A stretch of 64,000 bases of DNA from Amphiura filiformis. Its lineage: Eukaryota; Echinodermata; Ophiuroidea; Amphilepidida; Amphiuridae. Made by a program: the position numbers and the translations under genes. The notes under the pieces were generated by a model. That model had not been told where the DNA came from, did not search any database, and was given only the letters and a program-made list of their open reading frames with translations. Location of the stretch: the NCBI RefSeq assembly GCF_039555335.1, contig NC_092628.1, forward strand, positions 69,841,706 through 69,905,705, written 5' to 3'. This document shows positions 1 to 64,000 of the stretch, piece after piece. The stretch's first letter is position 1; every line of letters begins with the position of its first letter.

Positions 1-2635
1 AACCATTCATACCTATCCCCTGTTTTATTGTATTATCATATGAATTGCCGGTGGTACCTTATGGAGGACAGAATTTTATTTAGATGAGGATGATTCTTAT
101 CATGAGTGACGTCGAATTGCATACCCTCTATAGCTTGTTGGATGACCTGAATACTACAGCGGTATGGGCAAGCATTTCCTGTAATTTGTTGAAAACGAAA
201 CTGGCTAAACGAAATTTACAGAGTTGTAATTTTGAGTTTCCTATTCATCATTACTTTCATTATTTTCATTAAATAATTATGTTGTAAGTAATTAATACAG
301 AATGACATTTTTAATAGTTTTGGTGTAATGGTGTTGGAAATGATCTGATTCACATATTGAACCATTGCTGCAATTAACAAAAATATGGAAACAAATTCAC
401 CAATATCCGCTCTCAAGAACGCATAATCTACAAACACAAATGCACCCTTCAAACTATATAACCATATTAAAATACTTAAAGGGTTTGGGACGTTTTGACG
501 CTGTAAGCAACACCACAATTTTGTAAGTGATGCAACAAGATATTGTTAAAACACGGCAGAAGGCGTCTTCAAATTCCGTTTACCTGACACTGGTTAAATG
601 GCATGAAATTGTCAGACTGGGGATTCGACTATACCGTCACAAGTAATTTTCGCGCAGATGAAAAGTTCAGTTAAAATATCATAAATTTTCTTTCATTATA
701 ATTTTTCATGTAATTCGCATTGAATCGAGTAGAAACCTCGGGTATAAATTCGTAGTATAACAACTGGTCATGTGGTCTTTGATTTTTTGCAGAAAGTGTT
801 TTGCATACTTTTCTAATGCAATGTATATTTAAAATGCGTATGTAAATATACCTTATTAATAAACCAAAACGCCCATTATCTTCTTCGCCTGTCGCATCAT
901 AGTAATCACTCAGTCTTACGTTTTGACGTCACTTGGTGTCACAGATGTAATACTTGAGCTGTAAAACTGGTAGAGAAAATGTGTTATGGTTGTAATACAT
1001 ACAAACTACGAGTACTTCCATCTGCTTGAGTTTCAAATCGAAATGTAGCATTTTATTTTTGACTCATAATTTTTTGGACCAAATGGCGAGGAACAAAATG
1101 GCAAATCGCATTGAATTACATGTAAAATAAGGATATCATTATTAAAGATTGCGCTTTTAAGAATATACAAGATAACGGTATTCTACAACTTACATGAACA
1201 GTGATAAAACTGGCACAAGAATAATTTCATCTGTATTCCACTCCACGTAAGCAGACTAGATACGCAAAACACAAGGATTCTATCCACTGATCATTGTTTG
1301 TTTATATAAAATACTTGAGTGAAGAATAGTCCATGAGGAGTGACACAGGTCAAGAGCTTATATAGGCACCTAGGCACTATAAAGGACAACCACATGGGCC
1401 AATCCGTGGTTCACAGCAGCTTAGGAACAAAAAGAGTGAACGGGTACAGTAAAGCATGAGACACGTGACATAAGATGCTAATGCACTCTGCTCTTGAAGA
1501 ATGGTGCACCGTTGTCAGATATGTCTCCTAATACTCCAAAGGCTATTCCAAACATAAACTGCAGTGTGGATGAAGGTCCTGCCAGTAGATATGGTTCTAG
1601 AAACTAGTACTGTGATAGCATGGACAAGCTGGCGCGGGTAGCTCTACTGACTACAAAATGTGTAAAAAATGATATCGTTGAAGTTTTAGTCGTAAAAAAC
1701 ATGTTCTAATCAACAAGGTCCTCCTTTTGACATAATCGACCATTTAACTTTTATCACATTTTTAATCCTATTAATGTACAAGGATGTAATTGAATCAAAC
1801 TGATAATTTCTTGGCGATCCTGGCAACTTAAAATCAGCTCATAATTATATATGTTTCATTCAACCCCTTCTCCCCCACGAAAGCAGACGATTTGAAAGTT
1901 CGCAATAGGCGGCGAAATCAGGGGGAACGCGTACCCTTAAATATATGCTCGTCCCTTCTAAATGTTAATGCTTTTATATTATGTATTGTATGCGGAGTTA
2001 CACAAAATCCATAACAAACAAATACTTTATAAGAAAAAAGTACATGCAAATAAAAACACAAAGTATCTGTATATAGTGGTTCTTGATAAACCTAGATAAT
2101 TCTCTCAACCTTAAAGACAAATTGTCGTCTTGTTGTCATATAAAACATAATGCAAAGTACTTATCGACATGAGACTGTTGATAGAAGTTCAGATTTCATC
2201 TTATGAACAGCGACAACTTCCGTGAGTGATAGAGGCACGGTAACATTTAATAACACCAGACAATAATGTTATGCTTGTGGTGTGTCAAATGATGCAATTG
2301 AATGTTTGAGACCATGCATTATGTCATCCATACGGCACGCTTACAATTCCAAATTCATCTAAACCATTTAGATCTAAGTCATATGCTTTGACGCATTTGA
2401 TAATAAAATACGCACATTTTGTGGTACTCTACTCTACTAGAGCGACCAGGCCTTTGCAACCAAAGGAATGGTAAAGAAAATGGCGAACATTTTGAGAACG
2501 TAATGTTGGATAGAGTCTGTGTAAACTCAGTTGAGTGTAATGCTCCTATTTTTCCATTTATCAGTATTATATCACGTACACAAATGACCCCGAAATAATA
2601 CAGAACAACATGAACAAGGGCAAACGAAGTACGTA
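1..2635. other. Non-coding, no recognisable feature
   Basis: AT-rich sequence with stops in all frames. I see no exon with splice sites, no TIR pair and no tandem array. Short open frames near 84-272 and 216-518 lack codon-like composition or family resemblance. Confidence 0.4.
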
Positions 2636-2636
2636 T

Positions 2637-2684
2637 TTTTTGTTTGTTTGTTTGTTTGTTTGTTTGTTTCTTTCTTTCTTTCTG
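2637..2684. repeat. (TTTG)n/(TTTC)n microsatellite
   Basis: About eight TTTG units run directly into four TTTC units. Just downstream (about 2742-2800 and 2949-3005) a diverged segment beginning CTTCAATTGG is present twice in direct orientation about 205 bases apart, suggesting an old local duplication. Confidence 0.85.
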
Positions 2685-3468
2685 AACATATTATAAATAA
2701 TCAAATCTCTATTCTAGACCCTGAAAGAAAGTGTCATAATGATGCATCAAATGACTTCAATTGGTCCTTCATTTTACAAAATTGTCCAACCCCACTGTGT
2801 ATGGATAAACAAATCTCCCTTTTTGTTTCTGCTTTGGACAGCAAAAAATTATACAATAATAATGAAAACTTGTCCACGAATGGCGGCATGTAACCAATTT
2901 CGGCTTTTCCAAACAAACAATTTACGCAATAATGGTACCAAAAATATTCCACCAAATGGCTTCAATTGGACCGTCATTTTGCAAAAGTTTATCGCGACGC
3001 AATGGCGCTTTGTGGCCATTATTTACATGTTCTACATCCGCCAATACCGCCACTGAATGCCCGCCACACACACTTTCGAAAATCGTTCCGCCAGCGCAGA
3101 TGATGTCAAATCCATCTTGGGCTTGTGCTTGGAGGTGACAGAAGTAAAAAACGGCAAGAGCAATATGCAATACCCAAAGTGAATAAAATGTGGTGTGCAT
3201 AGTCAGTATGCATGTTGTAATGGCAGTGTACAATTTAGCCATGGATATTCGATGTATAATAGGCAAAATGAGGGAAATTGAATATTTGGATTCGGTCATG
3301 GTTAACTGCTATCTGGACAATTTTCTGACTGCAGGGTGTGGTGCAATATCTCTGTAAGGCGAGTAGTGGGAGTCATAGGGTGTGTGAGATGTGTGTGAAG
3401 TGTAGTGGTGTTTCTTGTGTAGGTGGGCGGTGTTCTTGTGGATTGGGTATGTGGGGCTGAAGGAGGTG

Positions 3469-5566
3469 TATATGGTCAATTCCAGCCAAAGCGGGACAAA
3501 ATTCTCTCTGGGGGCCATTTTGAAAATGTTTTCCTTTTCAATTCTAGACATATCAAATGAGACGATCATATCTAGTGAATCATCAGGTGGAAGTGCCATC
3601 GGAATGAAAAATAACTTTTCTTGCTAGACCAAATAAAGTGTTAAATGCGCATATGCATGTTACCCACGAATTCAAGCCTTTTTCACCTGTTGTACGCCAT
3701 AAAATTTCACTTTCTTTAATATCTTTCAATATTTTATGTGTGACTCATATACACTAGAAATCGGTGAAGACTTTGAACGTAAAATAGAATTTTATTACAT
3801 ATATCTACAAAGAAATATTTTGGTTATTACAAATTTAAAGAAAGAACCAGGTGTACAGTTAAGATTGTGTCAATTCTTCGAACTCTTTCCAAAGTGGCTG
3901 TCATTTAACATTACTCTATTATTTCGAAAGATTAGAATAAATGCGTCATATAAATATAAAGTTAGATTTTGTATCTCGTCGCAGGATGAGGATCTCGGAT
4001 GGATTCGTGGGTAACAGCGTCTGGAAAATAGCATGTCCTAGTATTTTTTTAAAAAAAATAAAAAATACTTTTCCGCATGTCAATAATTCAGGCTGCAATG
4101 GCACTAAAATGAATTTTAATCAAAATACAAACTACATGGAATATTTAGAATGGATCATTATGGCATTTTGGGTATAACAATTTTGAGAATAATGAAGTTC
4201 CCAAATTCAAATAGACAGAGCAAACAGTTTTATATTATTATTTTAGTAAAATCATTCCATATTTTCATGCAGCAATATTCTATTAACTCGTGTTTGACAG
4301 TTCCTTTGAACTAAAACACTATCAATACATTGTTAACTATAATTTAAGTAGGGATTCGTGGGTAACCAAAATGTTCGTGGGTAACACATATTTGGTATGT
4401 ATTGGTAGGCGGCAAAATAAAAAATATTACAGAAGGTTGGAAACCATCATGCGGTTATTCCTCCATTGTGTTTCAATGATTCCCGTTTCTCTAACCAATT
4501 GCATTTACCCAAAAAATTGTAATTTAGGATAATCAATCAAAACCTCATGATACAGCTTCAGTATACCTTCAAGAGGACGCTATTAAACAGGACTGTTTTG
4601 GAACCTATTTCGCATGTTTTCAAAATGTTAAGATGCATAAGAAACATATAATTTACGAGTAAATCCTTGGATTCGTGGGTAACGCCGAATTCGTGGGTAA
4701 AGCTATAAGTACTATAGTACCGTTTGGGGTTTGCGTTTCTTAGGTGCATAAACTGTAAGTACTGTAAAAATTATAGCATACCCATGGCTTGAATATGTGC
4801 TGATTTAAACTTAAAATAAACAATCACCTTGTTTTTCAAGGTTAGCATCTATTCGGGATTCGTGGGTAACAAAAGTTTAAACCGTCGTAGATTCTTTTTT
4901 AAAGCGGTGAACGTATTTTTACGATTTACAATTTTAAGCGCTTGTCAAACTAAATTCAGTGTCCAAAGTCATTAAATGTTAATTTAAGTTATGGCAATTA
5001 TATTTGCTGGACTCGTGGGTAACAGTTGATACGTGGGTAACGTCAAATTTGATTTTATGGAATTTTATGGGTAAAACGTATTTGCATAAAATAATCACTT
5101 GGACCTCAGAATTATAGAACGAAACTTCGTCATTTATGGCATATTCACTTAACATTTTTCAGAACGATCATTTTATTTTTGATACGCGGATAACAAAATT
5201 ATTAGCCAAATTGACTTAATGGCCTCTAGAATCCACACACTTTGGTGGAATTCAATCGTTTTACATATGATGAGAGATCACGCAAACGTCTTTCTAACGG
5301 TAATAATTTCATTTTGATTGAAGGACATTCAATGACATATATGGTGCTTTATCTTTGAATTCGTGGGTAACGCCAATTCATTTAAGCCATCATAACTTGT
5401 CCCCTGGTATGACTTGCTAGTAAAGGCCTATATGCACAAAGAGAGCACATTGGACGTGACATGATATGCTCCATCAATAACGTGATTTCCTTTATTAATG
5501 ACATTTTAAAGTGGTAAGTTAACATAGAGAGAATTTTGTCCCGCTTTCGCTGGAATTGACCATATA
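3469..5566. mobile_element. 2.1 kb TIR element, non-autonomous DNA transposon
   Basis: Bases 3469-3509 and 5526-5566 are inverted copies of a 41-bp sequence starting TATATGGTCAATTCCAGC, with one mismatch. No transposase frame is visible inside, so this is a non-autonomous element or an internally rebuilt derivative. Its interior is dominated by the TTCGTGGGTAAC-like motif array listed separately. The target-site duplication is unclear because TA-rich bases flank both ends. Superfamily not assigned. Confidence 0.75.
4001..5371 (+). repeat. Interspersed array of TTCGTGGGTAAC-like words
   Basis: Ten plus-strand copies of a word close to GGATTCGTGGGTAAC begin near 4001, 4352, 4373, 4669, 4687, 4856, 5009, 5027, 5181 and 5357. 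One inverted copy lies at 3659-3673. Three neighbours form close pairs offset by 18-21 bases (4352/4373, 4669/4687, 5009/5027); the others are about 150-350 bases apart, with AT-rich filler that is not repeated. The word is far better conserved than its surroundings, so it may be a protein-binding site such as subterminal transposase sites. That role is inference. Confidence 0.8.
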
Positions 5567-5569
5567 TAT

Positions 5570-7030
5570 GTGGGGAGGATTTGTGGGTGAGTCTAACAGT
5601 AAGTATGGTGTATATCTGTAAAAAGTCATATAACAAGTATTATTTTTCAGGTGTAAAAAGTCATATATAGTTTGGCACTTGGCAAACATGGTTTAAATGG
5701 GTTAAATTATATAAGAATATTTTTGGTCATTCTTGTTTCTTTATTTTGTTAATTTGTTTTATTGTAACTGTAATATGTTAATATGTGAGGAGCATCGAGT
5801 GCGCTACAAATAAGATAATATTTTACTACAGCATGTAACTGTGCCGCTAAAAGCTAAATAACGAAACACACAATCTGATCTTTGCAAAAACATATAGCAT
5901 AGGTAAGCGATGCACTTTCTCCGTCTCACTCTGAAGTAGACTACTAGTATTTATTTCAATATATGTTAGTAAACACACAGATACATAAGAAGAAACCTGT
6001 TAATTTTGTTTGTATTTCCCTCGAGTTGTTTCCTCAAATTATTTAATTTAATAATTCTTCAGCGCCACCTCCTCATAGGATTCAAAATCGGATTTTGAGA
6101 AGTTATTATATGACTTAGCGTAAGCTGTGGGTATAAGTGGAAATATGCCAAAGGGCAAAATCCAACTCAAATCTATTGAGACCAGATTGCAGGAGCTTTA
6201 ATAATAGATGAAATTATAGTGGAAATAAGATCTAAATGCCAGGAGCCCACATGAGAAATATATTATAGACAAGCTAAAAATGGGATACGTAGTGTCAAGA
6301 AACTGTATTAATGAAACCTTAAAGGAGTATGGCCATATCGGTACCACGCAAATTACTTTCTATATGAAAATATAGTAGAGGTTATATTGTTTACTGAATT
6401 GTTTACTGGTCCGATTGCTAGCGTCATCTGAACTTATACAATAGGAACTCTAGAGCTCCCTTAACCCATATCTTTTCCAGCATAAACTTTATGTTTTATT
6501 TTGGGTAGAACATGAAAACAAGATTCGATAAGAAAAATATGTGCAGCCTTTTCAGGTAGTCTAAACCACCATAATGTCACATATCGACCAAGTAATGTAT
6601 CTGATGTGAAAGAGTCAGAAGAACACAATAAATTACTAGACAAGACCATAAAGCATGTTCCAGCTCACAACTTCCTTATGGTAATGTGTGACCATAATGC
6701 AAGAGTCGACAAAGAACACTTTATACAAGTACCCCTACCATGATTCCACGAACATAAATTTATCACCCCGTGCATACATATGTATACAAGAAGTCATGTG
6801 TGCATACAGAACGTATGCATACAAGGCTCATTGTGCATAGTAGACACTCCTGTCTTACAGGAGATTGTATGCACACATCATGTCTAGCACACAATAGTGC
6901 CGTCCACATACACGTTGTATGCAGTCCCGTGTTGCCAAATTGGACAGGAAAACGCTAGAAAATGAATGACCAAATCCCGGGACCAATTCTCCGGTAGAGA
7001 GATAGGTGGGAATTGAAAAAAAATACCTGT
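5570..7030. other. Non-coding stretch with TGCATAC words near its end
   Basis: No exon or TIR pair is recognised. Between 6768 and 6925 the words TGCATAC/GTATGCA recur several times in both orientations, giving a small imperfect palindromic cluster of unknown meaning. Confidence 0.35.
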
Positions 7031-7032
7031 AT

Positions 7033-7152
<120 letters not shown>

Positions 7153-7379
7153 GCAATAACAACAACAACAACACTAATAATAATTTTAATTCTCAAATTT
7201 CCTCTCTAATTTTGGAATTTTGTGCTGACATAGCATAGGCCTTTATTCTAAAAAGGTTATTCGGGAATGACAGATATCTTACATGCTATCTAACTTTTGA
7301 CAGATATCTAGCTATCTAACTTTTTTCTAACTTTTTTCCTTTGTCCTCATCTTTTAATGTCTGCGTTATCAGTATATTA

Positions 7380-7760
7380 TAAAGCCACGATTTCTCCGTG
7401 ATACGGAACTAAACCGACAAATTCACGGAATTCGGGGTTTGCTCACGGAAATTTGAAAATGCCACAAAATAGTGAAAAACTGTGTAAAATGTCTAACTTT
7501 TGTGTTGATTTGCAAAGAAAAGTAATTATTTATCAGAAGTCAACCATTAAACAATATATTCTAGCATCAATTCTAGGCCTACAATGCAAGATTATGGCCA
7601 TACTACACTAACTACAGTAAAAGGTAAGACAAATTACGCTTTTAAAACATGTTCGTTTTAAATTTTTCAGTGCTTTATAGTGGTAAACAGAAAATCACGG
7701 AAATAGTCCAATTTGTAACACGGATATTAAATTTTCTAACACGGAGAAATCGTGGCTTTA
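7380..7760. mobile_element. MITE-like inverted repeat element
   Basis: TIR of about 21 bp: TAAAGCCACGATTTCTCCGT at 7380 and its inverse ending at 7760. The interior repeats 'cacggaa'-type words and has no coding capacity. No clear target duplication is seen. Confidence 0.6.
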
Positions 7761-7853
7761 CAACAACAACAACAACGGTTTTACAGGCCCGACCCACCCA
7801 GAGTTTGCGTTTTGTGATATTGTTTTCTTGTAAAATCAGTTTTATTTTGACTA

Positions 7854-7860
<7 letters not shown>

Positions 7861-7887
<27 letters not shown>
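7861..7887 (+). repeat. Poly(A) tract, 27 bases
   Basis: Pure A run. It could be a retroposed 3' tail, but no recognisable retroposed body precedes it. Confidence 0.9.
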
Positions 7888-7889
<2 letters not shown>

Positions 7890-9470
7890 TATTTTTCTCA
7901 TTAATGTGAAATCTTAGTGCTGAGAGCCTTTTACTTTAGATGTTTATATGAGCAAAAATGTGCCCCTCAGTGTTATTCGACCATCAATATATATTACACA
8001 GTATTCTGTGGGGCCAACGATTCTAGAATTAATTCCTTTAGAATCTAAAGAACCACGTTTTAGCCATGATCTCCAAATTGAATTTACCGACGTGAAACTT
8101 CACGGACGGGGATTGTGGGTCAAGGTCATTCAATCAAGATGAAAACAAATAAACGTGTCATCCCGCCTTTAATTAATTTTTAGGCCCTATAATTATTTAA
8201 TGATTTGTTTTATGGTTGATTTGAATGATTGATCATAATCATCCTATATGCGTAGGTTAATCATTTTCTTTTCGATTTTTTTTTAAAGATCTACTAGGCC
8301 TATTGACTCTATAGGACCTCACAACTTGAATTATTTTATGCCCCCCGCCCGCGCCCGCTATATTACAATCGCAACCCCGGGAATCGTAATACAACCGCAA
8401 TCAAACTGGGGTTGTGTTAGAATATTATTAACGGACACTAAACAATTAGTATAGTGTGCCTTTAAATTTAAAGTTTCCATTTAGCCTTTATCACATGCGT
8501 GAAAATGGTCTCTCTCACACCCCTGATCTTACATTATAAAATATTATCATCGCAATTTTTACATGTGTCAGAGTCTAACGCGTACATCATACATAGTCTC
8601 CTCTGCAGCCAGTGGTTGGTTGGTTGGTTACGCTCCATTCACAATGTTTGTGTGGAGGGAGCGGAACCAAACTGGCTGCTGTGGAGATTACTTCGTACAA
8701 TGAAAGCCATGTGATACAGCATAAGGGCGTAGATCACCAAAACTTGTCCATCGAAAAGCACGTAAAATCTACTTTTTTTTTCTACGGGATAGTGACAGTA
8801 TTTTTCTCTTAAACCCATTACAGCATAACAGATTGATGTACGAATCCATATTCCGACTGAGGGATCAATTTGATACATTCAAACATATAGTGAAGAGGAA
8901 GGTCCCGGAGGAACCAAAAATAGGCTACAATCGTAAACTTGGATTCTACGATCAGTTTGAAAGCGGGACCCATGTTTTTAGCCCTTTTTACTACATAGGC
9001 TTAGTATACCATTCACTGATTTAATATAGGATTTTGATATTCAACAGGCCTACTAAAATAGTGTACAATTCCACACTTCCGTCAACATGGTGGCTAAAAA
9101 AACAGGTTGAGCCCCATAGTATAATTTCGGTGCTCGAATAGGCTTACCCTTTCCCCTCCCCAGGACTTGAAAATTGGTGTTTTTGATGTATATATTTTTT
9201 GCAAAGACACTCAGGGAAACCTCCCGGACATCCCCACAATGGGTCATCAACAAATGTTCATTTCTTGTCAGCTCCCCCTCCCCCATGTTCAAAATCTTCC
9301 TAAGCCACTGCTAGCTAGGGGCCGACTCACTGAACTTATTTGGCGGAAGGGAAATGCCCCCCCCCCCTGTAGCGTCGCCACTGTTCATTGATGAGCCCGG
9401 CGTTATTCCTATTTTCAGCGGCATGCACTTGGAAATTGTGTGGGGTGGGACTGAAGCTTCAGTGGGTCTT
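7890..9470. other. Non-coding, no recognisable feature
   Basis: Short open frames such as 7948-8142 and 8833-9024 have no splice context or family resemblance. Nothing else stands out. Confidence 0.35.
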
Positions 9471-9474
9471 AGTA

Positions 9475-9688
9475 AGGGAACAAACCAAAAGATCGATGAC
9501 GTCCTATAAACGTTGCTAGTTTCGTTTCTCAGCCGACCGAGAAATGTTGAAAATTTGACATAATAATAATAACACATTCTTCAGACCGATGTTTTTGTAC
9601 AATCGTTATCGAGTATTGTTACCCCCTCCCTCCCCTAAACGAAACTAGGCGTTTATAGGACGTCATCGATCTTTTGGTTTGTTCCCAA
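9475..9688. mobile_element. Small foldback/MITE element
   Basis: The left arm, starting GGGAACAAACCAAAAGATCG at 9476, is matched inverted by 9636-9686, leaving a loop of about 100 bases. A related single arm occurs near 39036-39100, so this is a repeat family. Confidence 0.65.
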
Positions 9689-9689
9689 A

Positions 9690-12380
9690 ATTAAGATATT
9701 TTCGCCGATGTTTTAATACACGCGTGTTAAAACTGTACGATTTCCGTCAACTTATAATTTTGTTATTCTTTATTCAAAATGTTGAAATAATATTACTAAT
9801 AGGTCTAACTGCCAGAAAGTGTTGCTGTCCATTTTAAGCGGAAACAACAAGGTAAAGTGAAATAAATCTTGCTGGTTATTTTGAGAAAAAACTTTCTAGA
9901 TTTGTGTCTTTAGAACACAGATATGACATTTTTGTCAATTTTGATATTTAGGGTAAGTTGTTATGGTGGACCGAAAAAAATTGGCATGGAAAATCAATTT
10001 TGGTGCTTTTCTCAAAAACTGCTAGTTGGATTTCTTGTGTCATTTCCTCAAAATTTGGATTATTGTGATCGGGCTGTTGATTAAGAGGAAGCAAAATTTA
10101 CATCACCCCGAAGCAGCCACGGTACACCACTGTTCATGATGTGGTTCTTGTAGACACTAATCTGTTCTTTACATAGTACAAGTAGCTTCAAATGTGATCC
10201 CCTTCTGAAAATTTGCTATTCTGTATGCCTTCCCCCAGGCAGTCAAGTAAAATTTAAAAAAAATTGATTTTCTCAAAAAATTCCTTTTTTGCCGGAATCT
10301 GTCATGGTAGTTGGATTGCTTGCATCATTACCGTTCTGAAAAAGCATTCCAATTCCATTACAAACTTATCATCATTCCTTCTGAGATACAATAAAAACAA
10401 TGTCTGAATGTCTGCCTTAAGAAAGACATACAGACTATAATTCCAGAACACTTGAAACCATGTGTTACAAATAATTTCCTACCCCATCTTGCCAATCAGG
10501 GAAGATGGATGGCTGTCTTATAACACTAAAATAATCACAAAAATGAAAAATTAACTTGATTACAATTTTTATTATATTCATCACCACACCATTTAAGCAC
10601 TGTGTACCTTGCACAGATACAGATTAAACATAATATTCCTAGCCTATTACAATTATATCTTAGATCCTGTTTACACACAGAGAAGATTGTTCCTAAAGGA
10701 CTAGCATTATCATTTTGTTGACAATATGTTTGCATGGTAGTTGACTTAACAAATTGTGAATTTGACTTTAACGTCATCACTTGCTCGTGCTTAAAATAAC
10801 CATTATGAACTCCGCTTCTAACTGAGTGTTCATTTACACTGCAAAAATTGAGTTTGAATCAACAAAAAGTTGCTCTGGGTCATCATAAGAAGTTGATTCC
10901 TGTAGTCAAATTCAAAATGCAACACTCTTGTTATATACAAATTCAAGTTCAAATTTGAATAAAGTCAACGGTAGGCTCTGTAAACGGCGCCATATACACC
11001 CTTTTTATGTACTCTAATGGACCGAGTGTTGCTATTCAAATCTGGACAACATGCAAAGAGGACATATACCATATTATATCAAAGATGATAACATGTATTC
11101 ATTGCTTTCGATGGTGAAATTGTATCTTCGCACTTCTGCCCAATGTCAGGCTTGTAAACGGTCCACAGAAAAGCACACTTAATAGGTTAAAAAACATCTG
11201 AAGTTTTGCATTCAGTATTGTAAATAACAAAGGAAATAATGTGAAAGAGTGGGAAATGCCAACATTAATTTTCCAAGATTATTTTTATGTCTAACAAGTC
11301 CCCTTAATACTCAATACATATTAGAAAGACTCTGCACTCATGATAGGGTAAAAGATGTTGTTAAAGAAATTATCCCAATTTCTGACAACAATACCCCTCA
11401 ACTATTACATATTATATTTAAACACACCCATCATTTAATGATTCAAGATGAAATAAAAGTGGTATAATCATTTTCAAATCAACATCGGAAAGCATTTTTT
11501 ATACACTTCATATTCACATAACTAGGGAATAACAGTGACACTCACAACGTCAAGTGCAACTAGCAAAAGTGCGGTGCACAACAACTGCATGCGGTAACCA
11601 GTAATTATAAACAACTAGCTTGGGAAAACATTGATTAATCACGTGTCGATGTAATTTGCTTGACACCTCTTTACTTACTTTCACTTCATGATAATTGTTA
11701 GCCCTTTGCTACAAGTATACATAACTACTGGACTGTATTTCCAAATAAAAGTGCAAATTTTTGAAGACAGTACAAAAAACAATCCACCTTACAATAGCAT
11801 TTGTAAACAATTTTGTAATTATCATTAATAGGCCCCCCGATTAAAAATATCAATATGCAGATCCCCAATTCAAAAATGTGACAATCCATTAAAAAATCAT
11901 TTGTTAAAGAAACATTTTATTCCATTTACTAAACCTAAAATTATGATGCTTGTGATATTTGAAAAACGACCCACTCCAAAATAAATCCTGGCTACAGGCC
12001 TGGAGAAGATGATCAGTTAGCTTCATTATTAACTACAATTGTCATCGTATTTAAAAACCTGAAATCTATTAAAATTAAATCTATGGCAGGTCCCGGACGG
12101 AACCAGTCATAAGCTATCTCATTAGGCAATGAAAATAATATATACGAAAAAGACAAAAATATCCAAAACTATGGAACAATTCAGAGAGATTTTTATATGC
12201 AATGAGGGCAGATTGGGGTATCCCATTTGAAATTCATACACCCCTATGGACTTGGATCTCAAACTTTTACACTGGGAGTATAGATTTCACTGCCTTTTTG
12301 GGAAGTTAAGGTAAAGTATTCCTCTTGTTTATGGATTTCAAATTGAATAGCACAATGCTGCTCCATGATTAACTGAATTT
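9690..12380. other. Intergenic region downstream of the homeodomain-like gene
   Basis: AT-rich, with stops in all frames. No exon, TIR pair or array recognised. It may contain diverged repeats related to 24.1-24.8 kb and 34.4-35.4 kb. Confidence 0.35.
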
Positions 12381-12388
12381 CTGTGATC

Positions 12389-12411
12389 ATTTATTTTATA
12401 GTTAATTTATT
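12389..12411 (-). promoter_or_regulatory. Candidate poly(A) signals of the homeodomain-like gene
   Basis: TTTATT, which is AATAAA on the minus strand, occurs at 12390-12395 and 12406-12411. This is 170-195 bases past the stop codon at 12584, a plausible 3' UTR length. Confidence 0.5.
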
Positions 12412-12583
12412 CATACAAAAAGGTTGATTAAAACTTGTGGTTCATTATGTTACACAACACAATAGCTACAGTGAATCTCATCAATTAAAAATCCAGCATA
12501 ATACAGTTTATGGAATACCAATATATCACCATTTTTACAACTTTTGTGCTGTTTTTGTGAAGTGTCAGCTACACCTGATTTCT

Positions 12584-12655
12584 TCACTTATTCAGACTGC
12601 TCTTTGAACCATTTTTTCTGCCTTTCAATGTGCGTCCTTTTCCTTCTGTCTTGAC
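12584..12655 (-). CDS. Homeodomain-like gene, exon 13 (last)
   Basis: Acceptor ttcattgcag precedes GTC AAG. Phase-0 entry, 23 codons and TGA. The Lys/Arg-rich end (VKTEGKGRTLKGRKNGSK) resembles a nuclear localisation tail. Confidence 0.85.
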   Translation of the reverse strand, partial: VKTEGKGRTLKGRKNGSKSSLNK

Positions 12656-15600
12656 CTGCAATGAATATAAAAAAATAAAGTCACCGATCAACCTTGCTGC
12701 CTGTTAGCAAGAAAGTCCCTGTAATAAACAAAATATCTCTTCAATCTTATTATCACTTTCAATATTATTATTAAAGATGGAAGTTAAATTTGTATACTCT
12801 AATTCATGATAGTAGGGTAACCCATCAGAACATGCAATAAACATTAGTGTTGTACCATGTTCCATTTTAATTCAAAAGGTTTTTTGTTGTTTTGGGGTGC
12901 TACAGATTGCGTCACAGTAATACACCTAGGTAATACTTAGCTATAGCCTATGAGTTATAGGGATTATCAGTGACTTGCTTTGAAGAATATATTTATTTTC
13001 ACATTTACAGTCCAAACATCCCTTGTTAGGTAAATGCAGATGAGGAATAATAAACCTAGTTCTTAATTTCCTGCAATTTCATAGGTTTGTTGTGTAATAT
13101 TAGACAATTGAGTACGGTTTCAGATTATGCGTAGTATCAGACTATCTGCATAGAAACATGTGTTGCGCAACATTAAGTGTAGTACTTTGAGCCAATGAAG
13201 GCTATGTTATTGATCTATTTCAGAATGATAATTGATACAACACAAGATAGCATTTTTTTTGCATGGAACAATTCCACTTAAAAAATGCAGTTTCCTAATA
13301 TATCAGGTGCTAGATTCACAGCTAGGTCTCAAGAAATACTTTGATTCTCTAAATAATTTACAGGGATGGTGTTCAAACTCAAACAGAAAATTAAAACGTG
13401 GATGAGTAGTAAAACCACTGGAGAAAATTTGAATTTGAATTTACATTTTGCAGCAAAAAATCATACACAAAGCTGCTTATGTCAGCACAAGCATAAATGG
13501 CTGCATTTGAGCATTTGCATTCATGTAGGTCATGTTTAGCCTCTTTTGAACATGAGTTTGAATAACCCACACACACTCTCTGCTTTATTCAAACTTAAGA
13601 CGTCCTATTTTCTCTAATGAACTGTTTTCCGCTAAACCACTTGCAGGCTATATTAGGATACGCAAGCCTCTACAAAAATCAACAAATCTGATTCTGCTGG
13701 AACTTTTCAAGAATGCAAATCTGAACAAACTCATGATTTATTAAAACCTGAATGGCATGCTTATAAATCCCATTCCATTAATATGAAGAAACCATAAAAC
13801 GGCATGTTGTTTCATTTTATCTTTAATACACCAATTTTGGCTGAACCACTTGCACATTATATTTAGTGCACCAGTGCTTCTACTAAAAATGCTCAAATCT
13901 GATATCAGCAAAACACTGATGATTCAGGAACATACCTTCTTTGCCTTTCTGTTTTGATCTTCCTCGTAGCTTTGAAGCGATTTTCCACTCGCCATAGATA
14001 CCTTATCTATTCTTAAAATTGGCATCGCTGCAGCTGGAAGTGCTAAAAGTAAAAGTATTATGACATAATATTAGGATGGCCACAATGCTATGCTACTGTG
14101 TATACTCATGACATATGTTGGAAATGCAACAAAATCTGCAGTAATTGGAAAACCAATTCATTAAATTTTGTCTCCCAATAACTTCGGTGCACACCTGACC
14201 ACTGAAGTGGATAGAAAATATTTTTCTTATAATTTCCATACAGCAGTTTTGTACACATCAAATAAATCTATTTTCCCAAAGTTTTATAATTATGCTGTAT
14301 TAATTTTTTAAATCTCGACCCTCAGAGCAAAATACTGTGCAAAAATCAGACAATTTGGTGGTGCGGTTTGGGAAATACAAGCATTTAAAGGTCATATTTG
14401 GCACAACAGAACGCCCGCAACAGCAATAATCACACATACAGGGTGATTTAAAATGAACTGTACCCAACTTCACCCAATTTTTATATATATATTTGCGGAG
14501 ATTGTACATATCAAAAAACTATCATTGAAAGCAGTAATAAGTGTTCTGTAGTAGAAATTTTGAATTTTGATAATAAGTGGTTTTAGTCAGAAGATATCGT
14601 ATTTTCAAGTTATCATCCCATTTTTAGACCAACACACGGAACTAAGTTTATCCGTGTTCTCTACCGCATTAACAAAATTCAACTACCATGACTACGTACC
14701 GGTACATGTACAGCAAAACCAAGACAAATGTTATTTCGCATTATTAAATCAATAATATTGATATTCAATTACAATGTCAGGTTTGCAAAGATTACATGTT
14801 AAATAATACATGTAGAACAAAGGACCCTTTGACTTGAAATTGTAGAGGGAAATTTGAATTCAAATAGAAATTGTGCTGGTGCAATATCCCTCGTAATTGA
14901 GACCTGATTTTTTCACCAATAATAGGAAACATAACCTACTACCATATTACAGCTTGCAATATAAAATTATTTAAATGTCGGTAAGTATTTAATTTTAATT
15001 CTATTTATTTATCAATTCATCTTATTTTTTCATTTAAAAAAAAACACGTGTAATTTATGTCGAAATGAAAGTGTCTGAGGGCAGTTGAGTGAGCAAAATG
15101 CTGTAGAACAGATAGTTTGAATAAAATACTCATCCGTGTGCAACATCGTTTTTGGTGCGTTTTCTAAGAATGTACTTTTCTTCAAACCGTTAGAGGTAAA
15201 GACATGATTTTTTCACCAATAATAGGAAACATACTATCCTGTTACAGTTTTCAAACCCAAATTATTTAAATGTCGGTAAGTATTTTATTTTAATTTTTGA
15301 AATTGGGTACAGTTCATTTTAAATCACCCTGTATTACCTCCAAAAGTGTTATATTTGTGAGTTCAGCCATTTTCAAAGTGTTGTAAAATAGAAAATATCA
15401 CCCTTATGACCCTGCATTATTAATATTTACATAAAATAACAGTAAATAAACAAATAACAATCATACATCTCATGTATTTTCATGTTTATTGCTTCGTTAA
15501 TATGCAAATCTATGGTAAAATAGGATTTATCTTAAAAATGGGGTAAAAATTGTCAATTTTGTGGATCTTTAGAAGGCTGTATCTTTGCAAACGGATTGTC

Positions 15601-18600
15601 CGATTCTGGTGATTCAAACGGCTTTTTTAATCTTTTGCAGAAGAAACAATCCTGGCAAGAAAAGAAATTCCAGGGGTAGATTTCAAATTTTCACATGGCA
15701 CCCTAATAATAATTATGTACATTTAGTTGTCACAAGTGGTACAAAGATAAGTCTTTGATAACTATAATTTGGATGTCATTGAACTTCAGCTTGCTAACTA
15801 TTGGTTTTTCACTTCAGTGGTGTGCACATGAGTGGGGGCCAGATGCTGCTTTCCCTGACAGCACTAGCCTAAGAACTAACAGCACCCTGTGCAAAGCGGA
15901 TACATTAGTATTGTATATAGCATCTAACTGCAAAGAAAAGGGTGTACAATATCAGTGTTTACTCAGAGGCTGTATGTCTCAATTTGAGGAATTACTGAGC
16001 CAAAATTGGGCCAGTTTGGGAAGGAAATGTTTCATTTGGCGCACCCATTTCCAGAGAGAGTAAACATTGCACAATATAGGTAGGGTTTGTGGTGTCCATG
16101 CCATGCACGCCCGTCATGAACAAGCCGGGGGATTTCTTAATTCTTATAATCACCCCGGGTAATCACTAAGATATCGAGCCAGGTACTGTTTTGCTATCCG
16201 ACCTTTCTTTCTTTCTTCTTTCTTATAACCAGGGGAACATTTTTGGAACATTTTGCAGTGGTCAGATACCCCCAAAACACCAACATACCCCAGCTAGGTT
16301 TGTGGTCTAAGACCACCATTTGCCACTAGTTTTACTTGTAACAGATAAAATACAACTCTTCATATATCCGCCGACCTTTTCTTAATATAAACTCATTATT
16401 TTACTCTTTCCAACTCAAGTCACATGGGTCAAGATAAAAGCAAATTGACGGAAAATAATGAGTCCACAATGAGATGATGTAAAATAATGTGATTATGTGC
16501 GTGTTTGGTATCACATGCCAAGTTGTAAGAAACGTGCAACAGTTATGTTTTGGCCCATTGTCCCTGAAATTTTAAAAATATTCAAATTTGACCTACATGT
16601 ATGTTACCAGTAAGAACTAACTGAAGGATTAGGATTTAGCTATGTTCCATTTGGCAAAACAAATAACATCTTTTTATTTCCCAAAATTTAGTGCTATATT
16701 TTCCTTGAATAAGAAGTACAACACTATGCAAATAAGGAATATGAAGTATTTGATCTATTTGGATTGATGTTACATTTACCAAAATCAATGATGTTTAAAA
16801 TTCTAACTGAAATTGAATTCCAATACCACATAATTTGCATACATTTCTAGGACACAAGCGAGCAGTTACGATATTAGTAATCATATCAATATTTCTAAAA
16901 GGAAATCATAGAATGCATTACCTGATCCACTTGCCAAACTGTAGTTGATTCTTTCTAAAATAGTTGTTGGGTCTGTTGTTTGGAAAATTGAAACATAATT
17001 AAAAACAAAAATTAAAATCAATGTAATGTAGCATAATGGGAGCAACAACAAAAACATGTTTTATAGTTGCATACATAACCAGGTTATGCATAGGCGAGTG
17101 GGATGGCAGGAGCCTTATCTTTCCAGTTTACCATTTTCTCCCTCCCAAGAAAAATCAAATGACACAAACATTGGTTTGGTACACAAATGCTCTTCATTAA
17201 AATACATTTTCTTTCTTTTTTTAATTCTCTAACCAGTTTGGCTATACACTGTCGAAGTGATGATGTAACAGGATTAATTACCATAGCAATAGAGGAATAC
17301 AATTTTTGAATAGATCGTCCAGCACTACAACCTTCACAAGGTACCTATGCATTGAACCATATAGATGTCAAAGAAAGGCTGATCACTCGCACCTGTAAGA
17401 TTAGCATTTTTGCAAAGAGCGGTATTGTATTCAATCTATGTTTGCAGACATACACATGTGATTAGTGCAATCTGCTTGTAGTGCAGGGCGATCTATACAA
17501 AAATTGTGTTCCTCTATTGCTATGGTAGTTAATCTGATTATTACGTAACTTCGACAGTGTATGACAACAACTTCTAGATAACATTTTATATACATATTTA
17601 TATATTTGGGACTTCTTCATAACACACACCTAAAATATGAAAAATAAAACTGCATTAGAAAAAATGAGTTACCACATTATATCTAATAAACAGTTGGGTG
17701 TTCAAGGGCTCTTCAAATTTTTCCCATCACAATGCACGCCCCTTTGGGGTCATGCTTTAATTTTGTTACAAAAATTAAAGGGCTTGTGAATTGACTTAAA
17801 ATTGTCATTTTCATCACAACACAATCAGTATATGAAGGTTATGTGCAAAATTTACACACTTGAGAATATTGTACTCTGATTGTGGAACAACCTCGCAATG
17901 CACATTACAAAACATGTAACTTATTTGTATTTAACAATGCATTGCCTTTTGTTCTTGAAAGTTTAATAAACAATTTAATATCATACATAGTTACATACCT
18001 AGACTTTCAACTTGAAACTCCATATCATCTGGGTCCTGATTCTCCTCACCTAATTTAAAGAGAACACAGATATATACATTATCAAAGTGTAATATTTATT
18101 CAAAACAAAACAAAAATGGCATTTCTTCACAAACAGCAGTTACAGCACACAAGTACAGAATATTGCCAACATCATCAAGTAATTTTATTATACTTTTGAA
18201 AAAGGTACCATTTCAAACTTTACATGTAGCAATGTGTACATTGTATACCTTTGTAGATGGTATCAACCACACACGAAGTAAATGCAGGTTGCTGCCCATC
18301 AATGACATATGTTGATGGACACTCAATTGCTACAAAAAACTACTCTGGAAACAATTTTCTGTCAAATCAAGAACTTCACGTGAAAACCAAGGAAACAAAG
18401 TGGCGTAATAAAACCAAGGAGAGGCGGCTCCTTTTGTTAGGACACCTAACTAACTTGCGACTACCAGATGATACCCCAGCAAAGCTAGCTCTACAAGAAG
18501 ATGAACGACACATAAACCAAAAACTATGTGGATATCAGTAATTCAAAAAGAGACCATAAAGAAAGCGACTGAACTTTTGAGAGAGAGACCTACTTGGGGA

Positions 18601-21600
18601 AACTTTATTGACTGCGCTATGTCAAACTGCTGACGAGAAGCGTTTATGATGACCTTTCGGGGGGAAAAATAGATCGTGTCCAGAATTCATTGAAATATCC
18701 GTAACATTTTTCCACTCGCCATATACACTAAATATAACATGCTGCGAATTCCACAACTAGCCCTTAAAGACTATCCATGGCTTTGTGGTAAAATAAACCT
18801 ACTCGTGGCTTGTCTTCCTGGGAAACAATGATTTCTAATGTGGAGGTTTATAGCTCACTTTCTGGAGTCCTCCATATGGTGTTAATTTTTTTTAATGTTG
18901 CATATTGTTCTTTTTTAGTTGAATATTGTTAAAAAGAGGAAGCCCCGCTATAGAGCAGTTCATCTGGGGTGAACCAAACTTGCCTGGTTATCAAATTAAT
19001 CAGTGACAAGGTTATCTCTGAATTTGACAGGTTTTAATTAGGTTTTCATATTATTGCATCAATGAGCCCCTGACAAATTTGATAACTGTATCACTGATTA
19101 TTTTGATAACCAGGCAGGTTTAGTTCACCCCAGAAGAACTGCTCTGACAGGGCTTCCACTTTAAGCTGTATCAGATAAATAAAGAGAATTAATGTAAATT
19201 TAATCAGAAAACAAACCTGTGAGGTCTTCAACTTCATCTCGGCTACGTTGGGTCTCACTACTGCTAAGAGTACTGCTGTGTGGATCGTCTTCAGTAGTTG
19301 TTGAGCCTAGATGGATTGGATATCAATTAAATTGAAGTTTTTTATTTAGCAACCTCACATAATCTATACTTACTACATGTACAAGATACATAACATACTA
19401 GTTTGGTTTCCTTGAAATCCAATTAAATATGTATACTTAGAGTAGACACCAGTTGTAGTGCTACTGATGAATGGCATATTGAATGGCCTAGCAGAAAGTT
19501 AGCCCATATTTGCAAGACTATCCATGGCTTTGTGGTAAAATAAACCTACTCATGTTACCATCTGGCCATGGTATGGCTTCTGTCTTCCTGGGAAACAATG
19601 ATTTCCAATGTGGAGGTACTAGGTTTATATCCCACTTTGTTGAATATTGTTCTTTTTTTAGTTGAATATTGTCAAGCTGTACCAGATAATTAAAGAGAAT
19701 AAATGTAAATTTAATCAGAAAACAAACCTGTGAGGTCTTCAAATTCATAACTACTACTACTTCTGGTGCGTGGAACTTCTTCATCATTTCTTGTGACTAG
19801 ATGGATTGGATATAAATTAAATATAAAGTTTTTGTTTAGTAACCTCACATATTATATGGCTATATCGAGGGCTTAGAGCAAGAACTAGCTATGTCCACAA
19901 TTAAATGTTACTCATTTCGGCAACAAATGGACAGTTAATTCTACCCTCTATAATATAATTAAGTGACTTCACTTTGGGGGTATGTACATGGTCACTTGCG
20001 TCTAACTAACCATGCTAACTGTTTAACCATCCATATACCCCAAAGTCACTTGCATTTATTATGGAAGGCAGAATTAACCATCCATTTGTTGCCGAAATTA
20101 GTAACATGTAATTGTGGACATAGCTAGTTCTTACTCTAAGCCCTCGATATGTACGAGTTACACATCACATGGTACACACAGGCCTTTGCGACTCCTATAC
20201 GCTCTCAATACAAAACTGTGTGGACGGTGTAATGCATACTTTGTGAATAATGCAAGGCTAGGCAGTGCATTTGAAAGGTCAAAGGTCATGAAACAGTAGA
20301 ACCTGAATGTAAATGGTAACATATCTGCAGCCTTAAATTCAGACTTCCACTCTCCCCATAGTGCATTTAGAGTTGGGTAAATGAACCATGCCAGAATTCC
20401 GTCTTTGTAAGGGGATGTTAAGCAGTCGTCTCATGTATAAGACAAGGATGTAAGTAAAAATCCTGAAAATCTGGAAAAAATCCTGAAAAGGCACATGAAT
20501 TTGGGCTAAGGAGCCCCCAAACCAGCTGATAATAAATAAAAGTGTGGAAATTTGGACATAAAAAAATCCTGAATTCAGGATTAACCCTACAAACTTACAC
20601 CCCTGATAAGAGAGCCATACATGTACCTCAAGTAAGTTTTGAGAAGAGTAGGGTGTTAAACCCTCGCAGTGTTCAAATAGAAATATGTTTCATAAGAGAC
20701 TTTCTTGGATTATCCAGGGTTGTTAAACCTGAGCAAGTCAAATCAAATCTAATTCAAAATCACATCCCCATATAAACACCATTCACACACTTGCACATGG
20801 TATATGGTGCAGTGAGACCCTTTATTACTTAAAGATGTAACAATTACATCATTTATGATGCAAAATGTAGCTTAAATAATTAGTGTCAAAATGAACCACT
20901 TTTTGTGACACAATGATAAGTTTGATTTTGGTAGTCGTGTGCCACTGAGAATGTATATCTTTACCAATTTTTCAAGAAATTTCTTAACTTTCTTGAGCAC
21001 TCTGGGTGCTAATTTAGTCAAAAACGTATTCTAAGCAAGTTTTTTACTGGATCAAACTGTACAACCCAATGAAATGTGAAGCACAAAGTGCAAGCTTATC
21101 CAATGGGGAACAAGGTCACTGTTGGAGTTCAGGGCTTTTAACAAAATTAAGGTTGAAAAATTAAAAGATTTTTACAAGAAAGATCTTCCTTGATGCCTCT
21201 CCTGCTCCACCTTATCAAGAATCACTGAGAACTTGGTGTCAGTATCATGACCAATGTCTTTAAGGTGGAGGGTCAGTTGCCTGATGAAGTCTGATGTATC
21301 AGACGCAATGTAGGAAGTTGTAAAAGTAGGCTCCAATAAAGATTTAATTCAACTTAAATGACTGGTGACTGAGAATATATTCACGATATTTTTGTTATCA
21401 CTATGGATCTCTGTGTACTAGTAATAAAATCATTACAATGATGTATTGAAGAGGCTTACCATGAAACTTAAGTCTGCCTTTAACAGCTACTATATCTGCC
21501 AATGTTTTGTTATTGTAGAAGCAGGGCTTCTTAAATTCCACATCGGGTGGAAAACCCTCCACTTCGACATGCACTCTTCCCTCTTGTATTGCACTATACT

Positions 21601-24600
21601 GCACATGCTTCTTCCCTGTGTGCTTGTCTGTGGGGAAAAAATGTACAAAAATAGAATTAGAGGGATAACATTGACAAGGTGGAACATTGGGTTGTTCCAC
21701 AAGAAAATAACAAAAAAAACAAAAAAAAAACAAAAAACAGTGCTATCATGTCTTACATGTAAATTGCTTCCTACATGTTTGAGTAAAGCCAAACTTTACT
21801 TTACCATCAATTTTCATCATAAATAACTGTGTAAGGCCAAAAAAAAAGTCTGCCTCATGACCCCTGAGCGATTACAATTCCAATGCGGTATGCATTTTTA
21901 TATTTTCATTTTATCAATAAATCAGGTGCTCAGGGGGGTTACCCCTTTGAAAACTAACCAGTTTTGGCCCAATATGTTTTGCCAATGGCAATTTGTCTTC
22001 ATTTTTCATGTTTTTTTTAAAATAAAATAACTATGGAAAAACAGTGGCATGATCGACAGGACCCCAGGTTGAAATTCGAACCCATAAGCGGTCACTTTAT
22101 TATGTTTATTTAATAAAATAACAATTGTGAAATATGAAATCATGAAATCCAATGCGTGCAGACGGTGCAGGGGACATAAGACAAATCCATTTTTTTGGCC
22201 TAACATAATTACGTATATAGTTTCTTAAAAGAACATTTCACAATGTACATACCATAATGTTCATTAAATATATCCTGCACTGACGTAATCAACTCTGCTC
22301 TCAACCCTTTACCAGATACACCTTCTGTTGAAATAATAAAAGCTATTGTAATACAAAATATTGTTGTACACCATATCATACTTCACAAATATAGCTTCAT
22401 GTCATAAATGTAGCAAACTGAAATACTCATAAAAGAGTATGACCTTCATATTTAACAACATGACCATTAATTGCTTCTGACTTGCAAACATTATAAGGAA
22501 CTGCAACATTATTGCAAATACATTATAGATCACCCATCATGCCCAAATGAGTTATTTTGATCCTTCAAAATACAAAATAAAATGTAGCATCATCATCTTC
22601 ATGTTTAATTATGTACTTCTGTCACATCAGCAACACATGTTTCTTATAGTAGGTAGTGCAGTGAAACCAACATTTTTTTCTAAAATGCTTACCAAGTTCA
22701 AAACAATGACAGGTCTAAACAAGCTTTTCTTTTGCTACATACCTCTGCCTCCAACCTTATACTGAAACTCCCTGATCTTCCCTTTGTCATCCTCTTTCAA
22801 ATACTCCAGTCCAAGCATACTTCCTGCATACGAATTCCCATCTTTCTCATGAGCCGCTATAAAGTAGGACTCATAGTCCAACTCCTCCTTTAAAAATGAG
22901 CACTGTAAGACGGGGAGAGTGGGTGTGACATGACAGGTTAATGGATAAGATAGGGTCAATTTATACAAGTTTGGTATTACGCAATCTGAACACTAATGAT
23001 GACATGGTCGTCTACAGCCTGAAACCATGAAATTGTCCAATCAGATTATATGTCTTCGAACAAGGCCACTCCCACTGACTAAGAATATTATGTTATCAAG
23101 TATGTGGTATCATTTACACAGGCTTGGTTTGAAGACAAATGTTCAGTCTTTATGTGTTCATTAAGAATTTTTGTCAAAACAATCCATATATTGGGTCAAT
23201 GCTTAATTTCTTGCTTAGGTCGACTCTTGTAGTCGGACTCCCATATATATATTTTACAAACTGTTTTATCCAGCAAACAATTTTTGATGTCTGGTCTTGT
23301 TAATTCTGTATCATCTGCCATTGGGTCAATGGCCAAACTTCATTACATATTTATCACCGCTCATAATTTCAACATTTCCAGCTTAGGTGTCTGACAGGGA
23401 GGGCCTTCAAACAAAACAGTATATTGACACAGTTTCTACATACCAATTTCGAAATTTGTCTTGTAACATGAATAGCAATTGTTCTTCTCCTTGAAGGATC
23501 AATTGGAGTAGGCAATTCCTCCTCTCTGTTCTGGACAGATGCCCTCAATGTTGCCATTGTGTCCAGGTCTTCTTTGGCCTCAGCCCAAGCTTCATGCATT
23601 TCTGAAAACAATTGCCTTTTGTCTTCCTCAGATTTCTGTTCTGTAATGTAAGAGATACACTATTACCAGTTATACTCTCATTCAATTAGTTTGCTGGGAA
23701 GTCTGAATTTCAAACCTAATAACATGCAAGTTTGTATGGGACCATCTCATGAAATACATAATTACAATCAAATTCCTTGCTCAACCCTTTATACTCCCTT
23801 TTCAATGTACTATTGTACTCCCTATACATGTTTGTTTCAGCCTGTGGTTCTAGTTTTTTATTCAGATACTTCAACTCCTGGGACTTAAATTGTCTGTGTG
23901 ATGAAAGTCATATCCTCACCTTGTGACCCTAATATTATGTAATGGTAACACACACTTACTACAACTTTGGTTAACTTGTACTTAAATGGTGAAATAAACT
24001 GAACTGAACAAAATGATCAATGACTTTCATAAAAGTTGTAGGAATATTTTTGTTACACAGACTACGAAGAGGGGGGGGGGGCATGTTGCAACCCCCTAAT
24101 TTTCAATTATAAAAGTCATATAGTACCATTATATTTGGTACCAATGTCTAGATATGGTCCTGTGTCACAACCTGGGGTACCTTTGTGTTACATAGTAAAA
24201 AAATGAAATGGTTCAAACATTTTACCTACACATCTCATTTGAAGTGGTTCATTCTTCTGAGCATTTTGACACCTTTTTTATGGAAATCGGTTAAAAAATG
24301 AGAGAGTGCGGGCAAAAACAATCACAAAGTAGGGAGGATGTAACCCCACCTCTTTTTTCCACATTTACAATCATTCTGAGCAAGTATTGGTCTTTTAAAT
24401 AAACTTCTGTATTTATATACTTGGTTTAGATTTCTGGGAGTTCATTTAGACATTTTTTTACTAGATTCAAATTTTTAAAGGGAGTTTTAAGTCAAATTTA
24501 CAATATGAATCCCTCCCCTAATCCTCCTCCCCCTAATCCTCAGCCACCCTTGGCACATTTCATTTCAATCTTCATAAGAAAATAATTAAAAAATATTTTA

Positions 24601-27600
24601 AAACAGGATAAAAACATGAGTAATATAGAATAAATTAGCCTCAATTTAAGACCTAATTGAATCTTCTAAGTGAAGGAATACTCAAGAGACAGTGTTTTGA
24701 AATCCAAACTGCACATCAAAATGTAACAAAGCCACCTTTTTGGGTACCCCAGTATATGGCACAGGATCATATGGGTCTCCTCAAATTGCTGTTGAGTGAA
24801 GTGACAATTTCGTATAAATTGTGCAATATATTTTTGTGAAGTACTTATTGTAGCAGGGTATCCAGCAGTGTCTACAGTATCCAAGCCAGGCAGCAGAGAA
24901 GGAGTTTAATATATGGTGTTTGTCAATTAAGAAGTTATGCTTTTGCTGTTGAGTGATCCAGTGCAATACATTTTTGTGATGTACCAAAAAAACTTATTAT
25001 AGCAGTGTATGCATCAGTGGCTTTGTTTGCAGTATCCAAGCCAGGTAGCAGAGGAGGAGTATTTTATATTGGTCAGTGTCAGTAAAGAAGTTAAGTATTT
25101 TGCTGTCGAGTGAAGTGGCATTTCTGTGATAGTGCATCATATTTTTAGAAATGTAGCAGAGTATCCAGCGGTGACGATGTCTATGTGTAATAGCAGCAGC
25201 TAAGTTAGACAGTGGTGAACAGTATCAAATTTTTATGTTGTGGAGTATTAAAAGACTTGTATTTCGTGTAAGTGGAATATATTTTACGAGAGCAAAAGTA
25301 ATCATTGTAGCAGTGGCAACGAGCAGTGTCAACGTGTGCAACATCCAGGTTAAGTGCTGGGGTAAATATTACCAAAATAGAGTGCAAAGGATGAATCTAT
25401 GATTATTATTTATTTATTTTTTATGTCGGGCATATCTAGGCATTAACAGCTGAAATCTAGCAGATAACGCTGACGAAACTTCGGCCAGGCACAAGTGACC
25501 TGGTGAACGAAGGGGGTCGCCGTAGATAGCACGCTGCTCCCTTAGCTTAGGTCATTTGAGTGCAAACGTATGCCCTTTTTAATGACACATAAAAAATCTG
25601 AAAGGGGGTTGGTACTATGTGAAAAACTAAAACAAAACAAAAACAAGAATCAGTATGTCTGTCATTCATATCTTACTATAAATAGGCTAATGTTGTGACT
25701 ATCTATCTATCTATCTATCTATGTATGAAAGTGAAAAGGCTACGGGAGATCGGGAATATACGGGAATATCCTGTTATTAATTTGGTGGAAAATGGTCAAG
25801 AATTGGCCTCAAAATCAGTGAAAATGTGGTCTGTTGCTATCCTAGGTAAACAAAGAAAAGCACGGATGTCCCGCTAGTTTATTTCAATTTACAAGAATGT
25901 TGCTTGTAAAGTTTTTATACAGAAGCGAATCTTTTGACTGGTATCCATGATCTATTTACTGATTAATTGGAGTAGTAAATGCCCCTACCTTCATCATGTT
26001 CATAAAAGTACAGAAGATAAATTACTGCATAAAGGTTTCAAAAGTCAATATCATAAGCCAAGTACAGACATAGACAATGCATAGTTTTAAAACAAGGCTT
26101 ATTGATTTCCTACATTTTTGACTTAGGCTGAGTAAAAAAATACATGTTTCTCGTCCGCGCCCTCCTCCTTTTTTGAAGATTTTTCAAATTTTTTTTTTAT
26201 TTTGTAAATTTACAGTTATAACTTGTTGAAAAAGATGTTTCAGAACGTGAAACTTATTTTACAGCTTCGTAAATACAAAATACATCATTTAAGAAGTTTT
26301 GTGATCACTAGAGGGGCCTACCTCTCAAAACAATAAATTAAAAAGGGCCTCCTCCTTTTCTCCGATATCAATCTTTATGTCGAATACCCACAATATGGTG
26401 CCAAATACCTGCATTTAGTGTCGTTTTCCAATAAAAAAAATAGAAAATAAAAAAACCCTTGTCCTCCTAATTTTCAAAAACCCGGACGAGAAACATATTT
26501 TTATTTTTACTTGGCCTTATACAAAGCAACTTTCTTACCTTTGCCATTCATGTATTTTTTTTTTTTTTCAGCATGCATCTTCTGCATTTCAGTTGGCTCT
26601 TTCCCTGCCTTCTTTTTAAGGGCATTTGTTAAATTAAAAGGTTTTGGTCGTGTAGCCCTATCTTCATCTTCCCGATGTGAGCGGTTTTTCCCTCCGATCC
26701 AATTCTAGCGATGTTATAAAATAAAATAAACAAATGAAGATGGAAAACCAGTTAAAGGTTGGTAACCGAATTTACAGCATTACCCCCTAACCTTGTTATT
26801 GGTTAAATTTTGGTATTATATGATAGTCTAATAGTAATAGTCTATCATATTTTTTCCGACTATACATGTATTCTAAAATGAGATATTGGTACATTGTATA
26901 TATCTGAAGATATCATAAAAATCATTCTATGGTAATTAACCACACTTACCCGAAATCAAGCATTTTTAGGAATTCTCCTGAATTTTTTAGTAATATTTTG
27001 TGATCCTAGCATCCTTTTTATAAAAATTTCAGCTGGTATCCACACAAAAAAGCCTATTCCCGAAAAGTTCAGTTGATGCCAATTTTGCATTTCTGAGTTA
27101 TGGGCGATTATGTGTATTACACTGGTCCATGATAGGCCACTGTTGAAATTTTGGAACACAATTAAAATTTGGCAATATTTTTGCTAAACGAATTAATCTG
27201 CGAGAAAATGTTTCCAGTGGTATAAAAATCTCTACTTTATTTGAGATAAGTGTGGGGAATGAGGCTACAATGTATGTATCACAAAAAGCCCTTTTAACAA
27301 TATTTTCTGAGGGAATCAGAAAATCAATACCGGCACTTGCAATGATTCTTCAAAGTTTAGTTTCAGAAGATCAAACTTGGATTCTCTGAAAATCATGCAT
27401 ATTCTAGACCACAACACCTCTTTTGGAATTTGCAGGAGAGCATTAACGTTGATACATGCAAAGTTTAAATTGACAACCTCATCCCCAACTTTACCCTATC
27501 AAAATGCAGATTTTGGTATCAGGTGAAAGTTCATATTTTTCTCATTAACATACATATCGAAATTAGGCATTCCAAATTGGTATAGTTCTGAAGATATCGA

Positions 27601-30600
27601 CAAAAAATTGTCGAAAAATCTCAAATGTGGCATACAACATTTTCGACTAATTCAGCAGTTTTCTGATGATATTTTCGGAAATACACACAATTTGGAACTC
27701 CTAATTTCAGTATGTTAATGATAAAAATAGGATCTTTCATTTAAATATATAAATTTATTACATGATTATGATAATTATCTTTAACAAAAACACTGTAGAC
27801 TACCATTTTTATGCTGTGTTTAATGTCAGTAATTCCATAAAGAATTACGCATTTACAAGGAACATTTGCATGAATGATTGAAAGGGACAACAGTTTACGT
27901 TATACATAAGTTTTAAAGAATTTGAGTTTCCAAAAATATCAGGTCACCTTCCTTTAACATATTGTACCCATGCCAAGTGCCAACTTCCAATACTTACAAT
28001 AAAATATTACATACTTGGACAGGTACATGTAGCAAACAAAACTGGAAAGGTACGTACAACATGCAATGACTATGACTTGTACATTTTAAATTATCTGGAA
28101 GTCACAATGTCTATGCATACATCAAATAAGTAAATTGAGGATAAATTATTGAAACAGGAATCACTGCAGATTATATTTTCCATATAAATTATAAGTACAT
28201 GTACCTGTATCTGTTTTTTGGTCAGTTCATTGTTGGTCCTCTGTCTAGCCTCTTCCATTAACTTCTTCGCCTTGTCAGAGCTGGTGTTTGTTAATCCTTT
28301 GTTCCACAACTCTTCAAGGATTGTTTTATGATCCATCTGCAGTCGAAATCTGTATTATAAAAAGAAACATTAACACCTTTCTTCACCAAAGTTTTGCTAC
28401 ACAAGAAACAGCTGTTTGAGAGTTTGTTGGCGACAGTGTGCGGGGTGTGCGCACAATTACAATATGTCACACATATGCCAACCAACATATCACTCTGTTT
28501 CACACAAGTTTACACATAAAAATGTCTATAAAAACATGGCAAATATTATGTTTACATTCTAATGCAATGCAGATATATTGTTGAGTAATTAATCACATGG
28601 CTAGACTTCTCGAGCAAGTAAATGGGGGGGGGAGGAGAATCCATAAATATTTGTGAAATGCTGTTGACAAAAGTGGATTCTCGCATGGTGAACTGAAATT
28701 CTACCCCTGGCCCTGCATTATGATAAGCATGAATGTAGGCTAGCATGATTTATTTAGCTTTATACCATTTTTCAGGCTGATGTGGCAGTGACATCAACGC
28801 ATCGCTCTGTTTTGCGTGTGCATCTATGTGGCATCTTTAATCCCATAACCCACATGTGACATGTACAATGGACACATGTGTTTAATTTAAGCTAGCGATT
28901 AGAAACTAAGCCCAGCATGGTTCCTACTAGGTCCAAATATTATGGGGTCCAATTTTAAAACTATGGGGGCTTTGGACCTAAATTCTGACATGCTTATAAA
29001 ATCATGTTTTAGTCTCAATTGATGGGATATATATGATCCAGGTGGACCCCATAATTTTCAAAATTTGACAAAGTTAATGAAGATTCAAGATTTCAATGTG
29101 CGAAGACCCAAAGACTTGGTGAAGCGGGAACCCAGTCACTGCCACATCAGCAGCTGATCATTCAGGGTTACATTTGTTCTCTGGAATATGGTATTATACA
29201 TTGTAGGCAAGACTGCGGAACTCAGTCTTCATATGATAATCAGTTGTTATGGAGGACTGAGTTCTTATGATACATCCATCTTGGTGCAGTTTGAAACAAT
29301 AGCTTGGGATTATTGGGGCAGAGGTTATCTTTTGAATTCTTTCATGACCACTCGGCGTGAATTGGAAGACCATGTCACTTGCCACAAAAGAATGTCAAAT
29401 GTCATAATCATAAAACACCAATTTAGTGTCTTCTGCTCCCAAGAAGGCCTACATATAATAGGCCTATTCACTTTGGTTCACCTTAGTCACTTATCCTGTT
29501 GTCCAAAAATCACTGGGGACAACTATGATTAGCTACATGTACATGTATGCACTTGTCCGATAGACAACAAGATACACATATTTTATCTCAATAATCATGA
29601 TTAGTAAAAAAAAATACAGAATTTGAAGCGAATCAATGTGTACAGGAAGAGTCAAACCCTGTGAATGTTAACTTGTCATTATCAGAGCTATTTGAAAAGG
29701 GAGGCAATCCCCGGTTCGGTTCTGATAATACATGTATATGCTGTAATCTGCATTTAAACAACTCTTTGTAAGTATGCAAACGCAAGTTAGTTAACAGAAG
29801 CATGCATTAAGCATTAGCACATAAGATTTACAATGCCTGGAACTTGTGTGCATTATTACGCAATTACATATTGAATTCATTAATATTTTGGAGGAAGCGA
29901 CTTGCTCGAGAAGTCTAGCCACAAATTTGCTCACTGATAGCTTCACATTCGAGGCTAGTAGAGACCTTTGCATTCAAAATCTAGTCTGATTTGCTGAAGC
30001 ATGACACTGTGCAAAACAATTGAATCTCAGAAGTAAACACAGCCGATCACGATGGGCAATCACATCAAAAAAGGTACTAAAATTGCACTTCAACACAATT
30101 TTAGACTGTTCTTTTACTCAAAAGATACAGTTGACTCATGATCCAAATATCAACAATAAACAGGATAGATAACATCCGTTGCAAAAAATGTCAACACTGT
30201 CTGACCGAAAACCGAACGCAATGATAAACTCTAGCATCAAATACATAACTACTAAAAACTATTGTGTGCAAATCCGAAACTAGAGTTCTCAAGTAAGAAG
30301 CAGCTAACCCGGCCGCTATAAACATTGCCGTTATATTTTGGACTGTACTGAATACTACTGATATTGATGATATACATGCATCAGCAAAATAATCATCAAT
30401 TTTCTTGTAGAGCGAATTATTAATTGTTAAATACTTAACTGGATATTTATGATAAAACTAATCATGTGAATTGGAAATGTAGACAATCTTCATCTGAAGA
30501 GCTTGTTGTCGTTGAGTTCATTTCAATCTAATGTTTCACATTTGCAATACCAATGGTTCTTTACAACCGTTTAATAACAACTCCTGTGTGTGCATGTGGT

Positions 30601-33157
30601 TAAAGCTGCCCTCGCAAAACCATGCTGACGATGTGGACGAATTGTTGTTTTAAAAACTGTTATGAACAATTTTGCACAACCATAAACATGATCATGATTG
30701 AATCCAAAATCTTGATTCTACTAACTATAGTTTTCAGCAGAGAAAGTTACTTCAGCGGTCTGCCACTTGACGCAGTTTATAACTTTATGGCGCATACGGA
30801 AGTGTGGTTCTGATTGTCTCATTGAATCACCTCATCATAACATCGGCACTTCATTCGCCGGTCAAGCTGTGTTTACAACGTGTGACCTCACATGTACAAG
30901 AGACAAGAGAATTATAGTCAGCATGACATTTATTCGAGAACTCTAGCTTCAAATTTGCACACGGTAGTTACGCATTTGATAGAGTGCGTTGCTTTTATTG
31001 CTTTTCGGTAGGACACCGGTGCAATTTTTTTGCACCAGAGGTCATTTTATTTATTCTGTTAATGTGGAAATTTGGATAACAGTTATTTCGATGAGTCAAC
31101 TGTATCTTTTGAGGAAGATTTGCCTTATAGTATTTTCTGTGATCGGCTGTGTTAACTTCTGAACTTCCATTGCCATTTTTGACACAAAAGATATAGGATG
31201 ATGATGCTGTGTGACACTCACTGTCATGAATGTGCATGATGTATTAATAGTCCGAATAATCAGACCCAGAACAAAATATTAATTTCTGACATGATCGTGT
31301 ACTGGGTCTGAACTGTTTCCATATGTGAAATCTTGATGGCAAATTGGACAATAGAAGCACATGGTTCTACATGACAGGTTTTTAATCTCTATTCATGTTA
31401 CGTGAATCACGCTAATATTGTGGACCATCCTTCTGATACTTGAGTGTTTGGACAAGCGGAACGGTCTTTTGTCTACCTCTCTGTTTGTAAACAAACCAGT
31501 AGGTCGAAATCCCGGAGGGGGTTCTCCCTGGTTGAAGGTGTACGGGGATGTGCCACGGTTTTGGGGTACCTTTTCAGCAATTTTGGTAGACCAATGCGCC
31601 CACTTGGGCGCATTTGGGCAAAAATGCCCCTAAAAGCGATCAATTAGGGCAAATTTTGGGTGCTTTTTGGGTGTATTTTGCGAAAAATTGGTATACTGAT
31701 GGGTGGCAAAAACAGCAAAAAGTAGGTATAGAGAAAGTCAGCATCCGAAAATCTGCGTGGCACATCCCCGTAAATTTTTTCGAAGAACCCCCCCGGGGTC
31801 GAAATCGTCCTCCTCGCCGAATACAAAAGTCCGCAGCGTAATAGTACGGCACTACATGATGTACACGGTGTCATCACCAGGCCAGGGTTCGAATTCGGCT
31901 GTATCGCATAGCAGGCAGATTTTGAAGTAACTGCTACCCAGTTTTGCATTTGTATAGATAGCACTTTTTATAGTGCTTTTTTAAATAGTACCCGGTATTG
32001 AAAGTTTCGTATCCTGATTATGATGAATTAGCCAAAAACTGCTACACAAATTTTTTAAACGAATTCGAACCCTGGGGCCCTGGTCATCACTCATGCTTCA
32101 GCGAATCCAACTCTACATGTAGACTGCGGAACTCAGTCCTCAATGATAGTCAGTCATTTATCTTTTGGTCGTTACTTATATGACTATCATTTGAGGGACT
32201 GAGTTGTTATAATATATCTTCCGAGGTGCAATTTCAGACAATAGCTGGGGATTAGTGGGGCAGAGGTTATCTATTGAATCCTTTCATGACCACTGAAGCA
32301 TAGTCAAGACTGCCAAGGACACTCGGCACAAATTGAAAGACCATCACAAAAGAATGCATGCATGTCAGGTCATCGACACCAATTTGGTGTTTGTTATGTG
32401 ACAAATTTTGTGTCTGTTATGCACCTCGAAATATGTACCTTAAAGTCTGTATCTACTCTACATGTAGCCCCGGGCTCTAGCCTATTTGAAGCTATGGTGA
32501 GCCAGGCCTGCGGCTGCGGTGAGCAAATGAAATTCTGACTTGGCTAGACTTCTCGAGCAACATCTGACTTGAACATGCATGCATGATAATCACAAAAAAT
32601 AACAATGAATTGACATGAACTTTGATGCAACGCATGTATTCCATAAACATGATAAATGCACCTGAATGAACATGATGAACATGATGAATGACATGTTGAG
32701 TGATTTCATGGATTTATCACATGATCATGTATATAATTAGTGCCGTACTATTACGCTGACTTTCGTATTCGGCGAGGAGGACGATTTCGACCTCCTGGTT
32801 TGTTTACAAACAGAGAGGTAGACAAAAGACCGTTCCGCTTGTCCAAACACTCAAGTATCAGAAGGATGGTCCACAATAGCGTGATTCACGTAACATGAAT
32901 AGGGATTAAAAAGCTGTCACGTAGAACCATGTGCTTCTATTGTCCAATTTGCCATCAAGATTTCATATGGAAACAGTTCAGACCCAGTACATGATCATGT
33001 CAGAAATTAATATTTTGTTCTGGGTCTGATTATTCGGACTAGTATATAATAATATTTACCGTGAAGTTCCAACTTGAGCTTCCGCTTGAAGATGTTGGCT
33101 TTGAGTTTGACCTTCTTCGTCGTCAGTGACAGTAGTACCACGATCAGTAGACATCAT
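12584..33157 (-). CDS. Homeodomain-like protein, 13 coding exons, 481 aa
   Basis: Coding exons in transcript order: 33060-33157, 28205-28349, 26539-26704, 23444-23640, 22743-22902, 22253-22324, 21460-21627, 19728-19796, 19217-19306, 17999-18049, 16922-16972, 13936-14042, 12584-12655. All junctions are GT/AG, every phase agrees, and the total is 1446 nt including TGA. Residues about 39-92 form a homeodomain-like three-helix unit: HKTILEELWNKGL, DKAKKLMEEARQRTN, then TKKQIQNWIGGKNRSHR. The invariant Trp is present (W83), but the usual base-contacting Asn three residues later is Gly (G86), with an Asn two positions on (N88). Residues 103-150 are Lys/Glu-rich and helical. Residues 185-335 look conserved in style but I recognise no family. 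Residues 336-423 are acidic and Ser/Thr-rich, and the C-terminus is basic and NLS-like. I infer a nuclear protein; DNA binding is unproven. Introns are loaded with MITEs. Confidence 0.85.
13936..14042 (-). CDS. Homeodomain-like gene, exon 12
   Basis: Acceptor acttttag and donor GTATGT. The exon enters with two bases of a split Ala codon and leaves in phase 0. It encodes residues 423-458, ending in a basic stretch (NRKAKK) that continues in the last exon. Confidence 0.85.
14439..15331. mobile_element. Mariner-like MITE with TA duplication
   Basis: TIRs start CAGGGTGATTTAAAATGAAC at 14439, with the inverse ending at 15331, flanked by TA on both sides (14437-14438, 15332-15333). A roughly 100-bp internal segment is duplicated (about 14900-15000 and 15198-15296). 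There is no transposase frame. It lies in intron 11 of the homeodomain-like gene. TA sites and CAGGGTG ends fit Tc1/mariner elements. Confidence 0.8.
16922..16972 (-). CDS. Homeodomain-like gene, exon 11
   Basis: Acceptor caaacaacag, donor GTAATG. The 51-nt exon is symmetric (enters and leaves after the first codon base) and encodes a short linker, PTTILERINYSLASGS. Confidence 0.75.
17247..17559. mobile_element. TA-flanked MITE (Tc1/mariner-type ends)
   Basis: TIR CACTGTCGAAGT and its inverse sit between TA dinucleotides at 17245-17246 and 17560-17561. Arms of about 80 bp pair imperfectly. It lies in intron 10 of the homeodomain-like gene. Confidence 0.75.
17999..18049 (-). CDS. Homeodomain-like gene, exon 10
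   Basis: Acceptor ctttaaattag, donor GTATGT. Symmetric 51-nt exon encoding an acidic linker (EENQDPDDMEFQVESL). Its end resembles the EDLTG ends of exons 8 and 9. Confidence 0.8.
   Translation of the reverse strand: MRRIRTQMIWSFKLKV
18257..18640 (+). pseudogene. Non-LTR retrotransposon reverse transcriptase tail, decayed
   Basis: The frame at 18257-18541 contains TKERRLLLLGHLTNLRLPDD followed by TPAKLALQED. This strongly recalls the RR-LGH-R-LPDDTPAK-AL signature near the C-terminus of CR1/Jockey-type ORF2 proteins. After the stop at 18539 a second frame continues with ERPTWGNFIDCAMSNC and another stop, so the copy is dead. It sits in intron 9 of the homeodomain-like gene, on the opposite strand. 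Assignment is from memory of the motif only. Confidence 0.5.
18933..19160. mobile_element. 228-bp MITE with TTAA flanks
   Basis: Arms of about 65 bp (left from AGAGGAAGCCCCGC, right ending GGGCTTCCACT) face each other across a loop of about 100 bases. TTAA flanks both sides (18929-18932, 19161-19164). The paralogous segment near 19670-19685 lacks the element and gives the empty site, so insertion followed the local duplication. TTAA suggests piggyBac- or Kolobok-type integration. Confidence 0.75.
19217..19306 (-). CDS. Homeodomain-like gene, exon 9 (duplicated exon B)
   Basis: Acceptor ccatctag, donor GTTTGT. Symmetric 90-nt exon, Ser/Thr/Asp-rich, ending VEDLTG. Flanking intron sequence on both sides matches that around exon 8, so the two arose by tandem duplication. 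Confidence 0.85.
19510..19820. repeat. Tandem segmental duplication carrying exon 8
   Basis: This segment (beginning GACTATCCATGGCTTTGTGG, ending at the acceptor side ATGGATTGGATAT) is the paralogue of 18768-19325. The latter also carries the 228-bp MITE. Each copy has one symmetric coding exon. Confidence 0.85.
19728..19796 (-). CDS. Homeodomain-like gene, exon 8 (duplicated exon A)
   Basis: Acceptor ccatctag and donor GTTTGT are the same as exon 9. The 69-nt symmetric exon encodes TRNDEEVPRTRSSSSYEFED then LT. The encoded ends match exon 9; the middle has diverged in length and sequence. Confidence 0.85.
19866..20146. mobile_element. MITE with about 70-bp inverted arms
   Basis: CGAGGGCTTAGAGCAAGAAC at 19866 is inverted at the other end, finishing at 20146. 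ATAT flanks both sides (19862-19865, 20147-20150). Non-coding hairpin in intron 7 of the homeodomain-like gene. Confidence 0.8.
21460..21627 (-). CDS. Homeodomain-like gene, exon 7
   Basis: Acceptor ttttccccacag, donor GTAAGC. Encodes residues 280-335, including EGRVHVEVEGFPPDVEFKKP and NNKTLADI. The codon pattern is clearly protein-like, but I recognise no family. The plus-strand frame over the same bases is a shadow. Confidence 0.9.
21835..22200. mobile_element. Harbinger-like MITE, TAA duplication
   Basis: Starts GGCCAAAAAAA, ends TTTTTTTGGCC, flanked by TAA at 21832-21834 and 22201-22203. Inner parts of the arms also pair (CAATGCG-type words). It lies in intron 6 of the homeodomain-like gene. 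Confidence 0.7.
22253..22324 (-). CDS. Homeodomain-like gene, exon 6
   Basis: Acceptor ttatttcaacag, donor GTATGT. Symmetric 72-nt exon encoding GVSGKGLRAELITSVQDIFN then EHY, probably helical. Confidence 0.85.
22743..22902 (-). CDS. Homeodomain-like gene, exon 5
   Basis: Acceptor ccgtcttacag, donor GTATGT. Encodes residues 203-255: CSFLKEELDYESYFIAAHEK, then a Gly-rich turn, GSMLGLEYLKEDD and EFQYKVGG. It reads like the core of a compact alpha/beta domain that I cannot name. Confidence 0.9.
23444..23640 (-). CDS. Homeodomain-like gene, exon 4
   Basis: Acceptor cttacattacag, donor GTATGT. Encodes residues 137-202: a charged helix (SEEDKRQLFSEMHEAWAEAK), then PTPIDPSRRRTIAIHVTRQI leading into exon 5. 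Confidence 0.9.
24787..25350. repeat. Degenerate tandem repeat, unit about 157 bp
   Basis: Words such as GTTGAGTGA, TTTTTGTGA, TTATTGTAGCAG and CAGTATCCAAGCCAGG recur in the same order at about 24791, 24949 and 25106, with a weaker fourth copy towards 25290. The array lies in intron 3 of the homeodomain-like gene. Units are strongly diverged. Confidence 0.6.
26126..26516. mobile_element. Harbinger-like MITE next to a splice donor
   Basis: Left end GGCTGAGTAAAAAAATACAT, right end ...TTTTTACTTGGCC, flanked by TTA at 26123-26125 and 26517-26519. The subterminal block TTTCTCGTCCG is inverted on the other side. It ends 17 bases from the exon 3 donor. A relative with the same GGTTCTCGTCC-type subterminus lies at 53534-53916. 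Confidence 0.8.
26539..26704 (-). CDS. Homeodomain-like gene, exon 3 (recognition helix)
   Basis: Acceptor aacatcgctag, donor GTAAGA. Starts in phase 0 with NWIGGKNRSHRED, completing the homeodomain-like third helix begun in exon 2, and ends with a split Glu codon. It contains a 14-A run read as GAA followed by four AAA codons; the frame holds only at exactly this length. Confidence 0.9.
26985..27245 (-). repeat. Interspersed repeat, family shared with 46.97 kb
   Basis: This segment, read on the minus strand, matches 46970-47245 read on the plus strand. Shared words include ACCACTGGAAAC, GCAGATTAATTC, TAGCAAAAATATTG, CAGTGGCCTAT and ATGCTAGGATCACAAAAT. No coding frame or TIRs noticed. Confidence 0.75.
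28205..28349 (-). CDS. Homeodomain-like gene, exon 2 (helices 1-2)
   Basis: Acceptor ttataatacag, donor GTACAT. One base completes the Arg codon left by exon 1, then 48 codons end in phase 0 at KKQIQ. A second AG 13 bases inside would break the frame set by exon 1, which supports this acceptor. Confidence 0.9.
28599..29920. mobile_element. 1.3 kb TIR element in intron 1
   Basis: A perfect 20-bp TIR, GGCTAGACTTCTCGAGCAAG at 28599-28618, is inverted at 29901-29920. A solo copy of the end lies at 32541-32560. Inside, GCTGATGTGGCAGTGAC and its inverse (about 28774-28790 and 29133-29152) mark a nested palindrome. Segment 29207-29450 recurs at 32120-32400. Confidence 0.7.
30027..31162. mobile_element. 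Inverted-repeat element in intron 1
   Basis: Blocks TCAGAAGTAAACACAGCCGA (30027) and CTCAAAAGATACAGTTGACT (30117) reappear inverted and in mirror order at about 31141-31162 and 31091-31113. Arms are about 140 bp with a spacer near 900 bp and no coding frame. Confidence 0.65.
31249..33040. mobile_element. Large palindrome beside exon 1
   Basis: Left arm 31249-31853 (with a 287-bp insert plus its 8-bp duplication inside) pairs with right arm 32738-33040; the spacer is about 880 bp. Outer ends read AGTCCGAATAATCAGACCC. The arms remain nearly identical over about 300 bp once the insert is removed. The right arm stops 20 bases short of the exon 1 donor. Confidence 0.85.
31511..31797. mobile_element. 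287-bp MITE with 8-bp duplication
   Basis: Ends CCCGGAGGGGGTTCT and AGAACCCCCCCGGG with a further inverted block ACGGGGATGTGCCAC. GTCGAAAT flanks both sides (31503-31510, 31798-31805). The opposite arm of the host palindrome has the uninterrupted site at 32784-32791. Eight bases fit hAT-like integration; reading 9-10 bp is also possible because of shared G/C at the border. Confidence 0.85.
33060..33157 (-). CDS. Homeodomain-like gene, exon 1 (start codon)
   Basis: Two consecutive ATG codons (33155-33157 and 33152-33154) open an acidic, Gln/Thr-rich N-terminus (STDRGTTVTDDEEGQTQSQ). Donor GTAAAT follows at 33059. The exon leaves two bases of an Arg codon that exon 2 completes. The upstream side holds a short CA repeat; no TATA box is obvious. 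Confidence 0.8.
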
Positions 33158-33159
33158 GA

Positions 33160-34109
33160 ACACACACACACACGTAACGTGTCAAAATTGTTGTCAACGC
33201 CACAACGGTGCAAGAAAGATAGAAATTAGATGACTTTCTTTTCGGTCGGGAGCCTGGGAGGCAAGAAATCAGAACTAAAATCAGTACGTAGTTATCAATA
33301 CAATGTACAATACCAGAATACCAATCAATATGTGCCATCATATGCATGATGGGATATGCCTATTTGTGAGTCTGTGTTCTGATTGGCCCAAATCACAAAG
33401 CCGCACAAGTTGGTGGCTCCCGATAAAAGTTTTTTGCCCGAACGCAATCAGGTTTACCAAATCCGTGGTTTGGTATCACAATTGGGCTACTTTTGAAGAT
33501 TTTATAGCGTCTTTTAACAACTTCTTTCAGTTATTGATTCATAGAAAAGAAGTTGTTTAAAAACAATTTACGTCTTCTGACTTGTCAACTTTGGCTACTA
33601 CGATTTCAGTAGTTTCCTGTATCCATAGCATAGTAGTTTATGAGTTCAGAGAAAATTTGGGCTTGTTTTTGTTTACTTGACCCGCCATTCGGGCTGAAAT
33701 TATTTGGTAACCCTGAGCAAAATTTATCACAAATTCATGAACATATGACAGAACTTGGATCTTGGATTCAATCAGGAATCAGAACCGGATCCGGAATCAG
33801 AAAAATACTGCTGATGCCCGCTCATTTCCAATTTCTCCCGGCAATTTCTATGAAACGAATTTGTTCGTTTTCACGATTTAATTTCATGGGTTTGGATAAC
33901 CGCAGACTGATCTGACATCACGAGATTCAATACTAATCCGTCAGGAGTGTGATCCCTGAGTGAAAACCGTGGTGATACTGCAGCGTGTGTGTGAGTACTT
34001 TTTAAATAAATTTAAATCTAAATACATCATGTTCATGATGTTGTGTACACATCACATGTACATGATGTACATGAAATAAGCTTACTGTAGACAACAGTAA
34101 TGTACCGTA
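33160..34109. other. Divergent intergenic region, possible shared promoter
   Basis: This lies between the start of the homeodomain-like gene and the 2.8-kb transposon upstream of the pseudokinase gene. It contains a short CA repeat near 33161-33173, an ATTGGCC-type word near 33383, and a strong donor-like GTGAGT at 33991 on the plus strand that could end a 5' non-coding exon. Promoter function is inference. Confidence 0.3.
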
Positions 34110-34117
34110 CTAAAAAC

Positions 34118-36925
34118 ACAAGCGGCTAGGGGACGCAGGGGTAACCTTGTCAATCAGTGGTTATTCTATTGTCCGCCAAAGTTTATAGCCAGTGACATAT
34201 CACCGATAGGTATATAATTATAAATAAATACCTCGACCATGGTAGGGACAGGCATAAAAATTTAAAATTAATTCTATTAACATGAATTGTTGTTTATTGG
34301 AAGAGAGAACTTCTCGGAAACAATTTGACACCAAAACCAATCTTCTACTGTATTCCTAAGTGAAGTTATGATGAAATTACTGTCGGAACATTGGGTCGCA
34401 TGTCATGAGGTGGTCCATTTTGTGTTACATGGTCAAAATGGTCCAAAAAATTATTTTTTAATATGTTATAGATATTGTAAAACTGCAACATCTCATACCA
34501 TTTTTACTTCAAAAATGTTTATCGTTTTGGCGTAATTGCCTAATTAATAACTAATTAGCCCATAGGCCGCAATGTAAATCAAAATGTTCAAATGCGTTTT
34601 TCTCAAATTGGACCTTATTCACATAAAATACCCCACAACAAATGTCTGAAGTTGGATTTTGTCCAATGTTCCAGGATATGTTCACAACATAGTGATGCAT
34701 CAGTCTCACCCTTTAAAAAAATTTTATGTAATCGCGTTCACGATATACAGGGTGCGTCAAAAAAGTTTATATTTTTTAATTAAAATTTAATTAATCATTC
34801 ATATTTTCCCAACACTACTTCCTACCATTTTCATAATGCAAAAATTAGTTTCCTTGTGCAATTTCCTTTCAGAAAATGCATACATTTATCATGATACAAT
34901 GAATATTAAAGGAGATATGGACCTTTGCAGTTTTTGCACGTGATTGCATTGACTTCTGTGCATTTAGAGGCAACCTGTGATACAAAATGTAATGAGAAAC
35001 TAATATGGAATATGAAATTGATCAATTTTGAAGTCAATCTTGTTTCTTTGAGTAATTGCCTCTAAAATGAGACATTGAAAAGCTCAATATGACAAGGAGT
35101 TATGAAGATACAATAATTTATTCAAACCAACACTATGGAAATCTTACATTTTCCTATGCTAATACATACTCCTCACCCACCTGCTCCTCACCCACCTGCT
35201 CCTCCACCCCATCAATTTTCAATTCCAGCTGATGCCATTTATTTAGTTTGACTCACTTTTCAGTACTAGTTTACACAGTTTTAGCCCTGTTCTTTAGCTT
35301 TAAAATGAGACCCAAAGTAGCTCAATAGGACAAGGGGTTGGTTCAAAATGACATAAATCATTCACCTACATTCGAAAAATTGTAACACCTCCACCTTTTT
35401 GGGGTACCAACTTGTGACATGCGACCATTGGCCAATTGGGCCATTTTCTCTGATAAACTTAATACCATAGGAGTGCATGGGGGGACTTGATAATTTTTGT
35501 GCCCCCCTGTCAATTTTTTGTTTAAAAAAAAAAAAAAAAATAAATGTTGTTTGATTTAACGTGCGCTTCAGCTAGGCATACCCCAATTATCAGCACACTT
35601 CAACAATTATTCCGCTGCCATAAGGATATATCAGAATCATTTCCGCTTCACCAAGTCCGCAACTGATGCGCAGGTACTCTCAGCGACTTAGATTGTAATT
35701 ACCCCCAGCAGCTCCCCATTTTACACCTGTCCTGGGTGGAGTGAAGCAATTGGGAATTAAGCTATCTTGCTCAAGGACGCAACACACTGGCCGTGGTGGG
35801 GCTCGAACCCGCAACCTTCCGATCATGAAGCTCGCGCCCTAACCAATGGGCCACCGTGCTTCCCACTGTGCTCGTGCTCGCGCCCTAACCATTAATATTG
35901 GGCCACCGTGTTTTCACTGTAATTTAATCTAATTTTTGTTGAATATTATGTATGTTATCATTTTCAACACATCTGTGAAATTTTGTATGAAAATTCAAAT
36001 TTTAAGGTGGTAAAAAGTGATTTTGTGCTAATTTTGGTCAAATTTTGCCATTTTTCGCCATTTTGGGCCCATTTTAGGCAAAAACAATGATTTTTCCCAG
36101 CGATAACAAAAAGTGCTTTCTCCCAGCAAATAAGTAAACTGGAATTGTTATGTGAAAAGGATGAAAGTTTTTTTTATACTATGTTTCCCTTTTGTCAGAA
36201 GATGAATTTTGGGTCAAAATAGAATTTTTTCCCAAAAATGCCCCTTTTTGACCCCTTTTTGACTAAAACGGTGATTTTCACCAAGGAATAAATAAAAAAA
36301 AAAAATATTCTGCTTCCTAAAGCATTGAATCTGTTGTCAATGCAAACTAGAGCATCTGAAACAGATTAATTTTGGTTTTATTCATCATTTTCTCCAAAAA
36401 TGGTGTTTTCAGTGGCACAAAATGGCACAGATTTACATAGGGCTTTATTATCAAGTAAAATAAATAGCACCCTCGCTCAGATGTGCCTGTCCCTAACCAT
36501 GGTTCATGGGTTTATCCATCATAATCAATCCAATCGATAGGCAATTATCCCACCAAAGTATATTAGTACTCGAGAATCCTTGGTTAAATCGACTGCATCA
36601 CCGTCACGGTAGAGCACGACTGTGCAAAATTGACCAAGTTTAACTCGTGCGCACATAACATAAACTTGCATGGAATAAAAGTTAAATATAAAATATTACA
36701 ATTTGAAATGAAATAAAAAATTAATAATGATAACAATGAAAAATGTAAAGTTTAAAAAAAAAGCATGCCGCCATAGCTCATCCACGATCTTGACCCTATT
36801 TTTATCGATATACATCGATCACTTATCGGGTTAAGTACAATGAGTATTGGACACAATAGATGAAATATTTGATTGACAAGGACGGTTACCCCTTCGCCCG
36901 GCCCCTGCGTCCCCTAGCCGCTTGT
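34118..36925. mobile_element. 2.8 kb TIR element with 8-bp duplication
   Basis: Left end ACAAGCGGCTAGGGGACGCA and its inverse at the right end are flanked by CTAAAAAC at 34110-34117 and 36926-36933. No transposase frame is visible. The interior holds a tRNA-derived SINE, a pair of inverted GGTCGCATGTCA words (34395, 35423), a mariner-like TACAGGGTGCGTCAAAAAAG end at 34748 and an inverted CATGGTAGGGACAGGC word. The 8-bp duplication suggests hAT-like integration. Confidence 0.8.
35570..35865 (-). mobile_element. tRNA-derived SINE
   Basis: On the minus strand a head carries an A-box-like TGGCCCATTGG (35843-35853) and a B box GGTTCGAGCCC (about 35800-35810), as in pol III promoters. The body follows with TTGCGTCCTTGAGCAAGAT and CACTCCACCCAGGACAGGTG, words typical of invertebrate SINE central domains. 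A second partial head sits just right at 35871-35920. Not a functional tRNA: no acceptor stem partner is seen. Confidence 0.7.
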
Positions 36926-36933
36926 CTAAAAAC

Positions 36934-37230
36934 ATGACCATGTGACTTGTCTTGTGTTGCAAGTTGGTCAACTCAAATAGGAAATTTGTAAAAAATTTAG
37001 GCGTCAAGTGTTCAGATTTTCAAGTTATGCCAGAAATGTGTCTATAATGATGTACATTGGTGATTGTATGTCTGTAACAGTGTATGTCCAATTTTTCGGA
37101 GAGGACACATTTTGACGATGACTGAACTATTCCAACTTTCAAACATGTCATGCATGGATGATGTGATTTGATTGTGAATTTATTGCAGAGATGTAGACTT
37201 GAGCTGAGTCGTGTCTGTGTTCATACATAC
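36934..37230. other. Non-coding, no recognisable feature
   Basis: AT-rich, with no exon or repeat recognised. Confidence 0.3.
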
Positions 37231-37277
37231 ACGCTATTAGGAATGTATATGTAACAGCGCGCGTGATTGGTCGAGAG

Positions 37278-37304
37278 CCGGGCATAAATAGCGTTTATGC
37301 CCGG
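37278..37304. repeat. Short hairpin, GGGCATAAA motif
   Basis: Perfect 11-bp arms CCGGGCATAAA / TTTATGCCCGG around a 5-base loop. They share the GGGCATAAA word with the larger hairpin 140 bases downstream. Confidence 0.8.
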
Positions 37305-37440
37305 TGTCCCGGATGTTAGATCGCCGGGTAGGGAAAGTGCAAGAAAATCGTGTATTTTAGTAACTTTTTTGTTATTATTTTGATGAAATAAGAATCACAA
37401 AATGTTCTGGTATGTATGAACAGGTTTCATTCATATATTT

Positions 37441-37500
37441 TCATGACTAAACGGTTGTTTATGCCCTCGCCCTCGGGCATAAACAACCGTTTAGTCATGA
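37441..37500. repeat. Perfect 26-bp-arm hairpin
   Basis: Arms 37441-37466 and 37475-37500 are exact inverse complements, starting TCATGACTAAACGGTTGTTT, around the 8-base loop TCGCCCTC. Imperfect pairing extends about 10-15 bases outwards on both sides (ATTCATAT / ATATGAAT). Confidence 0.95.
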
Positions 37501-37519
37501 AAATAAATCATATGAATGA

Positions 37520-39150
37520 CCCCTAATCCTCATTCACAAACTGATACTATCTGTCCATCGTATAAGACTATTACCGACTTTTCCGTACGGCAGCCGGCAG
37601 CGTGGTGAAGGAATTATATACACAGTCAAGTATATGCTCTGTCATTTTTTATTTGGATCCCTCCCAGGCTCCCAAAACATCAAAACATCAAAAGCGTTGC
37701 ACGTACATGTATACTTAATTAAGACTGTCCTTTTTCACATAATGCAGACAAAGTAGGGCCAACTTGCCTAGAAATTTCAAATTTTGGCAAGAAATATCTC
37801 TGTGTAAAGTCCCTTATCACATCGTTATCGGCCATCGTGTTTTTTTTCTTCTGAAGTTTGGCTGTTGCTGGTACCCACCAGCGTCATGCATGGAAATCAG
37901 GAATCATTAAAACGTCAACAAATTTCAAAACACAGAAATCAGTCAACTTAATGGCGAGCGGTCCGAATTTTGAACCATACAAGTTTACGTGGTGAACTAG
38001 ATTTTTGGGACTTGTGACTTGACTTGCAACTTTTGCAAAATGACTTGACTTACTTAGACAAGATGACTTGTTTAACCCATATTTTAATTATTTCTTTATT
38101 TTTGCAAAGTCCACTGACATTTTTTAGTGCTGAAATTGTCTATACAGAGGACCTTTATAATATACCATACCACAAACAAAAAAATACTATATTTTGTGAT
38201 CATTAGAAGGGGCCTATCTTTCAGAACAACAAATAAAAAGAGGCCTACTTCTTTTTCTAGGCATTATTGTGTGCGCTAACACAGCTCTAATTATGGGTAT
38301 TTACACAGATTTAGCGATAAAAAATAAAAGCCCCCTCTTCCTCCTTTTTTTTTCAGAAGGACGTGAAACATGTAAATTGTTTTTCATTTCACTTGGCCTT
38401 AGTGTTTTTCAAGAAAATATAATTTTTTAGTCTTGGGTCAATTTCGGAGAGGACATTTTTTGATCGAATTTTCAACATAAATTTCTTCAATCTTACATGG
38501 TTCTCAATTTTGAACAATCATGTTTCAAACATTATTTCTGAACTGTCAAAATATGTTTTTATATGTTAATGCTGGCAGTGATACCATATTGCAAAGTTCA
38601 CAAAGGTCAAATGAGATGGCTATTTTGTCCCAAAATCATACAGAAATGTATATTTTCAACTGAAGGTCCTGTACAAACCATGGTACATGTAAGTACTTTT
38701 AGTGCACATAAATGGAACAACCTGACCGAGCAAATGAGGTTATTCAATTAGCCAATCAGAACCCAACCACAAATGATACTGATACATGTTGAAATCATAG
38801 TTGTCTTCCAATTAAAACTTAGATATACACCACACGCTGTCCTCTGGACACTGAAAGTTTTGTATACAAACCGAATCAATTATACCAACTATAATTATAT
38901 TGAAGCAAGTACTTTGAAGCATGAATATTGAACTTTAGAAAACACAAAAAAATTGAAAAATATATATATAAAAAACTATTAAAAAAGGTTTTATTTTATC
39001 GATGTTACATTTTTTACAAACATAATCGGACTTTCTGACCCCCTAACGAAAGGACTCTCGTTTATAGGGCTTCATAGAACTTTTGGGTTGTTCCCTAAGA
39101 TAAAATAGTGTTGTGATACCAAATATTTGTGTTTTTTACTTGCATTTTAG
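37520..39150. other. Non-coding upstream of pseudokinase gene, repeat relics
   Basis: The stretch 38178-38402 resembles the MITE family at 26126 and 53534 (words GGGGCCTAT, CTTCCTCCTTTTT, ending CACTTGGCC then TTA) but the left end is not clear. 39036-39100 resembles one arm of the 9.5-kb foldback. No upstream exon of the pseudokinase gene was identified with confidence. Confidence 0.4.
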
Positions 39151-39176
39151 GTTGATGTTGTTATGTGACCATCATT

Positions 39177-39245
39177 ATGTCATCATCTTCTGACTGTGAT
39201 ATATTTCCACCTACACCAAACAATGACTCGAATGAGCAAGTGCAT
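39177..39245 (+). CDS. Pseudokinase gene, coding exon 1
   Basis: The ATG follows an in-frame TGA 24 bases upstream, and donor GTAAGT follows CAT. Twenty-three residues, Ser/Asp/Asn-rich. Confidence 0.8.
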
Positions 39246-42200
39246 GTAAGTATTTCTTAGATAAATACTAAATAGAAATTTGATATATTTTGCTTCAAAT
39301 ACTGCTCATCACTGCTGAAATGTTGATTACCGATACATTGATGTACCATTTTACACATCTGAATTTATTATTTTTGTTTTCCCATTTAAGGAAGGTGTCA
39401 GCATGCAAAAGAAGAGGAAGAAGAAGAAGAATGACTCCTACAAAAGAAAGAGTAAGAATTGGAAGACTGAAAAACGTAGGCAAGCAAGACAGAAGGAGAG
39501 GGAAGAGGTAGGTCTATAGATTTATAATGTTGTGAATGTGAGTGACAACAAATCATTGTGCATAGCTTATAACATAGCATTAACCAACTATAAAAGCAAC
39601 AGTAGGCCTACATGTATAAGAGACCTGTACAAATTAAATAAAATTGATCACAAAATTCTGTTCGGCCACATTATGGTACTTTTGCCGCTCAGGCCAAATA
39701 TAAAGGAACGGTGCTCAACAGAGGATGATTTAAGCACTTCCCAGCAAGTCTTGCGGTTAGCACAGCTGTGTGAGTGAACATGACACCACTGCCATGCGTG
39801 CATGGTTAAATTTGAATTTGGACAGATATATTTACAATAAAAACACCTTCAAAAAGTTGGTCGATTTCACATTTTATGTTATCTACAGAAGGTGTGAATT
39901 ATCCTTCATGCATACATCACTTTAAATCTGAAATCGACCAAGTAATAATGACACACGGGCAATTCTAAAACAACATCTTTTGCACAGAGTTCAATGGGAT
40001 TTGAAAAGTAAAGTGGCAGTTGAAACTCTAGTGATAACACTTTTACAGTGCATGATGGGGCTTCCTTAAATCATCCTCTGGGTGCTCAATGAGCTACATG
40101 TACTGTATGGCCATTAAAATACTCAATATTAAATTAATATCTATATTCTCTGGTACCGGTACATGTACAGCAGGTGCAACTGTATACGAGTAGAGAATCC
40201 ATGTAAAAAGTTAATCCCTAAATGTGTTTGCGAGTTATGCAAATAAAATGCATATTGCTCCATACGTGTTGGCCAATATGCTGTAATTTTGTTCTGTTTA
40301 ACGCGGCTGTGTACTCTAGACATTGTTTCTATCGCGAAATTAAGCTGTTTGGAAATGTATTTACTTTGTCATGTTTTTTATAAATACAAGGAAAGAAAAT
40401 CCAGATTTGTTAACTCTAACTGCTCTATTTCATGGATTTTGTTTCACTATTTCACTCGTTTCCGCAATTTTAAAGGAAAAAATCTTTGTTGTACCATCGG
40501 GGTACACGTGCGCTAAAACACATCGTGTTTTGTAGTCGCACAATTTGTTAACTCACAGATACGGTCAAATGGCTCCGTTTTAGCTGATAAAATGTGAATT
40601 TTTTCAAGTTCTTTCCTAGATTTAAACATCAAGATCAGCTGCATGATCTAGAAAGTATGCACCCTCGATACCTAATATGTGTACATCCATATCAAAACGA
40701 TGCACTTGCCGGCTGCTACATGTGTCTCATTTCAAAGAATAGCTACAATGTAGGAATAAATACCAGACTCATCTCAAGTGGAGGTCACTTCAAATCATCC
40801 CCAAGTCACATGTTTAAGGAATGTTCTCTGTATTCATAAACCATGTGACTTGGGATGATTTGACGTGACCTCCACTTGAGATGAGTCTGGTATTTATTCC
40901 TAGCTATTCTTTGAAATGAGACACATAGGAGCCGACAAGTGCATCGTTTTGATATGGATGTACACATATGGATACCTTTCAGGTAGTAGGGTAGTAGGAC
41001 ACCCGAAAACCTTTTGGGACAGCGAATAACTTTTGTTGATGCTAGCTGGATATAACTCTGGAAAGGCATTGTTTGGAATTTCACAAAATGTTTGTCCTGA
41101 AACGTGTCTGTTACAAATGCCACGCATTGAATTAACGGAAGACGTACATGCATCATATTTATGAATCGTAAAAAAAATGTAACACTTGGGATTTTTTTAC
41201 TTGTTTTTTGATACATAGAAGCGTAACCAGCATGAGCCATCTACTAGTACATCAAATAATGACCTTTCCCAGACAGAGATCAATGATGAGGGAAACAAAA
41301 GAAGTTGCAGTGGAAAAAACAAGGTTAGTATATGGATGTTCATGTTGATTTTCAGTCTGAAAGTATCAACCCACAAAACTTGTGACTTAAATGCCAACCT
41401 TGAGGTCCCCACTGAAATGAGATTGTCCTATATTAGAAACAAAACAATAACACATTGGCCGATATAGAACATCAACTTTTCAACCACATTTTGGGACAAG
41501 GCTTTGACTCGTTTTCATATATATACTTGAAGCATGTTGAAGAAACATCTCTTTGATCTCACAGTTTGCAAAGATGATGAGCTTTCTGTTAGTATCATCT
41601 CAATTTGATGTGTAAAGTGTGTCGGGTCTATGTCAATCTAAAATCCTGAATCAAAATAAAATATGCAAGTATAAAATATGTAACACTTGGTTTTTTCATT
41701 TGTTTTTGATACATAGAAGCGTAACCTGCATGAGCCATCTACTAGTACATCAAATAATGACCTTTCCCAGACAGAGATCAATGATGAGGGAAACAAAGAA
41801 GTTGCAGTGGAAAAAAACAAGGTTAGTATATGGATGTTCATGTTGATTTTCAGTCTGAAAGTATCAACCCACAAAACTTGTGACTTAAATGCCAACCTTG
41901 AGGTCCCCACTGAAATGAGATTGTCCTATATTAGAAACAAAACAATAACACATTGGCCGATATAGAACATCAACTTTTCAACCACATTTTGGGACAAGGC
42001 TTTGACTCGTTTTCATATATACTTGAAGCATGTTGAAGAAACATCTCTTTGATCTCACAGTTTGCAAAGATGATGAGCTTTCTGTTAGTATCATCTCAAT
42101 TTGATGTGTAAAGTGTGTCGGGTCTATGTCAATCTAAAATCCTGAATCAAAATAAAATATGCAAGTATAAAATATGTAACACTTGGTTTTTTTCACTTGT

Positions 42201-44354
42201 TTTTGATACATAGAAGCGTAACCTGCATGAGCCATCTACTAGTACATCAAATAATGACCTTTCCCAGACAGAGATCAATGATAAGGGAAACAAAGAAGTT
42301 GCAGTGGAAAAAAACAAGGTTAGTAAATGGATGGGAAAGAATGCCAAACTTTGAGTTCCCCCTTCGTGCAACTGCTTTTTGTACTCACAAAAGTAGCCAC
42401 CAAATCCATATGGTCATGTGCTAGTGATTTTTTAGCTGTACGAGGACAAGATGTTGATTAAGTTATCAACTAGAGAATTTTGACCAAGGCCTCATACTTT
42501 TTAATCTATAGCGGCATTTTTCAAACTGTATACTTTATTTAGATAACACCCTGTGTATCACTCTTAAGGTGGTACTACACCCCCTGATAAATTATGTGAC
42601 TAATTTTGCATTTTTCTCACAAAATAACTACACACTGGTAACAAAAGTTATGTATATTATAGGGGCAAGGAATCCAATTACTTCACTGAAATATCAGTGA
42701 TTCAAGACAAGTGGTTCATTATATGTTAATTTGAATGACTTATCCTTCACTTTTAAGCAATCTATAAATAATTTTATACACTTGTGCTGGGATCACTGAA
42801 TGGATCTTTAAGGATGATGTGACCAGTTTGGAAATTCCTTTTCCAAAAAGCAATAGTGCCATTGACGGGCAATCTTCACCTTAGACAGAAAGTAAACATA
42901 TGTATGAGACCATTATTTTTCGCACTATAATGAGCATAAGGACCAGTGATTAATATATACAGACAAAATTTCATTAATATATAACTGCTTCACTTCTGGG
43001 TGATTTAAAAAAAAAAATTCAAACCCCATTATTTTTCGCATCATAATGAGCATAAGGACCAGTGATTAATATACACAGAACAAATTTCATTAATATATAA
43101 CTGCTTCACTTCTGGGTGATTAAAAAAAAATTCAAACCCCCTCATGCATGTATATCGGTATTCACCAGATCTGGTGAATATACAGGTGTCTAGAAAATTT
43201 CATCTCTAGAGTACTATAAGCATGTAATTCAAAGCATATTTTTTATTGCATTTCAGCAAAGTCAGTTTATGTGGCCTCATCAAAAGATAACAACAGCAAA
43301 ACAAGCCCCACCACAGACCAATCCACAGGAAAAGATGGAGACATATTTAAAAAAAGAGCAAGAACACAACCAAGTACTACAGAGGCAACTGTCAACTGTC
43401 ACTGCAGACTTGGTTGACCTGAAGGAACGGCATGCCCACTGTGTGCATGAAAGAATAAGGCCGGCAGTGTTGAGCAGGACCATGACCATGGTTGAAGCAG
43501 TAACTATATTAAGTTCTGGGTACTGCTACATGCAGCCAGAACTTGATGAGGTAGACCATGAAGGGGTTGCTGATTTAGATGTAGATTTTAGAAAGAAACA
43601 ATTATTTAGAAGTAGTGATGATAGTAGTGTATATATAATACCTAGTAATAATCCCACATTGTATGTTATAGATTACACCAACCGGTTCAACAAAGCGACA
43701 CTGGAATTCAAAGTTCTAAAAATGAACACGGATGTTGAAGGTATTCAGAGGCCGGTTGGTTTATACAGAAAGGAGGATGCGTGCCATGTTCATTGCTTGG
43801 TGACAACTTCACCAAATATTCCAATGAAAGATGACACGATGGTTACAGCCTCCAACATTTCGGCACAGAAGGGTATTGATGTATCTAAGGAACAATGGTT
43901 GCAGATTTTTATGGATACTGCCAAAGCCCTTCAAGGGCTTCATGACAATGGTTTTATCCACAATCAAGTGCGACCTGACAATATCCAGCTTGTGTATAAG
44001 AGAAGAGGTAACAAGAAGAAAATTCGTGCAGAGCTTATAGACATGTCTTTGTCTTGCATGGAGAAGTACTCACGCAAGCTAACAGAGATTCAGGTATTTT
44101 CTCTCAGTTCACTAGAACATAACTTCTTAGACCCTGTACTACTAAAGCGAGCAACTCATCCAAGCAAAGTTACTGATGTGTATGCATTTGGTCAAACCAT
44201 CCAACATGTGGCTGTGCAGAATGATATCTCGTCCAGAGTCCGAAGTCTTGCAGATCAATGCATGCAAGACTCTTTTTTAAGTAGACCAAACATGTATGAT
44301 ATATGCAGACAAATTTACCTTATTGGTCAAGATATGCAATTTACCGTTGTTTAA
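39177..44354 (+). CDS. Pseudokinase with coiled coil and triplicated linker exon
   Basis: Coding exons: 39177-39245, 39391-39507, 41219-41323, 41717-41821, 42214-42318, 43257-44354. All introns are phase 0 with GT/AG borders; the product is about 532 residues. An in-frame TGA at 39153 and an acceptor at 39149-39150 place the start at 39177 within an exon with 26 bases of 5' UTR. Domains: polar N-terminus, Lys-rich block (24-62), three 35-residue copies (63-167), coiled coil (about 192-228), kinase fold (about 270-520). Kinase landmarks: VIDY replaces the VAIK lysine motif (304-307), HNQVRPDN replaces HRD-K-N (402-409), IDMS replaces DFG (428-431), DVYAFG (474-479) and RPNMYDICRQI are kept. 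Catalysis is therefore unlikely; a scaffold or binding role is inference. The domain looks TKL/IRAK-like, but no family name is certain. Confidence 0.88.
39391..39507 (+). CDS. Pseudokinase gene, coding exon 2 (basic)
   Basis: Acceptor ttcccatttaag, donor GTAGGT. Thirty-nine residues with QKKRKKKKNDSYKRKSK, a likely nuclear localisation or RNA/DNA-binding patch. Confidence 0.85.
40675..40969. mobile_element. Foldback element in intron 2 of pseudokinase gene
   Basis: Arms 40675-40812 and 40842-40969 pair over about 130 bp with a 29-base loop. The word TTCAAATCATCCCCAAGTCA also occurs at 60577-60596, so it belongs to a dispersed family. The 144-aa minus-strand frame across it is an artefact. 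Confidence 0.85.
41219..41323 (+). CDS. Pseudokinase gene, exon 3 (linker copy 1)
   Basis: Acceptor gatacatag, donor GTTAGT, 35 codons, phase 0-0. It differs from copies 2 and 3 by one extra A in an A-run and one missing A 19 bases later, so KRSCSGKNK replaces KEVAVEKNK and the frame is regained. Confidence 0.85.
41717..41821 (+). CDS. Pseudokinase gene, exon 4 (linker copy 2)
   Basis: Same borders and phase as copy 1. Encodes KRNLHEPSTSTSNNDLSQTE and then INDEGNKEVAVEKNK: polar, Ser/Thr/Asn-rich, probably unstructured. Confidence 0.9.
42214..42318 (+). CDS. Pseudokinase gene, exon 5 (linker copy 3)
   Basis: Same borders and phase; differs from copy 2 by INDKGNK for INDEGNK. Donor GTTAGT is intact. 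Confidence 0.9.
42911..43142 (+). repeat. Tandem duplication, unit about 113 bp
   Basis: Two near-identical copies start ATTATTTTTCGCA(C/T) and end with an A-run and TTCAAACCCC. It lies in the last intron of the pseudokinase gene and is a recent local duplication, non-coding. Confidence 0.9.
43257..44354 (+). CDS. Pseudokinase gene, last exon
   Basis: Acceptor tttattgcatttcag, entry in phase 0 at CAA AGT CAG TTT ATG. The 365 codons of the coiled coil and whole kinase-like domain lie in one exon. This may reflect a retroposed or intron-lost domain later joined to upstream exons. The stop TAA is at 44352-44354. Confidence 0.93.
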   Translation, partial: QSQFMWPHQKITTAKQAPPQTNPQEKMETYLKKEQEHNQVLQRQLSTVTADLVDLKERHAHCVHERIRPAVLSRTMTMVEAVTILSSGYCYMQPELDEVDHEGVADLDVDFRKKQLFRSSDDSSVYIIPSNNPTLYVIDYTNRFNKATLEFKVLKMNTDVEGIQRPVGLYRKEDACHVHCLVTTSPNIPMKDDTMVTASNISAQKGIDVSKEQWLQIFMDTAKALQGLHDNGFIHNQVRPDNIQLVYKRRGNKKKIRAELIDMSLSCMEKYSRKLTEIQVFSLSSLEHNFLDPVLLKRATHPSKVTDVYAFGQTIQHVAVQNDISSRVRSLADQCMQDSFLSRPNMYDICRQIYLIGQDMQFTVV

Positions 44355-44588
44355 GAGTTTAGTGTAATTTCTGCACCTCAGTTATTAATTTTAAGGGTTT
44401 TGTGAAATATCTAAACATTGTGCTTTGGAACCGAGGAATATCCCGATATTCTGAGGTCCAATCTTTATATATTTCACAATATCCGAAAAATAACTGATGG
44501 AAAGTCATTAACCGACGATTAACCTCATTCATAACCGTCACTTTTTTTTAAATTCAATTTATGGCACATTTTCTTCTTTTAATTTGAA

Positions 44589-44629
44589 AATAAAACCATT
44601 TGAACTGTATCTTTCATTTCCAAAATAAA
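44589..44629 (+). promoter_or_regulatory. Candidate poly(A) signals of pseudokinase gene
   Basis: AATAAA at 44589-44594 and 44624-44629, 235-275 bases after the stop codon. Confidence 0.6.
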
Positions 44630-44878
44630 TCAAATAGCCAAGTAAGGAAATACCACTAGCGGGCAATCATGCAATGTCCATTGCAGTCAGCGTCTGCTTA
44701 AATAACATGTCACATAACACGGTCGTTGTAAAGCGTACTTTTGGCTACGGCAAAAAACACGCTCATAAACTTTTCAAGAACCTGCATTTGTGTCTGCGTA
44801 TGTAACAGTTATTGATTAAACACATCCCACCTCAGGTTTGCTAGTAGCTTCAAACAGTGCCTCTACATATAACCAGGT

Positions 44879-45352
44879 TCCGTGTATGAAGGGACTGGAA
44901 ATGACTTTAATTCATTGTACTATATGCAAGTTGCTGGTGTACAAATTATCCTCGGTTGAGCAAGCACATATAAAATGTAGAGCTAGAGGCTCTGGAAATG
45001 CCAACATAAATCATCATAGAACGTTATTTGAAGAATTATTTCAGTAACAAAATCGATAGGAACAGATAGTGTCCAGGAAAATGATTAATTTGTTTGTTCT
45101 AGCATTCTATATTTCCCTAAAATTTGAACATTTTGTCTCCAAAATCCTATATGATTCTCGCTACACAGAAATTTTGTGTGAAAAATCAGGGATTTTTTAC
45201 ACAATTTGGCATAACTTGAGAAAATATTGGAATATCTTGATGATTCTTTTGGCATTTGAAGGTCAACATGAGTAAATATTAAGAAATCAAATATAATCCG
45301 ATAACAATGGTCGTCAATAAGTCATTTCAAGTCCCTTCAATACACGGTCCCG
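44879..45352. mobile_element. Possible MITE with short inverted ends
   Basis: CCGTGTATGAAGGGACTGGA near 44879 is inverted at about 45323-45352 (AAGTCATTTCAAGTCCC). There is no target duplication that I can define; the arms are about 30 bp. Confidence 0.45.
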
Positions 45353-45354
45353 GC

Positions 45355-46965
45355 CAGTGTTTTTATGTTTTTACCTTTACATGTACGCAATTAAGTTTCT
45401 TATTCTGATTAAAAAAGAGAAAAGGAAAAGGGTGGCATAAACCGCATTCTGGGACCGTATTGCACTCTTCATGCGGTGATGGAAGCAATTTTTCTGCCCT
45501 ATAATGTAGTTTGTATCTGAAATTATGGTGTGAAAAATGTAATTTGTGTGCATATCAGTAACAGTAGTGAGTCAAAATATGCTAACATGTTATGAAAGTG
45601 AACGCATAAGTAAATGTTTCAAAAAACTATTAAGACTGTAAATTGAGTTAAGTAGAACCTGTGAGGGTAATTAATTAAATTTAACTATGTGCGTCAAGAC
45701 ATAACATACGCAAAATGTCCATCAAATACAATATATGAATTGAAAAGTCAGCTAAAACATCACATTGATGAACATCATTAGCCAGAGCATAAACCAGGTT
45801 GTAAACTACTAAAATCCACTTTTACTATCACAATAATACAAACATTAACTGAATTCTTTATCTTTTAAATACATTTTGTCCGTCAGAACTAACATAATGA
45901 CATACGCAAGGATTAGATTGTTTAACGGAGAGTCGGACACTACTTGACTACTTCACAATTAATTATTCCATCCAAATTCCTTCTCCTCACAAAGTGACTT
46001 ACTGACTTTGTAACAAAGGTGGATGTTGGTGAATGCTGTCTTAAGTTGCATAATATAAGCTGTATCAACTTACATGTAGTTCAGCAGGAATTAAGCTACA
46101 TCTTGCGCATGTCATTGTTTGACAGACATTTCTGATCCATGTTTTTGAATTGGTATTAAATACATGATGACAGGTAAATAGACATAGTAATATATAATTA
46201 TGCAAAGATAGTCATTAGCTACAAATTCACACTTAGGAATGACAGATATATAGACATATGTAAGATTATATTACAAGAGTGTCTTGTTGCATGTATTTCA
46301 GATTGCTCTTTTTTTACTGTTTTTTTAATTGGTTTACTGTTTACCTTTATTGGTATGAATATGAAACGTTACAGGCTTTTGTAAATGAAGGCTCTAGTCT
46401 GAGCATGTTCAAAAATAATGGTTTGAAAACATGTAGTATTTTAAAAAAAATTAACAGTTAAGGGGTTAGATTTAATCTGTATGTATTGTGTCTTTCCTGT
46501 GAAGTAGCAAAAAACTCATTTCTACCGTACAATGTGTTTTTCAACGTAACGCCAGACTCTACTATATGTGTTCCATGAAAGTGTACTTTGTATCAACGTG
46601 TAATTAAGAACAGATATGAGGGAACAATCAGAGGGGAACAATATAGAAATACTACATGTTTGGAGGGGAAACCATTATTCCCTCAGTACTGACAAGCTCT
46701 GACTGCAGGTCGCGGTATTTTGTAGTACAATGTAGGTCATATTTGTAATGCATGTGGTAATTGATTTTTCAGTCAATCTTTCTCCTTTTTTCCGTGAGTT
46801 TTGCTTTATTTTGGTTAAAAGTTATGAAAAACAGAGAAAAATAAACATTTACAAATTCATATGAAGTACAAATAATATCACCTGCAGGCCTAAAACTCGA
46901 AATCGGAGGTTAAAAGGGCATTTCGTTATCCACAGCCTCATCTCCCACTTTTCTCAAAAAAAGTT
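45355..46965. other. Non-coding, no recognisable feature
   Basis: AT-rich, with no exon, array or TIR pair noticed. Confidence 0.35.
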
Positions 46966-46969
46966 GAGA

Positions 46970-47245
46970 TTTTTATACCACTGGAAACCTCTGGCTACAT
47001 AATGTTTATGTACCCAAAATTTCTTGCAGATTAATTCATTTAGCAAAAATATTGTCAAATTTGAATTTTGTTCTGGTATACCAGAACGAAATTACAACAG
47101 TGGCCTATGGAGCAGTGTAATACACATTATCATGCATAACTTGCAAACGCAAAATCAAATCAACTGAAATTTTGGGAATAAGCTTTTTTCATGGATATCT
47201 AATGAAAAATGTCATAAAAAGAGGATGCTAGGATCACAAAATCCT
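46970..47245 (+). repeat. Interspersed repeat, family shared with 27.0 kb
   Basis: Inverse match of 26985-27245, about 75-80 percent alike by eye. No TIRs or coding frame were recognised. Confidence 0.75.
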
Positions 47246-47249
47246 CCTT

Positions 47250-48665
47250 TAAAGCCATATAACATTTTCCATGAAATGTTAGCTTTTAATGTCAGATATG
47301 TCCACTTTTACTTTTGAGTCGAACAAGTGAGGTAAAGCGAAGAAAATTGGAATTTACTACTAGCGCCAATGCATGTTACTCCGGCTGTTGTAATAAGGCG
47401 CGATCCTCTGATGTACGTACACGGCGTGCGGGACACACATACACACACTGTGTTATGAACACCGCATACGTGTTCGACTAATATTTCCATCGTAATAATA
47501 AAATGACGGTTCCGGCGTTTTATTCAAAATCTCGGATTTTGACAAAACTACAGCACCTAAGGCTTAAGTTTTTGCAGATTATCTTTGTTTACTAAAGTAC
47601 ATTACATTCATGTAAAAACCAGAATTTAAAAAAAATTTTGAGGGCGTTCTTCTCAGCAAATGTTATAAAATGGCTTTAAGGGATGGTAGGCCTGTACCCA
47701 GTACCGAGGGTGAAAAGCGACACTACGATGAAAATACCATAATTAGTAACATATTTGTTTTATTACATCTCGTACATAAATTTATGAGTGACACAATTCG
47801 AAACATTGAATTTCAAAGATCGCCATTAGCTGGAGTGGAATTTGCACTTTCAGGCTGCATACTCTGGGTTTGGCCATCCTTTTGAGAAATTAGCTCTTTG
47901 ATTTCTGTTTCGGTCAGTGCCTGCGAGGAGTTATTTTTGTGGAATCTGCCATTAATGTAAGTTGTTATGAATGTGCACCATGCAACATAATAATTAACAT
48001 ACTACCTCCATTCGCCAATTCCATGTACGACAAACCCTTACAAGTGGATATGGATGATGATATACTAGGGAATAGTATCGACAAGTAAGGGATGAAATCA
48101 AAAGTCAACCTGTGGTCGACTGCCGATTCTAGGCAGTTCTGTCTAGTTCGAGATGGTTTCTATTGTTCTAAACAATAAAACATGGTTCAACCACTCGTAT
48201 CCGCCAGTCAACCGGCGATTGAGTTTTGATTTCATCCCTAAGATAGGCCATACAAGTAGTTCTGCCAAGTTGTTGGAATAATTCTCAGATTAATATGTAT
48301 AAGGTGTAAGAAAACAAACTTGTGAACACATGAGAGGTATACATGTAGAATGAAATATTTTGTATAATAGTATTCCAAATTTTTAAGATGGTACTTTAAT
48401 GTACAATGTGATATTGCTGTATGCTTATAAATATACAACATATGTAAACAAATAAAAGAAATAAACACTTTGCAGTAGCTTGATGAAAATAACATTGTGT
48501 GATTTTTTTTCCCAGTTTGAATTGAATAAGGGGCCATGCTTCTATCCATGTATCAACATGAAAAGTGATTACCTTATTGTAATTATGTACTGAACCTGGT
48601 AGCTCTTGACGGCCTGGTTTCAATGGAGCATGCATAAACCTCTGGATGATATCGGATTTTAAAAC
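47250..48665. other. Non-coding, no certain gene
   Basis: Open frames at 47308-47490 (minus) and 47670-47885 (plus) are short, without splice partners or family resemblance. An inverted pair GATGAAATCAAAAGTCAACC / TTGAGTTTTGATTTCATCCC (about 48089 and 48220) marks a small palindromic element of about 150 bp. Confidence 0.35.
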
Positions 48666-48668
48666 GGG

Positions 48669-49395
48669 AACTCTAAACTCAAATTGAGACCTGGTTGACT
48701 TAAGGTGGCCCTATACTGAAGCTGGGAGCCTGGTTGACTTCAGTTTAACAGTGGTTCTAAACTGAAGTTGGGAGCCTGGTTGACTTGGGTTTAACAGTGG
48801 CTCTAAACTGAAGTTGGGGGGCCTGGTTGACTTAAGTTTAACAGCGGCTCTAAACTGAAGTTGGGAGCCTGGTTGACTTAAGTTTAACAGTGGTTCTAAA
48901 CTGAAGTTGGGAGCCTGGTTGACTTGGGTTTAACAGTGGCTCTAAACTGAAGTTGGGGGGCCTGGTTGACTTAAGTTTAACATCGGCTCTAAACTGAAGT
49001 TGGGAGCCTGGTTGACTTGGGTTTAACAGTGGCTCTAAACTGAAGTTGGGGGGCCTGGTTGACTTAAGTTTAACAGCGGCTCTAAACTGAAGTTGGGAGC
49101 CTGGTTGACTTCAGTTTAACAGTGGTTCTAAACTGAAGTTGGGAGCCTGGTTGACTTGGGTTTAACAGTGGCTCTAAACTGAAGTTGGGGGGCCTGGTTG
49201 ACTTATGTTTTACAAGGGCCCTAAACTGAAGTTGGGGGGGGCCTGGTTGACTTAGGTTTTACAAGGACTCTAAACTGAAGTTGGGGGGGGGCTGGTTGAG
49301 TTCGGTTTTACAAGAGCTCTAAAATGAAGTTGTGGGCCTGGTTGACTTTGGTTTAACAATGACAGCTGAACCTGATGGCTTGGTTGACTTATGGG
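48669..49395 (+). repeat. Minisatellite, unit 46-47 bp, about 15 copies
   Basis: Units follow CTAAACTGAAGTTGGGAGCC then TGGTTGACTT and a TTTAACAGYGG block. Three sub-types (differing at GGGAG/GGGGGG and TTCAG/TTGGG/TTAAG) alternate in an A-B-C order several times, giving a higher-order period near 140 bp. The outermost units are more diverged, as in expanding arrays. Confidence 0.95.
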
Positions 49396-49829
49396 GTGCA
49401 AAGTTTGGGAAAGGCAACTTTCAATATCAGGGGGGAAGCATCCTTGGCGGAAAGACTTCTCCAGGGGAAGCTGCCCCTTTCTCCAGACTACTCCACTGTT
49501 TTTAAGGTATGCAGTGCTGCTGTGTTTAGAGAGGTTATCCACGTTACTCATGTGTGACTTATAACAAAAGGCGCATGTTCCCGTAGTATTCCCCCGGAGT
49601 ATTCCTCATTCAAACCAATTCAATGCACGACATCGGAGTTACCTACATGACTTTGGCGGGCTATTTTGAAGCAGTCATGGTTGCCCATATAGGTACTTCA
49701 TTTGAAAGTCAGTCCTAAACAAGGTATAGCAGTCGCTATATGCCTATAGGATATGCAGCTTATAAGAACACGGATAACCTCTAGGTATTATCATCCATCA
49801 AGTTAGGTAACAGTACTGCATATATTATA

Positions 49830-52300
49830 GTAATGCTGTTCAGATGGTCATTGGGTTTTTAGAAGAAAGGTAGCCTTAAGAAAGGATAAACAACCAAAGG
49901 AACAAGCGAGAAAGAAAGATATGTAGTATAATTAGGTAAGTATAATACTATAGGTATGGGAAAAGAGACATCGAGAGAGTGGTTGTATGTGTATATTATT
50001 ATCAAGTTAGGTAAGTGATGTTAGCTAGCTAGCTACGGTATATCGTCAAGTTATACCTACGTGCTGCTAGATAGGTAGCTATGCTGCTGCATGCCGTGTT
50101 AGGTTTAGAAAAAGAAATGAAAAAAGAAATAGGTATATGTATGTGTATATGTTAGTTGTTAGGTAGAGTAGGTCTGAGAAAGAGACATAATTTTGGAGCC
50201 TCGTTTGATCAGGACATTTGATCAGATTCAGATGATGGGTTTTACTCTGAAAGAAAAGAAAGTTTGCCCAAGGGAAGGAAGGAAGTTCAAGGAACGATAA
50301 GAAAGAAAGAAATACAGGAAGTAGGGGCCTACTATAATAAGTCATAGATATAGGTAAGTATAGTATATAGGTATGTGAAAATAGAAAAGGGGCATCGAGA
50401 GTGCAGTGTGGTAGTATAGGATATCGTCAAGATAATGTATAATAGTATGCTATTGCATGTTGTGACAGCTCTGTGAATGTGATCATCAGTTTTAGAAAGA
50501 AAGAAAGTAGGAGAGAAGTATATAATAAGTAGGCCTATAGACCTAAACACATAGGTGGCATCGAAAGGAGGTGTGTGAGTGGTAGTATATATAGCAAATG
50601 TGTAGTGAAGGTGTATGTGATAAATATAGCTACAGTACTAGCTATATATGTAATATTATACAGGCCTTCTGCTTGCTGTGATTATCAGGTTTAAGAAAGA
50701 AAGAAGCTGAAAGATAGATTACCTTATGAAGAAAGAAATTAGTAGGCCTAGTATAATTGGTATAGGTAAGTATAGCAAGTAGGCCCCTACATATAGGAAA
50801 ATACAAAGGGACATATAGAGAGAGAGGGGGCAGACAGAGTGTGGTATCGTCAAGTTACTGTGCTGCTAGCCATGCTATGATCATTAGGCATGTTAGGGTT
50901 AAAGCAAGATGTCTAAAGAAAGAAAGAAAATGAAGGAAAGAAAGAAACTGAAAATAATAATAATAATAATAATAATAATCTTTCTCTATTGAGGGGAATT
51001 CCACTTCAGTGTCAAGCACTGCTTTCCAAGCAGGCCCTCATACAATTATAAATACTGAAAAGAAAGAAAGAGATGTGAGAAAAGAAAGTTTGCCCAAGGG
51101 AAGGAAGGAACGATAAAAAAGAAATACAGGTAGTTCAAAGTTCAAAGTTCAAATTTATTTTATCAATCAATATCATACATAGCATAGCATATATAATAAT
51201 AACATTGAGTACAGTAGATATAGTTTAATAAATATAATAACAATTAATAATAAGAGTAAATTGCAATAATATTAACAAAAAGATATATTGATAATAATTT
51301 GTGATGGTTAATATAACTTGAATACATAATCTATGTAATATATAATATTACTGTTCATGACGTTAATATACAATATATAATAATATGTTTATATGTGGAT
51401 ATAGTACTATAATAAGTCATAGATATAGGTAAGTATAGTATATAGGTATGTGAAAATAAAAAAGGGGCATCGAGAGTGCAGTGTGGTAGTAGGGTATCGT
51501 CAAGATAATGTATAATAGTACATGCTATTGCATGTTGTGATAGCTCTGTGAATGTGATCATTAGTTTTAGAAAGAAAGAAAGTAGGAGAGAAGGATATAA
51601 TAAGTATATGCCTAAACATAGGTAAGTACGGTATATTGTATTATTATTATGTAGGCCTATTGGAAAATAGAAAAGGGGCATCGAAAGGAGGTGTGTGAGT
51701 GGTATAGGTGTATGTGATATATAGCTACAGTACTAGCTACCGTATATATGATTGTGATTATAATAGGCCTTTTGCGTGCTGTGATTATTAGGTTTTAGAA
51801 AGAAAGATAGATAGATTACCATATGAAAGAAACACTGAAAGAAAAAAATGCAGACAGAAAGAAATGAAGAAAGAAAGCTAAGTAGTATAATTGGTATAGG
51901 TAAGTAGGCCTATAGCAAGTAGGACCCTACATGATCATTAGGTTTTAGAAAGAAAGATTGCCTAAAGAAAGAAAGAAAATGAAGGAAAGAAAGAAACTGA
52001 AAAGAAAGAAAGATAAATGTGTGGGGCCATGGGGCTGGGGTGTGTGGGGGGTGTGTGTGTGTGTGTGTGGGGGGGTAAGAAAGAAAAAAAAAGAAAGATG
52101 CATCGAGAGAGAATGTGAGTGTGGTAGTGGGTGGGTGTGTGATGGGGTTGTAAGAAAGAATGAACTCAATGAAGGAAAAAAGAAAGAACGAAAAAAGGTA
52201 GGCCTACGTGTATAGGCCTACGTGTATGTATATATCGCAAGTTACTATGCTGCTATAGGCCTAGCTATGATCTGTGATTAGGTTTTACAAAAGAAAAAGA
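49830..52300 (+). repeat. GA-rich degenerate satellite, unit about 200 bp
   Basis: The landmark GTGATCATTAGGTTTTAGAA followed by AGAAAG recurs near 49848, 50085, 50475, 50672, 50879, 51556, 51778, 51932 and 52270, mostly about 200 bases (or a multiple) apart. A longer block of about 300 bp is repeated nearly unchanged (50330-50600 and 51405-51700). Retroelement debris is inserted around 50950-51050 and 51125-51370. Confidence 0.75.
50952..51045. mobile_element. (AAT)n plus retroelement-like fragment
   Basis: An (AAT)9 run is followed by GAGGGGAATTCCACTTCAGT and nearby sequence, resembling the 3' end of a microsatellite-tailed SINE or LINE on the minus strand. Family not assigned. Confidence 0.4.
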
Positions 52301-52373
52301 AATGAAGGAAGAAATATAGTGTAGTGTTAGTCACGGGTCGGTAGAAAAGGTTCATAGGCCTAGCGTCAGTAGA

Positions 52374-52374
<1 letters not shown>

Positions 52375-52405
<31 letters not shown>

Positions 52406-52465
52406 CAAAGATTTAATATAGCGCCCTATGCAGAAAAGCCTCAAGGCGCTTTACAGAGAAAACAA
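52375..52465 (-). mobile_element. SINE/LINE 3' end with (ATT)n tail
   Basis: Read on the minus strand: TGTAAAGCGCCTTGAGGCTT, then GGGCGCTATATTAAATCTTT and an (ATT)10 tail. This paired AGCGCC / GGCGCT end followed by an ATT microsatellite is a common retroposon terminus in marine invertebrates. Confidence 0.65.
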
Positions 52466-52842
52466 TGCAAAACCTTAAAAAACTACCAAAAATAACTTAA
52501 ACTTACACATAATACAACATGATAATTATACACAAAATACAATAATATTACTATAACATGATAATATAGAAAGCAATTAAGTATAGGCAAATTGTTTTTG
52601 TTTTGCCTATGTAGGCTATGTAGCATATGTTTGAATGTGATATCGACCTACGTTTATAGGCCTATTATCATCACTAACGTTTTTAGCAGTACCAAATTAG
52701 GCCTTTCGTGTTTTCCATTAATGCTCTTTTTCTTCGATCACTTCTGGAAAAGACTAGTTTACCAAAAACAATTCAGGAAAATCCTCTGGACAACGACCAA
52801 AAACTGCATTTTGTGTGCCCTTATATTCCTTAACACTTTTAT

Positions 52843-53515
52843 TTTGGATGACACATTAGGCCCCAAGAACAAAAAGAACATAAACAGAGCATTGCATTTT
52901 ATCTCGGTATTAAAACGACTGGCAATATAAATACTGCGGCATGCGGGAAATTCCCATAATAGCCTACGTACCGTCGAAACCTATTATAAGTTGTTATGAT
53001 TCATCGTGAAGTGTTAACTTTGCGTACTAATTGCATCGTACAATGCTTTTGTTGGCGAATCGTAGGAATTAGGATTGGGCGGTATATAATGGATATGGTG
53101 TAGTAAATAGTTGACTAAATTATAATTCTATTCAACTGGACTTACTATTTATGATGGCTACGGTATCACGTCATATCCATGACGCATCATGTAGTAAATA
53201 ATTATAATTTTTATAATCCCTTAACACTTTTATTTTGGATGACACCCGGGGGATGACACATTAGGCCCTATGTCAAGAACAAAAACAGATCATTGCATTT
53301 TAGCTCGGTATTAAAACGACTGGCAATATAAATACTGCGGCATGCGGGAAATTCCCATAATAGCCTACGTACCGTCGAAACCTATTAGAAGTTGTTATGA
53401 TTCATCGTGAAGTGTTAACTTTGCGTACTAATTGCATCGTACAATGCTTCTTGTTAGCGAATCGTGGGAATTAGGATTGGGCGGTATATAATGGATATGG
53501 TGTAGTAAATTATAA
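52843..53515 (+). repeat. Two-copy tandem duplication, offset about 390 bp
   Basis: Copies run 52843-53117 and 53220-53510, sharing CACTTTTATTTTGGATGACA, GGCATGCGGGAAATTCCCAT and GTCGAAACCTATTA. An 18-20 base segment repeated inside the second copy's start shows further slippage. Non-coding. Confidence 0.85.
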
Positions 53516-53533
53516 TTTTATAATCCCTTCTAA

Positions 53534-53916
53534 GGCCGTGTAAAATTAATATTTTGGTTCTCGTCCCCTCCCTCATCAATTTCTGGGATTTGTCAGATTT
53601 TTTTTTTTTTTTTTAGATTTTTCAATTTTTTTAGACTTGATATGAAATCTTCATACATATAAATAAGTTTATTAGAGAACAAGCATCACTTCCAAGTCTT
53701 TTTGTGGTACTCTAGGGGGTTTATCCCTCAGAATCTCACATTTGAAAAAAAAAAAAAAGGGCCTCATCGTTTCCTCGAGCACTGTTGGAGAAGACCGAAA
53801 ACTACTGACAATGCTAATTTTACATTGAAAAAAAAAAAAAAAAAAAAACACCTCCCTCCCTCATCAATTCATGAAAATCCTCTGGACGAGAACCAAAACA
53901 TTAATTTTATACGGCC
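53534..53916. mobile_element. Harbinger-like MITE, TAA duplication
   Basis: GGCCGTGTAAAATTAATATT at the left is inverted at the right end; TAA flanks both sides (53531-53533, 53917-53919). Subterminal GGTTCTCGTCC is inverted as GGACGAGAACC. Long T and A runs lie inside. Related to the element at 26126. Confidence 0.8.
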
Positions 53917-54404
53917 TAACATGTACTGGACAAGCCCGGTGGACAAGTTGCTCACAATGAGTGAAGTTTATCATATTTCTTCAATAAAGTTGTCAAGATT
54001 GTTTGTAATTGTCCCGCCATGCCATATGCATGCTAACCACTAACTAGTCTAGAGGCAAAATTGAGTCATCGTAATCGCTCCTGAAGCAGTGGCACGGGAT
54101 ATAAATAATGTACGGTATCAATCAGCCAAGGGCCGGGACAAGATAGTCAAATGACAACACAAAATTGACGAATTTGACCTTACCCCCCAGTAGATGTAGG
54201 CCTAGCTGAAATAAAATGAATGTCATGGCGCTTCATGGATCACCAAATAAGCTCCACTCCAGGAGCATTAAGGGTCTATTATAACAACTTTAACTGGTGA
54301 GCCTAAAGTCCAATGTAAAATGTACACAGTACCTCAACAGTATTAATACACTTTGAAATAAATCGAAAAATATTATTTTTTGTTTTGCACACATGGATCA
54401 AATT

Positions 54405-54821
54405 AGGGGCTGTGCAATAATTATAAACCCGGGGGTAAAATTTCCAAACGGCTTGCCAAAAATCGCTTGCCCCCCCTCTCGCCCACCAAAATCGCTTTCC
54501 CCCTCCTCTCAGCCTGCCAAAAATTCTTTGCCCCCCCCCCTCCCCTTGCACATGCCAAATTTTTGGGATCCCAATTTACAAACCTTGAATGGACTTGATA
54601 CATGTTGCGACTACAGCGAGCATGAACATTTGCATATTTAAGGGTTTCCGTACCGTTTTCCTAAGCCTTTTTTGCATGTTTTATTCAAAAAGTCCCCCCA
54701 TAAATGTGTGACAAAAATTGCTTTTCACCCCTCTCGGCTTGCCAAAAATTGCCCCCCCCCCCCCTTCGGCTTGCCAAAAAATTTCTCACCCCCTCAATTG
54801 TACCCTCCCCCAGCACAGCCC
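54405..54821. mobile_element. C-rich element with GGGGCTGTGC ends
   Basis: GGGGCTGTGC at 54405 and its inverse near 54821 bound a segment with several CGGCTTGCCAAAAATTGCCC-like units on a C-rich background. No target duplication was identified. Confidence 0.5.
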
Positions 54822-55350
54822 CATAGCATCATAAATCACTGCGTTCAGTCACTATATGGTAAAATTGTGTCTGTACGTAGCAGTCTTAACAATGGCACAC
54901 AAAGCCATGTGAATAGGCCTGGTCTATATACTGTATTATATGAGCCGGGTTGACTTTTGTGGCTTTGTGGACCCAGGACTCGGATGCAACTCACACTGTT
55001 TAAAACAGTCTCTCTATTTTTTTTTACATAAATGAAGCATTGTGACTGAATGCAATGACATGTGACGTCATGTACGGTGTAAAACAAATAAGGTTCTTGA
55101 CGAATCCATGTTCACGCATTCCTACACCTCATCAATGGCAGCCATAGCTGGGTCCCCACTTAGGTCTATCCCACCTAAAATGTGAAATGATGTGGCCTTG
55201 ACGGGGATATTAAACTGCATTCCATCACGTAGACAAAAGAATGAAAGTTTACAACACAATACAATTCAACATTGATTTTTAAGCGAATTTAATCCACCCA
55301 AATCAGCATGCAGTAACAACACCAGTTTGGTACAGATGAGATCCAGTAAT

Positions 55351-55381
55351 GGCCGACTGAATCCAGTAATGGCCGACTGAA
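55351..55381 (+). repeat. Short tandem duplication, 21-bp unit
   Basis: AATCCAGTAATGGCCGACTG follows a near-identical copy directly upstream (from about 55340). Two units; non-coding. Confidence 0.7.
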
Positions 55382-55758
55382 TTCTGACCATAACTTGGCT
55401 CATTGGATTCGTTTATAAACACTACACATACCTTTTTATACTATTTTACATTACGTAAAATATTTTTTGATTTATTGAAAAAAGTATTAGGAGAGGCACT
55501 TACAATACTGTTGTGGACCATATACAATCATGTATAGAATCAGAATTTATTGACATTCACCATGGTCAAAATACAAAACAACACTAAATACTACAACTAC
55601 CGGTAATACAAATTTTTAAAGTAGCACAATAATAACGTAACATTGAAAACTAATTACTTAAAAATACGAGAAGCAAAAAATTGAAAGTTTCAGTGTGTCA
55701 TCAAAAGAAACCGCTCTATGTGAACAAGAAATGAAAACACTTGAAAAACTAAATCAAT

Positions 55759-56943
55759 TTATTGATGATCATAGATCAACTGCAGATTTAACATAATTAG
55801 CAACAACATGAACTGTATCATGATCGTTAACATTCATAATTAAATGAAATTTGTTATTAACAAACATTGAATTGAAATCAAATATAGCACTAAATTTATC
55901 AAACAAATTAACATGCAAGTTTATTCAGTTATTATAAACGAACAACGCATAACAAAATGGAATTCATCTTCAACCTCGTGAAGCTCACAAAAAGTACAAA
56001 GACGATCTTCAGGAGGATTTTTTGGTGAGGAATAACGGTGACATCCCGCTATCTCTAAGGTCCGCTATCTCTAAGGTTCGCTATCTCTAAGGTTCGCTAT
56101 CACTAACGTGTAAAGTCTATGGAGATCAGAATCCGCTATCTCTAATAGAGAAAAAGGTTCGCTATACCTAAAAAAAGGTCCGCTACTTCTAAGGTTCGAT
56201 ATCACTAATTTAGAATAAGGTTCGCTAGTTCTAAGGTTCGATATCACTAATTTTAAATAAGGTTCGCTATCACTAATTTAAAATAAGGTTCGCTATCACT
56301 AATTTTGAATAAGGTCCGCTATCACTAATTTATTGAAGGTTCGCTATCTCTAAGGTTAGTTATCACTAATTCCAATAAAGGTCCGCTATACCTAAGGTTC
56401 GCTATCACTAATTTTGTTTAAGGTTAGCTATCCTAATTAATTAAGGTTCGCTATCTCTAAGGTTCGTTATCACTAATTTGGGACCGCTATAGCTTAACCT
56501 TATTTGAAGAGATAGAGATAGCGAACCTTATTTAAAATTAGAGATAGCGAACCTTATTTAAAATTAGAGATAGCGAACCTTATTTGAAATTAGTGATAGC
56601 GAACCTTAGAGATAGCGAACCTTCAATAAATTAGTGATAGCGGACCTTATTTAAAATTAGAGATAGCGAACCTTAGAGATAGCGAACCTTCAATAAATTA
56701 GTGATAGCGGACCTTATTTAAAATTAGAGATAGCGAACCTTATTTAAAATTAGTGATATCGAACCTTAGAAATACCGAACCTTTTTCAAAATTAGTGATA
56801 TCGAACCTTAGGTATAGCGGACCTTTTTCGTAATTAGTGATAACGAACCTTAGAGATAGCGAACCTTAGAGATAGCGAACCGTAACCGGAATAACAACCC
56901 TTTTCAATCATGAGCTGATGAGCGCTGATACGAAGTTTTTACA
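55759..56943 (-). pseudogene. Non-LTR retrotransposon ORF2 C-terminus, interrupted
   Basis: Minus-strand frame: KLRISAHQLMIEKGCYS at 56943-56888, then, beyond an 851-bp insertion, SPKNPPEDRLCTFCELHE and VEDEFHFVMRC. These match the usual end of RTE/CR1-type reverse transcriptase proteins (S-H-L-IE-GRY, RLC-C, E-E-HF--C). A frame slip and one TGA near 55940-55965 are followed by about 50 open codons ending at TAA (55759). The copy is dead. Family assignment is from motif memory, not search. Confidence 0.7.
56037..56887. mobile_element. Foldback-type element of inverted short-repeat arrays
   Basis: The left half (56037 to about 56490) is some 20 tandem variants of AGGTTCGCTATCTCTAA, alternating with ACTAATTTTAAATAAGG spacers. 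The right half is the inverse, with sub-variants in mirrored order. GGAATAAC flanks both ends (56029-56036, 56888-56895). Termini begin GGT. No protein is encoded. Terminal arrays of short direct repeats in inverted orientation are the hallmark of foldback elements; the family is not identified. Confidence 0.85.
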
Positions 56944-57109
56944 GAAAGCAGATCTTGCAGAGCAGTTAAAGAACATTGTAACATAATTCTCCATTGAAAA
57001 TGTATCTTGATTTGAAGCTAGCATCTGGAGAACTTCATAAAATCCACAACTCACATGGTAATAATAATAAATATGTGCAATTATGAAGTGTCTTATATAG
57101 CACAAAACA

Positions 57110-58085
57110 ACAAAATTCTTTACAAGATAAACAAAGATACTAATCTAAAATTGTAATTAATTAAGCTACAGTAAAAAAACCTGAATTTAAGGAGGACCAT
57201 TCTTGGTGATGTGTGCGACATAACTATGGTATTTCACAGCAATTTTCTGGCAATTCTCCTGTGCCTGCTTTATAAATATAACACCATTATCTTTGGTGTG
57301 CAAAGCAAGATTTTCTAACATTTGTGAGGGCAAAACCACAAAATGATATCATTGCAGTAAGGTGTGGAGAATGTTGGAACTTATTTTGGTGTCAGTGGAT
57401 AGAGGAGACCCGTTATATCTATATATATTGATAACAAAATTCAACATAAATAGGGTGCATTTTATGGAATTCCATGGGGGACTTGTATGTCACATACCCT
57501 ACCAAACTTGTCACACACATTAATTACTGAAAATTAACCAGAATAAATGACATTTAGGAAGGTTTAATGGATGATTTAATCAGTATGCAAATGATAGTAA
57601 TTGGCAATTAATTTTGCATGAACTGTACTTCTCACAAAAATGATAACTAGAATTTGATATTTTACAAAATAGTGTCATTTTCTGCAGAATGGCCAAAGAG
57701 CATAAAAATAGCACTTCTTAGCAAAATATACAATGAAATGTATACAATGGTAAAATAATAAGGTACAACAGATTGAAAAAAAAGACACATCATTCCAAGC
57801 TCATACTGTGCAATTTGCCAGGAGCAACCATGAAGAAAATTATCACAAACCAAGCAAAGAACAAAGGAACAAATAGACAGCATGTAATTAATTGCACATG
57901 ATACTATTTGTACTCCAGAAAAAAACCAAAAAGTTTTCAAAAAGTAGGTAAAAAACAAAACATTAAATTTAAACAAAAATATTCAGTTTTTTTGAAAAAG
58001 ATAAAAAAATGCACTTTTGGCCCAATTTTTTTTGGTAATAACATGCACAAAAATCAGTCTGGAGTAAAAAAAATCATTTAGCATT
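57110..58085. other. Non-coding, no recognisable feature
   Basis: AT-rich. The open frame at 57662-57976 (minus) is hydrophobic by composition of A/T codons, without gene context. Confidence 0.35.
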
Positions 58086-58089
58086 CAAG

Positions 58090-58330
58090 GGATCGGATAA
58101 CAATGTTTGCACGTTTTTTTTGTGGGTCATGAGAGCACATTGGACATATTGAATTGCATTCTGAATACTAGGAATGTTCTTCTGGTATCGAATACTAATT
58201 TTATGTCAAATTATCAAAAATGTATATTTTCTTATTTGTGATATTTAACAGTCCTTGAAGTAAACTTAACAAATCAAATGATATGTACTTAAAGTAAATA
58301 TGTAGCTGGGATGAGAGGTCGGCCACCATT
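58090..58330 (+). repeat. Diverged solo arm of the 59.9-kb palindromic family
   Basis: Words GGGATCGGATAACAATG, GGTCATGAGAGCACATTGGA, ATTGAATTGCATTCTGAATA and AAAGTAAATATGTAGCTGGG run in the same order as the arm at 60138-61000. Only one arm is recognisable. Confidence 0.7.
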
Positions 58331-59894
58331 TGTTGACTTTTCTTATTGAAGACCTAAAATTTTTTTACATCTTTTGGGGGCAAATATATCTTGAACACAA
58401 AATGTCAAGGAACATTAATTAACACCCCTTGCATCTTTGCAATGCTACTTCCCATCTTCTCTGAGAACTTGCAATCATAATTTAATTATGTTGTTACCAA
58501 ATTTGTTGATGTGCACTACCATGTGTTAGAACTTGTCAGGAAAATCACCTTTGTGCATGGCACTGAAATTTATGCGTGTTTCATGTTTTGAATTATTGTG
58601 AAATAGTTTGCAATTTCACTCTTCAACCTGATCTACAAGAGGGTGTTTGCAAAAAATAGATCTTATATAGTGCAAATTTGAAACATTTCTCATAGATGGG
58701 TAATAAATAGTATATCACTTTCACTTACGGCCTTGGCCATGTTGATTATGAAGCACTAACGGAAGATCGACTGCTCAGTGCCAGAAGTGGGTAAGTGCAG
58801 TAGTTGCCCTGGGAACATTTGTCAATTTACACACAGTATTGTACTCATCTACACATGGCAACTACACATGGATGCTATTGCACTAACCCACTTCTGGTAC
58901 TGAGCAGTCAAGATGTGATTTTCTATTATAACTTAAGAACATGCAATTTTGATGCAAAAGATATTGATTATCTTCCAATGTGCTTGTACTTGCTAAAAAA
59001 AAGAAAGCTATAAAAGAAAGACCTAGACTTTCATTCTCAACTATCAATTAGACAAGGAGCACCTCGACATAACTATTTAACCTGCAAAGTCCACTCTTTT
59101 GATGTGCTGCATATGTGACCTGTTCTGACAAAACCAGGAACAAATTGACATTTCATAATTTGAATAAAAATGCAAGCACTAGACAATAAGCTTTAAACTG
59201 ATACCGGAATTATATACATAGCATCCACACTTTTCAGGGTATGGATGATTTTATAAATGATACCTTCATATTTGTGCCAAATTGCTACTCTAAGTAATGG
59301 GCAAAATAGTTTCCTGCCTTACACAGGATTGAATAGGGATGATCATAGTTCAATTGTTAATTATTGAATAAATAAACCTTGTTTTAATAAGTACTTTCAA
59401 GGATTTTAAAGTCTTCTTAGTCCCGCATTCAAATACCATTAAATTAAAATTTTCAAAATTTGATTTTTTTAAATTTTATTGGAAAGTCATCTTTAAAGGC
59501 TATAACTCAAAAACATGCCTGGCGACTTGTTCCGGGTTTTGTTGGAGCTGGTCACATATTATTATAAAGTAAACTGGCTCAAATTTGAATTGAATGAAAT
59601 GAGCAAAGGCGATAAGACAAAGCATGTATTTTGTCTATGCTCTCTGAAAATAAACCATCTGGTTGACAATATCTGCTTCTACTCTACATGGACTTGAGCC
59701 CAGACCTTTAGTGAGACCGATGCTTTTAGCACTGAGTAACACAGATGATGAGCCTGATAAACAGGTCTCGAGTCTGATAATTATGCATTATGCACCCTTA
59801 CAAGGCAGATGTGTCAGGAGTTTTTTCTCTGGCTTATCAGCCTTTGCATGTAATGTTTCCATTTGCATAAAATTTAATGTTTAAATACATGTTA

Positions 59895-61393
59895 GGCCCT
59901 TCGCACTTGATTATTACCGGTAGTTTCCTGTTAAAGATTTTGAAAAAGGGACGAGGTGACTTTTAATTATTAATTATCTTTTATTTTCTTTATTTAGTTA
60001 TTACAATTATAACTATTACAAGTAACTATTGACTTGTTTTGACTAGAGCGGGCATTTAATTAGTTCACAACAAAATTTGTTGTAGTTGAAAGTTATTTTA
60101 AACGAGAAAATTAGATATAAAAATAAAATAATTAAGGGATCTGGAATGAGCGTTTCGACAGTATTTTTTGTGGATCATGAGAGCACATCAGACATATCGA
60201 ATTGCATTCTGAATACGAAGAATGTCTTTCTGATATCAAATAATTTTCATTTTTTGAAAATCACGATTATAATACAAATTCTATGACAAATTATTAAAAT
60301 TTGATATTTTTCACATTTTTGATATATGTGACCGTCCACGGCGAATGAGCCGTAAATTCCTCCCCCCGGTCAATTTGGTTTTATTTCGTGTTTAAAAAAT
60401 AAACATCATAAACTTAAAAATGGTATATCATTTGACTTCAAACGATATCCAGAAGCGGAGTTATGGTTAGTTAAACTTTGCTCCTTCAACAAAATTACAG
60501 CTTTTTTGGTTTCTATGTGTGTCTCTTTTTCCACATTGCTGGCAATAAATATCAAACAGTCATAATTGGCGGTCATTTCAAATCATCCCCAAGTCAACGA
60601 GGTCTAAGAAGGTTCTCTCATTGTTAATTGTTGGTTATGCATACCTATACAAATAACCCACCACTTGAAAAGGATTTATCAAAAGCAAACAAAGACCAGA
60701 GCTATTAAAAGTTCTATAGCCATCTAAGGTAGAAGCTTATTATCCACTTCAATAATAGGATTATTGATTGGTGTTGTGACTATCCAAATAAGACAGATAT
60801 CGCGCCAGCTTAAGTGACCGATGAATACGACCTTCGTACACATTTTACACCATAACTCGAATACAATTTAGGGAATTTACGGCTCGTTTGTGCTGCCGGG
60901 TCACATATAACAGTCCATTTCATAAATCTAATGACATATTCTTAAAGTGTATGTAGCTTGGAGGAAAAGCCGACGATCAATTGAAAATGTTGACCTTTCA
61001 TATTGAAGATATGGAGTTTTGGGGAAAAAATCCATATCTTCAATACGAAAGGTCAAAATTTTCAATTGATCGTCGGCTTTTCATCCCACCTACATACACT
61101 CTAAGTATAAATCATCAGATTTATCAAGTTTACTTCGAGTATTGTTAAATATCAAAAATATCAATTTTTAATCATTTGCAATCAAATGTGTATTACATTG
61201 CGAATTTCAAAAAATCAAAATTATTTGATATCAGAAGGACATTCTTCGTATTCAGAATACAATGTCTGATGTGCTCTAATGTCCCACAATAAATACTGTC
61301 CAAACGTTCATTCCCCACCCCTTAATTATTTTGAGATTTTCAATTTTGGATGCGGGCGGCAAACAGGAAACTAATAATCAAGTGCGAAGGGCC
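59895..61393. mobile_element. Harbinger-like palindromic element, TTA duplication
   Basis: TIR GGCCCTTCGCACTTGATTAT at 59895 and its inverse ending at 61393, with TTA on both sides (59892-59894, 61394-61396). Long arms pair around a centre near 61020-61030; the left arm is split by a second element. The right end lies 66 bases from the stop codon of the minus-strand gene at 61460. Confidence 0.85.
60323..60908. mobile_element. Nested TIR element inside the palindrome
   Basis: TATATGTGACC...GAGCCGTAAATTCC at the left is inverted at 60870-60908 (GGAATTTACGGCTCG...GGTCACATATA). TA or ATA is duplicated at the border. The unbroken right arm of the host gives the approximate pre-insertion sequence. 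The interior includes TTCAAATCATCCCCAAGTCA shared with the 40.7-kb foldback. Confidence 0.75.
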
Positions 61394-61459
61394 TTATAGA
61401 TGCATGGGGTACTTCTTTCCTTGTGTATGACTACAAAACAGATCTTGGTACAAAAGCAG

Positions 61460-61849
61460 TTATTCATCATCAATTTCATCATTATCTGCATCCATGTCCA
61501 TTATCACATACTCATTCACTATGGAAGTTTCATCAATGGCTGTCTGTAAATCTCCAGTTCTTATAACTTGTGGTACTGGAGGAGATTGTATGTATTTTGT
61601 AAAAATCTTGTGAGCTTGAACATACACTTCTCTTGCCGCTTCTGTTTTTTCCCTTAGTGCTATAAGCACACCTTCACTGTGTTGTTTGTTCAAGGCCTCT
61701 TCAGCAAGCTTGTTGTGCTGCCAAGCCAAGAACTGAAGTGCTGACTGCATTTCAACTGCAACCAGATCCTTCTCCTCTTGTGCTCTGTTGTTCATATTTC
61801 TGACATTAACCAATCGCTGCTTTTCAGTATGTGGTACTTGCTCACCAAT
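61460..61849 (-). CDS. Unknown gene, terminal exon
   Basis: Begins IGEQVPHTEKQRLVNVRN after the acceptor at 61850-61851 and stays open for 129 codons to TGA or TAA at 61460. Composition is Glu/Ala/Gln-rich, so an amphipathic helix or coiled coil is likely from about codon 25 to codon 80. Confidence 0.8.
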   Translation of the reverse strand: MGEQVPHTEKQRLVNVRNMNNRAQEEKDLVAVEMQSALQFLAWQHNKLAEEALNKQHSEGVLIALREKTEAAREVYVQAHKIFTKYIQSPPVPQVIRTGDLQTAIDETSIVNEYVIMDMDADNDEIDDE

Positions 61850-63650
61850 CTAAATATTATACAAAAAAGTAAGAAATAAAAGTAATAGAAATTGCTCCTT
61901 TTAGATTTCATAATAGTATTTCTTAATACTTGCTACCGGTCACAATGAAAATATTTTCAAATAGCAAGATTAATACTGTAGGAATTTTCTTCTGAGGTCA
62001 GAGCATGGAATAAAAAATAAGCATTTTGATCCTTTCTGAAATATGACTCCACCTCTTAAAAATAGCACCTTGTTCACTAGATAATCACAGGACCACAAGC
62101 CACTTTTTTCCAAATGTGTAGCTCATAGACCAGTACCCTTTATTTTCAGGCTTGCATGTATATAGTTAGAAAATGTAAGTTTTAGTTGTATTCCTGTGAG
62201 CTTTTCCCAAGGGTGCTATACTACTAAGCCATGTTGTCAAATTTTCAACAACCTTGTTGATTTAAAATGAAGTAAATTCAAGTTTGTGACGCTATTGTTA
62301 GAAATCTAGAAGGAATCTGCTGTAAATGAAAATATTATCAAAAAGAGCAGAATCAGAACATCTAAATTAAAAAATGTATTGTTGTATTTGCTTAGACCTG
62401 AGCAAACCTACTCATTTGAATTAAACCACCCATTTTTGTATTTGCATACGGTTTCTCTTCCCAAGCATATGTCATGATCATGGTAGTGTGTTGACTGGTA
62501 TAGCGCGATATTCAAATGCAAAATAAAGTTTGTGTGGCATGAGTGGTTTCGATCAAAAATGATGGGCCTCAAGAGTTCTTTTTAATTTTTCAATTTCAAT
62601 TTCATCATATTGCACTGCAAACAAAGAAACAAGTCAAGTACAATAAATTATGGCACTTCAATTATGGCGTCAAAGTTTCATGAAACTAGTATTCCATGTG
62701 AAGTTCATCGTCTCTTTCATCTTCAGTTTCTTACAGCTGATCGAATATCAAGTACGTGTAAGTAAGCAAAATAAGAATGTAGGCAAGCTTTGAAGCATGT
62801 GACTGTAATGATCCGACAGTCTGAAGCCTCATGGTCTGGATGGAAGCCAGCAAACTCCAAGATCACAAGTAAACATTGCTCAAGTTAGGCATGCGTTGCA
62901 AATAAAAAAGTAAACCCAAAGATAAGCAGCTCAAGGCGCAATTCCGCGCAAACGCCTTCAACAATTCCCAAGCGGACCATCTAGAAGACTATGAATTACA
63001 CAAGTTATAAGAGTTATCATAGCAATACAAGGAGATATCCATACAAACTGCAGCACCATCGTGGATTTTGCATTTGAACATAAAAGGTACATGTAGTGCC
63101 ATACCAATCAATACACTACACACATGGTTAAGTGAAACCAAATTATGGTTAGTAAAAGTCAGATTTGGTGTAAGCAAATACAACAATTCTTTTTTTAATA
63201 CTTAGACTTCAGAATCTGTTCCTTTCAAAGATATTTTCATTTACAGCAGTTTGCTTCTACATTTTGTTACAAAAGCCTCACAAACATGAGTTTACTTCAT
63301 TCTGAATCACCCTGTATAAATTATGTGCTTGAAATTACAAAAAGGAAATCTATTTTGCAAAGTGAATCATAAGGAAATCAGATGGACACATTCCGACTAT
63401 TACAAGAAATACACAGGATGAACAACATGGCTACTGAAATACTTGCTTACATCTGAATTTTCCGCAGGTGCATCTATGTTCTTAAAGATTCCACAGGAGG
63501 GATCTGCCACCTCAGTCCATGTAAGAACATTAGGGAGCCCTCCAGAGTTGTTTTCAAACCCGGCATTGTTATACTGTCCCAATGTCGTCTTCATGCCCTT
63601 TGTAACACGTTGCAAAGATTTGGACAGTCTTGCTGCCACTGATTGGCCAT
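61460..63650 (-). CDS. 3' end of unknown gene, two exons, truncated by window
   Basis: Exons 63451-63650 and 61460-61849, joined phase 0 by donor GTAAGC and acceptor ataatatttag. The upstream exon enters with two bases of a split codon, so more exons lie beyond the right edge. The product ends with 195 codons: AARLSKSLQRVTKGMKTTLG, then LPNVLTWTEVADPSCGIF, then a long helical stretch (EEKDLVAVEMQSALQFLAWQ onwards) and an acidic end DMDADNDEIDDE. The pattern EE-L----M---L-FL-W faintly recalls the C-terminus of KDZ-type (Kyakuja-Dileera-Zisupton) transposases. I hold that loosely; a host coiled-coil protein is equally possible. Confidence 0.75.
62248..63316. mobile_element. Inverted-repeat element in the intron of the truncated gene
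   Basis: GATTTAAAATGAAGTAAAT... and CTGCTGTAAATGAAAATATT... at 62250-62400 recur inverted in mirror order at 63165-63312, the right end reading TCACCCTGTA. This fits an old mariner-like MITE of about 1.07 kb with a diverged left end. Confidence 0.6.
63451..63650 (-). CDS. Unknown gene, penultimate exon
   Basis: Acceptor ttaaattttag before ATGGCC, where AT completes a codon begun upstream; donor GTAAGC after GAT. Sixty-six full codons, no stop. The ATG at its start is out of the used frame. Confidence 0.75.
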
Positions 63651-63849
63651 CTAAAATTTAAAAGAAACATCAGATACCATATATGAAAAATAATATACTG
63701 TAAGCTTATATTTTGCATTTAGCATTCACATATTGATTCAAGGAAGAGGTTAACATGCATAGAGGCAAATCCTGCTATTCTGAGTGTCCGATTGTTTCAT
63801 GACATCCAAATGAAAAAGTAGCCTATCTTTCTCCTTGCAATGGCTGTTC

Positions 63850-64000
63850 TCACCAAATTTCATGAAAATCAAACAATCTATGGAAATTTGACATTGAATG
63901 AACTGACTTTGACATTTTTCTCTTGTGTCAGTAGTTTTTTCCCAACAAATTTCATGAAAATCAAACAATTCCTGGCAAGTTGATCTTGGGTGATGCCAAT
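63850..64000 (-). repeat. Two direct copies of a TTTCATGAAAATCAAACAAT segment
   Basis: AAATTTCATGAAAATCAAAC occurs at about 63856 and 63947, each followed by related sequence. This looks like the edge of a repeat continuing beyond the window; not an exon. Confidence 0.5.

Follow-up and report, generated by a model that had tools for sequence, protein, structure and literature searches.

An 851-bp foldback element of inverted short-repeat arrays in a LINE-like sequence of Amphiura filiformis, probably a non-autonomous DNA transposon

The TU elements of sea urchins and the FB elements of Drosophila have foldback arms made of short tandem units, about 15 bp long in TU, and TU elements are flanked by 8-bp target duplications; we bring them in for a likeness of general design, not from a comparison of sequences. 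Sea urchin foldbacks are also cited in the passages seen of a paper on Drosophila Tetris (PMC4079207). Among the Mutator-like elements (MULEs), the excerpts on Muta1 of Aedes aegypti describe target duplications of 8 or 9 bp, a 10-bp terminal motif, nine 12-bp repeats with 3–4 bp spacers, and over 300 putative non-autonomous derivatives; in the same excerpts, 10 of the 12 long-TIR MULE families of this species have subterminal tandem repeats of 9–15 bp (PMC5225508). Tm1, a Mutator/Foldback element of Meloidogyne root-knot nematodes, is described as having 13–15 bp repeats and the short end motif CGGTTAA; of 53 elements, 45 have duplications that measure 8–10 bp (PMC3169594). In Galileo and Tetris, the tandem repeats of the terminal inverted repeats (TIRs) are discussed, in the parts of the papers at hand, as secondary binding sites of the transposase (PMC3573991, PMC4079207).

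We analyzed a 64-kb stretch of the brittle star Amphiura filiformis (hereafter the window; GC content 35.4%). At 56037–56887 lies an 851-bp element in which a degenerate 16-bp unit, AAGGTTCGCTATCTCTAA, forms two arrays of opposite orientation; adjacent units share two bases (AA), giving a tandem period of 16 bp. The element has the structure that defines a foldback, namely long inverted repeats that consist of short direct repeats and can fold back on each other. Nearly all of it is mirrored repeat, with almost no interior, and it is non-coding. Its parts are as follows.

56041..56496, plus strand: left arm, 20 AAGGTTCGCTATCTCTAA-type units and one degenerate central unit at 56479
56511..56883, minus strand: right arm, 17 inverted units
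56107..56127, plus strand: left arm, 21 bp of non-repeat sequence with no clear counterpart in the right arm
56582..56715, minus strand: 67-bp tandem duplication in the right arm (56582–56648 and 56649–56715), 65 of 67 positions identical

The arms are thus unequal, about 460 bp on the left, where end motif and first unit overlap, and 377 bp on the right. Steps from one unit to the next were 16, 25 or 26 bp in 32 of 36 cases. All 16 steps of the right arm and 16 of the 20 in the left arm had one of these lengths, and the four irregular steps (39, 21, 23 and 20) all lie in the left arm. A step of 26 bp represents a unit with an A+T-rich spacer of 8 bp after it, for example TTTTAAAT. Of 15 units with TCAC at the variable place, 13 precede a step of 25 or 26 bp, and of 14 units with TCTC, 9 precede a step of 16 bp. 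Tandem Repeats Finder also reported a period of 67 at 56538–56742. When the 17-mer was searched for with up to 2 mismatches, all occurrences (14 on the plus strand and 16 on the minus strand) fell within the element; none was found elsewhere in the 64 kb, nor was a second copy of the element present in the window. A preliminary description of the locus had proposed these coordinates, this repeat, exact flanking copies of the word GGAATAAC and about 20 mirrored variants, all of which our analysis bore out, with 20 units and the degenerate central one on the left facing 17 inverted units on the right.

Folded as single-stranded DNA, the element was predicted to form one long hairpin of −295 kcal/mol. 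Dinucleotide shuffles of the sequence (n = 20) gave −81 ± 7 kcal/mol, corresponding to a z of −32, and none of the 20 was as stable. The earlier proposal of a single hairpin holds; in the predicted fold, the 22 bases at the start and the 6 at the end stay unpaired, as do the center and a portion of the left arm. When the left part, split off at 56465, was aligned globally with the right part in inverted orientation, 327 positions were identical, 27 mismatched and 143 gapped (counting end gaps), indicating that besides point changes there are differences of entire units between the arms.

The same proposal had the sub-variants following each other in matching order in the two arms. We addressed this by shuffling the right-arm units and scoring how often the observed arm-to-arm match was reached. 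With global DNA alignment, 38 of 2000 shuffles reached the observed score; when the two outer units were held fixed, 227 of 2000 did. Alignment of units as tokens gave 587, 37 and 184 of 5000 shuffles (gap 0 global, gap 2 local and gap 4 local, respectively), and the best ungapped match was reached in 21 of 300. With one copy of the 67-bp duplication removed, gaps of 1, 2, 3 and 4 yielded 105, 30, 44 and 94 of 5000 shuffles, respectively. Thus, the order of sub-variants is probably common to both arms, on evidence that is moderate and setting-dependent (shuffle p 0.006 to 0.12), and so weaker than had been claimed. The 16- and 26-bp steps differ by ten bases, about one turn of DNA; since a Rayleigh test of the unit positions revealed no common phase at periods of 10 to 11 bp (0.01–0.07; 0.34 and 0.24 at 5.25 bp), we do not claim helical phasing.

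We then consider the borders, where a direct repeat adjoins the two ends of the element.

56029..56036, no strand assigned: target-site duplication GGAATAAC, left copy, exact match to 56888–56895
56888..56895, no strand assigned: target-site duplication GGAATAAC, right copy, exact match to 56029–56036
56037..56046, plus strand: left end motif GGTGACATCC, preceding the first full CGCTATC core; 5 of 10 bases agree with the right end
56878..56887, minus strand: right end motif GGTTACGGTT, as read on the minus strand in an ungapped comparison with the left end

Exact 8-mer matches at the spacing set by the element occur at 10 of 63133 positions of the window, the GGAATAAC pair included. Compared without gaps from the first base, the ends read GGTGACATCC-CGCTATCTCTAAGG on the left and GGTTACGGTT-CGCTATCTCTAAGG on the right, with agreement at only 5 of the outermost 10 bases. 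The element's outermost bases are GGTGAC and GGTTAC. In a longer comparison, of GGTGACATCCCGCTATCTCTAAGGTCCGC with the inverted GGTTACGGTTCGCTATCTCTAAGGTTCGC, the ends share GGT-AC and are nearly fully alike in the core beyond it. A repeat search on its own carried the inverted register to 56036/56888, at 85% over 55 nt.

The length of the duplication is ambiguous. Since the duplicated word begins with G and ends with C, ends of the form CGGTKAC with a 6-bp duplication, GAATAA, fit as well; of the possible parses, the one with 8 bp is the simplest and the longest. Every parse excises the same 859 bp, so the reading frame at the host site cannot decide between them. Of the 8-bp target duplication put forward in the preliminary description, the exact 8-bp direct repeat stands, but the duplication may be 6 to 8 bp.

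A scan for TIRs with flanking duplications, demanding at least 12 of 16 matching end bases, missed the foldback element, and its negatives for other inverted repeats therefore carry little weight. The window holds several such repeats. At 31245–33044, long inverted repeats in three blocks (269 bp in total, 96–99% complementary, ends near TAMTAGTCCGAATAATCAGACC) delimit about 1.8 kb that is probably another non-autonomous DNA transposon, a young one, for which this insensitive scan reported no target duplication. Five short MITE-like inverted repeats, with arms of 51–109 bp that are 85–98% complementary, lie at 17244–17562, 18952–19145, 19862–20150, 40751–40902 and 60912–61134; they are among the best 25 of 103 pairs by length. 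Related blocks in both orientations at 60125–61332 and 58233–58295 (71 nt at 87%, 67 nt at 91% and 63 nt at 83%) are apparently copies of one dispersed repeat. There are also a satellite-like array of about 14 copies of a 46-bp unit at 48705–49358 and, at 41168–42350, 2.4 copies of a 498-bp tandem unit with 95% matches.

Excision of the element in silico, leaving one GGAATAAC, joins two flanking stretches.

56896..56938, minus strand: LINE-like remnant on the N-terminal side of the insertion (KLRISAHQLMIEKG...), in the joined-flank reading frame
55924..56028, minus strand: LINE-like remnant on the C-terminal side (...SPKNPPEDRLCTFCELHEVEDEFHFVMRC...), Pfam zf-RVT at E 0.14, below the cut-off

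With a single GGAATAAC, the minus-strand flanks KLRISAHQLMIEKGCYS and YSSPKNPPEDRLCTFCELHEVEDEFHFVMRC are in the same frame, and KLRISAHQLMIEKG-CYS-SPKNPPEDRLCTFCELHEVEDEFHFVMRC is open. This open island spans 52 codons with a stop at either side, indicating a LINE copy that was decayed or already dead. In the second part there is a likeness to zf-RVT, the zinc-binding tail of reverse transcriptases (E 0.14, below the cut-off), the only Pfam match of the peptide. We take the joined stretch to be the C-terminal domain of a LINE on the strength of this weak match, and the N-terminal-side part at 56896..56938 is presumably LINE as well, the zf-RVT match lying on the C-terminal side. In a search for relatives of the peptide, none of 11 pattern stretches from viral contigs was confirmed, phage records gave no match and the PDB none up to E 10, and a second copy was not found within the window. 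Thus, the proposed insertion into a LINE reading frame stands insofar as the joined flanks are open, but the frame is a decayed 52-codon island and its match to LINEs is weak. Since a third of all joins would be in frame by chance, the weight added by the frame is modest.

We searched for the repeat outside the window. A full-text literature search with four 14-mers of the unit, together with the passages seen on known foldbacks, brought up no described family with the AAGGTTCGCTATCTCTAA repeat in the article text covered. One of the 14-mers occurred once, in the text of a paper on amination in E. coli (PMC9436414), and the other three were absent from the texts searched. The exact 16-mer occurred at 21 loci in viral contigs and 18 in bacterial and archaeal genomes, none of which showed an inverted array. 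Allowing up to 3 mismatches, 38 of these 39 loci had one unit, and the remaining one had five in a single orientation. The latter, from an uncultured Thalassotalea (positions 653–1120), carries TTAGAGATAGCGAACC-type units in a tandem repeat of mostly 99 bp beside what looks by eye like tRNA-like sequence. These viral and prokaryotic occurrences, the TTAGAGATAGCGAACC-like words included, are presumably due to chance. The window gave no Rfam match at gathering scores.

As for coding sequences, 93 of the window's 106 stop-to-stop open reading frames (ORFs) of at least 75 aa were compared with Pfam, and none of these 93 matched a transposase at E 0.01. C-termini of KDZ transposases had been suspected in the ORFs at 61460–61849 and 63400–63657, for which Pfam gave no such match. 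One of the 93 ORFs, probably 21401–21742 on the minus strand as assigned by eye, has a GTF2I-like repeat match (E 4e-8). The largest open frame of the window, 43194–44354 (386 aa), matches Pkinase partially (E 4.2e-7; 30.1 bits, just under the cut-off of 31.7, and covering only profile positions 91–198 of 263) and had no PDB match at E 0.001.

A direct repeat of target-duplication size at each border, together with terminal inverted repeats and a host sequence that is interrupted, is what the insertion of a DNA transposon leaves behind, and an element without coding capacity would be a non-autonomous one. We therefore consider that the locus represents a single insertion of a non-autonomous, MITE-like foldback transposon, with a probability of roughly 0.8 for a conclusion drawn from one copy. 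Points that speak against it are the agreement of the ends at only 5 of their outermost 10 bases, the failure of the TIR scan to report the element, the moderate match of unit order and the weak LINE evidence, besides the negative transposase result for the 93 ORFs. The preliminary description had likewise argued for a mobile unit rather than a satellite; such a unit accounts better than a satellite does for the exact direct repeat, for the inverted repeat at the termini and for the frame that resumes, again within the limits of one copy. Alternatively, the unit could have been amplified in place and inverted by hairpin-primed repair, such that the locus is a locally born satellite or palindrome and both the 8-bp repeat and the frame are coincidental. 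Tandem duplication of units clearly does happen here, as seen in the 67-bp duplication, and a single known copy, an only moderately matched order of variants between the arms and end sequences that agree at 5 of the outermost 10 bases are what such an origin could produce. It does not account for an inverted-repeat register that reaches the 8-bp repeat at both sides, for the rarity of exact 8-mers at that spacing, for the absence of the unit from the rest of the window or for a LINE-like frame that resumes across the site, and we regard it as rather improbable. Still further down the scale is an assembly or read artefact, in which one read would have been joined to its own reverse complement. 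Foldback chimeras of this kind are a described problem of long reads, according to the passages seen of PMC12870357, but their arms would be near-identical and unflanked, whereas the arms here differ by substitutions and whole units and a direct repeat flanks them; such an origin is hardly credible.

Given that the element is a transposon, which transposase would move it is a matter of analogy, and the balance tips slightly toward the Mutator-like superfamily. MULE foldbacks, as their published text describes them, place short tandem repeats behind a short end motif, and here 10-bp ends, of which 5 of 10 bases agree, are followed by 16-bp units. MULE duplications are 8–10 bp; the simplest parse here is 8 bp, and the CGGTKAC parse with 6 bp, also compatible with the sequence, would not suit a MULE. 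A foldback transposon of another superfamily (P/Galileo, hAT, Merlin, KDZ/Zisupton, or one whose duplications are 6 bp long, like Dada), an account that overlaps with ours in everything except the class of transposase, is a serious if less probable candidate. The 6 to 8 bp of duplication seen here leave room for such elements. hAT ends usually begin with CA or TA, whereas those of this element begin with GG. Galileo, in the passages available, is itself a P-superfamily foldback with repeats inside its TIRs, but these are ~210 bp long and its duplications are 7 bp (PMC3573991). An end motif of ~10 bp followed by an array of short units best fits the MULE foldbacks as their excerpts present them. 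We consider it unlikely, though a shade less so than an origin in place, that the element belongs to an undescribed foldback family made almost only of spaced transposase sites (~37 copies at 16- or 26-bp steps, almost no interior), with CGGTKAC ends, a 6-bp duplication and a superfamily without known foldbacks.

Returning to the non-autonomous foldback transposon, we infer the following course of events. A transposase supplied in trans would recognize the short end motif GGTKAC..., and the arrayed 16-bp units would probably be further binding sites, as has been discussed for Galileo and Tetris. It would excise the element and join it to a staggered cut in the target, and gap repair would then make the target duplication, which the simplest parse puts at 8 bp. 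An inverted duplication seems to have given rise to the arms, which would then have changed separately through the gain and loss of units. Were more copies to exist, the element, with arms that differ by whole units and a recent 67-bp duplication in one of them, would be well suited to studying the growth of foldback arms; its spacing in two step sizes also yields a prediction, open to testing, on transposase docking. If there are no further copies, this is just another non-autonomous transposon.

The closest published design, by description, is that of the MULE foldbacks Muta1 and Tm1, as far as the passages seen of their papers go. Muta1, set beside our element by its description and not by its sequence, shares with it, in each long TIR, a short end motif followed by a tandem array, and its duplications of 8 or 9 bp would agree with the 8-bp parse. 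It differs in having 145-bp TIRs around a transposase gene, whereas the arms here, of about 460 and 377 bp, enclose almost no interior, and in its 12-bp repeats with 3–4 bp spacers as against steps of 16 or 25/26 bp (PMC5225508). Tm1, in the text available, likewise has short unequal end motifs, tandem units of 13–15 bp and unequal numbers of units in its TIRs; its 8–10 bp duplications would agree with the 8-bp parse, and its end CGGTTAA resembles the right-end CGGTTAC of our element if the 6-bp parse is taken. By contrast, its unit is CGATTCAGTATCCGC, its duplication is usually 9 bp, and it carries an inner purine motif, with a histone hairpin in its interior (PMC3169594). Galileo, of the P superfamily, and Tetris of Drosophila are similar, in the sections consulted, in their long, internally repetitive TIRs, variable repeat number and non-autonomous copies, but their units measure about 210–220 bp, and their duplications are 7 bp in Galileo, set against 6–8 bp here, and 8–10 bp in Tetris (PMC3573991, PMC4079207).
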